Of a DNA stretch of 51,702 nucleotides, positions 1 to 51,702 are shown piece after piece. The stretch covers positions 1 to 51,702 of the forward strand of contig JAFSLX010000056.1 in assembly GCA_017448185.1 (NCBI GenBank), given 5' to 3'. How positions within the stretch are numbered: position 1 is the first letter of the stretch; each line of letters opens with the position of its first letter. The stretch is from Bacteroidales bacterium (GTDB taxonomy: Bacteria > Bacteroidota > Bacteroidia > Bacteroidales > P3). The notes below the pieces were generated by a model. The model was not told where the DNA came from. It saw only the letters and a list, made by a program, of their open reading frames with translations, and made no database searches. The position numbers and the translations under genes are program-made.

Positions 1-59
1 GTTGTTCAGTGTTTGACTGAACAACGACTGAACAACAACTGAACAACGACTGAACAACT
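1..59. repeat. Class A inverted repeat of 11-nt units, copy R1 (cut by window edge)
   Basis: The left arm is reduced to one GTTGTTCAGT unit by the window start. A TTTG loop follows, then four right-arm units of the form ACTGAACAAC plus one variable base (G, A, G, T), then GCAGG. The same architecture recurs at about 9.10, 17.92, 46.89 and 51.65 kb. It lies upstream of the GroES-like gene and outside its promoter. A hairpin-forming intergenic repeat is likely; its function is unknown. Confidence 0.9.
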
Positions 60-102
60 GCAGGTGAGGTTGCCTCTTTTTATCATAATTTTTATAAATA
101 AA

Positions 103-134
103 TTTGTTTGTTTCGGATAAAATGCGTATTTTTG
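103..134 (+). promoter_or_regulatory. Bacteroidota-type promoter for the GroES-like gene and alaS
   Basis: TTTG at 103-106 is followed after 20 nt by TATTTTTG at 127-134. This matches the primary sigma factor consensus of Bacteroidota (TTTG, 19-21 nt, TAnnTTTG). It also argues against the upstream in-frame ATG at 108, which lies inside the promoter. Confidence 0.75.
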
Positions 135-158
135 CACATTCGTTTATTATACAGAGAA

Positions 159-518
159 ATGTCAAAACCTAACATAGACAAACTGATAGTGGTTGGCGAC
201 CGCGTGCTGATTGAGCCCGGAGTGGGAACAAAGAAGACGAAAGGCGGTCTTTTGTTGCCGGCCGGCTATCAGGAGAAAGAGGAAATCCAGTCGGGCTACA
301 TACTGAAATGCGGCCCCGGCTACCCTATTCCGTCGAACGACGACGGCGAGGCCTGGAACCCGTCCGAACGCGAGGCCCGCTATATACCGCTGCAGGTGCG
401 TCCGGGCGATTTGGCCATCTTTATGCTGAAAAACGCGGTGGAAATCAAGTACGAGGGCAACAAGTACTTTATTGTGCCGCAGAACGGTATCCTGATGGTG
501 GAAAGAGATGAATTTTGA
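159..518 (+). CDS. GroES-like (chaperonin-10 fold) protein
   Basis: A 119-residue protein with a chaperonin-10 fold signature: DRVLIEP near the N-terminus, then KTKGGLLLPA and a late GDLAIF segment. It is longer than a standard GroES (about 95 residues), with a charged insert in the middle (SNDDGEAWNPSER). I read it as the GroES-family paralogue of Bacteroidota rather than the groES of a groESL operon, and no groEL follows. The start at 159 is preferred to the ATG at 108 because the promoter covers 103-134. Its stop codon lies only 23 nt before the alaS start, so the two are probably co-transcribed. The client or partner cannot be told from the sequence. Confidence 0.75.
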   Translation: MSKPNIDKLIVVGDRVLIEPGVGTKKTKGGLLLPAGYQEKEEIQSGYILKCGPGYPIPSNDDGEAWNPSEREARYIPLQVRPGDLAIFMLKNAVEIKYEGNKYFIVPQNGILMVERDEF

Positions 519-541
519 ATAAAAAACAACAATATAAGAAT

Positions 542-3148
542 ATGACATCAAACGAGATACGTAAAGCCTTTTTAGACTATTTTGCAAGCAAGGACCACCA
601 TGTGGTGCCGAGTGCCCCAATGGTGATTAAAAACGACCCGACGCTGATGTTCACCAACGCCGGTATGAACCAGTTCAAGGATATCTTCCTCGGCAACCAG
701 CAGCGCCAGTGGCCGAGGGCGACCGACAGCCAGAAGTGCCTGCGCGTCAGCGGAAAACACAACGACCTTGAAGAAGTGGGTCACGACACCTACCACCACA
801 CGATGTTCGAAATGCTGGGCAACTGGAGCTTCGGCGACTATTTCAAGAAAGAGGCCATCGCCTATGGCTGGGAGTTCCTCACCGAGGTGATGAAAATAAA
901 CAAGGACTGGCTGTATGTCACCGTTTTCGGCGGCGACGAGAAGGAGGGCCTCGAGATGGATATGGAGGCCTACAACTTCTGGAAAGAGCACATCAGCGAG
1001 GACCGTATCCTGAAGGGTTCGAAGAAGGACAACTTCTGGGAGATGGGCGACCAAGGTCCCTGCGGCCCCTGCTCGGAGATTCATGTCGACATCCGTCCCG
1101 CCGAGGAGAAGGCCAAAGTGCCGGGCAAAGAGCTTGTCAACAAGGACAACCCCCAGGTGATTGAGATATGGAACCTGGTGTTCATGCAGTTTAATCGCAA
1201 GGCCGACGGCACACTCGAGCCTCTGAAAGCCAAGCATATCGACACGGGCATGGGCTTCGAGCGTCTCTGCATGGTGATGCAGGGCAAGCGCTCGAACTAC
1301 GACACCGATGTCTTCCAACCACTGATTCAGGAGATTGCCGCCAAATGCGGTAAGAAATATGGCGAAAACGAAGATGCCGATATCGCCATGCGCGTTTGTG
1401 CCGACCACCTTCGTGCCGTCAGTTTCAGCATCGCCGACGGACAGCTGCCCTCGAATGTGAAGGCCGGTTATGTCATCCGCCGCATCCTGCGCCGCGCAGT
1501 GCGCTACGGTTATACCTTCCTCGGCTTCTCCGAGCCGTTTATCAACACCCTCGTCCCCACCCTCGTGGGCCAGATGGGTCATCAGTTCCCCGAACTGCAG
1601 AAACAGCAGGAACTTATCCAACGCATCATCCTCGAGGAGGAACAGGCCTTCCTGCGCACCCTTGCAGGCGGCATACGCCGATTTGAGGAATATGTGGCCA
1701 AAAACGTCGGCAACAAAGTGGTTGACGGCGCATTTGCATTTGAATTGTTCGACACCTACGGCTTCCCCATCGACCTTACGCAGTTGATGGCAAGCGAAAA
1801 AGGTTGGACAGTGGACATGGATGGCTTCTCGAAGGGCCTTGCCGAACAGAAGGAGCGCAGCCGTGGTGCCGCCAAGGTGGAGAGCGACGACTGGGTCGAG
1901 CTGTTGCCCGGTGTTGAAGAGGAATTTATCGGTTACGACACGCTCGAGGCCGATGTGCACATAGCCCGTTACCGCCGTGTGAAAGCCAAAGACAAAGAGT
2001 TCTACCAACTGGTGTTCGACCGCACGCCTTTCTACGGCGAAAGTGGTGGACAGACCGGCGATACCGGTAAGCTGGGTGACCTGGCCATCAAGAATACCAA
2101 AAAAGAAAACGGCCTCATCGTACATATTGTAGACACCCTGCCCGAACCTCCCGCAGGGACGTCACTGGCATCTTTGACATTCCATGCCAGCGTGGATGCC
2201 GACCGCCGTCAGGCCATCGGCAACAACCATACTGCCACCCACTTGATGCACTACGCACTGCGTCAAGTGCTTGGCGACCATGTCGAGCAGAAGGGCTCAA
2301 GTGTGGATGCCGAGCGTTTGCGCTTCGACTTCAGCCACTTCGCCAAACTCAGCCACGAGGAAATCCGCGAGGTGGAATGCCGTGTCAACAAGATGATTCG
2401 TCAGTGCCTTCCGCTCGAGGAACACCGTGCAATGCCCATTGCCGAAGCTCAAAAGCTCGGTGCAATGGCCCTCTTTGGTGAAAAATACGGCGACAAGGTG
2501 CGTGTGGTGAAGTATGGCCCCAGCATTGAGTTCTGTGGCGGTACGCATGTGAAGAATACCGGCATGATTGGCTCGTTCCGCATCGTCAGCGAAAGTGCCA
2601 TTGCCGCCGGCATGCGCCGCATTGAGGCTGTCACAGCCCAGGCCGCCACCGACTTTGCCGACCAGCAGCAGGAAATGATTATGGCACTCAACGACATGTT
2701 CAAGGGCACCAAAGACCTCGCTGCTTCGATTGCCAAACTTCAGGAAGAGAATGCACAAATGAAAGCCATGGTGGAACAGATGCAGAAAGAGAAGGCTGCC
2801 GGAGTGGCCAAGGGCTTCGCCGACAGACTGAAAACCTCCCCCACCCTTGTCGAGCGAGTCGACTTCGATGTCAATGCCATGAAAGATGCCCTGATGGCAC
2901 TCCGCAACGACAATCCCGACATGGCCCTCGTACTTGGCAGTGTTACCGGTGGCAAACTCGCATTGCTCATCGTCCTTGGCGGAAACCGCGTTGCCGCCGG
3001 TCTAAACGCAGGCCAGATGGTACGCACCCTCGGCAAAGAAATTCAGGGCGGCGGCGGTGGACAGCCCCATTTCGCTACAGCCGGCGGCAAAAACCCCGAC
3101 GGACTGGACAAAGCCCTCGGCCTCGCCAAGGAATTGATTGGACAATAA
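542..3148 (+). CDS. alaS: Alanine--tRNA ligase
   Basis: Cytosolic class II synthetase that charges tRNA(Ala). The 868-residue product has the usual full length. It opens with the N-terminal catalytic domain (MTSNEIRKAFLDYF, then FTNAGMNQF). The editing domain carries the metal ligands HTATH (His563, His567) and CGGTH (Cys665, His669). The C-terminal region has a coiled coil and a glycine-rich end (GGGGGQPHFATAGG) typical of the DHHA1/C-Ala part. An in-frame TTG at 515 would overlap the preceding stop, but the ATG at 542 matches the family N-terminus. No anomaly was seen. Confidence 0.98.
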   Translation: MTSNEIRKAFLDYFASKDHHVVPSAPMVIKNDPTLMFTNAGMNQFKDIFLGNQQRQWPRATDSQKCLRVSGKHNDLEEVGHDTYHHTMFEMLGNWSFGDYFKKEAIAYGWEFLTEVMKINKDWLYVTVFGGDEKEGLEMDMEAYNFWKEHISEDRILKGSKKDNFWEMGDQGPCGPCSEIHVDIRPAEEKAKVPGKELVNKDNPQVIEIWNLVFMQFNRKADGTLEPLKAKHIDTGMGFERLCMVMQGKRSNYDTDVFQPLIQEIAAKCGKKYGENEDADIAMRVCADHLRAVSFSIADGQLPSNVKAGYVIRRILRRAVRYGYTFLGFSEPFINTLVPTLVGQMGHQFPELQKQQELIQRIILEEEQAFLRTLAGGIRRFEEYVAKNVGNKVVDGAFAFELFDTYGFPIDLTQLMASEKGWTVDMDGFSKGLAEQKERSRGAAKVESDDWVELLPGVEEEFIGYDTLEADVHIARYRRVKAKDKEFYQLVFDRTPFYGESGGQTGDTGKLGDLAIKNTKKENGLIVHIVDTLPEPPAGTSLASLTFHASVDADRRQAIGNNHTATHLMHYALRQVLGDHVEQKGSSVDAERLRFDFSHFAKLSHEEIREVECRVNKMIRQCLPLEEHRAMPIAEAQKLGAMALFGEKYGDKVRVVKYGPSIEFCGGTHVKNTGMIGSFRIVSESAIAAGMRRIEAVTAQAATDFADQQQEMIMALNDMFKGTKDLAASIAKLQEENAQMKAMVEQMQKEKAAGVAKGFADRLKTSPTLVERVDFDVNAMKDALMALRNDNPDMALVLGSVTGGKLALLIVLGGNRVAAGLNAGQMVRTLGKEIQGGGGGQPHFATAGGKNPDGLDKALGLAKELIGQ

Positions 3149-3175
3149 GTATTAACCCCTTAAACATTATATACC

Positions 3176-3421
3176 ATGGATTTACAGACCATCACCACCC
3201 TGATGCTTTCGCAGGACTACAAAGAAAGAATGAAAGGCGAATACTACCACCTGCTGAACCGCAAGGAGAACCTCGAGGCCGTCCTGAAGCTGTGGGACAG
3301 CGGCAAGCTGACCTTCACCCCCGACTGCCCCCGCAGCATCTACGACCTGCAGATGCGCGCCATGAACGACTACAAGGCTGTCCTCGAGGCCCGCGCCAAG
3401 ATTGAAGGCGTAGCCCTCTAA
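3176..3421 (+). CDS. Small crAss001_48-like protein, function unknown
   Basis: An 81-residue soluble protein, 27 nt after alaS. The pattern is YKERMKGEYYHLLNRKENLEAVL, a short aromatic/proline spacer, then LQMRAMNDYKAVLEARAKIEGV. This resembles the small helical family named from crAss-like phages (crAss001_48-related), which also occurs in Bacteroidales chromosomes. Two amphipathic helices are likely. No phage gene lies nearby and the base composition matches the neighbours, so it is either a domesticated copy or a cellular member of the family. The family assignment is from memory and is moderately secure; the function is unknown. Confidence 0.6.
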   Translation: MDLQTITTLMLSQDYKERMKGEYYHLLNRKENLEAVLKLWDSGKLTFTPDCPRSIYDLQMRAMNDYKAVLEARAKIEGVAL

Positions 3422-3431
3422 CTGTCAAAAG

Positions 3432-4970
3432 ATGACATACCGACGGATTCTGACGCTTGCATTGTTGCTGGCGTTGGCAGGAAGGGTGTGTGCCAATGGC
3501 GACCCGGTGGCGGTACGTTCGGCATTGACCCTCTCGCCCACCCCTGTGGCGGTGCATGTGCCCGAGGTGCAACTTATCGACGAACATGTATCGTTCGTGC
3601 CACGCGGTCTCTACACCGAGGTCGTGGTGCGCTACCTGCTCCACAACCGCAGCAACCGCTCATTCGACAGCCTTCCCTACGGCTTCCCTATCGACTATTG
3701 GGGCAGCGGTGAGGCAGAATGGGTGAGTCTGGACGACTTCACCGAGTCACAACAGGAGGTGGGATGGCGCGATGGCTACATACGCAACGTGAGTTTCATG
3801 CTTGGTGACCGCCAGTTGCAGTGGCAGCACTCGCGCGACAGCGTCATACGCCCACCGCAGAAATACCTTTACACCCTAGAGATGGACGCGCTGCCCGACA
3901 GCGCCGACGGCTATTCGAAGCACCTCGTTGACAGCCTCTATGCCATCTATGGGGATGACATCTACGCATACACCAAGGCTGTGTCGCGCCGCTGGTACTA
4001 CACCTACCTCGACATTCCGGCGCAGAGTTTTGCCACCCTCGAGGTGCGCTACACCGTAGAGACACCACTCAGCGAAGGCGCATACTACCGTCGCAACCAT
4101 TATTACTATTATACACCCGACTACTACTGGGAGTTGCGATTCATGTACGACTTCACCCCTGCCGCCTACTGGGGCGACGGCCACGCCGACCACTTCTCGG
4201 TACAGCTCGACGCCTCCAACGTGCGCATCATAAACGAGAAGGTATACCTCCGTGGCTGGGAGAGCTGGAGCAGAGGCATCGGCGGCCTGCCCATGAAACA
4301 GGAGGGCGACCTATGGCGCTACGAGGCCCGACACTTCGACCTTGCCGCCGCCAAACCGTTCATCGTCGATTACAAGTTGAAGAACTGTCCACAGCAACCC
4401 ATTGACAATATTTTCAACCACCGCATCGACCCGTCGCTGTTCACCGTCGAGGTGAGCGGTGCCGACCGTAAGTATCCCGCCGCCAATCTCTTCGACCTCG
4501 ACCCCTCCACCGCCACGGTGCTGCAGCCCGACAAGGAGGGTAATATCTGTATAACCATCCGCTTCAAGAAGCCCACCTGCTTGGAAGGCATAATGCTCCT
4601 AAACGGATACACCAAGAACGCCGACACATGGCGCAACAACGCCCGCGTCGACAGCCTGTTAGTCTACAAAACAAGCTACGAAGTGGTAGGGCCATTCGAC
4701 AACGGAAGGATAGACACCTCAACATACACTAATGAGTTGAAAGTCGGATGGGCTCCTCGCGGACAACGGCCAATATCCCAAGAGGTAGCAGGCCGCGAAC
4801 CCTCCGGTTACAGCTGGCAGTCCCTGCTCGACAACGTCGACGCCTTCCGCCTCAGCGATCCTTGGTGGCCTGAATACTACACCGAGCTGCGCATTGTCAT
4901 CACCTCCACAAAAAAAGGATTGAAATACAACGACCTCTGTGTATCGGAAATACTACTTATCAGAAGATGA
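3432..4970 (+). CDS. Exported protein with a C-terminal discoidin-like (NADase-type glycan-binding) domain
   Basis: A 512-residue protein with a signal peptide (RRILTLALLLALAGRVCA). The N-terminal two thirds form a beta-rich ectodomain rich in Tyr and Trp, which I do not recognise with certainty (DUF4424-like in feel). From about residue 335 the order is SLFTVEVSG, YPAANLFDLDPSTA, then ITIRFKKPTCLEGIMLLNGY and a final YNDLCVSEILL strand. This is the layout of F5/8-type C (discoidin) folds and of the domain called NADase-type glycan-binding in Bacteroidota. It overlaps tgt by 4 nt (ATGA), implying translational coupling, though the two share no obvious function. It probably binds a glycan in the periplasm or at the surface. 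Confidence 0.65.
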   Translation: MTYRRILTLALLLALAGRVCANGDPVAVRSALTLSPTPVAVHVPEVQLIDEHVSFVPRGLYTEVVVRYLLHNRSNRSFDSLPYGFPIDYWGSGEAEWVSLDDFTESQQEVGWRDGYIRNVSFMLGDRQLQWQHSRDSVIRPPQKYLYTLEMDALPDSADGYSKHLVDSLYAIYGDDIYAYTKAVSRRWYYTYLDIPAQSFATLEVRYTVETPLSEGAYYRRNHYYYYTPDYYWELRFMYDFTPAAYWGDGHADHFSVQLDASNVRIINEKVYLRGWESWSRGIGGLPMKQEGDLWRYEARHFDLAAAKPFIVDYKLKNCPQQPIDNIFNHRIDPSLFTVEVSGADRKYPAANLFDLDPSTATVLQPDKEGNICITIRFKKPTCLEGIMLLNGYTKNADTWRNNARVDSLLVYKTSYEVVGPFDNGRIDTSTYTNELKVGWAPRGQRPISQEVAGREPSGYSWQSLLDNVDAFRLSDPWWPEYYTELRIVITSTKKGLKYNDLCVSEILLIRR

Positions 4971-6079
4971 TTGACCGCCTCACATTCGACCTCCACGCCA
5001 CATGCGGCGACGCCCGTGCAGGTCTTATTCATACTGACCACGGCGATATACAGACCCCCATCTTCATGCCCGTAGGTACTGCGGGCACGGTTAAGGCTGT
5101 GCATCAACAAGAACTGAAAGAGGCGGTAGGCGCTCAGATTATTCTGGGCAATACCTACCACCTCTACCTGCGACCTGGTTGCGACATACTGCGCAAGGCC
5201 GGTGGTTTGCACCGTTTCAACGCATGGAACCGCCCGTTGCTCACCGACAGCGGTGGCTTCCAGGTGTTTTCGCTGGCCGACAACCGTAAACTCAAAGAGG
5301 AGGGCTGCACCTTCCGCAGCCATATCGATGGCAGCAAACACCTCTTCACACCGGAGAACGTGATGGACATACAGCGCATCATCGGGGCCGATATAATAAT
5401 GGCTTTCGATGAATGTGCTCCTGGAGACAGCGATCATCGCTATGCGCAGAAATCGATGGAGTTGACCCATCGCTGGCTCGACCGTTGCATCACCCGTTTC
5501 AACGAGACGGAGCCACTTTACGGCCACCACCAGGCGCTCTTTCCTATTGTCCAGGGATGTCAATATACTGATTTGCGACGTATCTCGGCCGAATATATCG
5601 CTTCGAAGAACCCCGAAGGATGCGCTATCGGCGGTTTGGCGGTGGGAGAACCTACAGAAGTAATGTACGAGATGATCGAGGTGGTGAACGCCATTCTACC
5701 TACCGACCGTCCACGCTACCTGATGGGGGTCGGCACGCCTGTCAACATCCTTGAGGCTATCGAGCGCGGTGTGGACATGTTCGACTGTGTGATGCCCACC
5801 CGAAACGGTCGCAATGGCCTGCTCTTCACGGCCGACGGCACCATCAATATCAAAAACAAGAAATGGGAAACCTGCTTCGAGCCCATTTACAAAGACTATA
5901 CCCTCGCCTATCTGCATCATCTAATTAAGGCTGAGGAGATTCTGGGGCTGCAGATTTGTTCCATCATCAATCTTAAGTTCTACCTATGGCTTGTCGGCGA
6001 AGCACGCCGGCATATCCAGGCTGGCGACTATTCTATTTGGAAAGCCGGCATGGTGGCCAAGCTGGACCGCCGTCTTTAA
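4967..6079 (+). CDS. tgt: tRNA-guanine transglycosylase (queuosine pathway), zinc ligands absent
   Basis: Exchanges guanine-34 of GUN-anticodon tRNAs for a preQ1-type base. The 370-residue protein has the TIM-barrel motifs TDSGGFQVFSL (Asp94, general acid/base) and FDCVMPTRNGRNG (Asp273, nucleophile). Canonical bacterial Tgt then has a zinc site of three Cys and one His before the RAYLHHL helix. Here NKKWETCFEPI runs almost directly into YKDYTLAYLHHL (residues 298-319), so the CxCxxC cysteines are missing and the loop is short. As I recall, other Bacteroidales Tgt proteins also lack the cysteines but keep a longer loop. queA, the next pathway step, lies at 16752-17807. Confidence 0.95.
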   Translation: MIDRLTFDLHATCGDARAGLIHTDHGDIQTPIFMPVGTAGTVKAVHQQELKEAVGAQIILGNTYHLYLRPGCDILRKAGGLHRFNAWNRPLLTDSGGFQVFSLADNRKLKEEGCTFRSHIDGSKHLFTPENVMDIQRIIGADIIMAFDECAPGDSDHRYAQKSMELTHRWLDRCITRFNETEPLYGHHQALFPIVQGCQYTDLRRISAEYIASKNPEGCAIGGLAVGEPTEVMYEMIEVVNAILPTDRPRYLMGVGTPVNILEAIERGVDMFDCVMPTRNGRNGLLFTADGTINIKNKKWETCFEPIYKDYTLAYLHHLIKAEEILGLQICSIINLKFYLWLVGEARRHIQAGDYSIWKAGMVAKLDRRL

Positions 6080-6081
6080 TT

Positions 6082-6149
6082 GTTATTAACAACCCAATGC
6101 CGTATTTCTGCATTGCGACGGGCAAAAAAAGTCCCGCCGTGTTAATAAC
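6082..6149. repeat. Inverted repeat after tgt, possible weak terminator
   Basis: GTTATTAAC (6082-6090) and GTTAATAAC (6141-6149) can form a 9-bp stem about 50 nt apart, 3 nt after the tgt stop. The interior holds a short CGGG/CCCG pair around a run of A. No U tract follows, so this is only a possible transcript end. Confidence 0.3.
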
Positions 6150-6177
6150 TATTATCACACAAAACTGAAAAACTGTG

Positions 6178-6185
6178 TAACTTTG
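6178..6185 (+). promoter_or_regulatory. -7 element for the riboswitch-nrdDG transcript
   Basis: TAACTTTG matches TAnnTTTG and lies about 40 nt before the riboswitch P1 stem, so the aptamer would sit in the leader. The -33 region (TTAT near 6152) is weak. Confidence 0.5.
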
Positions 6186-6224
6186 CATCGTCAACGAAAC
6201 ACATGAGTTATTTGACATACCCAC

Positions 6225-6385
6225 TGAATATCAGGGAACAATAGGGAACCGCGTGCAAATCGCGGGCTGTCGCGCAACTGTAACATTTAGGCTGATTGCC
6301 ACCGATGCCATTGGACTCAACGTCCGAGAAGGCCCGACCGTCAAGCCGTTCGACAATGAAGCCAGGAGACCGGCCCTGATATTTC
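6225..6385 (+). promoter_or_regulatory. Cobalamin (B12) riboswitch
   Basis: The conserved aptamer core is present. AGGGAA and GTGCAAATC are followed by GGGCTG and CGCGCAACTGTAA (about 6242-6282), and the 3' B12 box GCCAGGAGACC is at 6361-6371. The P1 stem closes it: AATATCAGGG (6227-6236) pairs with CCCTGATATT (6374-6383). About 100 nt separate the box from the nrdD ATG at 6485; no clear terminator hairpin was seen there, so translational control is as likely as transcriptional. Riboswitches of this class turn expression off when adenosylcobalamin binds. Placed before nrdDG, it would repress the B12-independent reductase when B12 is available. Confidence 0.95.
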
Positions 6386-6484
6386 GGCAATTCTGCTTTC
6401 GCGTCAAAAGCCTTTTGTCATCCCAACCCGATACGTTTGTCGCCCAAGCAGTTGATTTGGTTGAAGAAAAAAAAGAATTATTAT

Positions 6485-8578
6485 ATGGAGACAAACACAT
6501 TCACAATCACCAAACGTGACGGCACCACCGAGCGCTTCTCACTCGACAAGATTATGAACGCCATCATCAAGGCGTTCAACTCTGTGCACGAACCCATTGA
6601 TTTGGGAAGACTGTCGAAGATTCTTGCATTGCTTGACATCCACGACGGCATCACCGTCGAAGAGATTCAAAATCAGGTCGAAGTGGCACTGATGAAAGAA
6701 GGCTACTATGGCGTGGCCAAAAGTTTCATGCTCTATCGCCAGCGCCACACCGAGGACCGCGAGACGATGGAAAAACTCCGTTTCTTGAGCGACTATGTGG
6801 ATGCCGCCAACGCCGCCACCGGCTCGAAATACGATGCCAATGCCAACGTCGAGCACAAAAACATTGCCACCCTCATCGGAGAACTGCCCAAGTCGAATTT
6901 CATCCGTCTCAACCGCCGCCTGCTCACCGACCGCATAAAGGCTATGTATGGAAAGGAGCTGGCCGACCGCTACATCGACCTCCTCACCCACCATTTTATT
7001 TATAAAAACGACGAGACCTCGCTGGCCAACTACTGTGCCTCCATCACCATGTATCCCTGGCTTCTCGGCGGCACCACCAGCATCGGCGGCAACAGCACAG
7101 CCCCCACCAATCTCAAGTCCTATTGCGGTGGCTTCATCAACATGGTCTTCATGGTCTCCTCCATGCTCAGCGGCGCCTGCGCCACCCCCGAGTTCCTGAT
7201 GTACCTCAACTATTTCATCGGCCTCGACTACGGCAAAGAATATTGGAAAGACCCCGACCGTGTGGTAGACCTCAGCCTCAAGCAGCGCACCATGGATAAG
7301 GTCATCACCGACTGCTTCGAGCAAATCGTCTACAGCCTCAACCAGCCCACCGGCGCCCGCAACTATCAGGCTGTCTTCTGGAACGTGGCCTACTACGACA
7401 AGCCTTACTTCGAAAGCCTCTTCGGCGAGTTCCGCTTCCCCGACGGCTCGGCTCCCGACTGGCCTGGTCTTTGCTGGCTGCAGAAACGCTTCATGCGCTG
7501 GTTCAACCAGGAGCGTACCAAAGCCGTCCTCACCTTCCCTGTCGAAACCATGGCCCTGCTCTACAATCCCGACGGCACCTTCGCCGACCCCGACATGGCC
7601 ACATTCACCGCCGAGATGTATGCCGAAGGACACTCCTTCTTCACCTATATGAGCGACAATGCCGACTCGCTCAGCTCCTGCTGCCGACTGCGCAACGAAA
7701 TCACCGACAACGGCTTCAGCTACACCCTCGGTGCCGGCGGCGTGTCGACCGGCTCCAAAAGCGTGCTCACCATCAACCTCAACCGTTGCATCCAGTACGC
7801 CGTCAACAACGGTATGGACTACAAAGTGTTCCTTACAGACATCATCGACCTCTGCCACAAAGTGCAACTCGCTTACAACGAGAACCTCAAGGACCTGCAG
7901 GCCCATGGCATGCTGCCGCTCTTCGATGCCGGCTACATCAACATGAGCCGCCAGTACCTCACCATCGGTGTCAACGGCCTGGTCGAGGCCGCCGAATTCA
8001 TGGGTCTCACCATCAACGACAATCCCGACTACCTCGCCTTCGTGCAGACCGTACTCGGCCTCGTCGAAAAGAAGAACCGCGAGTACCGCACCAAAGACGT
8101 GATGTTCAACTGCGAGATGATTCCTGCCGAGAATGTCGGTGTGAAACACGCCAAGTGGGACCGCGAGGACGGCTACTTCGTGCCGCGCGACTGCTACAAC
8201 TCCTACTTCTACATCGTTGAGGACCAGTCGCTCACCATCCTCGACAAGTTCCGCCTGCACGGTGCCCCCTATATCGAGCACCTCACCGGCGGCAGCGCCC
8301 TCCACATGAACCTCGAGGAGCACCTCACGCAGGAACAGTACATGCAACTCCTCCACGTAGCCGCCAAGGAAGGTTGCAACTACTTCACCTTCAACATTCC
8401 CAACACCATCTGCAACGACTGCGGCCACATCGACAAACGCTACCTCAAAGAGTGCCCCCACTGTCACTCGAAGAACGTCGACTACATGACCCGCATCATC
8501 GGCTACCTCAAGCGCGTCAGCAACTTCAGCCAGCCCCGACAGGAAGAAGCCGCCCGCCGCTACTACGCCACAATGTAA
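6485..8578 (+). CDS. nrdD: Anaerobic (class III) ribonucleoside-triphosphate reductase
   Basis: Glycyl-radical enzyme that makes deoxyribonucleotides without oxygen. From the ATG at 6485 it has 697 residues. The N-terminal ATP-cone (ITKRDGTTERFSLDKI onward, about 90 residues) is followed by the ten-stranded barrel. The C-terminal zinc site has Cys643, Cys646, Cys657 and Cys660, and the radical loop RIIGY has the likely radical-bearing Gly673. An upstream in-frame TTG at 6437 would add residues unlike the family. nrdG follows after 7 nt. The cobalamin riboswitch in the leader implies repression by B12 and predicts a B12-dependent class II reductase elsewhere in the genome. Confidence 0.97.
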   Translation: METNTFTITKRDGTTERFSLDKIMNAIIKAFNSVHEPIDLGRLSKILALLDIHDGITVEEIQNQVEVALMKEGYYGVAKSFMLYRQRHTEDRETMEKLRFLSDYVDAANAATGSKYDANANVEHKNIATLIGELPKSNFIRLNRRLLTDRIKAMYGKELADRYIDLLTHHFIYKNDETSLANYCASITMYPWLLGGTTSIGGNSTAPTNLKSYCGGFINMVFMVSSMLSGACATPEFLMYLNYFIGLDYGKEYWKDPDRVVDLSLKQRTMDKVITDCFEQIVYSLNQPTGARNYQAVFWNVAYYDKPYFESLFGEFRFPDGSAPDWPGLCWLQKRFMRWFNQERTKAVLTFPVETMALLYNPDGTFADPDMATFTAEMYAEGHSFFTYMSDNADSLSSCCRLRNEITDNGFSYTLGAGGVSTGSKSVLTINLNRCIQYAVNNGMDYKVFLTDIIDLCHKVQLAYNENLKDLQAHGMLPLFDAGYINMSRQYLTIGVNGLVEAAEFMGLTINDNPDYLAFVQTVLGLVEKKNREYRTKDVMFNCEMIPAENVGVKHAKWDREDGYFVPRDCYNSYFYIVEDQSLTILDKFRLHGAPYIEHLTGGSALHMNLEEHLTQEQYMQLLHVAAKEGCNYFTFNIPNTICNDCGHIDKRYLKECPHCHSKNVDYMTRIIGYLKRVSNFSQPRQEEAARRYYATM

Positions 8579-8585
8579 TCCAGAA

Positions 8586-9065
8586 ATGCTCAAATACGTC
8601 AACACAGATATTGTCTTTCAGGAGATTCCCGACGAGGTGACCCTCGCCGTCAACCTCTCGGGCTGCCCCTGCCGCTGTCCGGGATGCCACTCCAAATATC
8701 TGTGGGGCGACACCGGAACGCCCCTCGGCGAACAGCAGCTCGAGCAGCTGATTGCCGACGGCCGCCCGGCCATCACCTGCCTCGCCCTCATGGGCGGCGA
8801 CGCGCAGCCCGACGAAGTAGACCACCTGCTTACCTATGTGCGCAACCGTCATCCAGAGTTACGAACAGCCTGGTATAGCGGACGTTCATTATTGTCACCT
8901 AAAGTTACACTTTCACATCTTAACTACCTCAAACTCGGACCCTACCTTGCCCATCTCGGCCCCCTAAGCAGCCCGCGTACCAATCAGCGCATGTACAAAG
9001 TCGACCCTGCCGGCCACCTACACGACATCACCCGACGCTTCCGCCGCGCCGCCTACGAATCGTAA
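8586..9065 (+). CDS. nrdG: Anaerobic ribonucleotide reductase-activating protein
   Basis: Radical SAM activase that installs the glycyl radical on NrdD. The 159-residue protein carries the cluster motif CxxxCxxC as Cys27, Cys31 and Cys34 (SGCPCRCPGC). The MGGDA motif lies near residue 72 and TNQRMYKVD is near the C-terminus, both usual in NrdG. It starts 7 nt after nrdD and shares its riboswitch-controlled transcript. Class A repeat R2 begins 36 nt after the stop. Confidence 0.95.
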   Translation: MLKYVNTDIVFQEIPDEVTLAVNLSGCPCRCPGCHSKYLWGDTGTPLGEQQLEQLIADGRPAITCLALMGGDAQPDEVDHLLTYVRNRHPELRTAWYSGRSLLSPKVTLSHLNYLKLGPYLAHLGPLSSPRTNQRMYKVDPAGHLHDITRRFRRAAYES

Positions 9066-9101
9066 CCCTCCCCCACTATTCTTGTTTGCCCGATGCAGGG
9101 C

Positions 9102-9173
9102 CGTTGTTCAGTCGTTGTTCAGTGTTTGACTGAACAACGACTGAACAACAACTGAACAACTGCAGAACAACGG
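9102..9173. repeat. Class A inverted repeat of 11-nt units, copy R2
   Basis: Two left-arm units (GTTGTTCAGTC, GTTGTTCAGTG), a TTTG loop, three right-arm units (ACTGAACAAC plus G, A, T) and a degenerate GCAGAACAACG unit. It is 36 nt after the nrdG stop, a position suitable for a transcript-ending hairpin, but no U tract follows. Apart from this and the promoter at 9316-9346, nothing was seen in 9066-9432. Confidence 0.9.
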
Positions 9174-9315
9174 AGTTAGAGGTTGTTTGCCCGCAGGTCG
9201 GCTCGTCGCTGAGCCGCCATACACACCAGGAACCGAATACGGCGCACGAAAGCGTGGTGAACATGGGCTATGCGCTGTGAAAAGCGTTCCTGCCTTGTCG
9301 CAGGCTAAGTTTTTT

Positions 9316-9346
9316 TTTGGTATGTCAGTTTTTCTTTGTATATTTG
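9316..9346 (+). promoter_or_regulatory. Bacteroidota-type promoter for the DUF349-gldB unit
   Basis: TTTG at 9316-9319, a 19-nt spacer and TATATTTG at 9339-9346 match the Bacteroidota consensus. The leader to the ATG at 9433 is about 80 nt and A/T-rich. Confidence 0.8.
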
Positions 9347-9432
9347 CATTTCAATTGAAAAAAAATTAAAACAAATAAGTAACCTGTAAATTATTATTAC
9401 AGAAGTAATTCTAACAATTAAAACCATTCAAG

Positions 9433-11388
9433 ATGGAAGAGACCAACCTGATGCAGCCCTCCAACGAAGAGGAGATGCAGCACACTGAACAGGAAAACAT
9501 CGTAGAAGAGACTGCTGAACAGCAGCCTGTCGATGTGGAGACCAACACCGAAGAGGCCCCCGTGGCCGAACCGCAGGCCGATGAGCAGCCCACGGCAGAA
9601 GAGCAATCCGCTTCCGAGGCTGAGAAAGAGCCTGAAGTGAACTACGAAGGCATGAACCGCGAGGAACTCGTGGCCGCCTTTACCGAGTTGATGCAGAACG
9701 AGGTGCACACAATCAAGAACCGTGTTGCCGCGTTGCGCAACCGTTTCAACGAGTTGAACCGCGAGGTGCAGAAGGCCGCCTATGAGGCTTTTCTGGCCGA
9801 GGGCGGTAACAAAGATGACTACGAAGAGAAGAACGACGGCGTGGCCGAGGCGTTCCATCGCCTGTATGACCAGTATCGTGTCCGTCGTCAGCAATATATG
9901 GAGGCTATCGAGGAACAGAAAAAGAAGAACCTCGAGGCCAAGCAGGGACTGATAGAAGAGATGCGCGGCCTGATCGACTCGGAGGAAGAGTCGGTGAAGG
10001 CTTCGCTCGATAAGTTCAATGCCATTCAGGAGCGTTGGAAAGCCATCGGCGAAGTGCCGCGCGAGCAGATGAACGACCTGTGGCAGAACTACCACTTCCA
10101 GATTGAACAGTTCTTTAACAAACTGAAGATCAACCGTGAACTCCGTGCCCTTGACCAAAAGCGCAACCTCGAGCAGAAGATTCAGCTCTGCGAACAGGCC
10201 GAGGAGTTGATTATGGAGACCTCGATGACCAAAGCGTTCAAGGGCTTGCAGGAACTGCGCGCCCGTTGGAAGGAAATCGGCCCCGTGCCCGTGGAACAGA
10301 ACGAGGAAATCTGGCAGCGTTTCTGCAACGCCACCAACCAGATTGACGAACGCCGCCGCGAATACTACGAGCAGCGCAAAGAAGAACTCGACAACAACCT
10401 GCTGGCCAAGCAGGCCCTGATTGACAAGGCCGTCGAACTGACCGAGACCACCCCAAAGAGCACCAAGGAATGGAACGACCTGACCGCCGCCCTCGACGAG
10501 CTGCTGAAGATGTGGAAGACCATCGGACCCGTGCCCCGCGAAGTGAACGAGGAAATCTGGACCAAGTTCAAAGGCATGATTGATAAGCACTACGAAGAGA
10601 AGAAGGAATACTTCGGTGCCATCCGCGACGAACAGAACGAAAATTACCAGAAGAAAATCGACCTCTGTCTGAAAGCGGAAGCCATCGCCAAGCGCGAGGA
10701 CTGGAAGAAGGCCACCGAGGAACTGCTTCAACTGCAGCAGGAGTGGAAGAGCATCGGCAGCACCAGCCGCAAGGTAAGCGACAAGGTGTGGCAGCGCTTC
10801 CGTGGTGCCTGCGACGAATTCTTCGCCAAGAAGGGCGAGTTCTTTGCCGAGCGCCGCACTTCGGAGAAGGAAAATCTGGAGCAGAAAGAGGCTATCCTGC
10901 GCGAGTTGAAGGAACACCAGTTCGGCGACAACCGCGAGGAGAACCTTGCCGCTATCAAGGACTTCCAGCGTCGCTGGGCCGAAGTGGGATTTGTGCCGAT
11001 GGCCGACAAGGAGCGCCTTCACAAGGAGTTCCGCGGCGAAATCGACCGTATCTTCGAGCAGTTGAAAATCAGTGCCCGCGAGGCCGAAGAGACCGCCTAC
11101 CGTGAGCGTATCCGCAATGCCGCAGGTGACGCCCGCAAGTTTGTCAACAATGAGAAGCAGGAACTGCACGACAAGATTGAGAAGCTGCGCAGCGACCTGA
11201 ACCTGTGGGAGAACAACCTCGGTTTCCTTGCCAATTCGAAGCAGGCCGACCTCTTGAAGCAGGAATTCGAGAAGAAGATGCAGGGTGCCCGTCAGCAGAT
11301 TGCACTGATGCAGGCCAAACTTCGTATTCTCAACGACGCTGAAAAGAACGAAAAAGAAGCTGCTGATGCAAATAAGGATGCTGAATAA
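9433..11388 (+). CDS. DUF349 repeat protein
   Basis: A 651-residue soluble protein. The first ~75 residues are acidic and low in complexity (many Glu, Gln and Pro). The rest is almost entirely charged alpha-helix with five DUF349 units, each marked by a W-x-x-[IV]-G-x-[VS]-P-like turn: RWKAIGEVP, RWKEIGPVP, MWKTIGPVP, EWKSIGSTS and RWAEVGFVP. Three-helix bundles in tandem are expected, without signal peptide or membrane helix. The family is common in Bacteroidota and its role is not established. The gene has its own promoter, and the gldB-like gene begins within its last codons. Confidence 0.85.
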   Translation: MEETNLMQPSNEEEMQHTEQENIVEETAEQQPVDVETNTEEAPVAEPQADEQPTAEEQSASEAEKEPEVNYEGMNREELVAAFTELMQNEVHTIKNRVAALRNRFNELNREVQKAAYEAFLAEGGNKDDYEEKNDGVAEAFHRLYDQYRVRRQQYMEAIEEQKKKNLEAKQGLIEEMRGLIDSEEESVKASLDKFNAIQERWKAIGEVPREQMNDLWQNYHFQIEQFFNKLKINRELRALDQKRNLEQKIQLCEQAEELIMETSMTKAFKGLQELRARWKEIGPVPVEQNEEIWQRFCNATNQIDERRREYYEQRKEELDNNLLAKQALIDKAVELTETTPKSTKEWNDLTAALDELLKMWKTIGPVPREVNEEIWTKFKGMIDKHYEEKKEYFGAIRDEQNENYQKKIDLCLKAEAIAKREDWKKATEELLQLQQEWKSIGSTSRKVSDKVWQRFRGACDEFFAKKGEFFAERRTSEKENLEQKEAILRELKEHQFGDNREENLAAIKDFQRRWAEVGFVPMADKERLHKEFRGEIDRIFEQLKISAREAEETAYRERIRNAAGDARKFVNNEKQELHDKIEKLRSDLNLWENNLGFLANSKQADLLKQEFEKKMQGARQQIALMQAKLRILNDAEKNEKEAADANKDAE

Positions 11389-12376
11389 CAAGCATTTGAC
11401 CATAGAACTGATACAGAGATGCACCATGGTGTGTCTCTGTATCGTATTGTTCTGTTCGTGTGGAAACAATGCAGGGAAGAAGCAGGTTGAGTTCAAACGA
11501 TTCGAGCAATTGCTTTTCGGCACACCGGTGGACCAATTGAGGCAGGTGCTGACGAAAGAGAAGGCAACCTACCAGTGCTCATTGCTCAATGTATATCCCG
11601 AAGATGAAGGATATATGGGCATGCTGGAGGGATTTGTGACCGACCCGGTTATGCGCGACGTTTATCGGATTTCTGATAGTCTGTATCACGACCTCGGGTG
11701 GCTTGAAGACGAGTTGGACAAAGCATTGACAAAGGCAGAAAAACTGTGTCCTGCAATGCAGTACAACAAGTTTTATACATTGATTACCGGTGATTTCGAA
11801 AATTACCAGAGTCGTGTGATGTGTGACGACGGAGTGTTGGTCATTTCGATTGACCGCTATGCAGTGTCGGAATTGGGTCGTTACGGTTATTTTGGGCTTC
11901 CGTCGTATTTGGTGGCGACAAGTAAACGAGAATATATTGCGGCCGACTGTATGGCCACCATTGCACGCGACCATATCATGATGCCCGACGGAGAGGCGAC
12001 GGTGCTTGACTATGCCATTGCCGAAGGTAAGGTCCTTTATTTTCTCGAGCAGGTCCTTCCCGACTGTGCCGACACTATTTTCCTGCGCTATACGGGCGAA
12101 CAACTGGAATGGATGGAGGGGAACCTGACGAATGTCTGGGCTTGGATGATACAGAACAAAATGCTGTATGATACCGACTTGAGCCGTTTCCATAATCTGA
12201 TTGACGAGGCTCCGAAAACTAACGCTTTCGGCGACGGATCGGCGCCACGTACTCCGTCCTATATCGGTTGGCAGATAGTAAAACGATACATGAAGAAAAG
12301 CGGTGCCACAATGAGTGAACTGTTCGAAATGACCGACAGCCAGCGCTTGCTGACCGAGTCGGGATGGCGCCCGTAA
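11378..12376 (+). CDS. gldB: GldB-like lipoprotein (gliding motility/T9SS-associated)
   Basis: A lipoprotein of about 332 residues with a hydrophobic leader (MVCLCIVLFCSC) and acylated cysteine in CSCGN. The body matches the GldB family: an early FEQLLFG segment, the central YHDLGWLEDEL, a conserved metalloprotease-like fold (AADCMATIARDHI), and the C-terminal TPSYIGWQIVKRYM. GldB is a lipoprotein required for gliding in Flavobacterium and is widespread in non-gliding Bacteroidota. The ATG at 11366 is also in frame; both starts overlap the DUF349 gene, implying coupling. Two T9SS cargo proteins are encoded elsewhere in this window. Confidence 0.8.
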   Translation: MLNNKHLTIELIQRCTMVCLCIVLFCSCGNNAGKKQVEFKRFEQLLFGTPVDQLRQVLTKEKATYQCSLLNVYPEDEGYMGMLEGFVTDPVMRDVYRISDSLYHDLGWLEDELDKALTKAEKLCPAMQYNKFYTLITGDFENYQSRVMCDDGVLVISIDRYAVSELGRYGYFGLPSYLVATSKREYIAADCMATIARDHIMMPDGEATVLDYAIAEGKVLYFLEQVLPDCADTIFLRYTGEQLEWMEGNLTNVWAWMIQNKMLYDTDLSRFHNLIDEAPKTNAFGDGSAPRTPSYIGWQIVKRYMKKSGATMSELFEMTDSQRLLTESGWRP

Positions 12377-12389
12377 AAAAATAAATTCA

Positions 12390-14267
12390 ATGAAACAGAA
12401 AGGTAAAGGTATATATTCCTATATTGTGCTGAAACTGCTGTTGGCGTTCGGTGCATTATTGCTTTCACAGTTGATGTTTTATGTATGCAATACTCGTGTG
12501 CTTCATGTTGATGGAGCCAACGAATGGGTAGGCATTGTTTGGGGCAATATTGTATTCGGTATGGCTACTCTCGGAGCATTCCTGCTCCCCTACTTTCTGA
12601 TGATGCTTTTGCCTGTAAAGTGGCGTTGGAACCGTGGTTGGCGTGTGGTGAGCGAGGTACTGTACATTGTGCCAGTAATAATGATACTTGCCTGCCGTGG
12701 TGCCAACAGCGCCTACTTCCAATACACCTACCGCCTGCTTTCGGACGAGATATTCTCATACCTTGGCATTAGTGGACAAATGGGATCGCTGGTACCTCAT
12801 TTTGCGGTCGACTATTGGTATGCCTGGGTTGTTCCAGTGGTCATCGCCATTATTTTCTTCATTCTCAACAGTCGTATCCGCCTGGCAAAACGCAACGAAA
12901 ACCAGAAATATTTGGTCAACGATATTTTGGGTTGTGTGGTTGGATTGCTTTTGGTATGGTTCATGCTTCGCGGTGGCTTCGGAAAATTCATCCAGCCTTC
13001 GGATGCAGCCTATTTCTGTCAACCCAAAAATGCCGTACTTGTTAGTAATGATGCTTACAACATACTTCGTACCAGTTTCACTCCCGACATTGAACCAATA
13101 GAGGAAATGGGCGACGAGGATGCCAGAAGCCTATTCAACCCTGAGCAACATTATAGTCATGAAACCGTTGCCGATTCACTTCATCAGCCAAAAAACATTG
13201 TGTTGCTCATTGTGGAAAGTCTCGGACAGGAATTTATGGGTTGCTACAATCACACCGGTTTTGAGACCCGCACTCCATTCCTCGATTCGCTGGCACAATT
13301 CTGCACACTATACGACGGCCGCTCGAACGGCAAAAAGAGCATCGAGGGCATTACCGCCATCACGACCTCCATTCCCAACTTGATGAGCGTACCTTTCACC
13401 AACTCGGCATATCGGAACAATGAATTTATCGGCCTGCCGACAGTGCTGAAACGTCACGGTTACTACTGCGGCTTCTTCCACGGTTCATACAACGGAGTGA
13501 TGGAGTTTGACAAGCTGTGCGACAAACTCGGATTCGATGAATACCTTGGCAAGAATGAATATGAAGCCGAAGGCATTGGCGACGAGGCCGACTATGACGG
13601 TGTGTGGGGCATCTATGACGAACCATACCTGCAGTTTGCCGTGCGACGCATCAACACCTTCCATGAGCCGTTCCTGGCCGAAATATTCACTGTCACCTCT
13701 CACCACCCCTTCCCAATCCCCGAGGCTCACAAAGGTGAGTACAAGGAAGGCGTGCACCCCATATTGAAGTGCGTCGAATATACCGACAACTCGTTACGTC
13801 AATTCTTCGAAGCGGCCAAAACCCAACCATGGTTCAACAACACGCTATTCATCATTCTCGGTGACCACAGCGGACACGGTCTTACGCGCGAATACAACGA
13901 CTACGACGGCTGGTACCGTATTCCCATCATGATTTACGACCCGCAGCAGCCTAATGGTCGTGTGAGCAACCGTATTGTGCAGCAAACCGACCTCTTCCCC
14001 ACCCTTGTTGATTATCTCGGCTTCGACGACCCCATTGTGGGATTCGGCAACAGTGTGCTCCGTAATCCAGACATGGGCTGGCAAATCTACTACGGCAACG
14101 GTTTCCATTGCATGGTGAGCAACAACCCTTCCAATCCTTCAATCCACGATATCACCGTCATCGAAGGTTCACATGAGGAAGGCACACCCGACAACATCCG
14201 CTTCCTCAAGGCTGTGGTTCAGCAATACAACGATCGAATAATAAACAATAGACTTATAGCGAAATGA
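12390..14267 (+). CDS. LtaS-like membrane sulfatase-fold phosphoglycerol transferase
   Basis: A 625-residue inner-membrane protein. Five transmembrane helices lie at roughly 12-32, 47-73, 84-103, 140-160 and 178-195, and an extracytoplasmic alkaline-phosphatase-like domain starts near 268. Catalytic motifs are NIVLLIVESLGQE (metal-binding Glu), the nucleophile region NGKKSIEG (Ser in place of the LtaS Thr) and ILGDHSGHG (metal Asp/His). Gram-negative relatives transfer phosphoglycerol or phosphoethanolamine groups to envelope glycans or lipids. The substrate cannot be read from the sequence. The lipid kinase gene overlaps by 4 nt (ATGA), pointing to a shared role in lipid headgroup turnover: LtaS-type enzymes release diacylglycerol, which such kinases can rephosphorylate. 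Confidence 0.85.
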   Translation: MKQKGKGIYSYIVLKLLLAFGALLLSQLMFYVCNTRVLHVDGANEWVGIVWGNIVFGMATLGAFLLPYFLMMLLPVKWRWNRGWRVVSEVLYIVPVIMILACRGANSAYFQYTYRLLSDEIFSYLGISGQMGSLVPHFAVDYWYAWVVPVVIAIIFFILNSRIRLAKRNENQKYLVNDILGCVVGLLLVWFMLRGGFGKFIQPSDAAYFCQPKNAVLVSNDAYNILRTSFTPDIEPIEEMGDEDARSLFNPEQHYSHETVADSLHQPKNIVLLIVESLGQEFMGCYNHTGFETRTPFLDSLAQFCTLYDGRSNGKKSIEGITAITTSIPNLMSVPFTNSAYRNNEFIGLPTVLKRHGYYCGFFHGSYNGVMEFDKLCDKLGFDEYLGKNEYEAEGIGDEADYDGVWGIYDEPYLQFAVRRINTFHEPFLAEIFTVTSHHPFPIPEAHKGEYKEGVHPILKCVEYTDNSLRQFFEAAKTQPWFNNTLFIILGDHSGHGLTREYNDYDGWYRIPIMIYDPQQPNGRVSNRIVQQTDLFPTLVDYLGFDDPIVGFGNSVLRNPDMGWQIYYGNGFHCMVSNNPSNPSIHDITVIEGSHEEGTPDNIRFLKAVVQQYNDRIINNRLIAK

Positions 14268-15169
14268 AAAAAAAGACCCTCGTCATTGTCAACCCCATCT
14301 CCGGAGTTGGCCGACAGAAAAAAATCGAGAAAATACTGCAGAACAACCTGAATCAGGATTTGTTCGACTATACGGTACGCTATACAGAATATATCCATCA
14401 CGGTACAGAGATTGCCCGTGACGCCGTTGACCATGGCTACGACTGCGTAGTCGCTGTGGGTGGCGATGGTTCGGTCAACGACGTGGTGCAGGGTATCAAG
14501 GATAGCGACACCCGACTCGGAATCATCCCATGCGGCAGCGGCAACGGCCTGGCCCGTTCGCTCAAGCTGCCGTTGCAGCCTTGGTTGGCAACACGCGTGC
14601 TCAACCAGCAGTTCGAGCAGACCATCGACTCCATTGTCGTCAACAACCGCTGGGTTGTCGTCAATGCCGCCGGCTGCGGATTTGACGCCTTCATCGCCCG
14701 CCTTATGCACGCTGCCAAAACCCGTGGCTTTTCAGCCTATACCAATCTGGTGCTGAGGGAATATACTCGTTACAAGAACTCGAACTACCACCTCGTCATC
14801 GACGGTCAGGAGTATTATCGCAACGCCTGGTTCATCGCCATCGCCAACAGCCGCCAATATGGCTACAACCTTGCCGTCGCTCCCAAGGCCGAACTCGACG
14901 ACGGCCTGCTTGACATCAGCATTCTCGACAAAGTCCCCATCGACCACCTGCCCATCACCGCACCATTGGCTTTCACCAACCATCTCGACCTCTCGCAACA
15001 CGTGGAGATGTTCAAAGCCAAAGATGTGCTTATCGAGGGCAACGCCGACCGTTGGGTCAACCTCGACGGCGAAGGTGAGAACATCGGAACCTCGGTCCAC
15101 TTCGTTATTCATCCTCAGTCGGTGAAAATCTATGCACGCGACATGAAACAACTGCTGATAACCAAGTAA
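14264..15169 (+). CDS. Diacylglycerol kinase-family lipid kinase
   Basis: A 301-residue soluble or membrane-peripheral kinase of the DagK/YegS/BmrU type. It has NPISG near residue 10, the nucleotide-binding GGDGS at 66-70, PCGSGNGLAR near 90 and a C-terminal beta-sandwich (DGLLDISIL, then VNLDGE). The fit is to kinases that phosphorylate diacylglycerol or related lipids. It is translationally coupled (ATGA) to the LtaS-like gene, which would produce diacylglycerol if it acts like LtaS. The substrate is inferred from context only. Confidence 0.9.
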   Translation: MKKKTLVIVNPISGVGRQKKIEKILQNNLNQDLFDYTVRYTEYIHHGTEIARDAVDHGYDCVVAVGGDGSVNDVVQGIKDSDTRLGIIPCGSGNGLARSLKLPLQPWLATRVLNQQFEQTIDSIVVNNRWVVVNAAGCGFDAFIARLMHAAKTRGFSAYTNLVLREYTRYKNSNYHLVIDGQEYYRNAWFIAIANSRQYGYNLAVAPKAELDDGLLDISILDKVPIDHLPITAPLAFTNHLDLSQHVEMFKAKDVLIEGNADRWVNLDGEGENIGTSVHFVIHPQSVKIYARDMKQLLITK

Positions 15170-15171
15170 CC

Positions 15172-15498
15172 ATGAGCAAGAGGCAAGCCATCGGTGTGGT
15201 CTATTCAACCAATCCCGATTACAACTACCAATACGACGACGAGCCCGAGGCCGAAACTCTGCCGCCCTCGCAGCAAAAACTTCGCGTCGCTATCGACCGA
15301 CATCATCGTGGCGGAAAAACCGTCACTTTGGTGACCGGCTTTGTGGGCACCGACGACGACCTGCAAGCTTTGGGCAAACTGTTGAAAAGCAAATGTGGTG
15401 TCGGCGGCTCGGCCAAAGACGGCGAGATAATCGTGCAAGGCGAGTTTGTTGAGAAAGTAAAGCAACTGCTTGTCGCCGAAGGTTATCGGGTAAAATAG
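15172..15498 (+). CDS. SUI1/eIF1-like translation factor (YciH family)
   Basis: A 108-residue protein with a tail rich in Pro, Asp and Glu, then a SUI1 domain: LRVAIDRHHRGGKTVTLVTGF, LQALGKLLKSKCGVGGSAKDGEI and a final VAEGY. Bacterial YciH-type proteins resemble eIF1 and can affect start-site fidelity in vitro. The start lies 2 nt after the kinase stop. The gene converges with rarA across only 9 nt, with no terminator visible. Confidence 0.9.
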   Translation: MSKRQAIGVVYSTNPDYNYQYDDEPEAETLPPSQQKLRVAIDRHHRGGKTVTLVTGFVGTDDDLQALGKLLKSKCGVGGSAKDGEIIVQGEFVEKVKQLLVAEGYRVK

Positions 15499-15507
15499 AA
15501 CAAGAAA

Positions 15508-16752
15508 TCAATATCCGTATTTCCCTCCCCACCTCTCGCGCAGCGAACGGCGTGTGTCCTCTTCGCGAGGTGTGCTCCCCGGATTGTAGAACCTGCTCCC
15601 TTCCAGCCCCTGCGGCAGGTATTCCTGTTCGGTGAAATTGCCTGCATAGTCGTGGGCATACTTATAGCCACTGCCGTAGCCGATATTTTTCATCAGCTTG
15701 GTGGGTGCATTGCGCAGGTGCAACGGCACAGGCAGGTCGCCAAAACGTCGGATAGCCTCTTCGGCATTGTTCAGCGCCATGTATGTAGCATTGCTTTTTG
15801 CCGAGCAGGCCAAGTAGCAGGCGCACTGCGACAGGTTGATGCGGCATTCGGGGTAGCCAATCTTGCTCACTGCCTCGAAGGTGGCGTTGGCCAACAGCAG
15901 CGCATTGGGATTGGCGTTGCCGATATCCTCGCTGGCGAAAATCAGCATGCGTCGTGCAATGAACAGCGGATCCTCGCCACCGGCAATCATCCTGGCCAAC
16001 CAGTAGACGGCCCCGTTCGGGTCCGAGCCACGCATGCTTTTGATAAAGGCCGAGATAATGTCGTAGTGCATCTCGCCACCTTTGTCATAGAAAGCAAGAT
16101 TCTTCTGAATGACGGCTGTCACACTGGCGTTGTCGAGTATCCTTTCGCCTTTGTTGACCACCAACTCAATGGCGTTCAACAGCTTTCTCGCATCGCCACC
16201 GCTGATGCGCATCAGGGCATCGTCTTCTTTCACCTCTATACTGAGGCCCTGTGAGGCATAATAGCGCACCGCCGAGGCAATCAACTGACGCATATCCTCC
16301 TCGCCAAACTCCTTCAGCACATACACCTGGCAACGCGAAAGCAAAGCCGAGATGACTTCAAAACTCGGGTTCTCGGTCGTCGCACCGATCAGCGTAATCG
16401 TACCGCGTTCCACCGCACCCAGCAGCGAATCCTGCTGAGCCTTGTTGAAACGGTGTATTTCATCGATAAACAGGATGGCACCATCCTCCTCCTGCGCCGC
16501 GTTGATAACCTCGCGCACCTCCTTCACACCGCTGCTGATGGCGCTCAGTGTGTGGAACGGACGGTGCAGCGTGTTCGAGATAATCATTGCCAAAGTCGTC
16601 TTGCCGATGCCCGGAGGGCCCCAGAATATCATGCTCGGAATGTTGCCACTCTCTATCAAAGTGCGAAGAACAGCACCCGGTCCAATCAGGTGCTGTTGTC
16701 CTATGTAGTCGTCGAGGCTTTGCGGCCTCAGTATCTCTGCTAACGGGGTCAT
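15508..16752 (-). CDS. rarA: Replication-associated recombination ATPase RarA (MgsA)
   Basis: A 414-residue AAA+ clamp-loader-like ATPase acting at stalled forks and DNA ends. Walker A is GPPGIGKTT (45-53), Walker B is ILFIDEIHRF, and sensor 1 is GATTENPSF, followed by the lid and tetramerisation domains (MRGSDPNGAVYWLARM, EDIGNANP). The start is the ATG at 16752: the preceding queA stop and this start overlap as TAATG. Upstream in-frame residues belong to the queA region. Co-translation with queA is evident although the functions differ. Confidence 0.96.
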   Translation of the reverse strand: MTPLAEILRPQSLDDYIGQQHLIGPGAVLRTLIESGNIPSMIFWGPPGIGKTTLAMIISNTLHRPFHTLSAISSGVKEVREVINAAQEEDGAILFIDEIHRFNKAQQDSLLGAVERGTITLIGATTENPSFEVISALLSRCQVYVLKEFGEEDMRQLIASAVRYYASQGLSIEVKEDDALMRISGGDARKLLNAIELVVNKGERILDNASVTAVIQKNLAFYDKGGEMHYDIISAFIKSMRGSDPNGAVYWLARMIAGGEDPLFIARRMLIFASEDIGNANPNALLLANATFEAVSKIGYPECRINLSQCACYLACSAKSNATYMALNNAEEAIRRFGDLPVPLHLRNAPTKLMKNIGYGSGYKYAHDYAGNFTEQEYLPQGLEGSRFYNPGSTPREEDTRRSLRERWGGKYGY

Positions 16753-17807
16753 TAGATAATAAGCATCGCGTCGCCGTAGGTGGCGAAGCGGTATTTCTCC
16801 TTGATAGCCGTCTGGTAGGTCTGCATCAGCAGCTCGGGACCGGCGAAGGCGCTCACCATAATGAACTGCGACGACATCGGGTGATGGAAATTGGTCACCA
16901 TCATGTCGGCAATCGTAAAGTCGTAGGGCGGGAAGATAAACTTGTTGGTCCAACCGTCGTACGGGAAAATCTTGCCGGGAATCGTCACTGCACTTTCCAA
17001 TGCGCGCATCGTCGTCGTGCCGATGCAGCACACGTGGTGACCGGTCTCCTTGGCCTTGCCGATAGCGTTGCAGAGCTCCTCGCTCAAGTGAATCTCCTCA
17101 GCATCTGCACGGTGTTTCGAGAGGTCCTCCACCTCGATGGGCTTGAACTCGCCCATACCGGCGTGAAGCGTCAGCTCCAACCATTTCACATCCTTGATTT
17201 CCATGCGTTTCAGCAACTCACGGCTGAAATGCAGGCCCGCGATGGGAGCTGCCGTCGAGCCCTCGACCTTGGCATAGATGGTCTGGTAGTTCTCAGCGTC
17301 GCTCTTCTCCACGTCGCGCAGGCGGCGCAACTCCTCGGGCAGCGGCGTGCGGCCCATGCCCTTCACAATCGAGATGAACTCCTCGTGGCTGCCGTCGAAC
17401 AGGAAGCGAATCGTGCGGCCGCGGCTCGTCGTGTTGTCCACCACCTCGGCCACCAGCGCATCGTTCGTGCCGAAATACAGCTTGTTGCCGATACGGATTT
17501 TGCGTGCCGGGTCGACAATCACGTCCCACAGGCGCATATCCTCGTTCAGTTCGCGCAGCAGCAGCACCTGAATCTTTGCACCCGTCTTCTCCTTCTCGCC
17601 GTCAAGCAGGGCCGGAAACACCTTCGTGTTGTTGGCCACCACCACGTCGTCCTTGTCCACATACTCGATGAAATCCTTGAACACACGGTGCTCGATTGTG
17701 CCGTCCTCGCGGTGCAGCACCAGCAAGCGTGCGTCGTCACGGTTGCGTGTCGGCTTCTCGGCGATAAGTTCCTTCGGCAGGTTGAATCTGAATTGCGACA
17801 GTTTCAT
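16752..17807 (-). CDS. queA: S-adenosylmethionine:tRNA ribosyltransferase-isomerase
   Basis: Builds the epoxycyclopentane ring of queuosine from the ribosyl part of SAM, after Tgt has inserted preQ1. The 351-residue protein has the family's N-terminus ([18 protein letters not shown]), [23 protein letters not shown], the central [17 protein letters not shown] and [10 protein letters not shown]. In many Bacteroidota queA directly follows truB; here it is 7 kb away and upstream of rarA. The next pathway enzyme, QueG, needs cobalamin, and a cobalamin riboswitch also lies in this window. Confidence 0.97.
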
Positions 17808-17832
17808 TTATGTAATTTTTAATCTTTTATAC

Positions 17833-17840
17833 CAAATATC
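17833..17840 (-). promoter_or_regulatory. Candidate -7 element for queA-rarA
   Basis: GATATTTG on the minus strand has one mismatch to TAnnTTTG and lies 25 nt before the queA ATG. The -33 region is poor. Confidence 0.4.
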
Positions 17841-17921
17841 TTTCCTTATTATAGATGCTCTAACGAAAAAAAATCCATTATGGTATATAATAAGTAAAAT
17901 TTTTTTTCTCCCAGTCATCAT

Positions 17922-17996
17922 CAGTTGTTGTTCGCTCGTTGTTCAGTCGTTGTTCAGTCAAACACTGAACAACGACTGAACAACGACTGAACAACG
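17922..17996. repeat. Class A inverted repeat of 11-nt units, copy R3 (loop inverted)
   Basis: The left arm has a degenerate unit (GTTGTTCGCTC) and two GTTGTTCAGTC units; the right arm has three ACTGAACAACG units. The loop is CAAA rather than TTTG, so this copy is in the opposite orientation to the others. It sits between divergent genes (queA and the T9SS protein), where a terminator would serve neither. Apart from this copy and the -7 elements at 17833 and 18116, nothing was seen in 17808-18181. Confidence 0.9.
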
Positions 17997-18115
17997 GCAG
18001 GCGAAGGATGCTGCAGGCACAAAGGAACCAATGGGTTAGGAAAACTTGGTTTGGCCGGACATCCCGAAATGTTTTTTTTTTGCAAACTGCACTTGCAAAT
18101 GTGACATTTTTTTCT

Positions 18116-18123
18116 TTACTTTG
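18116..18123 (+). promoter_or_regulatory. Candidate -7 element for the T9SS type A gene
   Basis: TTACTTTG has one mismatch to TAnnTTTG, followed by CAAAATAG. It lies 59 nt before the ATG in a very A/T-rich leader. Confidence 0.45.
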
Positions 18124-18181
18124 CAAAATAGAAATAGTCTTTTTTATTATTTAAAATAATATAAACCAAATAATTAAATAT

Positions 18182-19468
18182 ATGAAAAAGATATACATTT
18201 TTATTCTTCTCTTAACGGGTGCATTATGTTCTGCTGTGGCGCAGGACACGATATATGACTCCCAATTGGATGGGCCGTATATGATGCCCACGAGCTTTTA
18301 CCCCCGTCAAGCGATGATGTATTGCCATGCACCCAACTCTACACACACAAAGAATGAAGAATACGTTCGTTATTTTACAGACTCTTCAATCACCGTATAT
18401 GGAGTTGCGGTTACAGCCTCGCTCGGATACTACTACATGTATCCGGATTCGATGGATTATAACTGCTATTTGGCTACGATAAGCAGTTGGGATCCTCAAA
18501 TAATATTCGATATCGTCGACTCTTTCCCCATGTCTCCTGACATTTACCCGACCACCTATTTTTCATATACCATTTATAGGAATTTCTTGATGAACGATTT
18601 AACGCCAGTACAAAGAATAACACCTTGCTATGAGTTTTATTTTGATAAGCCTCATAAACTGATAGACACTTTTTATGTCGGCTTCTCTGTTGACAACCAT
18701 TCAAATTTTATACCTTTTGCAACACCTAATTCAAGTATATATTATATGGCGCATAATAGTGATGCAATATTTAGAGGTTTGGACTATCAAGTCACAATAG
18801 GCATTGGCCATCACTATGAACGAGATACCTTTGGGGAACCAAGGTTTAACCAATCAATTGTTAATGGTATTTGGGGCGGGATTTTTCCCATATTGCAGCC
18901 CGACAGGCCGTATTGCAATCCTGTGGGCGGGTTGAGGGTGGCTGAACGGGGTCAGGACTTTGCCACGCTCTGCTGGGACAATGCTGGCGACAGCGTGTAC
19001 TATCAGCTTGTTTTCGGCGACGATGCGGCGAACCCCATATTCACCTACGACACCTGCTACACCCGTACGGGTCTCGACACAGGCATATTCTACAACGCCC
19101 ACCTGCGCCGCGTGTGCCACCACGACTGCCCCTACCATCCCGACTCGACCCTCTACAGCCCGTGGAGTCCGGGGGTGGAGTTCTACCTTGGCAGCACCAA
19201 CCCGGACGACATCGGCATCGAGCATCAGCCGTCGGTCGACTTCTCAATCTATCCCAACCCCACGGCAGGGCAGTTCTCGCTGAGCCTGACCGAGGGCATG
19301 GAGGCACGTGTCTTCATCGGCGATGCCGACGGGCGCTCGGTTTACGACCAAAAGGCCACGGGCAGCGTGATGCATTTCGACCTCTCGGCCTTACCAACAG
19401 GCAACTACACCGTGACCGTCGACACCCCGCTCGGCCCCTGCACGAAACAGCTCTCTATTGTCAAATAA
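18182..19468 (+). CDS. Secreted protein with a T9SS type A sorting domain
   Basis: A 428-residue exported protein. It has a signal peptide (KKIYIFILLLTGALCSAVAQ), then a passenger of about 215 residues that I do not recognise, rich in Tyr, Asp, Pro and Ser. Next comes a fibronectin-III-like module (VGGLRVAERGQDFATLCWD, about 242-335). The C-terminal type A sorting domain starts at about 350: SVDFSIYPNPTAGQFSLSL, LSALPTGNYTVTV, ending KQLSIVK. Proteins with this domain cross the outer membrane by T9SS and are anchored or released. The first ~700 nt are clearly A/T-rich and the remainder G/C-rich, with a step near 18890, so the passenger and the tail have different histories or constraints. Confidence 0.85.
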   Translation: MKKIYIFILLLTGALCSAVAQDTIYDSQLDGPYMMPTSFYPRQAMMYCHAPNSTHTKNEEYVRYFTDSSITVYGVAVTASLGYYYMYPDSMDYNCYLATISSWDPQIIFDIVDSFPMSPDIYPTTYFSYTIYRNFLMNDLTPVQRITPCYEFYFDKPHKLIDTFYVGFSVDNHSNFIPFATPNSSIYYMAHNSDAIFRGLDYQVTIGIGHHYERDTFGEPRFNQSIVNGIWGGIFPILQPDRPYCNPVGGLRVAERGQDFATLCWDNAGDSVYYQLVFGDDAANPIFTYDTCYTRTGLDTGIFYNAHLRRVCHHDCPYHPDSTLYSPWSPGVEFYLGSTNPDDIGIEHQPSVDFSIYPNPTAGQFSLSLTEGMEARVFIGDADGRSVYDQKATGSVMHFDLSALPTGNYTVTVDTPLGPCTKQLSIVK

Positions 19469-19514
19469 ACAGGCCGTCACGGAGGTTTTGTTGCCTGAAA
19501 TAAAAAATATTTGC

Positions 19515-19522
19515 TATCTTTG
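19515..19522 (+). promoter_or_regulatory. -7 element for dapD
   Basis: TATCTTTG is a perfect TAnnTTTG match, with a TTG-containing stretch at 19487-19493 as the probable -33 region. The dapD ATG is 70 nt downstream. Confidence 0.65.
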
Positions 19523-19591
19523 CAAGTGTCAAAATGCATTGCACCAAACGGTGTGATGGGGAATATTGTATTGAAAATAAAAAAGATAGAT

Positions 19592-20392
19592 ATGAGAACA
19601 CTGATAGAACAGGCTTGGGAAGACAGGTCACTGCTGGAACGAACAGAGGTTCGCGAGGCTGTCGAAGAGGCCATCGCCATGCTCGACCGGGGCGAACTGC
19701 GCGTAGCCGAACCTAAAGCCGAGGGCTGCTGGCAGGTGAACGAATGGGTGAAGAAGGCTGTGTTGCTCTATTTTCCGCTGTGTGGCATGCAGACGATGGA
19801 GGCCGGCCCGATGGAATATTGGGACAAGATACCGCTCAAACGCGACCATGCCGGGCATGGGGTGCGCGTGGTGCCGCCCGCGGTGGCACGCTACGGTTCG
19901 TACCTCGCCCCTGGCGCAGTGATGATGCCGAGCTATGTGAACATTGGGGCATACGTCGACAGCGGCACTATGGTCGACACCTGGGCCACCGTCGGTAGCT
20001 GCGCCCAGATTGGCAAGAATGTGCACTTGAGTGGTGGCGTGGGCATAGGCGGCGTGCTCGAGCCTGTGCAGGCGGCTCCGGTCATCATTGAGGACCATTG
20101 CTTTATAGGCAGCCGCTGCATTATCGTCGAGGGAGCCGTGGTAGAACGCGAAGCCGTGCTGGGCGCCAACACAGTGATTACAGCCAGCACGAAGATTATC
20201 GACGTTACCGGTCCGGAGCCCGTCACTCACATCGGCCGTGTGCCGGCACGCAGTGTGGTGATTCCCGGCTGCTACACCAAGCACTTTCCTGCCGGCGACT
20301 ATCAGGTGAGCTGCGCCCTCATCATCGGCTGCCGCAAGGAGAGCACCGACAAGAAGACATCGCTCAACGAGGCACTTAGACATTTTGAATAG
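19592..20392 (+). CDS. dapD: 2,3,4,5-tetrahydropyridine-2,6-dicarboxylate N-succinyltransferase
   Basis: Succinylates tetrahydrodipicolinate in the lysine and meso-diaminopimelate pathway. The 266-residue protein has the N-terminal helical domain (LIEQAWEDR; RVAEP; WVKKAVLLYF) and a left-handed beta-helix of hexapeptide repeats (YLAPGAVMMPSYVNIGAYVD; GTMVDTWATVGSCAQIG; VHLSGGVGIGGVLEP). The ATG at 19592 matches the family start; the upstream in-frame ATG at 19511 would include the promoter. The succinylase branch implies dapC and dapE elsewhere. Confidence 0.97.
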   Translation: MRTLIEQAWEDRSLLERTEVREAVEEAIAMLDRGELRVAEPKAEGCWQVNEWVKKAVLLYFPLCGMQTMEAGPMEYWDKIPLKRDHAGHGVRVVPPAVARYGSYLAPGAVMMPSYVNIGAYVDSGTMVDTWATVGSCAQIGKNVHLSGGVGIGGVLEPVQAAPVIIEDHCFIGSRCIIVEGAVVEREAVLGANTVITASTKIIDVTGPEPVTHIGRVPARSVVIPGCYTKHFPAGDYQVSCALIIGCRKESTDKKTSLNEALRHFE

Positions 20393-20396
20393 TATT

Positions 20397-20765
20397 ATGA
20401 AACGACTGATTCCGATACTGATGGTGGCCGCATTGGCACTGACGGCTTGCGTCGACCACGAGGAAATTCCATTCTCGGGCACTGTGATAGGTATTCGCGA
20501 ATGCAACTCGATGGTCATGGAGCAGAATCCGGGTTACATGGTCAAGCTGGAATACCCCGACTCGATAGGTGGCACACTCAACACCAGCGGTGGCGCAATC
20601 GAGGGTGTGATAGTGCTATACGAACCCGGCGAACGCGTGATGGTGAACGACCATGTGCATGGCACGTTCTACCTCGACGACAAGTACTCGAAAGCCAACT
20701 GCAGCCTGCATTGGCCCGATCTGGTGCTACCCGAGGGCGTGTTCTGGAAGCTGACTGTTGATTAA
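20397..20765 (+). CDS. Small lipoprotein of unknown function
   Basis: A 122-residue protein with a lipoprotein signal (MKRLIPILMVAALALTAC, lipobox LTAC, Cys18). The mature part is a small beta-rich domain (FSGTVIGIRECN; PGYMVKLEYP; VIVLYEPGERV) similar in feel to Bacteroidales lipoproteins of unknown role. It starts 4 nt after dapD and is probably co-transcribed with it. The in-frame TTG at 20385 is less likely. No function is proposed. Confidence 0.75.
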   Translation: MKRLIPILMVAALALTACVDHEEIPFSGTVIGIRECNSMVMEQNPGYMVKLEYPDSIGGTLNTSGGAIEGVIVLYEPGERVMVNDHVHGTFYLDDKYSKANCSLHWPDLVLPEGVFWKLTVD

Positions 20766-20805
20766 ATAGTGAATAAAAAGTTGTCGGCAATCGAGATAAA
20801 AGATG

Positions 20806-20813
20806 TATCTTTG
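20806..20813 (+). promoter_or_regulatory. -7 element for dnaN
   Basis: TATCTTTG is a perfect TAnnTTTG match, with AGTTG at 20779-20783 as a partial -33 element 22 nt upstream. The leader to the ATG at 20850 is 36 nt. Confidence 0.7.
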
Positions 20814-20849
20814 CATTTCGAATAGTTGAAATAAAAAATAGATAAAGAT

Positions 20850-21992
20850 ATGAAATTCATCGTCAACAGTCAACAGCTGCTCAAGCAGTTGCAGTCGCTA
20901 AGCGGAGTTCTTACCGCCAACAACACCATGCCCATCATCAATTGCTTCCATTTTCATTTGGAAGAAAACGCCCTGACCATCAAGACCACCGACCTGTCGA
21001 CCACCTTGGTGGCCCGCATCGAAGTGGATTCCGGCCGCATGGATGAGGCTCAGGAAGTGGCCATTCCCTCGAAACTCCTGCTCGACATACTGAAGACCTT
21101 CGACGATATTCCATTGACCTTCACTATCGACCCCTCGAACTACACCGTCGAACTCTCTTCGGGTCAAGGCCAGTACAGCTTGGCCGGCATGGATGCCGAG
21201 ACCTACCCCACCATGCCAGTGGCTGAGGGTACAAACAGCGTCACAATGAGCTGCAACGCACTGGTCACCGCCATCAACAAGACCGTTTTTGCCACCAGCA
21301 ATGACGAGATGCACCAGCAGATGTCAGGTATCTTCTGCGAGATGACCCCCGACGGCGTGACCTTTGTGGCCACCGACGCCCACAAGCTGGTTCGCTACCG
21401 TCGCAAAGACGTTTCTTCGAGCGAGAGCACCAACTTTATCCTGCCGAAAAAACCCATCACCATCGTCAAGAATATTCTTGCTGCCCGCAAGGACGACGGC
21501 GAGGTGAATATCGAATATAACAACACCAACCTCTTCATCACTTTCGACAACTTCTACATTGTCTGCCGTTTGGTCGATGGCCGCTACCCGAACTACGAGG
21601 CCGCTATTCCGAAGGACAACCCCAACAAGCTGATTCTCGACCGTCTGTCGTTCCTCAACACGTTGCGCCGCGTCAGCATCTTTGCCAGCGAGGCTACACG
21701 TCAGGTGCGTCTTTCGATCAGTGCCGACCGTGTCGACATTTCGGCCCAGGACCTCGAACTTTCGAACAACGCACACGAGAGCGTCCCCTGCCAGTACGAG
21801 GGCGATCCAATGGACATCGGCTTTAACGCCAAATTCCTCACCGAGATGATTTCCAACCTCGACACCGAGCAGGTGCTCATCGAGATGTCGCATCCTTCGC
21901 GCGCAGGTATAATCTTCCCTTATGCCGAGGAGAAAGAGGAGAAGCAGGACGACATCCTCATGCTCGTTATGCCCGTGATGCTTGCCAATTAA
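20850..21992 (+). CDS. dnaN: DNA polymerase III beta subunit (sliding clamp)
   Basis: A 380-residue ring-forming clamp with three topologically equal domains. Typical segments are MKFIVNSQQLLKQLQSLSGVL, LTIKTTDLSTTL, TFVATDAHKLVRYR, VDGRYPNYEAAIP and a hydrophobic C-terminal sheet ending LVMPVMLAN, where partner proteins bind. The length fits the family. It is not next to dnaA here. ftsX follows after 6 nt. Confidence 0.98.
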   Translation: MKFIVNSQQLLKQLQSLSGVLTANNTMPIINCFHFHLEENALTIKTTDLSTTLVARIEVDSGRMDEAQEVAIPSKLLLDILKTFDDIPLTFTIDPSNYTVELSSGQGQYSLAGMDAETYPTMPVAEGTNSVTMSCNALVTAINKTVFATSNDEMHQQMSGIFCEMTPDGVTFVATDAHKLVRYRRKDVSSSESTNFILPKKPITIVKNILAARKDDGEVNIEYNNTNLFITFDNFYIVCRLVDGRYPNYEAAIPKDNPNKLILDRLSFLNTLRRVSIFASEATRQVRLSISADRVDISAQDLELSNNAHESVPCQYEGDPMDIGFNAKFLTEMISNLDTEQVLIEMSHPSRAGIIFPYAEEKEEKQDDILMLVMPVMLAN

Positions 21993-21998
21993 TAACGC

Positions 21999-22853
21999 AT
22001 GAAAAACAAGGTAAATCTCTGGGGTACACACGGGGCCACAGTGTTGGGCATCACATTGGTGCTCTTCATGCTGGGGCTACTGCTGTGCATCGAATACCAC
22101 TCCTATCGCCTGACCCACGACGCACAGGAGCGCATCACCTACAAGGTCGACCTATCGCCCGATGTGACAGACTCGCTTGCCCTTGCGCTGAAAGGACGTA
22201 TTGACCAGATGGAATATGTGAAGCATGTGGACTATATCTCGAAGGCTAAGGCTGCCGAGATATTCAGTGAGGATATGGGCGAAGACTTTGTCGGCTTTAT
22301 CGGCTACAATCCACTGTATCCGTCATTGATGGTCAATTTCTTTGCCAACCTGATGCCCGACAATTCGAGCGAGGTGCTCGACAAGTTCTGTGCCAAAGTC
22401 GGTGCCGAACCGTATGTGACCGGTGTGGTGTATCAGGAGAACATTGTCAACGAGTTGCGTGAGGTATTCTACAAACTTTCGTGGTTTCTGATAGTGTTTG
22501 TTGCATTGCTGCTCTTCATCACCATTGTCCTCATCAACAGCCTTATCCGCATTGCGATATATGGTCAGCGCGAAACCATCCAGACCATGCGTATGGTGGG
22601 TGCTGACGTGCGTTTCATACAGCGCCCGTTCCTCTGGCGAAGCATCTTGTATGGCGCGCTGGGCGGCATAATCGCCAACGTATTGATGATTGTCACCATG
22701 TGGGTATTCGGCAACCAGTTCGAGCTCAAGTTGATTGCTCCCGAGCATTGGATGTGGTACGGCATCATCGCCTGTACCATCATTTTGGGTGGCATCCTTG
22801 TGTCCTATCTCTCCACAGCAGTTACAGTTAGACGTTACATTGCAAAAAATTAA
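21999..22853 (+). CDS. ftsX: Cell division protein FtsX
   Basis: A 284-residue inner-membrane permease-like protein that pairs with FtsE and controls peptidoglycan hydrolases through EnvC-type activators. Four helices are visible (about 14-32, 163-185, 212-235 and 253-275) with a periplasmic loop of ~130 residues after the first, and QRETIQTMRMVGA in the conserved cytoplasmic loop. ftsE is not adjacent, which is usual in Bacteroidota. A degenerate EnvC-like protein is encoded at 44197-45477. Confidence 0.93.
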   Translation: MKNKVNLWGTHGATVLGITLVLFMLGLLLCIEYHSYRLTHDAQERITYKVDLSPDVTDSLALALKGRIDQMEYVKHVDYISKAKAAEIFSEDMGEDFVGFIGYNPLYPSLMVNFFANLMPDNSSEVLDKFCAKVGAEPYVTGVVYQENIVNELREVFYKLSWFLIVFVALLLFITIVLINSLIRIAIYGQRETIQTMRMVGADVRFIQRPFLWRSILYGALGGIIANVLMIVTMWVFGNQFELKLIAPEHWMWYGIIACTIILGGILVSYLSTAVTVRRYIAKN

Positions 22854-22859
22854 TACATT

Positions 22860-23102
22860 ATGGAAAATAACAATCAAGATTTTCACTTTGCTTTTGGCAA
22901 AATAAACTATATCCTGATGACTGTCGGCATCATCATTCTTGCTGTCGGCTATATCATGCTCACCGGCGGTGGCAGCGATGACCCCAACGTCTTCAATCCC
23001 GCCATGTTCGACACGCGCCGTCTTTACGTTGCCCCCATCCTGATTGTGCTGGGCTTCGTTGTCGAGATTGTCGCCATTATGTTTAAAGGTAAAAAAGAAT
23101 AA
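22860..23102 (+). CDS. DUF3098 membrane protein
   Basis: An 80-residue protein with two transmembrane helices (about 17-35 and 55-74). The signature is FGKINYILM, then VGYIMLTGGGSDDPNVFNP and the RRLYVAPILIVLGFVVEI segment, all typical of DUF3098. The family usually sits between ftsX and uppP in Bacteroidota, as here, suggesting an envelope or division-linked role, but no function is established. Confidence 0.9.
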   Translation: MENNNQDFHFAFGKINYILMTVGIIILAVGYIMLTGGGSDDPNVFNPAMFDTRRLYVAPILIVLGFVVEIVAIMFKGKKE

Positions 23103-23105
23103 TCG

Positions 23106-23912
23106 ATGGAATGGTTTGAAGCACTTATACTCGGCATCATCCAAGGTTTGACCGAGTATCTTCCCGTTAGCAGCAGTGGCCACCTGGCCATCGGCGCCAA
23201 TCTGTTCGGCCTGTCAGGCGAGGAGAACCTGACATTCACCGTTGCCGTGCATGTTGCCACGGTCTTGTCGACGGTGGTAATTCTTTGGAAAGATATCGTG
23301 TGGCTGTTCAAGGACTTGTTCAAGTTCCAGTGGAACGAAGGCACGAAATACATCATCAACATACTGATTTCGATGATACCCATCGCTATCGTGGGCTTTT
23401 TCTTCAAGGACAAGGTCGAAGCCGTATTCGGCAGCGGTCTGCTGGTGGTTGGCATTTGCTTGTTGGTTACCGCCACGCTTTTGGCATTCTCCTACTTTGC
23501 AAAGCCGCGTCAGCGCGAGAAAATTTCACCGTGGCATGCTTTCGTTATCGGTATTGCCCAGTCGATTGCCGTACTGCCCGGCCTTTCACGCTCTGGTTCG
23601 ACCATCGCCACTGGTCTGCTCCTCGGCAATAAAAAAGAACGTCTTGCCCAGTTCTCATTCCTGATGGTGATACCGCCCATCCTTGGCGAAGCCCTGCTTG
23701 ACGTAAAAGACATGGCTGAAGTCGGAGTCGAAACCGCGATGGCCGGACTGTCGGTCACTGCTCTTGTAGTTGGTTTTCTGGCTGCTTTCATCTTCGGCTG
23801 CCTCGCTTGCAAATGGATGATTAGCATCGTCAAGAAAGGCAAACTGATTTGGTTTGCAGTCTATTGTGCCGTTGTCGGCGCAGCCACCATTGTGCTTTCG
23901 GCTGTCTTATGA
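23106..23912 (+). CDS. uppP: Undecaprenyl-diphosphate phosphatase
   Basis: A 268-residue multi-helix membrane protein of the BacA/UppP family that regenerates undecaprenyl phosphate for cell-wall and glycan synthesis. It has the first motif [14 protein letters not shown] (catalytic Glu and Ser near residues 17-27) and the second motif [18 protein letters not shown] near residue 158, with the catalytic Arg. It overlaps truB by 4 nt (ATGA). Confidence 0.97.
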
Positions 23913-24826
23913 TAACCCTTGAGGAGCTCAACGCAGGCATTGTGCTTGTCATCGACAAGCCACGCCAATGGACCTCCTTTCAGGCCGTTAACAAAATCAA
24001 AGCAGCCATTCGCAACATATACGGGATCAAGAAATTCAAAATAGGACATGCAGGCACTCTCGACCCATTGGCCACGGGAGTGCTGCTTGTTTGTGTGGGC
24101 AAAGCCACCAAACTAATACCACAGTTACAAGATGGCGAGAAGGTGTATACCGGCACAATAGTCTTCGGTGCCACCACGCCCTGTTACGACATGGAACGAG
24201 CTATCGACCAGACTTTTCCCTACGAACACATTACTCCTGCCCTGCTTGACGAGAAGCGCAAAAAATTTATTGGTCGAATAGATCAAGTGCCACCGATGTA
24301 TAGTGCAGTAAAAATTGCAGGTCAGCGCGCCTACGAATATGCCCGTATCGATGACCCCACGGTCACCATCCAGCCAAAGACAGTTGAAATCAAGGAGTTC
24401 GACATAACAGCTTTTCGCGAGGGCGACAGGTTGGACCGCCGGCATCCTGCCGGCATGGATGATTTGGACCGCCGGCATGACAAACCATCGCTTCAATTGT
24501 ACAACAACCCACAATGCATTGTCCCCGAGTACTTGCCGCAGGTCGATTTCCGTATTCGCTGCGGCAAGGGGACGTATATCCGCAGCATTGCCCGCGACTT
24601 TGGCATCGCGTTAGGCAGCGGGGCGTTCCTTTCGGCGCTGCGACGGGAACAGGTTGGGGGGTATACAATAGACAAAGCGCTCAATCTGAATGAAATACAG
24701 ACTTTCTTTTCGGGTAATAGACTGACAGACAACACTATCTCCGTATCATCTCCGTATCATCTCCGTATCAACTCCGAGTCAACTCCGTTCGAAGACGGAC
24801 AAATCCCGGATGGGAGTTGTCGATGA
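23909..24826 (+). CDS. truB: tRNA pseudouridine-55 synthase with repeat-derived insertion and tail
   Basis: Makes pseudouridine-55 in the T arm of tRNAs. The core is intact: [25 protein letters not shown] (catalytic Asp about residue 51), [10 protein letters not shown] and [15 protein letters not shown]. At 305 residues it is longer than typical Bacteroidales TruB (about 240). Two additions explain this. Around residues 175-190 one and a half copies of the 25-nt palindrome are translated ([16 protein letters not shown]). The last ~30 residues are encoded by an 11-nt tandem array (24737-24791). The ATG at 23909 overlaps the uppP stop. Two terminator hairpins follow. The enzyme is probably functional, because the insertion lies outside the catalytic motifs. 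Confidence 0.95.
24432..24478 (+). repeat. 25-nt palindromic element inside truB, one and a half copies
   Basis: A complete copy at 24432-24456 begins TGGACCGCCGGCAT and ends TGCCGGCAT. The first 14 nt recur at 24465-24478. Both are in the coding strand of truB and keep the frame open. GCCGGCA occurs as an inverted pair, so the element can fold into a short hairpin. Confidence 0.9.
24737..24791. repeat. 11-nt tandem array (class C) at the 3' end of truB
   Basis: Three identical ATCTCCGTATC units (24737-24769) are followed by AACTCCGAGTC and AACTCCGTTCG. The period is 11 nt, as in the class A intergenic repeats, but with a different sequence. AACTCC at 24781-24786 can pair with GGAGTT at 24813-24818. 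Because 11 is not a multiple of 3, successive units are read in different frames in truB. Confidence 0.85.
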
Positions 24827-24846
24827 AATCCTCATGGATTTTTTTT
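24826..24846 (+). terminator. Small hairpin with T tract after truB
   Basis: AAATCC (24826-24831), loop TCAT, GGATTT (24836-24841), then a run of T. It begins at the last base of the truB stop and precedes a stronger terminator. Confidence 0.5.
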
Positions 24847-24852
24847 CATATC

Positions 24853-24887
24853 CTCCGCAAGATGTTGACCATCTTGCGGAGTTTTTT
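24853..24887 (+). terminator. Strong Rho-independent terminator of the ftsX-truB unit
   Basis: A perfect 12-bp stem, CTCCGCAAGATG (24853-24864) with CATCTTGCGGAG (24870-24881), a TTGAC loop and six T. It separates the dnaN/ftsX-truB genes from the tubulin-like locus. Confidence 0.93.
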
Positions 24888-25027
24888 GTGGTTAAATGCA
24901 ATGAAAACAGAGGAGGCAGAGGAATGCACCTACTTTGGAACAAGAAAATAACATATTGTAATTTATTTATTATCAATAAATTTAAAAGAACCTTGTCGAA
25001 AAGTGCATCAGTATTGAAAAAAAAGTG

Positions 25028-25035
25028 TAAATTTG
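25028..25035 (+). promoter_or_regulatory. -7 element, probable promoter of the tubulin-like locus
   Basis: TAAATTTG is a perfect TAnnTTTG match followed by CACCC. It is the first such element after the truB terminator. No clear TTTG lies at the -33 position. The leader to the membrane-protein ATG at 25333 would be about 290 nt and contains the small reading frame at 25129-25200. Nothing else was recognised in 24888-25332. Confidence 0.55.
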
Positions 25036-25128
25036 CACCCGTAATTCGGCGCGAGTAATGCCGATGATGCAAAGAAAGCATTTGTATAGGTCCGAAAACT
25101 GAAATTTCGCCAAAAATATCGGAGGACT

Positions 25129-25200
25129 ATGATGTACTGGTGCCTTTATTTTGCCTTTGTGTTGGCCGTTCCGGCTTCAACATACGGGGGCATAGGATAA
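25129..25200 (+). CDS. Possible leader peptide or remnant signal peptide
   Basis: A 23-codon reading frame with ATG at 25129 (or 25132), preceded by GGAGG at 25121-25125. Shine-Dalgarno sequences are rare elsewhere in this window. The peptide is MMYWCLYFAF followed by VLAVPASTYGGIG, shaped like a signal peptide with nothing after it. It may be a short leader peptide, the decayed start of a lost secreted protein, or chance. It lies between the probable promoter and the first gene of the tubulin-like locus. Confidence 0.3.
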   Translation: MMYWCLYFAFVLAVPASTYGGIG

Positions 25201-25332
25201 GGTTCAAAACAGTTTCTATTCCGATAAGGCGTTTGGCGATGCCTCAGTTTCGTAGGACTGCAACAACACGAGTTCTATGCTTTTTTTATTATGGTATCGC
25301 CGGCCGCTGGGAACTCAGGAAGGCACAAAAAA

Positions 25333-25911
25333 ATGTATATGTTCTGGGGAATACTGATCGGTGTACTGTTGACAGTCTTGACTGTTGTACTTGCCATGGC
25401 CTTGGGCAAGAAGGATTTCACTCCATTGTCGTATGTCGTCATCGTGCTGGCACTCATAGTTTTCTGCATCGAAGGCATTGGCTTGGTCAACGCCATCAAT
25501 GCACGCAAGAATGCGGACAACACCGTGACGGCGCTGCAGGAGGCGGCCCTGACCTACATTTCGGGCGACAGCCAGAACTACCGTCTCGGTCTCGCCGAGG
25601 CCACGGGCGTGAAAATAGGCCTCAGGCTCCTCTTCCCTTCTGTGGCGGGCTACATCGAGCCTGCCGACATAGCTGGCCACACACTGGCAGAAAGCAGCGA
25701 AGTGCTCAAGGCGGCCGTGCTGCGCAACGCCAGCCACAAAATCTGGATGAACATTCTTTATATGGCTATCACTCTCGTACTGGCCACCGTGCTCACCTGC
25801 GTCACCATGGGCATGGGCGGCGGTGGCCGCAGTCACAGGGGCAATCGAAGCGGACGTGTGGCCGTACATGGCCGTGCTCCACGTGCCGGCCACCGTGGCA
25901 GTAGACGATAA
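25333..25911 (+). CDS. Three-helix membrane protein upstream of the tubulin-like gene
   Basis: A 192-residue protein with transmembrane helices at about 3-23, 33-53 and 138-160. A soluble region of ~85 residues lies between helices 2 and 3 (NAINARKNADNTVTALQEAA). The C-terminus has a Gly4 run and is rich in Gly and Arg (RSHRGNRSG). I do not recognise the family. The ATG at 25333 has AGGAAGG 9 nt before it and starts directly at the first helix; the in-frame ATG at 25291 would add 14 unlike residues. It precedes the tubulin-like gene by 60 nt, part of which is a 25-nt palindrome copy. Inference: a membrane partner or anchor for the tubulin-like protein. Confidence 0.65.
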   Translation: MYMFWGILIGVLLTVLTVVLAMALGKKDFTPLSYVVIVLALIVFCIEGIGLVNAINARKNADNTVTALQEAALTYISGDSQNYRLGLAEATGVKIGLRLLFPSVAGYIEPADIAGHTLAESSEVLKAAVLRNASHKIWMNILYMAITLVLATVLTCVTMGMGGGGRSHRGNRSGRVAVHGRAPRAGHRGSRR

Positions 25912-25916
25912 AAAAA

Positions 25917-25941
25917 TGGACCGCCGACATCCTGCCAGCAT
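25917..25941 (+). repeat. 25-nt palindromic element, degenerate copy
   Basis: Begins TGGACCGCCGACATCC and ends TGCCAGCAT. Two substitutions relative to the main form (GGC to GAC, CGG to CAG) keep the hairpin symmetrical. It is intergenic, between the membrane protein and the tubulin-like gene. Confidence 0.85.
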
Positions 25942-25971
25942 AAAAAAAGAATAATTTAATACTAAATAGCA

Positions 25972-28900
25972 ATGAAAAAATTAGATTCTACACGACCCAA
26001 CCACATCCTCATTGGACTTGGCGGCACCGGCGGCAAGGTGCTTAAAGCTTTCCGTAAGCGCCTTTGGGAAGAATTCCCCAAGGTGGAAGACCGTCGCAAA
26101 CTCTCCATCGGATTCGTCTATGTCGACTCTACCGACGAGATGATGAAACCCGGCGACCCCACATGGAAGGTCTTCGGACAGAGTGCCCAGTTCGAGGAGT
26201 CGGAGTTTGTCAACATCAAGACCACCGATCTTGGCATGATACTGAACAATCCCGATGCTTTCCCGGGATTGAAGAATATCGTGAAGAACGGCGAGATGAT
26301 GAAGAAGACCCTTGGCGAGGTGGGTGCCGCTGCCGGACAGAAGCGCCGTGCCGGCCGCATCCTCTTTGCATCGAATATCAGCAAATACCTCGGTGCTGTA
26401 AAGGCACAGTATGAGAAAATCACTTCGGTGAGCGGTAACAAAGGCGCATGCCACATCCACATCTTTACAGGCTTGGCCGGCGGTACCGGCTCGGGCAGCA
26501 TCATCGATGCGGTGGCCCAGCTTCGTGCCGATGCCTCGTTCAGCGGCAGCAGCACCGAGATTACGGTTTATGCCATGGTGCCCGAACTCGATATCCCGGC
26601 GGGATGCCAGGCCGGCCGCTACCATCAGAACGGCTATGCCGCCCTGTGTGAGCTTTCGGCTTTGAACATCGGTCACTATTTGCCCTGCGATGTCAAGACG
26701 GGTGCCGAGCATGTAAACCTCAACATTATGGCCAACCGTCAGTTCGGACTGATGGTTTATTCGAACGTCAATGAGAACGGTGCCGTGGTAAACTCGTTCA
26801 GCGAACTGCCCAAGCTGCTGGCCGACACGGTCTATTTCTCGGTCTTCATGCAGAACAAGAGCGGTGTGACCGATGACTTCCTGCGTGGCCTTTCGTGCGA
26901 GAATATCAATGACTTCTGTGTCGAGTACAATTCCAACTCCAAAGGAAATGACAAAGAACGTGCACGTACCAAGGCTGTCAGTTCGTTTGGCATCAAGCGC
27001 ATTGTCTATCCCGAGCAGCGGGTGGTGGAACACATCAGCTACACTTTGGCCGACAGCGTGTTCAACCAAATGGCCTACAACAACTACAAGGACGACTTCG
27101 GCTTCACCGAGGAGCCTCAGCGCAAAGATTATGAGGCCCTCTATATCAAGAACGACAAGAACATGCGCGACTGGAAGCTCGACGACAGCTTCCTGATGCT
27201 CAACGAGCGTATTCTCGACACTGACAAGAAGTTTGAGAAAATCGACGAATACTGGAAGAATCAGGCCGATTTCTACAGCTATGACGATGCCAAGAACGCC
27301 GACAGTGTGCCGATGCACTATTTGGAGCAGTTTATGCTGGAGAAGTACCAGACAGCCTTCCGTTTCAAGCAGGGTGTGGAAGAATACTATGCCGACAAGG
27401 GCAAGGACGAGATTTTGAAGACTCAGGCTGAATATATCGTCGAGGCTATTGAGCAGAGCCTCTACACCCAGTGGTACGAAGGTCAGCTCTCGCTCACCGA
27501 CCTGTTGAAGGTCAGCGATGCCATCTTGGCCTACATCCGTAACCGCCGTGCCAAGATACCGAATGACATTCAAGCTACCGACGATAAGATTACCGGTTTC
27601 CAGAAGGAGCTGGCAGACAATCTCGAGTTCGCCACCCACCTGAATCTGATGCAGAAAGCCACGGGCAAGCCCAAAGAGTGCTATACCGACCATCAGGCCA
27701 TCCTCGCCGACCTCTATACCGAGAAGACTAACCGTGTGGCCCTTGAGTTTGCCCAGCGGCTGCTCAGCAAGTTGCAGGTGCACTTCGAGGAATTCCACGA
27801 CCAAGTGCAGATGTTTGTCGGTGCCTTGGCCCTCTGCATGGACGAGGCCGCCAAGCGCATCGCCGACCGTAACCAGCAGCAAGGCAGCATCAAGGATATG
27901 AAGCAGGCTGTGATTGAGGTTCGCGAAGACGCCAAAGTCAATGCCTTTGAGAAGAGCCTCCTGCTCAACCGCGGCACCATGGAAACCCTCTCCAGCGCCC
28001 TGCGCCACGAACTGGTAGGTAGCAAGACATACGCCCATTTTGACGAGTTGACAAAGGGTCTCTCTATTGACAAGGCTTTCGATGTGGTCGACGAGGTGAT
28101 GGGTCAGAAAGTGCGCGAAATCCATGAGGTGGAGTGCACTAAGGATAAACTTATCGGTATCAACATTCTGCAGCAGTTGCAGAAAGTGCTCACCAACGAG
28201 GATGAAATTCGAGCCTTTGCCAAGGATGCCGTAGAGAAGAGCGGTGTGTTCATACTGCTTGACGACACGCAGTTGCAGAAAACCATCAACAATAACCCCA
28301 ACCCCGTGGCCCAGCCCGAGTCGATGAACCGCAAGACTATCTTGGTCACGTTGCCCAGCTATGAGGGAGACGACTCGCTTAAGGAGTTCGCCAAGAAGCT
28401 TGAGGACGCTTTCCGCAGTGCTTTCGGCAATGCCACCCCTGGCAGCACCATCAAGTTCGACATCGAAGGCGAGGCCAAGAATGAGATTACCATCGCCGCC
28501 GTGAAGTACTGCTTCCCGTTGCGTGCCATTCGCTGGATGCCCACCTTTGAAACCGAGTATAAGGCGATGACGGAGAATCCCAATCCCCTTGAGGCTAAGG
28601 AAGCCCGCGTGCTTCTGCACAGCGAGGGTGACGGTACCTGTCTGCCTCCCATCATGGGTGAGAAGCAGCTTACCGCACAGGAGTTCACCCCCTACTTCTT
28701 CGCCGCAGCAGCCATGGGTATCCTCAGCGAGGCCGACGATGCCATCAACGGACACGGTTGGTGCATGACCGAGAAGGACGACTGGGGCACCCCCACCAAC
28801 ACCTATCTGGCCAAGCTCTTTACCGACCTGCCCACCAGCGACAACATGACCTCCGATCGCCGCAACCGTATTCAGGACATGGTCGACGAGATGCTTAAGA

Positions 28901-29061
28901 ATCCCGAATTGCCAATGGCCGAGCGCAACGGTTATGTCGAGAATGTGAAGATGCTGATGCGTGACGTGGTTAGCAAAGAATGCTCCAGTCCCAGTTCGCC
29001 CAAGTATCAGCAGTTTGGCAACGAGGCAAAGAAAGCATTGGAAATGATTACCAAAAAATAA
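25972..29061 (+). CDS. Large tubulin/FtsZ-superfamily protein (Tubulin_2/FtsZ-like type)
   Basis: A 1029-residue cytosolic protein. The N-terminus has a GTPase-type loop (HILIGLGGTGGKVLKAF, residues 11-27). The tubulin signature is FTGLAGGTGSGSIIDAV, with AGGTGSG at 169-175. A strand and helix pattern follows (TVYAMVPELDIP), as in the GTP-binding half of tubulin and FtsZ. About 600 further residues are mostly helical and lack known motifs. It is far longer than FtsZ (about 400). I recall large tubulin-like families of this kind being proposed to act in membrane remodelling rather than division. Neighbours are a membrane protein before it and a zinc-ribbon/membrane protein after it. GTP binding and polymerisation are inferred, not shown. 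Confidence 0.8.
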   Translation: MKKLDSTRPNHILIGLGGTGGKVLKAFRKRLWEEFPKVEDRRKLSIGFVYVDSTDEMMKPGDPTWKVFGQSAQFEESEFVNIKTTDLGMILNNPDAFPGLKNIVKNGEMMKKTLGEVGAAAGQKRRAGRILFASNISKYLGAVKAQYEKITSVSGNKGACHIHIFTGLAGGTGSGSIIDAVAQLRADASFSGSSTEITVYAMVPELDIPAGCQAGRYHQNGYAALCELSALNIGHYLPCDVKTGAEHVNLNIMANRQFGLMVYSNVNENGAVVNSFSELPKLLADTVYFSVFMQNKSGVTDDFLRGLSCENINDFCVEYNSNSKGNDKERARTKAVSSFGIKRIVYPEQRVVEHISYTLADSVFNQMAYNNYKDDFGFTEEPQRKDYEALYIKNDKNMRDWKLDDSFLMLNERILDTDKKFEKIDEYWKNQADFYSYDDAKNADSVPMHYLEQFMLEKYQTAFRFKQGVEEYYADKGKDEILKTQAEYIVEAIEQSLYTQWYEGQLSLTDLLKVSDAILAYIRNRRAKIPNDIQATDDKITGFQKELADNLEFATHLNLMQKATGKPKECYTDHQAILADLYTEKTNRVALEFAQRLLSKLQVHFEEFHDQVQMFVGALALCMDEAAKRIADRNQQQGSIKDMKQAVIEVREDAKVNAFEKSLLLNRGTMETLSSALRHELVGSKTYAHFDELTKGLSIDKAFDVVDEVMGQKVREIHEVECTKDKLIGINILQQLQKVLTNEDEIRAFAKDAVEKSGVFILLDDTQLQKTINNNPNPVAQPESMNRKTILVTLPSYEGDDSLKEFAKKLEDAFRSAFGNATPGSTIKFDIEGEAKNEITIAAVKYCFPLRAIRWMPTFETEYKAMTENPNPLEAKEARVLLHSEGDGTCLPPIMGEKQLTAQEFTPYFFAAAAMGILSEADDAINGHGWCMTEKDDWGTPTNTYLAKLFTDLPTSDNMTSDRRNRIQDMVDEMLKNPELPMAERNGYVENVKMLMRDVVSKECSSPSSPKYQQFGNEAKKALEMITKK

Positions 29062-29082
29062 CCATTAAAAACAAATATTATT

Positions 29083-29727
29083 ATGGCAAGAAATCAAGGA
29101 AGAAACGCCAACATAGTTTACGGTATCTGCACCAACACCAGCGGCAAGGAAGACGGAACTCCTTGTTCGAAGTGTCAGAGCAAAGAGAAACAGGCCATCC
29201 GCGCCAGCAAAGACTTCGTCTGCGAAGAATGCGGTGAGCCTCTGAAGAAAATCGAGGTGAAGGATGGCAACAAGAAACTGCCAATCATCATCGCCGCGGC
29301 AGTGGTGGTCATCGGCGGAGGATTGGGTGCCTTCTTGGGACTGAGCGGCGGCAAGGATGAGAAACCCGTCGTCGTGGATACGGTGACCATTGACAATCCA
29401 CAACCTGAAGTGACCGAACCCGAGGTGACTGAACCCGAACCCGTTGTGAAACCTGAGCCAGAAAAGGCACAAACACCAAAACCAGCTTCCGGATTCAGCC
29501 TTGGCTGGGGCAGTTATAGCGGCCCTATGCAGGGTGGCAAACCCCACGGCGTTGGCGGTACTATCAAGGTGAAGCAGAGTTATAGCATCGACCTCAAGGA
29601 CGGCCGAGGAACTATGCTCGAAGTCAACCCGGGCGAGACCATTGAGAACACTAAGTTCGAGAACGGCCGCCTGCGGGCAGGTGAGTTACATCGCGCCGAC
29701 AACTCACGTAAATGGTTTAACTGTTAG
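29083..29727 (+). CDS. Zinc-ribbon, single-helix membrane protein with MORN-like C-terminus
   Basis: A 214-residue protein. The cytosolic N-terminus has a probable zinc ribbon: Cys16, Cys28 and Cys31, then Cys47 and Cys50 in VCEECG. A transmembrane helix follows at 66-88. Next comes a linker of Pro, Glu and Val (about 95-135), then a MORN-like motif GSYSGPMQGGKPHGVG and a beta-rich end. It begins 21 nt after the tubulin-like gene. The topology would place the zinc ribbon with the tubulin-like protein and the MORN-like part in the periplasm, so it could link the two compartments (inference). A second MORN protein lies at 37283-37558. Confidence 0.7.
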   Translation: MARNQGRNANIVYGICTNTSGKEDGTPCSKCQSKEKQAIRASKDFVCEECGEPLKKIEVKDGNKKLPIIIAAAVVVIGGGLGAFLGLSGGKDEKPVVVDTVTIDNPQPEVTEPEVTEPEPVVKPEPEKAQTPKPASGFSLGWGSYSGPMQGGKPHGVGGTIKVKQSYSIDLKDGRGTMLEVNPGETIENTKFENGRLRAGELHRADNSRKWFNC

Positions 29728-29734
29728 TTTTGAT

Positions 29735-29759
29735 TGGACCGCCGGCATCCTGCCGGCAT
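29735..29759 (+). repeat. 25-nt palindromic element, intergenic copy
   Basis: A perfect copy of the main form in plus orientation, 7 nt after the stop of the zinc-ribbon gene and 6 nt before the ATG of the next gene. Confidence 0.93.
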
Positions 29760-29765
29760 ATAAAA

Positions 29766-30728
29766 ATGAACGTCGTAGTCCGGATAAATGCAATCATTCT
29801 GTGCCTCCTCCTTTTGGGGGGAGGCCGGGATGCTTATGCACAACGGACAATCGACGAGGTGCACCGCCAGTTTATCAAGCGGCTCACTGTTGGGGCCGAA
29901 CGGGACGAGATGGACGGAAAGCCTTTCCGTACTTTTATGAAGGAGGAGAAGATTGCATTGCTTGAAGGCAATTTCACCCTTTTGAAAGAACTTTGCTATG
30001 ATACTACAGCGGTGATGAGTATCGACTTGATGGACGGCAAACGGTATGCCGTGCGCTTTTTCCGCGACAGTTTACATTCGGCCGCCTTGTCGTATCCGGC
30101 GAGTTACGAACTCATACTCGACATAAAAAGTTTCGAGATGGAGGATCGTTTGTCTGATGCCGTCCGACGAACAATTGTTCCAAAGGAAACACCATTCCAA
30201 GTGGCTCATGAGTTATTGGAACAGATGGGTAATTCTCCTGTTTATATCCTTTCCGGAACAACGTACCTTTTGCCAGAACTCAACAACAACCGCTATTACG
30301 TGAAAGTCGATGATGCGACATTCAGTTTGCTGTATAGCGAAGACTTTCCGATTGAAACCATGGCAAATCTGGTGACAGGAAACGAAATAGAAAGCGGTAT
30401 TGACATCAACTTCAAGATGGTCAAATACAACTATCGGACGGAAGAATTCACCGTACCGCTTCGCCAATGGATAACCTTCTGTCTGAATGAAGGGTGCTCC
30501 CCCTACTTCGGATTAATCAGTCTCGATACAAGTCTTGCCACGTGTGTGTTGGTGATGAAAAACGAAACCTTGGGTTATATTCATGCGATGAAGATGACAT
30601 TCGACCCGGCTATCATTTCTACACAATCGGACAAGGCGGGCAATCGTCGCATGATAAGGGCCAGATTAAACAGCTATATACCTATTTACAATGTAAAATC
30701 AATATTTCAGGAAGATGATGAGAAGTAA
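29766..30728 (+). CDS. Exported protein of unknown function (320 residues)
   Basis: Signal peptide VVVRINAIILCLLLLGGGRDAYA, then a mature domain of about 295 residues with alternating helices and strands. Segments include FMKEEKIALLEGN, FFRDSLHSAALSYPASYEL, YYVKVDDATFSLLYSED and FDPAIISTQSD. I do not recognise the family. The ATG at 29766 directly follows a 25-nt palindrome copy; an upstream in-frame ATG at 29730 would translate the palindrome and is unlikely. The next gene begins before this one ends. Its place in the run suggests a periplasmic part of the tubulin-like system. Confidence 0.65.
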   Translation: MNVVVRINAIILCLLLLGGGRDAYAQRTIDEVHRQFIKRLTVGAERDEMDGKPFRTFMKEEKIALLEGNFTLLKELCYDTTAVMSIDLMDGKRYAVRFFRDSLHSAALSYPASYELILDIKSFEMEDRLSDAVRRTIVPKETPFQVAHELLEQMGNSPVYILSGTTYLLPELNNNRYYVKVDDATFSLLYSEDFPIETMANLVTGNEIESGIDINFKMVKYNYRTEEFTVPLRQWITFCLNEGCSPYFGLISLDTSLATCVLVMKNETLGYIHAMKMTFDPAIISTQSDKAGNRRMIRARLNSYIPIYNVKSIFQEDDEK

Positions 30729-31593
30729 TGATGCCGGCAGGATGCCGGCGGTCCAAGGGAAAAAATTTGCGTTGACAGCTTGTTTGCTGTTTGTTTGTTC
30801 GACACTTATGGCACAAGGGCCGTCGGTAACGAAGCAAATTAATAATATAAAACGCAATCCGCAATATTTATACGAGGAAGCCACTCACGAGAACGCCGCT
30901 GAGGCTGAAAGTATGGCATACGAGTTGTTGTTTCAGCGTGTGAATGATTACGTGGCCTCGAGGGGCAAGTTGAAGAATGCCAAAAATGTCGTTGTAAAGG
31001 ATATCAAACAGAAAGGCGAGGTGCTTTCGATGATGCGAGGTACGATGTACAGGGTGTTCGTTTATGTTTTGAAGTCAGATATCGAGGGCGTTACGAACAC
31101 GACGGTTATCAATAGTGGCAGTGGGACGACGGTGACGGTTGCGGATGGTGCAACCTCACTTGTGGATGTACAGCAGGTAAACCCATTACCCCAAACAACC
31201 CAGCCGAAGGTGGAAAACAAGGATGCCGGCAAGATGCCGGCGGTCCAATCGGTTGCGGAGGAGAAGGATGCCGGCAGGATGCCGGCGGTCCAATCACCGT
31301 TGACAGGATGGAAACAGGAGGCAATCGAGAGGCTTCTCGAATGCAAGGATGTTGCAGCTGTCCGTGCCAGACTCAATCGCATGAAGGCCGAATATAAGGT
31401 GAAGCGATACGGCAGCGCCGACAATTGTCCATCCGTAAGTGAATCGTGGTGGGCAATTTTTGACGGAAACGGAAATTTGGTGACGATTCTCGGGCCGGGA
31501 ACAAGAGAACGAATTGATTATAAGACGATGCAATATTCGTCGCTCGACAGTTTCAAGGGGATGAATGCCCTATGGTTTAATCTTGCAAAATGA
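30715..31593 (+). CDS. Exported LPP20/FlgT-N-like protein carrying three palindrome-encoded peptides
   Basis: A signal peptide (KKFALTACLLFVCSTLMAQ) is followed by ESMAYELLFQRVNDYV and VVKDIKQKGEVLSMMRGTMYRVFVYVLKS, resembling the LPP20/FlgT N-terminal fold of outer-membrane-associated proteins. A Thr/Val-rich linker leads to DAGKMPAVQ and DAGRMPAVQ, each encoded by a 25-nt palindrome copy, then a C-terminal domain (ERLLECKDVAAVRARLNRM). A third copy lies before the signal peptide. Starting at 30715 the frame overlaps the previous gene by 14 nt. The ATG at 30742, inside the palindrome, gives a normal signal peptide beginning MPAVQGKKF and is an equally good start. Function unknown; probably periplasmic. 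Confidence 0.65.
   Translation: MMRSNDAGRMPAVQGKKFALTACLLFVCSTLMAQGPSVTKQINNIKRNPQYLYEEATHENAAEAESMAYELLFQRVNDYVASRGKLKNAKNVVVKDIKQKGEVLSMMRGTMYRVFVYVLKSDIEGVTNTTVINSGSGTTVTVADGATSLVDVQQVNPLPQTTQPKVENKDAGKMPAVQSVAEEKDAGRMPAVQSPLTGWKQEAIERLLECKDVAAVRARLNRMKAEYKVKRYGSADNCPSVSESWWAIFDGNGNLVTILGPGTRERIDYKTMQYSSLDSFKGMNALWFNLAK
30731..30755 (-). repeat. 25-nt palindromic element at the start of the LPP20-like gene
   Basis: A perfect copy in reverse orientation, read in frame as DAGRMPAVQ. It contains an in-frame ATG at 30742 that can serve as the start codon of the gene it sits in. Confidence 0.93.
31223..31247 (-). repeat. 25-nt palindromic element within a coding region (copy 1 of 2)
   Basis: Reverse orientation, one substitution (AGG to AAG), translated in frame as DAGKMPAVQ in the linker of the LPP20-like protein. 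Confidence 0.93.
31268..31292 (-). repeat. 25-nt palindromic element within a coding region (copy 2 of 2)
   Basis: Reverse orientation, perfect copy, translated as DAGRMPAVQ. It lies 20 nt after the preceding copy with the same frame and orientation, which could reflect duplication of a 45-nt unit. Confidence 0.93.
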
Positions 31594-31617
31594 TGCCGGC
31601 AGGATGCCGGCGGTCCA
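31593..31617 (-). repeat. 25-nt palindromic element between two exported-protein genes
   Basis: Reverse orientation, perfect copy, starting at the last base of the LPP20-like gene's stop codon and ending 13 nt before the ATG at 31631. An ATG within it (31604) is in frame with the downstream gene. Confidence 0.93.
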
Positions 31618-31630
31618 AATGAGATACAAT

Positions 31631-32602
31631 ATGAAAAGGATTTTTTTGACACTTATCACACTGGCGACATTCCTGCCCTTTGCACTACGGGCACAGGATG
31701 AGGTTGCATTTGAATTTTCGGACGGCATTGATGCCGGTAAACTGAAAGGCAAGATGGAACGCAATGTTTCGATGCTTCTCACTGCGATCAACCGAGCGGA
31801 GTCGACGGGGAAGGATATCAACTATGGCGGGATTGATATAGACAATCTTGCCTCGCAGAGTATCGGCATGATGTGGAACAACGTGCATTTCCGCATTGAG
31901 GATGACGATATCGTTGAGCACTGTTTGCGGGTCAAAGCCAGCAACGGAGCAACTATTGGATACCAAGTCCGCAATATCGCTGTTGAGATGAAACCCCTGG
32001 ATGATTCGTATGTGGGCGAGCTGAATCAGGAGGTCTGCATCAATTTCGATAAAACAGGACGGATTAGCGACTTCAACATCACCATGGGTCTGCAGCAATA
32101 TTTGAAACTGATGAAGGAAGGGGAACGTCTGAACGACGCGGACCGCCGTATGCAGATTCTGCATTGGGTTGAACAATTCCGCAATGCCTATTGCGAAAAG
32201 AATATCCGGTTTATGGAAGATGTGTTCAGCGATGATGCGCTTATTATAACTGGCAAGGTGGTTAAGCGTGTTCCAACGGACATGAAGCCCGTGAACGTGG
32301 AGTATACCACCCAAGGGAAGCAGCAGTACCTTGCGGGCCTGCGCCGAGTGTTCCGCAACAATGGTTATATCAATGTCAAATTCGATGAAATTGAAATCAA
32401 ACGTCACGCAGCCAAGCCCAATTTTTATGGTGTGACGCTTAAACAAGGATGGTTTACTAAAAATTACAGCGATGAAGGTATCGTATTCATCGTGTGGGAT
32501 TTCACGGATGAGTTTAACCCTAAGATAATGGTACGTACCTGGCAGCCGATGCAGGTGGATGAAAGCGAAATCTTTACACTGAAAAACTTCAAATTGAACT
32601 AA
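31631..32602 (+). CDS. Exported protein with an NTF2-like C-terminal domain
   Basis: A 323-residue protein with a signal peptide (KRIFLTLITLATFLPFALRAQ). The mature N-terminal part (about 25-165) holds MLLTAINRAESTGKDINYGG and IGYQVRNIAVEM. The C-terminal ~150 residues look NTF2/SnoaL-like: VEQFRNAYCEKNIRFMEDVFSDDALIITG, then YLAGLRRVFRNNGYINVKFDEIEI and a final strand with DFTDEFNPKIMVRTWQP. Such a fold usually makes a ligand pocket or dimer surface. ATGs at 31619 and 31604 (the latter inside the palindrome) are also in frame. It is followed after 3 nt by the WG-repeat gene. Specific role unknown. Confidence 0.7.
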   Translation: MKRIFLTLITLATFLPFALRAQDEVAFEFSDGIDAGKLKGKMERNVSMLLTAINRAESTGKDINYGGIDIDNLASQSIGMMWNNVHFRIEDDDIVEHCLRVKASNGATIGYQVRNIAVEMKPLDDSYVGELNQEVCINFDKTGRISDFNITMGLQQYLKLMKEGERLNDADRRMQILHWVEQFRNAYCEKNIRFMEDVFSDDALIITGKVVKRVPTDMKPVNVEYTTQGKQQYLAGLRRVFRNNGYINVKFDEIEIKRHAAKPNFYGVTLKQGWFTKNYSDEGIVFIVWDFTDEFNPKIMVRTWQPMQVDESEIFTLKNFKLN

Positions 32603-32605
32603 TTG

Positions 32606-33961
32606 ATGAAATATTTTCTTCTGTTTTTTCTTACTTTGTCGCAATCATTTGCTATTTGTGCTCAAGAGTTAATAATAAAAGACTCGTTCCATGTAGTACT
32701 AAATGATTTAACAGCAGCACAAGAAAAGTTTCGGAGAAATGACTATAATGATAATCCATGCGCCTTGATTTTATTGGGACTTGTGGATAAAAGTGCAACC
32801 TTCCATGGTGATGTAGTTCACACAGAATATAAACAAGGTGAATGGTGGGTATACATGAGTGAAGGAAGTCAATACCTGAAAATAAAGACTGACGGAAATT
32901 TACCTAAGGAGATTGAATTCGGTCCACTTAAGAAATCAACCACTTATAAAGTAAGTTTTTTGTCAAATACACTCGTTCAAAATACTTTTGTCAGGGAACC
33001 ACTATTGCCTTTTTATGAGAAAGTACAGGATGAATGGAAGTTAGGATATTTGGATTCAGATGGAAATATAGCGATACCTGCCAGGTTGGATGGACGTGGT
33101 ACAATGTTTGAGAACGGAACTGCACGGGTGGAATATCAGGGTAACTGGTATTTTATTGATAAAAGAGGCCAACAGGTGAAGAGTCCCAGTTGGAATTATG
33201 ACGGTCTACATTTGGTACAAAAGGATAATAAGTTTGGATATGCAGATAAGGATGGATCTGTTATTATTCCGACAAAGTATCGTTTTGCTGAAGAATTTAA
33301 TGAAGGTAGAGCCAGAGTTGAGACGGACTATAATATACAATATATTACGTCCCGAGGGGATTGTGTCTATAGTACCCAATGTGCTGCAGGAAGAAAATAT
33401 AACAATGGATTAGCATTAGTTGCTTATTATTATTATTATTTTATTGATACCTGTGGTAAAAGACAATTAGGCCCTTTTTTAGATGCTAACAACTTTTCCG
33501 AAGGATTAGCATCAGTAATAACAGAAGAAGGAGAAAAAGGATATATTAATGCTAAAGGAGAATTCGTAATTTCAGGCATTTATGGCTATTCCTTTTCTGA
33601 AGGGTTGGCATATATTGGCAAAGGGGATTATATTAATAAAAAAGGAAAAGTTGTAATCAGGACAAGGTATAAAGACTGCGACCATTTTCACGAAGGTTTA
33701 GCAATTGTTTACAAAGGGGAAAAAGAAAAAAAGAGATGTGGTTATATAGACAAACGTGGTAGAGTAATAATCCCTGTTATGTATCGATCAGCAGAGCCTT
33801 TTCATATGGGTTTTGCTCGCGTAGAATCAGAAATGTATAATATGGTTTGGACTAAGTATGGTGAAATCAAAACATATCCATGGGTCTGGATCAATAATAA
33901 AGGTGAGATTATTAAAGATAAGAATGGTAGACCATATCGTAGCAAACCTAATAATTATTGA
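32606..33961 (+). CDS. Exported WG-repeat protein, A/T-rich
   Basis: A 451-residue protein with a signal peptide (KYFLLFFLTLSQSFAICAQ). An N-terminal module of about 95 residues (CALILLGLVDKSATFHGD, EYKQGEWWVYMSEG, then LKIKT) is shared with the next gene's product. From residue 140 on there are about seven WG-type units, for example YLDSDGNIAIPA, YADKDGSVIIPTKYRFAEEF, YINAKGEFVISG and YIDKRGRVIIPVMYRSAEPF. WG repeats form small beta units thought to mediate binding at the surface or in the periplasm. Base composition and codon endings are clearly A/T-rich compared with genes on either side. A TTG at 32603 is an alternative start. Confidence 0.85.
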   Translation: MKYFLLFFLTLSQSFAICAQELIIKDSFHVVLNDLTAAQEKFRRNDYNDNPCALILLGLVDKSATFHGDVVHTEYKQGEWWVYMSEGSQYLKIKTDGNLPKEIEFGPLKKSTTYKVSFLSNTLVQNTFVREPLLPFYEKVQDEWKLGYLDSDGNIAIPARLDGRGTMFENGTARVEYQGNWYFIDKRGQQVKSPSWNYDGLHLVQKDNKFGYADKDGSVIIPTKYRFAEEFNEGRARVETDYNIQYITSRGDCVYSTQCAAGRKYNNGLALVAYYYYYFIDTCGKRQLGPFLDANNFSEGLASVITEEGEKGYINAKGEFVISGIYGYSFSEGLAYIGKGDYINKKGKVVIRTRYKDCDHFHEGLAIVYKGEKEKKRCGYIDKRGRVIIPVMYRSAEPFHMGFARVESEMYNMVWTKYGEIKTYPWVWINNKGEIIKDKNGRPYRSKPNNY

Positions 33962-33967
33962 AGAAAA

Positions 33968-35233
33968 ATGAAACGAATAGTATTGTTGATTATTGCAATT
34001 GCAATTTCTTTATTAAGTCATGCACAGGAACTGAAGGTGATTGAGTTCCGGGCCGATATGACGATGACCGATGCCGTGCAGTACCCCAAAGAGGATGCCA
34101 ACGGTGAAAGATGCGGCCTGATACGCATGGGGCTTGTGATTCCTTCTGCCCAGTTTGAAGGTGATATTATCTCGGCGGAGTACAAGGGCAGCGAGTGGTG
34201 GATTTATATGATTGACGGAGCCAATTGGATTACCGTGAAGACAAAAAAATACCTGCCGCTCCGCTATGAATTTGAACCAATCAGGAGTAATGTCACCTAC
34301 GTGATGAACATCGAACGTCCGCAGGTGTCCTATGACGGTCCAACCGGAATAGTGAAAATCGATTGTAATATCAAGGATGCCGATGTCTATATCGACGGTG
34401 AGAAGATGAGTAGCGTAACACCATACGAGTATAAAGGACCGGAAGGTCAACATGAAGTGGAAATACGGGCGAATGGCTATAACCGCGAACGTACGACCAT
34501 AGAAATCAAACTTAACAAGAAACTGTCTCATTCTGTAACCCTTCGTCATGCAGGAAGTTTTCAGTTGGAAGGCATCAGCTACGAAATGGTCAAGGTGGAG
34601 GGAGGCTCGTTCCTGATGGGTTCAGCCGAAAAACCGGAAGATAAAAATTACCCGCTGAACTATGCCCAGCCACAACATGAAGTTGTACTTCGACCATACA
34701 GCATTGGTAAAACCGAGGTGACGCAGGCTTTGTGGGAGAAGGTGATGGGAAGCAACCCGTCGGTACATCAGGGGCCGAACCTCCCAGTGGAAAATGTTTC
34801 ATACGAGGACTGCCTGGAGTTTATCCGCCGGCTGAACCAGCTAAGCGGCCAGAGCTTCCGTCTGCCCACCGAAGCAGAATGGGAATATGCAGCCCGCAAC
34901 CGCGGCGCAAACAAACCTGACAAATGTTCAGGTGGTTCGGCCTCGAAGGTGGCGCAAACAGAGGCAGTCAGCGCTGTCGGTGGCAAGAAGGCCAACGCCC
35001 TCGGAATCTTCGACATGAGCGGCAATGTGGCCGAATGGTGTGCCGACTGGATAGCCTCCTACCCTTCCGGTAAAACGGTGGCATCGCAGGGGCCTGACAG
35101 CGGTACGCAACGGGTGGTTCGCGGCGGTCATGCGGGCGGCAACGAGTGGAGCATGTTCTCCTCCTCACGCAGTCACCGCAATCCTGACGAGCCGTCGCAA
35201 TACATCGGTCTCCGCCTGGCTATGGATAATTGA
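33968..35233 (+). CDS. Exported PEGA and SUMF1 (FGE-sulfatase fold) protein
   Basis: A 421-residue protein with a signal peptide (1-19). An N-terminal module (20-115) is shared with the WG-repeat protein: CGLIRMGLVIPSAQFEGD, SEWWIYMIDGANWITVKT. A PEGA domain follows (126-193: VYIDGEKMSSVTPYEYKGPEG, HEVEIRANGY). The SUMF1 domain spans 204-421: VEGGSFLMGS, GKTEVTQALWEKVMGSNPS, RLPTEAEWEYAAR, DMSGNVAEWCADW, then GLRLAMDN. Bacteroidota use this fold both for modifying enzymes and as a structural part of T9SS (GldJ/GldK type). With PEGA and no sulfatase nearby, a structural or binding role in the envelope is more likely. It follows the WG gene by 6 nt. Confidence 0.85.
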   Translation: MKRIVLLIIAIAISLLSHAQELKVIEFRADMTMTDAVQYPKEDANGERCGLIRMGLVIPSAQFEGDIISAEYKGSEWWIYMIDGANWITVKTKKYLPLRYEFEPIRSNVTYVMNIERPQVSYDGPTGIVKIDCNIKDADVYIDGEKMSSVTPYEYKGPEGQHEVEIRANGYNRERTTIEIKLNKKLSHSVTLRHAGSFQLEGISYEMVKVEGGSFLMGSAEKPEDKNYPLNYAQPQHEVVLRPYSIGKTEVTQALWEKVMGSNPSVHQGPNLPVENVSYEDCLEFIRRLNQLSGQSFRLPTEAEWEYAARNRGANKPDKCSGGSASKVAQTEAVSAVGGKKANALGIFDMSGNVAEWCADWIASYPSGKTVASQGPDSGTQRVVRGGHAGGNEWSMFSSSRSHRNPDEPSQYIGLRLAMDN

Positions 35234-35255
35234 TTATAAAACAAAACATTTTCTA

Positions 35256-35279
35256 AGTCGGCAGGATGCCGGCGGTCCA
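35256..35279 (-). repeat. 25-nt palindromic element, truncated or mutated copy
   Basis: Reverse orientation; the left end reads AGTCGGCAGG instead of ATGCCGGCAGG, the rest is intact (GATGCCGGCGGTCCA). It lies between the PEGA-SUMF1 and FlgT-like genes and is the last copy in the window. Confidence 0.88.
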
Positions 35280-35296
35280 ATTAAAAATTCAAAAAA

Positions 35297-36892
35297 ATGA
35301 AAAAAACAGCTATTTTTGTTATTGCGTTGTTGCTTGCAACCGTCGGATTTGCACAAAATCCCAACAACCCCAACGCCAAGCTCAACCTCGTTGTCGGTGG
35401 CTTCTCGGGCGATTATGCTTCGGATCAACGTGTCAACGTCCTTCACGAATTGACCAAGTCACACCGCGCCAATGTAATTGAACAGTCGGCCTACGAAAGC
35501 CTGCCGAAAGATGTGCGCGCCAAGATGCGTATAGATGCAGTCATCACAGGAAAGTGCGATATAAAGACTGAGCGCAAGGAGACAACGCGTACGGACAAGA
35601 ACGGCAACAAAAAGGTTGTGCCGCTCTATGAAACGAAAATGACGACATCGCTCACGTTTACCGATCCGCGAGACGGCAAGGCCATCTTGACCCCGGTGTT
35701 CGAGAATTCGGAAACCGATGAGGACCGCAACAAGAGTATCAATTCTGCCATTGAAGTGGGTCACACCCGGGGAAAGCAACTGATGCTGCTTATGGTTCAG
35801 CTGTATACTCTTGACGAATATCTTCAGGAGACATACCCTGTAACAGGGAAAATAGTCACGGTAAACGAGAGCAAGAAAGGCAAAGCCGAGAGCGTCACAA
35901 TCAATCTCGGTTCGCGCGATGCAATTTATCGTGGACAGACATTCGAAGTCGTCTTTTACAAAAACGGCAAGCAGAAGAACTACGGACGCATGCGTGTCCG
36001 CGAAATCAACAACGATTCGCTTGCAACATGCATCGTCGAAAAGGACGGCAAGAACATCATGGCGGCTGTTGAGTCCGGCGAGGATGTCAACATCACCAGC
36101 TATGTCCAGGCAGTGAGCCTTAACGGTATAGTGCGTGTCGAACAGGAAGCCCCGCGCCTTAACATTTCGGGAGCCGACGATGCCAAGAAACGCGATGTGG
36201 CCTTTGGCAGCATTACCGGAGGTGCACCGTCCGACTTTGTCACCGCGGTGAAGGAAAACCTGAAAACCAACCGTCGCGTCAACGCTTACATGCTCGGTAC
36301 CCCCGCTTGTCCCGACAACGCAAAGCTTGACGGTATCATCTGTGGCTACTATACCGGAATGGACAAGTCCAGCCGTCTGGTCAAAGCCGAAGAACATCTC
36401 CTTCAACTGAAGGACTATACGGAGTATACCACCAGCATCGGCTGGTATCTTTTCATTGTCGATCCAAACACCGGCAACATAGTCTACTCGGGAAACGAAG
36501 GAACCTCTGCCTCCAGCGACAAATCCGCCGAAGATGCCACCCGGCAGGCCATTCAGAACGCAGCCACTATCACCTCGTCCACCTACAGCGCCTTCCCCCT
36601 CATCGGAACAATCCTTACCGTTGACGACGCCGACCCCCAGAAAGCCAAAGAAGTATCCATCGACCTGGGAAGCAACTATCCCGTCTACAAGGGACTGCGG
36701 TTTGACGTATACTCACAGGATGCTGCTGGCGGATGGGAGAAGATTGGCCGTCTTGAAGTGTCAAATGTCGTTGACGGCACACATTCGTCTTGTACCGTTA
36801 AAAAGGGTGGAGAGGTAATCCAGAAAGTCGTCGAGAATGGAACCCCCGTCCGCATAACCACATACATCCTCAAAGAATTCTTTGAACTATGA
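35297..36892 (+). CDS. Exported protein with duplicated CsgG/TolB-like plus FlgT-C-like halves
   Basis: A 531-residue protein with a signal peptide (KKTAIFVIALLLATVGFAQ). It is an internal duplication. Half 1 (about 28-270) has NLVVGGFSGDY, RIDAVITGKCDI, then PVTGKIVTVNES, INLGSRDAIYRGQTFEVVFY and a strand ending VNITSYV. Half 2 (about 299-531) has DVAFGSITGG, KLDGIICGYYTG, then LIGTILTVDDA, IDLGSNYPVYKGLRFDVYS and VRITTYI. The first part of each half resembles the CsgG/TolB N-terminal fold; the second resembles the FlgT C-terminal domain of outer-membrane ring components. It probably acts in the periplasm or at the outer membrane. The next gene overlaps by 4 nt (ATGA). Confidence 0.7.
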   Translation: MKKTAIFVIALLLATVGFAQNPNNPNAKLNLVVGGFSGDYASDQRVNVLHELTKSHRANVIEQSAYESLPKDVRAKMRIDAVITGKCDIKTERKETTRTDKNGNKKVVPLYETKMTTSLTFTDPRDGKAILTPVFENSETDEDRNKSINSAIEVGHTRGKQLMLLMVQLYTLDEYLQETYPVTGKIVTVNESKKGKAESVTINLGSRDAIYRGQTFEVVFYKNGKQKNYGRMRVREINNDSLATCIVEKDGKNIMAAVESGEDVNITSYVQAVSLNGIVRVEQEAPRLNISGADDAKKRDVAFGSITGGAPSDFVTAVKENLKTNRRVNAYMLGTPACPDNAKLDGIICGYYTGMDKSSRLVKAEEHLLQLKDYTEYTTSIGWYLFIVDPNTGNIVYSGNEGTSASSDKSAEDATRQAIQNAATITSSTYSAFPLIGTILTVDDADPQKAKEVSIDLGSNYPVYKGLRFDVYSQDAAGGWEKIGRLEVSNVVDGTHSSCTVKKGGEVIQKVVENGTPVRITTYILKEFFEL

Positions 36893-37323
36893 GCAATCTG
36901 AAAGCGTTTGCAATCATTGTTTCCCTATTGGTGGGAACAACCGTTCTTCATGCACAGAATGACGTGGAAGTGGCCTTGATTGAACAAGACGGAAAAGTGG
37001 CCTATTTCGCCGTCGATGCATCAGCGGCGAAGAGCGACGAAGTCGCCACCGTCGCCTTCGCCACCCTTTTCCGAACATTGCTCGACAAAGGTGTCGAGGG
37101 ATTCAACGGAGGACGAAAACTGATGGATGTGAACAACGCCAAGTGGAGGGAAGACTTCCTCAAAGGCAAGAATCCCAAGTATATGACATACATCAAAGGC
37201 TACCAAACCGAAGGCGAGCCGATGAAAAATACTGTCGGCGAGTATCGGGCCACCGTGCTGGTGCGCGTCAACGTCGAATTCCTTATCCGTCAGCTGAAAG
37301 CCTATGGGGTGTTGAAAGGTTAA
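36889..37323 (+). CDS. Small exported LPP20/FlgT-N-like protein
   Basis: A 144-residue protein with a signal peptide (LKAFAIIVSLLVGTTVLHAQ). The mature part has VATVAFATLFRTLLDKGVEGFNGG, MTYIKGYQTEGEP and VRVNVEFLIRQLKAYGVLKG. An A-x3-L helix, a Tyr-containing strand and a final V-x-V strand with amphipathic helix resemble LPP20/FlgT N-terminal domains, as in the 292-residue protein at 30715. It is coupled to the FlgT-like gene by ATGA. It appears to be the last gene of the tubulin-like run, and a MORN gene on the other strand overlaps its 3' end by 41 nt. Fold assignment is tentative. Confidence 0.65.
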   Translation: MSNLKAFAIIVSLLVGTTVLHAQNDVEVALIEQDGKVAYFAVDASAAKSDEVATVAFATLFRTLLDKGVEGFNGGRKLMDVNNAKWREDFLKGKNPKYMTYIKGYQTEGEPMKNTVGEYRATVLVRVNVEFLIRQLKAYGVLKG

Positions 37324-37558
37324 CGTATTCGCTCACAGTGTTATATCCAGCGCACAGCACATGCAGGTCGCCGTCGCCGTGCCGTTTGCCGTGTTCAAAC
37401 TCACCCTCGTATTTTATGTCGCCTTCGTCGGCAAACCGACGCTCTTCCCGGGGATCTTTCTCCACAACGTACAGAAGTTTGCCCCTGCCATGAGGCCGTC
37501 CCGCCTCATCGACATCCCCCTGATAGAGCAACTTCGTGATATATACCTTTCTATTCAT
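37283..37558 (-). CDS. Small MORN-repeat protein
   Basis: A 91-residue protein without signal peptide. Two MORN-type motifs are visible: YQGDVDEAGRPHGRGKLLY and YEGEFEHGKRHGDGDLH, separated by a charged segment (EKDPREERRFADEG). MORN motifs form short beta-hairpins that often contact membranes or other proteins. The ATG at 37558 is preferred because the -7 element (37567-37574) lies between it and the in-frame upstream ATG. It overlaps the 3' end of the exported-protein gene on the plus strand by 41 nt. A MORN-like motif also ends the zinc-ribbon membrane protein at 29083, so it may belong to the same system. Confidence 0.6.
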   Translation of the reverse strand: MNRKVYITKLLYQGDVDEAGRPHGRGKLLYVVEKDPREERRFADEGDIKYEGEFEHGKRHGDGDLHVLCAGYNTVSEYVNLSTPHRLSADG

Positions 37559-37566
37559 TTCAAATG

Positions 37567-37574
37567 CAAAAATA
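37567..37574 (-). promoter_or_regulatory. -7 element for the MORN gene
   Basis: TATTTTTG on the minus strand, 8 nt before the ATG at 37558, matches TAnnTTTG. The leader would be extremely short. A TTTG lies 25 nt upstream, slightly too far. Confidence 0.5.
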
Positions 37575-37699
37575 CATAAATTCTTGAGATACACACAGAC
37601 AAATGAAAAAAAATTGGCAGGGCGCACACGTGGGTACGCCCCAACCTCAAATGATTATCAAGTGACTGGTTTTCAGTGTCGGTAAGTAGCCCCTCCTTC

Positions 37700-37785
37700 T
37701 GTTGGACGCTTGTTGTACGGTTGTTGTACGCTTTTAATCCGTGCAAGAACCGTGCATCAAGCGTCCAACAAGCGTCCAACAGAAT
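37700..37785. repeat. Inverted repeat of 11-nt units (class B)
   Basis: The left arm has three 11-nt units, TGTTGGACGCT, TGTTGTACGGT and TGTTGTACGCT (37700-37732). A 9-nt spacer follows, then TGCAAGAACCG, TGCATCAAGCG, TCCAACAAGCG and TCCAACAGAAT. AGCGTCCAACA at 37761-37771 and 37772-37782 is the exact complement of the first left unit. CCCTCCTT and AAGGGAGG flank it. The plan is the same as in class A but the unit sequence is unrelated. It fills most of 37628-37858 between divergent genes. Confidence 0.85.
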
Positions 37786-37844
37786 AACGCAAAAGGGAGG
37801 GATGATTTATGAAAAAATCAATCGTCATATACAATAAAGCATTG

Positions 37845-37852
37845 TGTTTTTG
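37845..37852 (+). promoter_or_regulatory. Candidate -7 element for trxA
   Basis: TGTTTTTG has one mismatch to TAnnTTTG and lies 51 nt before the trxA ATG. It is the best candidate in the interval but weak. Confidence 0.3.
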
Positions 37853-37903
37853 CGTTAATTGTTTGATATTTTACCATGCTTAACAAGTAATAACATTTTG
37901 GAA

Positions 37904-38212
37904 ATGAAAGTTACAGAACAGAATTTCAACGAGATGATGGCTTCTGGCCTTCCCGTAATGATTGATTTTGGTGCCACATGGTGCGGCCCTTGCAAAGCTT
38001 TGGCTCCCCGCGTCGAAGAGATTGCTGCCGAGTACGAAGGCAAAGCCCTTGTGGGCACAGCCGACGTGGATGAGTGTCCCGACCTCGCAGCTCAGTTCCG
38101 TATCCGCAACGTCCCTACCGTGCTCTTTTTCAAGGGTGGTGAAGTAAAGGACAAATCGGTCGGACTGGTTGCCAAAGAGACGTTGGCCGAAAAGCTGGAT
38201 GCTTTAATGTAA
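37904..38212 (+). CDS. trxA: Thioredoxin
   Basis: A 102-residue cytosolic thiol-disulfide oxidoreductase with the active site WCGPC (Cys27, Cys30) and the cis-proline segment RNVPTVLFFKGG. The length is typical, with no signal peptide from the ATG at 37904. The in-frame ATG at 37859 would add residues unlike the family. It is followed after 3 nt by the DUF58 gene. Confidence 0.95.
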   Translation: MKVTEQNFNEMMASGLPVMIDFGATWCGPCKALAPRVEEIAAEYEGKALVGTADVDECPDLAAQFRIRNVPTVLFFKGGEVKDKSVGLVAKETLAEKLDALM

Positions 38213-38215
38213 AGA

Positions 38216-39142
38216 ATGAATTTAGAGCAAATAACGCGCTATAAATCACTGGACTTTTTTGCCAGCCAGGTAGTGGAAGGTTTTATTACGGGCAGGCATA
38301 AAAGTCCTTTTCATGGTTTCTCGGTCGAGTTCTCCGACTATCGGCAGTACAACACTGGGGAATCAACCCGTAATATTGACTGGCGACTATACGGAAGGAC
38401 CGACAAACTGTTTGTCAAACAGTTTGAGGAAGAGACCAATTTGCGGTGCCAATTGATGATCGATCAGAGCACCTCGATGTTATTCCCGATTGAGAATCAG
38501 GGCAATATTAACAGTCCTAACAAGTTGACCTTCTCGGTGTATGCGGCAGCTGTTTTGATAGAACTTCTTCATCGACAACGCGATGCATTTGGTCTTACGT
38601 TATTCAGCGAACAGATTGATCTGAGCACCCAATGCCGTAGCAATGCAGTTCACCAGCGTTATCTGTTGGGGTTGCTCGACGAATTGCTCAAGCCGGTAAA
38701 GACCGACGAGCGTCCGTTACGCAAAACTTCGATTGCCAATGCCATACACTTGATGGCCGAACAGTTGCATCGACGCTCAATGATTGTGATATTCACCGAC
38801 GCATTTGTCGACCGTGAAGAATGGGAACCTCTGTTCGATGCTTTGCGCCACCTGCGGCATAACAAACACGAAGTGATTTTTTTTCATACATTTGACCAGT
38901 CACATGAACTAAATTTGGACTATTCAGCTCGTCCACATTTGTTTATTGACCTTGAAACAGGTCAAAAAGTGAGACTTCAGCCCAATGAAATTGCTCAATC
39001 CTATAGTAAAGAGATGCATACTATGCAGCAGGAATTACACCAGCATGCATTGCAGTATAACATCGATTATGTAGCTGTCGATACAGTTAAAGGATTCCAT
39101 CAAATCTTATTACCATTCTTACTGAAACGCAGTAAAGTATGA
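38216..39142 (+). CDS. DUF58 (vWA-like) protein
   Basis: A 308-residue protein of the DUF58 family. It has VVEGFITGRHKSPFHGFSVE, then FSDYRQYNTGESTRNIDWRLY, followed by a von Willebrand A-like fold with DQSTSM in the metal-site position and VIFTDAF near residue 200. DUF58 proteins usually act with MoxR-type AAA+ ATPases in chaperone-like complexes. No moxR gene is nearby, and there is no transmembrane helix, unlike longer DUF58 proteins. It overlaps the hydrolase gene by 4 nt (ATGA). Confidence 0.9.
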   Translation: MNLEQITRYKSLDFFASQVVEGFITGRHKSPFHGFSVEFSDYRQYNTGESTRNIDWRLYGRTDKLFVKQFEEETNLRCQLMIDQSTSMLFPIENQGNINSPNKLTFSVYAAAVLIELLHRQRDAFGLTLFSEQIDLSTQCRSNAVHQRYLLGLLDELLKPVKTDERPLRKTSIANAIHLMAEQLHRRSMIVIFTDAFVDREEWEPLFDALRHLRHNKHEVIFFHTFDQSHELNLDYSARPHLFIDLETGQKVRLQPNEIAQSYSKEMHTMQQELHQHALQYNIDYVAVDTVKGFHQILLPFLLKRSKV

Positions 39143-39747
39143 GTCACGACTATATATCAAAGGAGCGACCGTATGCATTGTATATCCATGGCATGGGGTC
39201 GGGTGCAAAGTCGGGTACAACAACTTCGCTGGGACATTACCTTGAAGGTTACGAGTGGCTCAGCCCCGAGTTGCCAACAGACCCTGAGCTGGCAGTGGCC
39301 ATATTGGATGACTATGCGCAAGTGTTCCAACCACAACTTGTAGCAGGCACGTCGATGGGTGGGTTGTACACTCTTTTTGTCAAAGCTCCCGAAGCAATCA
39401 AAGTAGCCATCAATCCTACTTACAATGTTGAGGTTACGTTGCGAAAGTTGGGCTATGGAAAACATAAGTATCATTGCGAACGTGAAAACGGGGAAACGGA
39501 ATATGTGATTGACGAACCTTTGGTAAGGAAGTACATACATCTTCGTGATTCACGTCATGTCGAACCTTCACAGCGTATGATCGCCTTGTTTTCAAGCGAC
39601 GATGAATTGGTCGGCAGGGAACCTTCGAAGCAAAATGCAAAAGCATTGGAATCGATTGGATATGAAATATATTGGAGTGATAAATTCGGGCATCGGTTGA
39701 ATCAGCCTGCCGCGAAAAAGTTGGCTTCAATTATCGCTTCGAAGTGA
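39139..39747 (+). CDS. YqiA/YcfP-like alpha/beta-hydrolase
   Basis: A 202-residue small esterase-like protein. The oxyanion segment is LYIHGMGSGAKSG, the nucleophile elbow is GTSMGG (Ser about 72), the acid is likely in LFSSDDELVG and the catalytic His in KFGHRL near residue 185. The YqiA family is expected to hydrolyse small esters; the substrate is unknown. It is translationally coupled to the DUF58 gene. Confidence 0.8.
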   Translation: MSHDYISKERPYALYIHGMGSGAKSGTTTSLGHYLEGYEWLSPELPTDPELAVAILDDYAQVFQPQLVAGTSMGGLYTLFVKAPEAIKVAINPTYNVEVTLRKLGYGKHKYHCERENGETEYVIDEPLVRKYIHLRDSRHVEPSQRMIALFSSDDELVGREPSKQNAKALESIGYEIYWSDKFGHRLNQPAAKKLASIIASK

Positions 39748-39797
39748 CAGTTTGAAAAAAATGAAAAAAAATTAACAGAAATTTCATTTTTTTTTCA

Positions 39798-39805
39798 TAT
39801 CTTTG
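39798..39805 (+). promoter_or_regulatory. -7 element for buk
   Basis: TATCTTTG is a perfect TAnnTTTG match in an A/T-rich gap; the ATG of buk is 53 nt downstream. No clear -33 TTTG was found at the right distance. Confidence 0.65.
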
Positions 39806-39858
39806 CACCCTGAAGTTTTGTAATTTGCATAATGAATAATAAATAAAACATTAATAAG

Positions 39859-40950
39859 ATGAGTACAAAGAAATACACGCTGGTAATCAACCCTGGTGCC
39901 ACATCAACCAAGGCCGCTATCTATGATGGCGAAACAGAAGTTTTCACCGAGAACCTCTCCCACCCCATCGAGGAAATCCAGAAGTTCCACGAAGTGGCTG
40001 ATCAGTTCGAGTATCGTAAAGGTGCCATTCTTGACATGGTGAAACGTCACGGTGTCAGCACTGACGAGATTGCCGTCGTGATGGGTCGCGGTGGCTTGAC
40101 CCGCCCTTGCGAGAGTGGTTGCTACCGTGTAAATGACCTCATGAAGGAAGAGTGCCATGCCGGTATTCAGGGTAAACATGCCTGCAACCTTGGTGCTCTC
40201 ATCAGCGACGCTATTGCCCGCGAAATTGGCCTCGAGTGTGCTTACATTGCCGACCCCGGCATTGTCGACGAGCGCCCCGAATTTGCCAAAATCAGTGGTC
40301 ACCCCGTCTTTGACCTCGACCCCAGCCGCGAAGGTGTTATCTGGCACTGTTTAAACCAGAAGATGACGGCCAAACTTTATGCCCGTGAACTTGGCAAGCA
40401 TTACGAAGATCTTAATCTCATTATTGCCCACATGGGCGGTGGTGTGAGCGTGGGCATCCACGAGCATGGACGTGTCACCGAGGTGAACCGTGCCCTCTGT
40501 GGTCTCGGAGCCTTCTCGCCAACCCGTTGCGGCAGTATCAACGCATCCAAACTCATCGAAGTGGCTTGCAGTGGCAAGTACGATGAGGCCAAGCTGAAGA
40601 AGATGGTCACCGCCGAAGGTGGTTTTGTCGCTTATCTTGGCACTAACGATGCTTACGAGGTGGAGAAACGTGCCCTTGCCGGCGACGAAAAATGCCAACT
40701 TTTGGTCGAAGCCTTTACGTATCAGGTTTCCATGGAAATCAGCCGTTTGGCCGCTGTGGTCAAAGGCAAAGTCGATGCCATTATCCTCACTGGTGGTATT
40801 GCCTACAGCAAACCTTGGATGGCCATGATCGAAGAGCGCGTCGGTTGGATTGCCCCCGTCAAGATTTACAAAGGCGAGAACGAGATGCTTGCCCTTGCTA
40901 TCTGTGGTAAAGAGGTACTCGACGGCGTGCAAGTGAAAGAATACAAATAA
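39859..40950 (+). CDS. buk: Butyrate kinase
   Basis: A 363-residue ASKHA-fold kinase that interconverts butyryl phosphate and butyrate with ATP. It has VINPGATSTKAAIYDG at the N-terminus, VVMGRGGLTRPCESG, the adenosine/phosphate motif IIAHMGGGVSVGIHEHGRV and ILTGGIAYS near residue 314. The length and the GRGGL motif separate it from acetate kinase (about 400 residues). Phosphate butyryltransferase, usually adjacent, is not in this window, so the enzyme may work on butyrate or branched-chain acyl phosphates with a distant partner. Confidence 0.95.
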   Translation: MSTKKYTLVINPGATSTKAAIYDGETEVFTENLSHPIEEIQKFHEVADQFEYRKGAILDMVKRHGVSTDEIAVVMGRGGLTRPCESGCYRVNDLMKEECHAGIQGKHACNLGALISDAIAREIGLECAYIADPGIVDERPEFAKISGHPVFDLDPSREGVIWHCLNQKMTAKLYARELGKHYEDLNLIIAHMGGGVSVGIHEHGRVTEVNRALCGLGAFSPTRCGSINASKLIEVACSGKYDEAKLKKMVTAEGGFVAYLGTNDAYEVEKRALAGDEKCQLLVEAFTYQVSMEISRLAAVVKGKVDAIILTGGIAYSKPWMAMIEERVGWIAPVKIYKGENEMLALAICGKEVLDGVQVKEYK

Positions 40951-40972
40951 TCATAGATTACAGTATATTAGA

Positions 40973-41779
40973 ATGAAGAAAGTCTTCTTATTGCTGGCGG
41001 TATGTACTCTTGTTGGCACTGCCACCGCACAAGATGTGAAGATCAAAAGAGGCAAAGTGACAATGTCCGAAGCTCAATACAATGAGCTCAAGGCCAAAGC
41101 TGATGCTTACGATAAAGCCCAGAGCGACTTAAGCGCTGTCCGCAATCAGCTGGAACAAACCTCAAAACCTGTTGAGCCTCGTACGTTCAACGATTCAGCT
41201 TCATACGCTATTGGCCGTGATGTTTATAATAGCTGGCATAGCCAGAATCTCGGTATCAACGGCAAGATGGCTGGTCAGGCCATGCGCGATTGTGAAGAAG
41301 GGAAAAATACTTGGACCGACCAGATGGCTCGTCCGTTGCTTCAACGCTTCCAGCAGAATTTCGAACGTCGTCAGCGCGAAGGTGTCCAGGACAACATCAA
41401 AGCTGGCGAGAAATATTTGGAAGAAATCAGCAACAATAAATCTGTCTATACTACCAAGAGCGGTCTAAAATATCGCAAGCTTAAAGATGGCAATGGAAAG
41501 AAACCAAAAGTCACCGACCGCGTGAAGGTTCACTACACCGGCAAGCTCATCAATGGTACCACATTCGACAGCAGCGTTGACCGTGGAGAACCCATCACCT
41601 TTGCCTTGAACCAGGTCATTCCCGGTTGGACCGAAGGCCTGCAACTGATGGATGAAGGCTCCAAGTACTTGCTTTATATCCCTTACAACCTTGGATATGG
41701 TGAACAGCAGGCAGGATCCATCCCTCCCGGTTCAACCCTTATCTTCGAAGTAGAATTGCTCGAAATCAACCCTAAATAA
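40973..41779 (+). CDS. Exported FKBP-type peptidyl-prolyl isomerase (FkpA/Mip-like)
   Basis: A 268-residue protein with a signal peptide (KKVFLLLAVCTLVGTATAQ). A coiled dimerisation segment (about 45-140; ELKAKADAYDKAQSDL, FQQNFERRQREGVQDN) precedes the FKBP domain (about 170-268: VTDRVKVHYTGKLINGTTFDSS, VIPGWTEGLQLMDEGSK, IPPGSTLIFEVELL). It assists folding of exported proteins in the periplasm. It sits between buk and aroC; aroC begins 3 nt after the stop. Confidence 0.93.
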   Translation: MKKVFLLLAVCTLVGTATAQDVKIKRGKVTMSEAQYNELKAKADAYDKAQSDLSAVRNQLEQTSKPVEPRTFNDSASYAIGRDVYNSWHSQNLGINGKMAGQAMRDCEEGKNTWTDQMARPLLQRFQQNFERRQREGVQDNIKAGEKYLEEISNNKSVYTTKSGLKYRKLKDGNGKKPKVTDRVKVHYTGKLINGTTFDSSVDRGEPITFALNQVIPGWTEGLQLMDEGSKYLLYIPYNLGYGEQQAGSIPPGSTLIFEVELLEINPK

Positions 41780-41782
41780 AAC

Positions 41783-42694
41783 GTGAACACTTACGGAACA
41801 CGATTTAGAGTAACCACCTACGGCGAGTCTCATGGACTCGCCGTAGGTGCTATTATCGACGGCTGTCCGTCGGGCATGCATATAGATTTCGATGCAATCA
41901 ACTGCGAACTCGTGCGACGCAAAGGTGTTGGTGTGGAAACCTCTGCCCGTCAAGAAGCCGACCGAGTGGAATTTCTTTCTGGTTTGAAGGACGGAATCAC
42001 ATTGGGAACTCCGATTGCATTCTCGATACATAATGTCGATGCCCACTCCGATGACTACGCCAAGCTGGAGCATTGTTTCCGTCCTGGACATGCCGACTAT
42101 ACCTATTATAATAAATACGGTATCCGTGACCATCGAGGCGGTGGCCGTGCATCGGCCCGTGAAACGGTGGCCCGTGTGGTTGCGGGTACAATTGCCAAAC
42201 AACTGCTCTCCCCTATTATAATTTGTGCTGAGGTTGATGAACTTGGCGACGGTCAAACACGTGGCGGAATTATCAAATGCCGTATCGAAGGTGTACAAGC
42301 CGGTATTGGCGAGCCTGTTTTCGGCAAACTGAATGCCTCGTTGGCCGCAGCCATGATGAGCATTCCATCGGCTATCGGTTTCGAGATGGGTGCCGGTTTT
42401 GCTGCAGCGAAAATGAGTGGCGAAGAGTATATCGACCGCTGGCATGAAGATGGAACTACCGTTACCAATCATTGTGGCGGTGTGCAGGGCGGTATCAGCA
42501 ACGGCATGCCAATTGAATTCCGTGTAGCCTTCCATCCGGTGGTCACACTCCCTGAACCTGTCGATTGCCTGACCGAGGATGGTCGTTTGGAAACTGTCGA
42601 TGTAGGAGGGCGCCACGATCGCTGCCATGTGTTGCGCACCCCTGTGATTGTTGAATCGATGGCGGCTTTATGTTTGATAAACTATATTTTGTAG
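41783..42694 (+). CDS. aroC: Chorismate synthase (short form, GTG start)
   Basis: Converts 5-enolpyruvylshikimate 3-phosphate to chorismate with reduced FMN. The 303-residue protein has FRVTTYGESHGLAVGAIIDG, RPGHADYTYYNKYG, RDHRGGGRASARETVARV and a C-terminal GRHDRCHVLRTPVIVES. It is about 50 residues shorter than the common 350-360 form, but the FMN- and substrate-binding motifs are all present, so this looks like a compact version rather than a truncation. It starts with GTG, the only codon that fits the family N-terminus, 3 nt after the FKBP gene. Confidence 0.95.
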   Translation: MNTYGTRFRVTTYGESHGLAVGAIIDGCPSGMHIDFDAINCELVRRKGVGVETSARQEADRVEFLSGLKDGITLGTPIAFSIHNVDAHSDDYAKLEHCFRPGHADYTYYNKYGIRDHRGGGRASARETVARVVAGTIAKQLLSPIIICAEVDELGDGQTRGGIIKCRIEGVQAGIGEPVFGKLNASLAAAMMSIPSAIGFEMGAGFAAAKMSGEEYIDRWHEDGTTVTNHCGGVQGGISNGMPIEFRVAFHPVVTLPEPVDCLTEDGRLETVDVGGRHDRCHVLRTPVIVESMAALCLINYIL

Positions 42695-42700
42695 TAAATA

Positions 42701-43447
42701 ATGAAACGAATTATTTTTTTGTTATTCATTGCCCTGCTCTTTGTGGGATGTCAAAACGATACATTCACTCTCAGTGGCACCATTGATGGCGGTGCAGGCA
42801 AAACCTTGTGGCTCGAAGAGCTTGCTCCCGATGGCCCGATTTTCATCGACTCGATCCACCTCGATTCGAAAGGTCATTTCAAATATAAATACAAAATGCC
42901 CTATCGCAGTCTGTACAACCTGCATACCACTGCCGACAACTATATCGTCACCCTGCCCGATTATGGCGAGAAGATTGAGATTTACGGCAAATGGGAAAAT
43001 CTATCGGTGTCGTATGACATCCAAGGTTCATACGAAAGTAGCCTATTGTGGCAACTGCAGCAATATACCAATGACGGCGCCAAGATTTTGAACGAATTAA
43101 TCGACACCACAGAGTATTACGCCAAATTGTACTTCGACAAGCGTGTCGACGAAGCCACAGTATTGGCCAAAAAGGACATGACCGATTCCATCTATCGAAG
43201 GGCTTTTGAAGAACAACAGGAATACGTCTGCCGCTTTATCGAGGAAAACCAAGGGTCGCTCTCAACATTGATTGCGCTATACAAGCCCTTCAACAACAGG
43301 CTATTGATTGATACGCGTGATCCAAATAGCATCGATTATTACGACCTTGTGCTCGAAGGTTTGCAGGAGCGATATCCCGACAATCCTCACACGCTCCACT
43401 TCAAAAACACCACCGAACACCTCCGCTCAGCCATCGCCCATCAATAA
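42701..43447 (+). CDS. DUF4369 lipoprotein without a thioredoxin domain
   Basis: A 248-residue lipoprotein (signal RIIFLLFIALLFVGC, Cys17). The N-terminal DUF4369 domain is clear: FTLSGTIDGGAGKTLWLEEL, FIDSIHLDSKGHFKYKYKM. A helical segment with QQYTNDGAKILNELIDTTEYY and YVCRFIEENQGSLSTLIALY follows. In most relatives these parts precede a TlpA/ResA thioredoxin domain with CxxC, which is absent here; the protein ends at IAHQ. Its stop abuts the lpxH stop on the other strand with no gap. It may act as a redox-independent surface or periplasmic protein, or it may be a shortened gene. Confidence 0.8.
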   Translation: MKRIIFLLFIALLFVGCQNDTFTLSGTIDGGAGKTLWLEELAPDGPIFIDSIHLDSKGHFKYKYKMPYRSLYNLHTTADNYIVTLPDYGEKIEIYGKWENLSVSYDIQGSYESSLLWQLQQYTNDGAKILNELIDTTEYYAKLYFDKRVDEATVLAKKDMTDSIYRRAFEEQQEYVCRFIEENQGSLSTLIALYKPFNNRLLIDTRDPNSIDYYDLVLEGLQERYPDNPHTLHFKNTTEHLRSAIAHQ

Positions 43448-44209
43448 TCATCTCTCCGCGATTTCGCCTTTTTGCAAGTCGTAGAGTTTCATTGTGTGCT
43501 CTTCGAGCGAATAGACTGCATAATTGCGGTTGAGCATCCAGTCGCCTGTATTGACATAGATTGCCCCTTCTATTGTCCGGATTAATGGTGTGTGCCGATG
43601 GCCAAAGACACAGTAGTCAAAGTGTTCCTCTTTCAGTCGCTCCTTACAATAAAGCACTATACCCTCCTTGTCGTCACCGAGATAGTGCAGCATATCCTTC
43701 TGGGCATGTTTACGCTTGTTGCTGTCACTCCAACGGCGTGCAAACGGGAACGTGAGCGATGAAGGCAACAACGCGAAGAGCCTTTGGCAGAGGCGGCTAC
43801 GAAAGAAGAACCGTACAAAATCGAACCCACGGTCGAGGTGCCCAAGTCCGTCGCCATGCCCAATCAGGAACCGCCGTCCGTCAAACTCCATCACCGTTGG
43901 CTCCTCATGCATAACAATTCCGCATTCGGCAGTCAGGTAGTCGAACATCCACATATCGTGGTTGCCCGTAAAGAAATGTATCTCCACCCCACTGTCAGCC
44001 ATCTCGGCCAATTTCCCCAATAGTCGAACATTGCCACGAGGCACCAGTTGGCGGTATGAAAACCAGAAATCGAATATATCGCCCAACAACACCAGCACTT
44101 TGCAGCTCTCCTTTATGTTGTCGAGAAATCTGCATAGTTGCCGTTCTCGTTCGACGGTGTCGCTGCCACTTCCAAGGTGAGCATCGGACAAGAAAACTAC
44201 CTCAGCCAT
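43448..44209 (-). CDS. lpxH: UDP-2,3-diacylglucosamine diphosphatase (LpxH-type)
   Basis: Cleaves UDP-2,3-diacylglucosamine to lipid X in lipid A synthesis. The 253-residue calcineurin-like phosphoesterase has LSDAHLG, LLGDIFDFWFSY, TGNHDMW, GHGDGLG and FGHRHTP, the complete two-metal ligand set. The start at 44209 matches the family and overlaps the envC-like gene's last 13 nt. Confidence 0.93.
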   Translation of the reverse strand: MAEVVFLSDAHLGSGSDTVERERQLCRFLDNIKESCKVLVLLGDIFDFWFSYRQLVPRGNVRLLGKLAEMADSGVEIHFFTGNHDMWMFDYLTAECGIVMHEEPTVMEFDGRRFLIGHGDGLGHLDRGFDFVRFFFRSRLCQRLFALLPSSLTFPFARRWSDSNKRKHAQKDMLHYLGDDKEGIVLYCKERLKEEHFDYCVFGHRHTPLIRTIEGAIYVNTGDWMLNRNYAVYSLEEHTMKLYDLQKGEIAER

Positions 44210-45477
44210 GAACGTGGATTTTGCGAGGCGGTGCCTTTCCAAAGCTGGAACGAAAATTCAGCACTTCCGTCACTGTTGGTATATACGGTTCCTATATTCT
44301 GCTTGGTATTGACCTTGGCTCCTTCGCGCACTGCTACCGAGCCCATGTTGGCATAGACCGACATATATTCACCGTGGCGGATAATGATGCCTTTGGTACC
44401 ATTGGGACAGGTAAACACACGGCTCACCGTGCCGTTGAAGATTGCCTGCACCGAGGCTCCGGCTTTACAAACAAGGTCTATGCCGTTGTTCATATTCTGT
44501 CCGCCGCTCTCGTGGGTATATCTGCCATATTCGCGTGCCACCTTGGTAAAATATACCGGCCACGGGAACTTCCCTTTGTTAGCCACAAAGTCGTTGCTCA
44601 ATGCCACTTCTGCAGCACTGGCCGGATTCGAAGCCACAGTGGCTCCACCTTTACCGGTGCCCGACGACGAGGCATCCTTCTTCTTGTTGGCTTTGGCAAT
44701 CTCCTCGTTGATTATTCGCTGAATCTGCTGCTGCAGTTGCTTTTTCTGCTTCTCCTTCTGCGCTATCTGCTGCTGCAGGTTCTTCTCCTTCTGCTGCGAA
44801 GTCTTCAGCGATTGCTGCTTCTGTTTCTGTTCGCGTGCAAGCTCGTCCTTCTGCTTCTTCTCCTGCACCAGCAGGGTCGACTTTTCGCGTTGCTGACGCG
44901 CCAGGTCGACGGTGGCATCCTGCAGCTCCTGCTGCTTCTGGTCGATAAACGAAGCCTGGCGGCGACGGTAGCGGCTGTAGTCGCCGAAATACTTCGTGCG
45001 CAGGTAGGCGATATTGTAGGACTTTGTGTCCAGCAAGAGCACCAGCTTGTCAAGGTTTCCTCGTTCGCCATAGAGCACTCGCACCACCTTCGCATATTCA
45101 TGCTTCAAGCTGTCAATCTGATTCTTCATCAGCACAATGCTGTCCTGCGTGCGGCTCATGTGAATGTTCAACAGGTTCATCTGTCCGTTGATATTGTTGA
45201 TAAGCCTCGTGCGTTCGTTGATCTTCTTTTCAAGCAGTTTCAGCTGCTGCTGGCCGCTGCGGCTGTTCTTCTTGGCTTTGGCCAGCTGCCCGTTCAGGTT
45301 TCTCAGCTCTTGCTCCACCTGTGTACGCTCCTTCTCAAGCTGCGCCTTGCTTTGCGCCTGCACGGGGGTGGAACAGGTTATAATCGTAAAAAGGGTTGAA
45401 AAGGTGACGGCCAGAGACCACGCACCCTTCAAACCCTTTAAACCCTTTAAACCCTTCAATCCCTTATAACTTTTCAC
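44197..45477 (-). CDS. EnvC-like murein hydrolase activator with degenerate LytM domain
   Basis: A protein of about 426 residues with an atypical signal sequence (FSTLFTIITCSTPVQAQ) and a long coiled coil (about 45-290, rich in Gln, Lys and Glu). The C-terminal M23/LytM domain (about 335-426) reads NNGIDLVCKAGASVQAIFNG, IIIRHGEYMSVYANM and AEFSFQLWKG. The zinc ligands of active M23 enzymes (first His and HxH) are replaced by Asn and Phe/Gln, as in EnvC, which activates amidases instead of cutting peptidoglycan. The GTG at 45477, one base after the pfp stop, is the best start. In-frame ATGs at 45507 and 45528 would overlap pfp. The N-terminus contains a GLK repeat. FtsX, the usual EnvC partner, is at 21999. 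Confidence 0.85.
   Translation of the reverse strand: MKSYKGLKGLKGLKGLKGAWSLAVTFSTLFTIITCSTPVQAQSKAQLEKERTQVEQELRNLNGQLAKAKKNSRSGQQQLKLLEKKINERTRLINNINGQMNLLNIHMSRTQDSIVLMKNQIDSLKHEYAKVVRVLYGERGNLDKLVLLLDTKSYNIAYLRTKYFGDYSRYRRRQASFIDQKQQELQDATVDLARQQREKSTLLVQEKKQKDELAREQKQKQQSLKTSQQKEKNLQQQIAQKEKQKKQLQQQIQRIINEEIAKANKKKDASSSGTGKGGATVASNPASAAEVALSNDFVANKGKFPWPVYFTKVAREYGRYTHESGGQNMNNGIDLVCKAGASVQAIFNGTVSRVFTCPNGTKGIIIRHGEYMSVYANMGSVAVREGAKVNTKQNIGTVYTNSDGSAEFSFQLWKGTASQNPRSWLR
45424..45465. repeat. 9-nt tandem repeat in the envC-like gene N-terminus
   Basis: AAACCCTTT/C-type units on the plus strand encode KGLKGLKGLKGLKG on the minus strand, between the start codon and the signal-peptide core. 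Because the unit is 9 nt, slippage would keep the frame and change only the length of the charged N-terminus. Confidence 0.8.
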
Positions 45478-45478
45478 C

Positions 45479-46708
45479 TTACCAGTTAAGGATTTTCTTG
45501 AAGTCATACTCTTCGGGGTTGGCCACATACTTCTTCGCTGCCTCGTAGTCGGCAGGAGTGATGTAGTCCATAATGTCGTTCACGTAGGACATCACCTTGT
45601 TGCTGGCCACATTCACCAGACGCGGCGGTATCTTCCCCGTCTCCGGGTCCTGAAGGTCCTTCAGATAGAGCGGACTGACACCACCCTGCTGGTCCACATA
45701 CACCATGCAACCCGTGCAACCCTCGTTGAAAAGCGTATGCACACCCATCCCCATCAGCGAACAATAGGTCAAATCGAAGGCAATAGGCGTATGGCAACGG
45801 ATCTCATAGCCGATCTCCACCGGACGGGTCTTCACCTTCAGGCCGATCTCCTTCGCCTTGCGCTCCAGCAGGTCGTTGAAAATGTGCGCTTTCGACACCT
45901 TGCCCAGTTCGGGGTGGCCGTGTTCGTCATAGCTGAAGTGGATCCCGCTGTTGCGGATCTCCTCCTCGCTCAAACTGTGGAACACACCCTCCGAAATCAT
46001 CGCGGCACCATAGTTGATACCCATCAGCTTGCGCTTCACGATGCAGCTCACCACCATATTGATAATCTTCTCCACCGTAATCTCCGTCTTGTTGAAAAAC
46101 TCGGGAATGATCACCATCGGATAATGGCAGGCACCCGCAATGCCCAGCGCCAGGTGGCCCGCCGAACGCCCCATGGCGCTCACCACAAACCAGTTCTCGC
46201 TCGTCCGCGCATCCTCCATCACCGCCGTCGCCAGCACGCAACCCTGCGCCTTCGCGCTGTTGTAGCCGAAAGTCGGGCTGCTGTTCGGCAGTGGCAGGTC
46301 ATTGTCTATCGTCTTCGGCACATGGATATTCGCAATCCGATAATGCTTCTCGGCCAGGAACTTCGCAACGCGGTTCGCCGTCGACGCCGTATCGTCCCCA
46401 CCCACCGTCACCAGCAGCTTCACCTCGTTCTCCGTGAAAAACTTCAGGTTGAAACGCTGCTCAAAATCCTCCGGTGTAGGCTTGAAACGGCTCATCTTCA
46501 GTATACTGCCGCCCTTGTTGAAAATCTCGTCGGCAGTCAGGAAATCAAGGTCCTGCATCCTCGGCTCCTCCGTGAATAGCGCGCTGTAGCCCCCGTGCAG
46601 ACCAATCACGCGATAACCGTCGCGCAGAAAAGTTTTGGCCACCGAGGCCACCACCGTGTTCATTCCCGGAGCGGGACCGCCGCCCGTCAGTATTGCAATG
46701 CTTTTCAT
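45479..46708 (-). CDS. pfp: PPi-dependent 6-phosphofructokinase
   Basis: A 409-residue enzyme of the PfkA family catalysing reversible phosphorylation of fructose 6-phosphate. GGDDT (103-107), with Asp in the position where ATP-dependent enzymes have Gly, marks the PPi-dependent type. PKTIDND (131-137) binds the substrate, and MGRSAGHLALG follows. It replaces ATP-PFK in many Bacteroidota. It leads the minus-strand run pfp-envC-lpxH. Confidence 0.95.
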   Translation of the reverse strand: MKSIAILTGGGPAPGMNTVVASVAKTFLRDGYRVIGLHGGYSALFTEEPRMQDLDFLTADEIFNKGGSILKMSRFKPTPEDFEQRFNLKFFTENEVKLLVTVGGDDTASTANRVAKFLAEKHYRIANIHVPKTIDNDLPLPNSSPTFGYNSAKAQGCVLATAVMEDARTSENWFVVSAMGRSAGHLALGIAGACHYPMVIIPEFFNKTEITVEKIINMVVSCIVKRKLMGINYGAAMISEGVFHSLSEEEIRNSGIHFSYDEHGHPELGKVSKAHIFNDLLERKAKEIGLKVKTRPVEIGYEIRCHTPIAFDLTYCSLMGMGVHTLFNEGCTGCMVYVDQQGGVSPLYLKDLQDPETGKIPPRLVNVASNKVMSYVNDIMDYITPADYEAAKKYVANPEEYDFKKILNW

Positions 46709-46760
46709 GATGATTGATTATTAAATGCTAAATCCTTTTTTGTACTTCCGAAAACATCGG

Positions 46761-46768
46761 CAAAGATA
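46761..46768 (-). promoter_or_regulatory. -7 element for pfp-envC-lpxH
   Basis: TATCTTTG on the minus strand is a perfect TAnnTTTG match, 52 nt before the pfp ATG. The -33 region is not clear. Apart from this and repeat R4, nothing was seen in 46709-46999. Confidence 0.65.
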
Positions 46769-46890
46769 CGAAAAAATTCCGAACCGCTTGTATAAAAAAT
46801 ATCAACCGTCGCCATACGCAAAAGCCTAATCGGTTAATATGTTGTATATTAATGAATAATAAATGGCAATACTGCTTGGCCCCCAATGCC

Positions 46891-46966
46891 GTCGTTCACC
46901 CGTTGTTCACCCGTTGTTCAGTCGTTGTTCAGTGTTTGACTGAACAACGACTGAACAACAACTGAA
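46891..46966. repeat. Class A inverted repeat of 11-nt units, copy R4
   Basis: The left arm has four units (GTCGTTCACCC, GTTGTTCACCC, GTTGTTCAGTC, GTTGTTCAGTG); then a TTTG loop and three right-arm units, the last decayed (ACTGAAGAAAA). The two outer left units carry CACC in place of CAGT, showing drift within the array. It lies 34 nt beyond the stop of the Usp-like gene (minus strand), where a hairpin could end the transcript. Confidence 0.9.
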
Positions 46967-46999
46967 GAAAAAAGGAACAACAAGGATACGTGGGAAAAG

Positions 47000-47809
47000 T
47001 CAGTCGCAAAGGACGTAGAGGTCGTCGCGCTGGTTGAGGAAGAGGATGGGTGTGCGCGAGGGATGGGAGAGGAGACGCTGTTCGGGTGGGCCGAGGAGGA
47101 AGTCGAGGGGATCGAAGGCCCGGAGGTCGGTGGCGAGAGCTATGAGTGTTTGAAACCGGACGTTGGAGTGTTGGAATTGGGAGAGCGTGGTGAGGTCAGG
47201 GTTGGAAAGGGTGCTGTAGGGCGTAGGCTGTGTGGCGAAGGTGATGGGCGGTTGGAGCGAGGAGAAGATTTTGTTGGCGAACTGGAGGTTGTTTTGCTGT
47301 CGGCGGCTGAGGTCGGGGTCGCGGTATTGCGGGAGGGCGAAGGTGAGGTCGGCGTGGAGGAAGCGAGCGAGGTAGGAGGCCCAGATGAGTTTCTGTTTGC
47401 TTTCGCGGTGGTGGTCGAGGGTGAGCAGTGTTTGGAGTTGAGGTGATGGGGGTTGGAGCTGGGTGTTGACGCAGAGGTAGGCTATTTTTGAGGGGCGGAA
47501 GGTGCGGAGGAGGGTGCGTGGATGGGTGATGGAGGAGCGTGGGGCGCTGGGGTTGACGGCTGTGACGGCGAGGATGGCGTTGAAGGCTGAGTGGAAGCCT
47601 TCGACGGCGGTGCGCCAAGAGCCCTGCATGGCGACGAATGGTAGGTTGTATTGTGCCAGCCAGTCGGCTTTGCTGTGGGGCGAGACATTGAGGAGTATGA
47701 TGCGTTTTTCGCGCAGGTGATGGGCGAAGTGCTGTGCATAGGCGATGACGGCTGGCGCGGAGGATGGGTCTTCGATGCAGGCTATGACGGCTTGGTCGTT
47801 GTGTTTCAT
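47000..47809 (-). CDS. Universal-stress-protein-like protein, tentative
   Basis: A 269-residue soluble protein. The first ~50 residues (QAVIACIEDPSSAPAVIAYA, then REKRIILLNVSPHS) look like the first strand-helix-strand of a Usp domain. The rest is Pro-, Gln- and Leu-rich and unfamiliar, with a possible second domain (IAYLCVNTQLQ; LTFALPQYRDPD). The ATG at 47809 overlaps the stop of the large surface protein (ATGA), so the two are translated together. Without a search the family is uncertain. Confidence 0.5.
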   Translation of the reverse strand: MKHNDQAVIACIEDPSSAPAVIAYAQHFAHHLREKRIILLNVSPHSKADWLAQYNLPFVAMQGSWRTAVEGFHSAFNAILAVTAVNPSAPRSSITHPRTLLRTFRPSKIAYLCVNTQLQPPSPQLQTLLTLDHHRESKQKLIWASYLARFLHADLTFALPQYRDPDLSRRQQNNLQFANKIFSSLQPPITFATQPTPYSTLSNPDLTTLSQFQHSNVRFQTLIALATDLRAFDPLDFLLGPPEQRLLSHPSRTPILFLNQRDDLYVLCD

Positions 47810-50800
47810 CGGATGAGGGTTATGTCGCCTTTGAATTGGTTTTCGATGCCTGTGTGGCAGGTGATGCTGCAAGTATAGGTGTAGACTCCAGGGAGGCAGG
47901 GCTGGTTGCGGAAGGTGCCGTCCCAGCAGGCGTTGATGTCGGAGGTCTGGAAGACAGCCTGCCCCCAGCGGTTGTAGATGACGATGTGGAAGGTGACGAT
48001 GTTTTCGGGGTTGAAGCAGAGACGGTCGTTGATGCCGTCATTGTTTGGCGAGAAGGCGTTGGGGATGATGAAGAGAGGTGGGCCGCAGATGACGGCGGAG
48101 CAGTGGATGAAGGCAGTGTCGAAGGCAGCACAGGAGGTGATGGTATCGGTTACGAGGCAGGTGTAGAGTGTGGTTCCTTCGGAGGGGGTGGCGACGGGTT
48201 CGGGAATGTCGGGCTGTTGGAAGTCGACGGGGGGAGTCCAGGAGTAGCGGAGGTCGGGGTCGGTGATTGAGGAGTGGAACTGGACCGACTGGGTGAGGTA
48301 GACCTGGTGGCGGTCGGGCCAGATGTGGAAGTCGTCGAGGCGGTGATTGCGATCGATGACTGTGGTGTCGACAAGTGGGCAGCCGTCGGCATCGGTGAGG
48401 CTGAGGAGGTGGGTACCGGCACAGAGGCCGCTGATGAGGGTGTCCAAGCCCCATGCACCACGCGCTGTGTCGTATGATACGCTTCTAAGGTGTATCCAGC
48501 CGGTGCAGGAGTCGTTGCAGAGGTGGGGGGAGTATTCTTTTTGGTAAGAGGGACGTGGTTTGTTGGAAATGGTGAAGTCTTGCTCGTAAGTGCAGCCGTA
48601 GCCGCTGAGGATGAGGTGGTAGCGCACATCGGGCGCAAGGCAGCAGAACTCGATTTCTTTTGGGGTGATTGTCCCGACGGCGTTCGGCGAGTCGATTGAG
48701 GCAGTCACTGAATCGACCAATACTTGGCCGAGATGCACGATAACGCGGCAGTCGGCCGAATCGTGGCAAGAGTTCGGTACGAGTTCGAGGCTGTCGACGA
48801 GGTTGACTGTCTGCACGACGAAGGTGTCGGTTTCGACGCATCCCACGCCGGTGATGCGGAGCACGTAGTTGCCCGCTTGGTTGACCCAAGGATTGGCGAC
48901 GGAGGAATCGCTGACGTGACCCACAATCCATTGGTACTCGGCACCGAGCTGCGGATGGGGGCCAATCTGGATGCTGGCGTTGTTGCAAGCCAACTGCGGC
49001 GTGAAAATCTGGCCGCCGTCGGCGAGGACCTGGATGGAGTGGCGCTGGGTGTCGGCGACGACGCAGCCGTAGGAAAGATAAGCGATGAGGGTGACAGTGT
49101 AGCGACCACCGACGGTGTAGGTGTGGGTGGGCGAATGCTCGGTCGAAGTGGTGCCGTCGCCGAAGTCCCAACGGTAGGAGCTTCCGCGGCCGATATTGTT
49201 GAAGGTGATGCTTTCGTCGACGCAGGCCACGGAGGGCGGAGTGAATTCGGCCACGGGGAAGCCGTCGTTGACGTTGAATCGGAAGAGGGCGTTGTTGCAG
49301 TTGGTGGATTGGTTCTGGCGGCTCCAAGCATTGGCGGTTGTGGGGAAAGCCTGAGTGCCGGTGCAGGAGGCGCAGACGGCCTGGTAGAGGGTGGCGTGCC
49401 GGTCGAAACGCGAGGTGCCACCGTCGACGTGGTCGCTACCGCCGCCGGAAGCGGGTCCATGCTGTTCGCCGAAGAAGGTGGCATAGTCGAGCGTGTTGGC
49501 GTCGGCATCGAGGCTGATGATGTAGAAGTCTTGCCCGTCGGTATAGCGCTGGACAGCGTTGACGGTGGTTTCCATGTCCTTGGTACCAAAGTTGGGGGTG
49601 TTCCAACTCACGGTGTGACCCACGAAGTCGCGCCCCCAACCCGAGGCGTAGACACGAGTGCAGATGTCGGCGGCAAAGGCTGTGGGCGAAAGGTTGATGC
49701 GGCCGGGTGTACCGAAAACTGTGCTCCATACGCGAGAGGAGAAGTCGGGTTGCAGACGGACAAGGAGCATGCCGGCATCGGGAACGCCGTATCCGGCATT
49801 GTAGATCATGGTGCTGCCGGGCGCACGGGTCTGCCCGAAGAGGAGTACCTCGTCGTGACGGCCGATACGGACAAAATATAACTGGTCGTAGCGCTCGCTA
49901 CCTATGTAGGTCGAGTTGATGATTCGGTCGCCGTTGTACGAAATCTTACAGACGAAGCCATCGGCCGAACCGCCGCCGTAAGAGGGCTGATAGCTGCCGT
50001 CGGTGGTGGGGAAGTTGGACGAGTTGGTACCGCCACAGGCGACAATGTTGTACGAGGTGTCGACATCAATCGAGTAGACGGCATCGTCCATCTCGCCACC
50101 GAGATAGGTACTCCACAGCAGGGTGCGGAGGTTGTAGTCGAGCTTCAGCACCACGCCGTCCTGCCGTCCGCCATTGGAAGATTGTATACCGTTCACGATG
50201 GGAAAGTCGGTGCTGAAGGTGGTGGTGCCAATATAGACGTTGTTGAGGTCGTCGGTGATAATCTCGCCCCGGGCGCCGTCGCCATAGTTGTAGTAGAGCG
50301 AGTCGTTGCCCGAATACAGGTCGCTTTCATAACGGGCCCGGTAGTTCAATCCGTCGTTGCCGCTGCCACCCACGAAGGTGGAGGCCTGAAGCTGCGCACC
50401 GTCGCTACTGAAGCGGCTGACAAACAAGTCGCTGCCAACAGGATAGGGAATGCCGCTGAAGCCATAGTTCACGCTGGTTCCCCAGTGGAAATCGCGGCAA
50501 TAGGCATTCTCGGTGGTGGGGAAATTGGACGAGCCAGTGGTGCCGAACACCACCAGCTCGTCGAACGAGTTGACAAACATGCTGTGGGGCATATCACCTT
50601 GAGCACCGCCAAGATAGGTGGCAAACAGCCGTTCCGAGCCTGTGGAGTCGAACTTGAAAATGCCAATGTCGGCCGTACTGTTATAGGCCGAATTATACGT
50701 CATGTCGTATGCGCCGAGCGATACAGGGTATTCGGTACCGAAAACGAGGCCGGCGGTGTAGGCGTTCTTCTGCGAATCGTATGCCGCCGTGGTACCCCAG

Positions 50801-51570
50801 TTGTCGGATACCGAGCCCGTGTAGGTGGAAAACACCAATACGGGGTCGATAACCAATTCATACTTAGCATCGTACTCCCCCACCTCGACGTTCACCTTCC
50901 ATTCGCCGCCCTTCACTTTCTCCACTTTCCACCACGCCTCGACCTCCACTTCGCGGCCGTCGATATTCTGATAGACATAGGGCTTGGATTCAACGATGTC
51001 GCGTACCGACGTGCGGATTCGGAGATTACCCTCACGGGTCACCCCTACCCCGTCGGTACCCTCGTAGCGAAGTACAATCTGTCCGGGGTCGGCCTGCGGA
51101 GCCACGATAAAGTTGTATTTCATAGCGCCTTTGGCGGCATACACTTCGAGGTCTATGCCGTCGTAGAGGCCATAATATTGCACGGCGGCAAACGTGCCCA
51201 CGTGCGAGCGCCACCGCTGCGGATTGTCGCCTATATAATAATTATTGTAGCCCGGTTGCTGTCCGATAGCCGATGGAACTGTGGGCTTGGCACCGTCGAA
51301 GTGCATCTTGTAGGCGTGGCCCCCCTTCGGGCAATTGTGCAGGTCTCCGTGATGCTTTGGACGGTTGACGAGCATGAAAGTCAGACAGTCCTCTTCCACA
51401 AACACGGCACCGTCGTTCAGCTGCACTTCATAGCGGATTTGGGCATCCCACTGCCCGAGGTTTTCGACAAACACAGCCATCGGCCCCACCCCGCCAGTGT
51501 CGGGGTGAGCGTGTCCGTAGGCGGAGCCGACATACACCAATGCACAGATTATCAAAAACAAGCGTTTCAT
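47806..51570 (-). CDS. Large secreted protein: SBBP propeller, PKD domain, T9SS type B sorting domain
   Basis: A 1254-residue protein with a signal peptide (KRLFLIICALVYVGSAYG). An N-terminal domain (about 30-245; FVENLGQWDAQIRYEV, YNNYYIGDNPQRW) is typical of SBBP-repeat proteins. The beta-propeller region (about 250-770) has units such as FATYLGGAQGDMPHS and STYLGGEMDDAVYSIDVD with SSNFPTT. A PKD domain follows (about 790-870; YRWDFGDGTTSTEHSPTHTY). The C-terminal gliding-motility-type (CHU_C) sorting domain is PNAFSPNNDGINDRLCF, IYNRWGQAVFQT, then GVYTYTCSI. It should be exported through T9SS and attached at the cell surface. The ligand is unknown. The downstream Usp-like gene is coupled by ATGA. 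Confidence 0.92.
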   Translation of the reverse strand: MKRLFLIICALVYVGSAYGHAHPDTGGVGPMAVFVENLGQWDAQIRYEVQLNDGAVFVEEDCLTFMLVNRPKHHGDLHNCPKGGHAYKMHFDGAKPTVPSAIGQQPGYNNYYIGDNPQRWRSHVGTFAAVQYYGLYDGIDLEVYAAKGAMKYNFIVAPQADPGQIVLRYEGTDGVGVTREGNLRIRTSVRDIVESKPYVYQNIDGREVEVEAWWKVEKVKGGEWKVNVEVGEYDAKYELVIDPVLVFSTYTGSVSDNWGTTAAYDSQKNAYTAGLVFGTEYPVSLGAYDMTYNSAYNSTADIGIFKFDSTGSERLFATYLGGAQGDMPHSMFVNSFDELVVFGTTGSSNFPTTENAYCRDFHWGTSVNYGFSGIPYPVGSDLFVSRFSSDGAQLQASTFVGGSGNDGLNYRARYESDLYSGNDSLYYNYGDGARGEIITDDLNNVYIGTTTFSTDFPIVNGIQSSNGGRQDGVVLKLDYNLRTLLWSTYLGGEMDDAVYSIDVDTSYNIVACGGTNSSNFPTTDGSYQPSYGGGSADGFVCKISYNGDRIINSTYIGSERYDQLYFVRIGRHDEVLLFGQTRAPGSTMIYNAGYGVPDAGMLLVRLQPDFSSRVWSTVFGTPGRINLSPTAFAADICTRVYASGWGRDFVGHTVSWNTPNFGTKDMETTVNAVQRYTDGQDFYIISLDADANTLDYATFFGEQHGPASGGGSDHVDGGTSRFDRHATLYQAVCASCTGTQAFPTTANAWSRQNQSTNCNNALFRFNVNDGFPVAEFTPPSVACVDESITFNNIGRGSSYRWDFGDGTTSTEHSPTHTYTVGGRYTVTLIAYLSYGCVVADTQRHSIQVLADGGQIFTPQLACNNASIQIGPHPQLGAEYQWIVGHVSDSSVANPWVNQAGNYVLRITGVGCVETDTFVVQTVNLVDSLELVPNSCHDSADCRVIVHLGQVLVDSVTASIDSPNAVGTITPKEIEFCCLAPDVRYHLILSGYGCTYEQDFTISNKPRPSYQKEYSPHLCNDSCTGWIHLRSVSYDTARGAWGLDTLISGLCAGTHLLSLTDADGCPLVDTTVIDRNHRLDDFHIWPDRHQVYLTQSVQFHSSITDPDLRYSWTPPVDFQQPDIPEPVATPSEGTTLYTCLVTDTITSCAAFDTAFIHCSAVICGPPLFIIPNAFSPNNDGINDRLCFNPENIVTFHIVIYNRWGQAVFQTSDINACWDGTFRNQPCLPGVYTYTCSITCHTGIENQFKGDITLIR

Positions 51571-51589
51571 TTACCGCTGAAATCATTTG

Positions 51590-51597
51590 CAAATGTA
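51590..51597 (-). promoter_or_regulatory. -7 element for the large T9SS surface protein
   Basis: TACATTTG on the minus strand matches TAnnTTTG, 19 nt before the ATG. A TTCG 19 nt upstream is a one-mismatch -33 element. Confidence 0.6.
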
Positions 51598-51650
51598 CGA
51601 AAATAATCAGACATGGCGAAAAAGTTTTTCATTTCTCATGTCATTGTTCG

Positions 51651-51702
51651 GTTGTTGTTCAGTCGTTGTTCAGTCGTTGTTCAGTGTTTGACTGAACAAC
51701 GA
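51651..51702. repeat. Class A inverted repeat of 11-nt units, copy R5 (cut by window edge)
   Basis: Three left-arm units, the TTTG loop and the first right-arm unit, then the window ends. The final 27 nt are identical to the first 27 nt of the window, which lie within copy R1. Confidence 0.9.

Follow-up and report, generated by a model that had tools for sequence, protein, structure and literature searches.

A ten-gene locus around a large tubulin-like protein

Within a 51,702-nucleotide stretch of Bacteroidales DNA (contig JAFSLX010000056.1; here, the window), ten reading frames, all on the + strand, encode a three-helix membrane protein (TM3), a large tubulin-like protein, a connector protein (ZNR), and seven proteins predicted to be exported (Table 1). 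All ten were present as listed in an earlier note on this DNA, and the co-directional run that it described, with spacing from overlaps to about 60 nt, was borne out by intergenic gaps of, in order, 60, 21, 38, -14, 25, 3, 6, 63, and -4 nt. A terminator-like hairpin of 12 pairs lies at 24853-24881, upstream of the genes, where a terminator had been claimed, and hydropathy agreed with the proposed topologies: three hydrophobic segments in the 192-residue protein and a single one, residues 68 to 86, in the 214-residue protein. The flanking genes, judged by eye in the window only, look like housekeeping genes, with no sign of a defense island.

Table 1. Genes and features of the locus (positions in the window)
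Feature	Coordinates	Strand	Evidence or remark
TM3, three-helix membrane protein, 192 aa	25333..25911	+	three hydrophobic segments
Tubulin_2/FtsZl1 protein, 1029 aa	25972..29061	+	PF13809
T4 GTP-binding loop (predicted), residues 170-175, GGTGSG	26479..26496	+	conservation
Helical insert inside tubulin fold, ~residues 370-785	27079..28326	+	model secondary structure; limits approximate, by eye
Connector ZNR, 214 aa: zinc ribbon, one membrane helix, linker, MORN tail	29083..29727	+	alignment, hydropathy, profiles
Zinc ribbon, residues 1-50, predicted cytosolic	29083..29232	+	four invariant Cys, 12 rows
Exchange switch-point zone, codons ~46-60	29218..29262	+	codon-aligned identity profiles, L049 and window
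Connector membrane helix, residues 68-86	29284..29340	+	hydropathy 2.43
MORN tail, predicted periplasmic	29503..29724	+	profile A7, E 5.9e-31; window is one of A7's 15 rows
U320, exported (predicted)	29766..30728	+	
LPP292, exported (predicted)	30715..31593	+	in order in 14/16 module-bearing loci; LPP20 not significant
NTF2-like protein, exported (predicted)	31619..32602	+	SnoaL_3 E 0.022
Exported (predicted): constant N-terminal domain N118 and WG repeats	32606..33961	+	WG 3.2e-34
Exported (predicted): N118, PEGA, and SUMF1/FGE (C-type-lectin fold)	33968..35233	+	PF03781 9.3e-40, PF08308 6.9e-10
CSG, exported (predicted), 531 aa	35297..36892	+	relatives in L008, L046, L049, L052, L053
LPP144, exported (predicted)	36889..37323	+	relatives in L008, L046, L049, L052

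Export of the last seven proteins was predicted from the hydropathy of their N-termini; each has a signal-peptide-like start with a hydrophobic 12-residue stretch, but only four of the seven pass a 19-residue threshold. Among the domain names proposed earlier, the WG repeats, the PEGA domain, and the SUMF1/FGE fold were recovered with Pfam, the NTF2-like assignment found a weak match only, and two others were not confirmed: neither LPP292 nor LPP144 matched Pfam LPP20 at E 1, and CSG, taken for a CsgG-like protein, gave only FlgT_C (E 0.051). In a related exported cluster (L110), a 613-residue protein scored 25.5 for Pfam LPP20 (cutoff, 25.9). The second half of CSG also aligns with the first half of a relative. 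The N-terminus of the WG protein is 32 to 42% identical to those of relatives' PEGA-type proteins, and proteins with the N118 domain end in variable domains (WG, PEGA-SUMF1, or Lcl_C). Best conserved among the parts aligned is the NTF2-like protein, with 72 to 83% identity across nine other loci of the window's family. A SUMF1/FGE fold is likewise found in the type IX secretion ring lipoprotein PorK/GldK; membership in that family was rejected at 68.6 bits against NCBIfam TIGR03525 (cutoff, 350).

Fold and family of the tubulin-like protein

The proposed tubulin superfamily membership held, with a match to PF13809 Tubulin_2 (E 9.8e-53, 180.1 bits; cutoff, 27) and structural matches of the model that span residues 8 to 898, with about 290 to 362 aligned. 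The predicted fold is a whole tubulin, GTPase and C-terminal domain, with an insert. G170, G171, T172, G173, and G175 are invariant in 80 aligned rows and conform to the GGTG(S/T)G loop pattern; P238/D240 is a candidate T7-loop equivalent, guessed from conservation in 25 rows. Hydropathy gave no long hydrophobic segment in this protein. Four genomes (f111) were rejected as true relatives, matching mainly the middle part, and were left out, as were 11 places with weak PF13809 matches, partial and mostly under the cutoff, from the counts below.

The FtsZl1 family is known from sequence and gene context, and membrane remodeling was proposed for it from gene context in 2010 by Makarova and Koonin, who predicted a vWA/GTPase/OmpA system and included Bacteroides caccae in the legend of an alignment figure (PMC2875224). 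The window protein resembles FtsZl1 as a large Tubulin_2 protein with an N-terminal GTPase domain, a helical middle, and membrane-linked neighbors; unlike that study, which found no later tubulin elements, our model contains the whole fold. As the identity of the window operon, the vWA/FtsZl1 system was rejected: none of the ten window proteins matched a vWA, P-loop GTPase, or OmpA domain in Pfam at E 1. The genus does have a vWA-type FtsZl1 locus at another place (L055, vWA E 3.3e-7). In the literature searched, we found no demonstrated role for FtsZl1 large tubulin-like proteins.

Conservation of the gene order

Gene order and strand were kept in 16 of the 17 tubulin loci with sufficiently long contigs, drawn from seven families, so that a chance neighborhood is excluded; the independent cases are fewer than 16, since L007/L008 and L009/L048 are near pairs. 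The case that would have refuted the earlier note, homologues whose neighbors are never the same, thus did not arise: the exported genes recur in these 16 loci, 12 of which also carry the same small membrane protein. L042 and L044, apparently the same contig, were counted once, and contigs end inside the tubulin gene in L043 and L103, inside the connector gene in L100, and inside U320 in L042. Within the genus, tblastn (E 0.001) found nothing of the exported module in eight further FtsZl1 loci (L011, L047, L050, L051, and L054 to L057; 4.6 to 20 kb each).

Of 21 tubulin loci, 19 gave a match to the zinc ribbon, and the contigs of the remaining two stop inside the tubulin gene; among 33 tubulin-free loci the one match was L109, where the contig begins inside the tubulin gene. 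TM3 matched 15 of the 21 and none of the 33. Both presence counts are partly circular because the profiles were built from tubulin loci; the absences are not, and some of the 33 tubulin-free contigs are cut.

The adjoining of two unrelated operons, tubulin genes and exported genes without a common function, might be read from one locus with tubulin and connector alone (L010) and from the exported-only clusters that occur. We regard this as very improbable given the identical order and strand, and a single connector gene reaches into both halves, with recombination between the two, as described next.

Apparent exchange of tubulin and zinc ribbon as a cassette

The connector looks like a link across the inner membrane, judging from its sequence. 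Its zinc ribbon, named as such earlier, stands on four cysteines that all 12 aligned connectors share, but the Pfam zinc-ribbon matches stayed under the cutoff (best E 0.049); similarly, the window connector has no Pfam MORN match at E 1, and the MORN name was retained via alignment with MORN-positive relatives (L147, E 5.8e-6; L104, E 2.5e-5). We rejected a minus-strand MORN frame lying downstream as part of the system: it has no separate counterpart in 14 related loci, where the matches below E 1 are the connector itself.

The two halves of the locus gave conflicting trees. The window tubulin pairs with that of L097, a locus in a different family (100/100, 77% identity), and the window's exported genes pair with those of its own family; the L049 tubulin pairs with L007/L008, and the L049 exported genes pair with L052/L053. 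The alternatives were rejected by all four AU tests, with P values from 3.2e-4 down to 8e-96, for clades that were named after the trees had been seen. The trees omit L099, which has a stop codon inside the tubulin gene, and L010, L042, L043, L100, L103, and L105, which have no full module on the contig. Codon-aligned identity in L049 and the window placed the switch point between codons ~46 and 60 of the connector gene; the zinc ribbon is inherited with the tubulin, and the helix and MORN tail go for the most part with the exported genes. Identities in the helix do not always fit the latter (window-L052, 47%; L049-L053, 53%), and TM3 identities follow neither half clearly. Taken together, the discordant trees and a switch point that falls within the connector gene indicate a probable exchange of tubulin and zinc ribbon as one cassette, near the junction of zinc ribbon and helix.

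Couplers in the absence of tubulin

Among 393 genomes of the order there were 16 places with a full-length NTF2-like gene, eight of them in tubulin-bearing genomes. The eight tubulin-free places comprised one with a kinase coupler (L142, Pkinase E 4.7e-28), one with a TIR coupler (L147, TIR_2 E 3.5e-14), five without a nearby coupler, and one cut contig. A second TIR coupler (L211, TIR_2 E 4.6e-6, score just under the cutoff) brings the helix-MORN part to fusion with a TIR domain in two tubulin-free genomes and with a Ser/Thr kinase in one; each of the three couplers has one hydrophobic helix between its two domains, and they were the only TIR or kinase couplers among the searched genomes of the order. 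P0146 is a second kinase protein of the kinase-helix-MORN type. In two further relatives (L107 and L197), the MORN tail follows a lipobox-like N-terminus, that is, a lipoprotein-like signal. By profile, LPP292 was absent from L142, L147, and L211, and U320 was absent from L211.

Of 369 genomes, 10 matched the MORN-tail profile; eight of the ten had themselves supplied rows of it, and L211 was among the new ones. Nine of the ten matches lie beside an NTF2-like module; in the tenth (G426), the contig breaks off within the connector gene, and a different contig carries the NTF2-like cluster. We left our estimate for the best explanation unchanged despite this less independent profile, because the kinase coupler and the first TIR coupler had been found via the NTF2-like gene, without it. 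Against PADLOC, the couplers gave what look like generic TIR and kinase matches, and the ten window proteins gave only two weak matches (E 0.019 and 0.033).

In other classes of the phylum, the NTF2-like profile matched 21 of 395 genomes, tubulin being present in two of the 21, and the MORN tail was absent from 18 of 19 tubulin-free NTF2-like loci outside the order. Because five of the eight tubulin-free loci in the order are coupler-free as well, the exported part would seem to have a use without inward signaling.

The coupling through the inner membrane envisaged in the earlier note is supported, at the level of sequence, by the apparent exchange inside the connector gene and by the TIR, kinase, and lipoprotein-like connector N-termini found when tubulin is absent. 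Membrane remodeling, mentioned there as a proposed role of large tubulin-like families, gained no support here, and the forms with TIR or kinase are more suggestive of signaling. In a remodeling machine, tubulin filaments anchored at the inner membrane through the connector and TM3 would shape the envelope together with the exported proteins, as the published proposal for FtsZl1, the complete predicted fold with its C-terminal domain, and the membrane proteins flanking the tubulin gene on both sides might suggest; such a machine does not predict that related exported modules would be found beside a TIR or kinase coupler, or with no coupler nearby. No domain of the vWA system was recognized in the ten genes, and we consider this explanation unlikely. 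Less likely again is a cytoskeletal role in which polymerized tubulin would position or transport a surface complex for adhesion, capture, or display, with the exported proteins as the working part. That would suit the exported-only versions in other classes and the variable C-terminal domains, but TIR and kinase couplers have no obvious role in positioning, and the tubulins vary greatly (24 to 39% identity) between loci whose NTF2-like proteins stay closely alike.

A possible trans-envelope sensing system

On balance, we favor a sensing system that would span the envelope and whose cytosolic outputs could replace one another, the tubulin-fold GTPase being one of them. U320, LPP292, the NTF2-like protein, and the N118 proteins would form a periplasmic or surface complex on which the MORN tail of the connector might dock; the connector helix would cross the inner membrane, and the zinc ribbon would hold the tubulin-fold GTPase. 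A change outside might then alter the nucleotide state or assembly of the tubulin, with signaling presumably running from outside to inside and GTP-driven assembly as the putative output. Comparison of sequences and models supplies the gene order, the predicted full tubulin fold, the probable cassette exchange, and the alternative connector N-termini behind this proposal; a purpose in defense or envelope stress is one that we infer. More tentatively, the locus could encode a Bacteroidales receptor for immunity or stress that reaches across the envelope: a ligand outside would cause nucleotide-dependent assembly inside, the tubulin-fold GTPase would be an output equivalent to TIR or kinase, and outputs would be swapped as cassettes at the zinc ribbon-helix linker.

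Conflict systems have already been tied to tubulins, to zinc-ribbon kinases, and to PEGA, NTF2, and FGE domains outside the cell, according to the accessible part of Kaur et al. 2020 (PMC7159879), where DO-GTPase and GAP1 are named as the two conserved components. The DO-GTPase/GAP1-N2 systems described there are similar in having tubulin-domain proteins near the membrane, and their parts overlap ours in PEGA, NTF2, FGE, GYF, and a kinase with zinc ribbon, as well as in fibronectin repeats, here seen in one cluster (L007). Unlike those systems, the ten window proteins had no DO-GTPase or GAP1 match in a Pfam scan, whose coverage of both domains is uncertain; the term MORN is absent from the main text of that paper, and its accessible part does not describe a single connector on which TIR, kinase, and tubulin replace one another. 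FGE/C-type-lectin antigen sensors are known from DGR conflict systems, as far as the accessible part of that report goes (PMC10907252); compared with these, the FGE domain of the window is predicted to be exported. No described system like this one was found in the literature searched, in keeping with the earlier note.

The Tubulin_2 family and tubulins in conflict systems were already known; what is new is the assembly found here. The comparison yields a testable wiring, in which the zinc ribbon would lead to the tubulin and the MORN tail to the exported complex, together with a natural recombination site, and, through the forms with TIR or kinase, it becomes directly testable whether a tubulin can serve as a signaling output.

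The locus and its tubulin-like protein

All ten genes of the cluster are co-directional, with intergenic gaps of -14 to 63 nt, and a terminator-like hairpin lies upstream. The second gene product, of 1029 residues, matches Pfam Tubulin_2 (PF13809; E 9.8e-53). We identify it with FtsZl1, a family described by Makarova and Koonin (PMC2875224); PF13809 and FtsZl1 are equated in a later paper as well (PMC9871819). According to the 2010 paper, the T6-H7 elements of FtsZl1 were not identifiable, nor was any resemblance to the C-terminal domains that the other members have (PMC2875224).

Just past the last gene, on the opposite strand, lies a 114-residue MORN-repeat frame (E 3.1e-5), no separate counterpart of which was seen in 14 related loci. 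The region also carries a 26-nt palindromic element, ATGCCGGCAGGATGCCGGCGGTCCAA, in eight copies at up to 3 mismatches (chance expectation, 0). All seven copies present in the 2.2-Mb genome at up to 2 mismatches fall in the same interval, and among 211 loci the core was found only in those covering the window itself. Three copies are in frame within LPP292, an exported-protein gene, and one lies in an upstream gene read by eye as truB.

Coordinates of the features
Feature	Location	Positions	Strand	Remark
Ten-gene cluster	window	25333-37323		
Terminator-like hairpin	window	24853-24881		
MORN-repeat frame	window	37283-37627	minus	
26-nt palindromic element, copies	window	24431-35280		
Second TIR protein, with TPR repeats	L147	12474-13718	plus	adjoins TIR-MORN coupler cluster; TIR_2 E 1.7e-14

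Distribution and conserved order

At E 0.001, PF13809 matched in 27 of 190 genomes of the window's family, 20 of them above the cut-off, and the window's own tubulin protein used as query found matches in 5 of 61 genomes, its own genome being counted in both searches. A protein-database search scored 7993 candidates; 2085 of them passed E 0.001, the best 120 being listed.

Seventeen tubulin loci of the window's type, on contigs reaching far enough, were compared. In 16 of them tubulin, zinc ribbon, MORN tail, U320 (the unknown exported protein), and NTF2-like follow one another in this order on a single strand, and in 14 of these LPP292 lies between the last two; ten of the 16 are from the window's family and the rest from six others of the order (f26, f60, f74, f91, f101, and f105). 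The exception, L010, has the tubulin and the connector (zinc ribbon, membrane helix, linker, and MORN tail) alone. In the nine other family loci with the exported module, identity to the window was 24 to 39% for the tubulin and 72 to 83% for the NTF2-like protein; L042, a cut contig from the window's genus, encodes a tubulin 69% identical to the window's. By tblastn, no part of the exported module was found in eight further FtsZl1 loci from this genus.

L010 (G006:C2) is a second tubulin-connector pair in a genome that also has the full system (L007); it is without the NTF2-like module, and its upstream genes are a different set, exported-looking by eye. In L099 (G573:C20), a stop codon interrupts a tubulin gene of the window's type, the other cluster parts being present. 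Four FtsZl1 loci of the other type from the same genus (L050, L055, L056, and L057) have an exported-looking protein before the tubulin and a large protein after it, which in L050 has a papain-like peptidase domain (E 7.1e-18). Among these four, a vWA gene was confirmed in L055 only (E 3.3e-7), ahead of the tubulin as in the published FtsZl1 system; the corresponding neighbor in L050 had no Pfam match.

Exchange inside the connector

Trees of the tubulin and of U320 plus NTF2-like, each from 15 loci, placed the same loci differently. The tubulin tree paired the window with L097, from another family (support 100/100), and L049 with L007/L008 (100/100), whereas the exported-gene tree grouped the window with its own family and L049 with L052/L053 (98/99). 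AU tests rejected, on the tubulin tree, L049 with L052/L053 (p 8e-96) and the whole family together (p 3e-7) and, on the exported tree, the window with L097 (p 1.9e-4) and L049 with L007/L008 (p 3.2e-4); these p values are indicative, because the trees had been seen before the groups were named and long branches are present.

Identity (%) by segment between pairs of loci
Pair	Tubulin	Zinc ribbon	Helix	MORN	NTF2-like
Window-L097	77	72	47	27	37
Window-L009	27	47	82	78	72
L049-L046	76	78	42	62	83
L049-L052	28	37	95	89	93

Judged from these sequence comparisons, the joint of the exchange evidently lies inside the connector, pointing to recombination in mid-gene. In codon-aligned nucleotides, L049 is 76 to 85% identical to L046 over codons 1 to 45 and 50% over codons 46 to 60; its identity to L052 is 44 to 69% over codons 1 to 60 and 93% from codon 61. 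The switch therefore falls in the linker between the zinc ribbon and the membrane helix. The window behaves likewise when compared with L042 and L009, except for 76% identity to L009 over the first 15 codons. The picture is untidy in that the connector helices are just 47% identical in the window-L052 pair and 53% in the L049-L053 pair, and TM3, the three-helix membrane protein, matches neither half (57% for window-L009, 34% for window-L097).

Loci without the tubulin

Of 54 tabulated loci, 21 have the tubulin and 33 do not. The zinc ribbon was found in 19 of the 21 (the other two contigs break off within the tubulin gene) and, among the 33, in L109 only, whose contig starts within that gene. 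TM3 was present in 15/21 versus 0/33, and the MORN tail in 19/21 versus 7/33. The tubulin-free MORN tails are those of L105 and L109, on cut contigs; of L107 and L197, where a predicted lipobox-like N terminus replaces the zinc ribbon and helix; and of three couplers with another N-terminal domain, namely a Ser/Thr kinase in L142 (Pkinase E 4.7e-28) and TIR domains in L147 (TIR_2 E 3.5e-14, with MORN in the same chain at E 5.8e-6) and L211 (TIR_2 E 4.6e-6, 27.6 bits versus a cut-off of 28). A single hydrophobic helix separates the domains in L142, L147, and L211, from residues 344, 162, and 152, respectively. Protein P0146 is a second kinase of the kinase-helix-MORN type.

Full-length NTF2-like matches (E below 1e-49) occurred at 16 places among 393 genomes of the order. 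Eight of these lie in genomes that also carry the tubulin; the other eight places comprise one kinase coupler, one TIR coupler, five with no coupler nearby (L141, L143, L144, L146, and L148), and one cut contig (L145). A profile of the MORN tail, among whose rows were those of the kinase, TIR, and lipoprotein-like proteins, matched 10 of 369 genomes (tubulin, 7; TIR, 2; kinase, 1), 8 of which had contributed rows; the others were G426 and G244, and the second TIR coupler came from G244. Of the 10 matches, nine lie within NTF2-like clusters; in G426, the contig breaks off within the connector gene. Among 19 NTF2-like loci examined outside the order, none had the tubulin and one (L197) had the MORN tail.

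A related exported-only type comprises genomes, 31 of the 393, in which the NTF2-like profile matched at its C-terminal part only, mostly in reading frames some 600 residues long. In the three loci examined (L108, L110, and L111; the L110 protein is LPP20-like), it adjoins PEGA proteins with N118, the constant N-terminal domain of the exported WG/PEGA-type proteins.

Proposed working and meaning

Neither FtsZl1 nor a link between tubulins and membrane-bound conflict systems is new. In the literature searched, which covered few subscription papers, we found no description of the composition of this cluster or of the connector, its exchange joint, and its TIR and kinase versions. The vocabulary of parts overlaps that of the GTPase-centered conflict systems that Kaur et al. 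describe (PMC7159879), but the GTPase and GAP1 components conserved there were not recognized in the window's cluster.

A connection between the exported complex and the tubulin is supported, at the level of sequence, by inheritance, exchange, and replacement. The exported complex would bind something, periplasmic or outside; the MORN tail would read that complex, the helix would relay the signal, and the zinc ribbon would control the tubulin. We infer the docking, the direction of the signal, and the nature of the output. Because TIR and kinase domains occupy the tubulin's place, we favor a role in signaling over one in membrane shaping.
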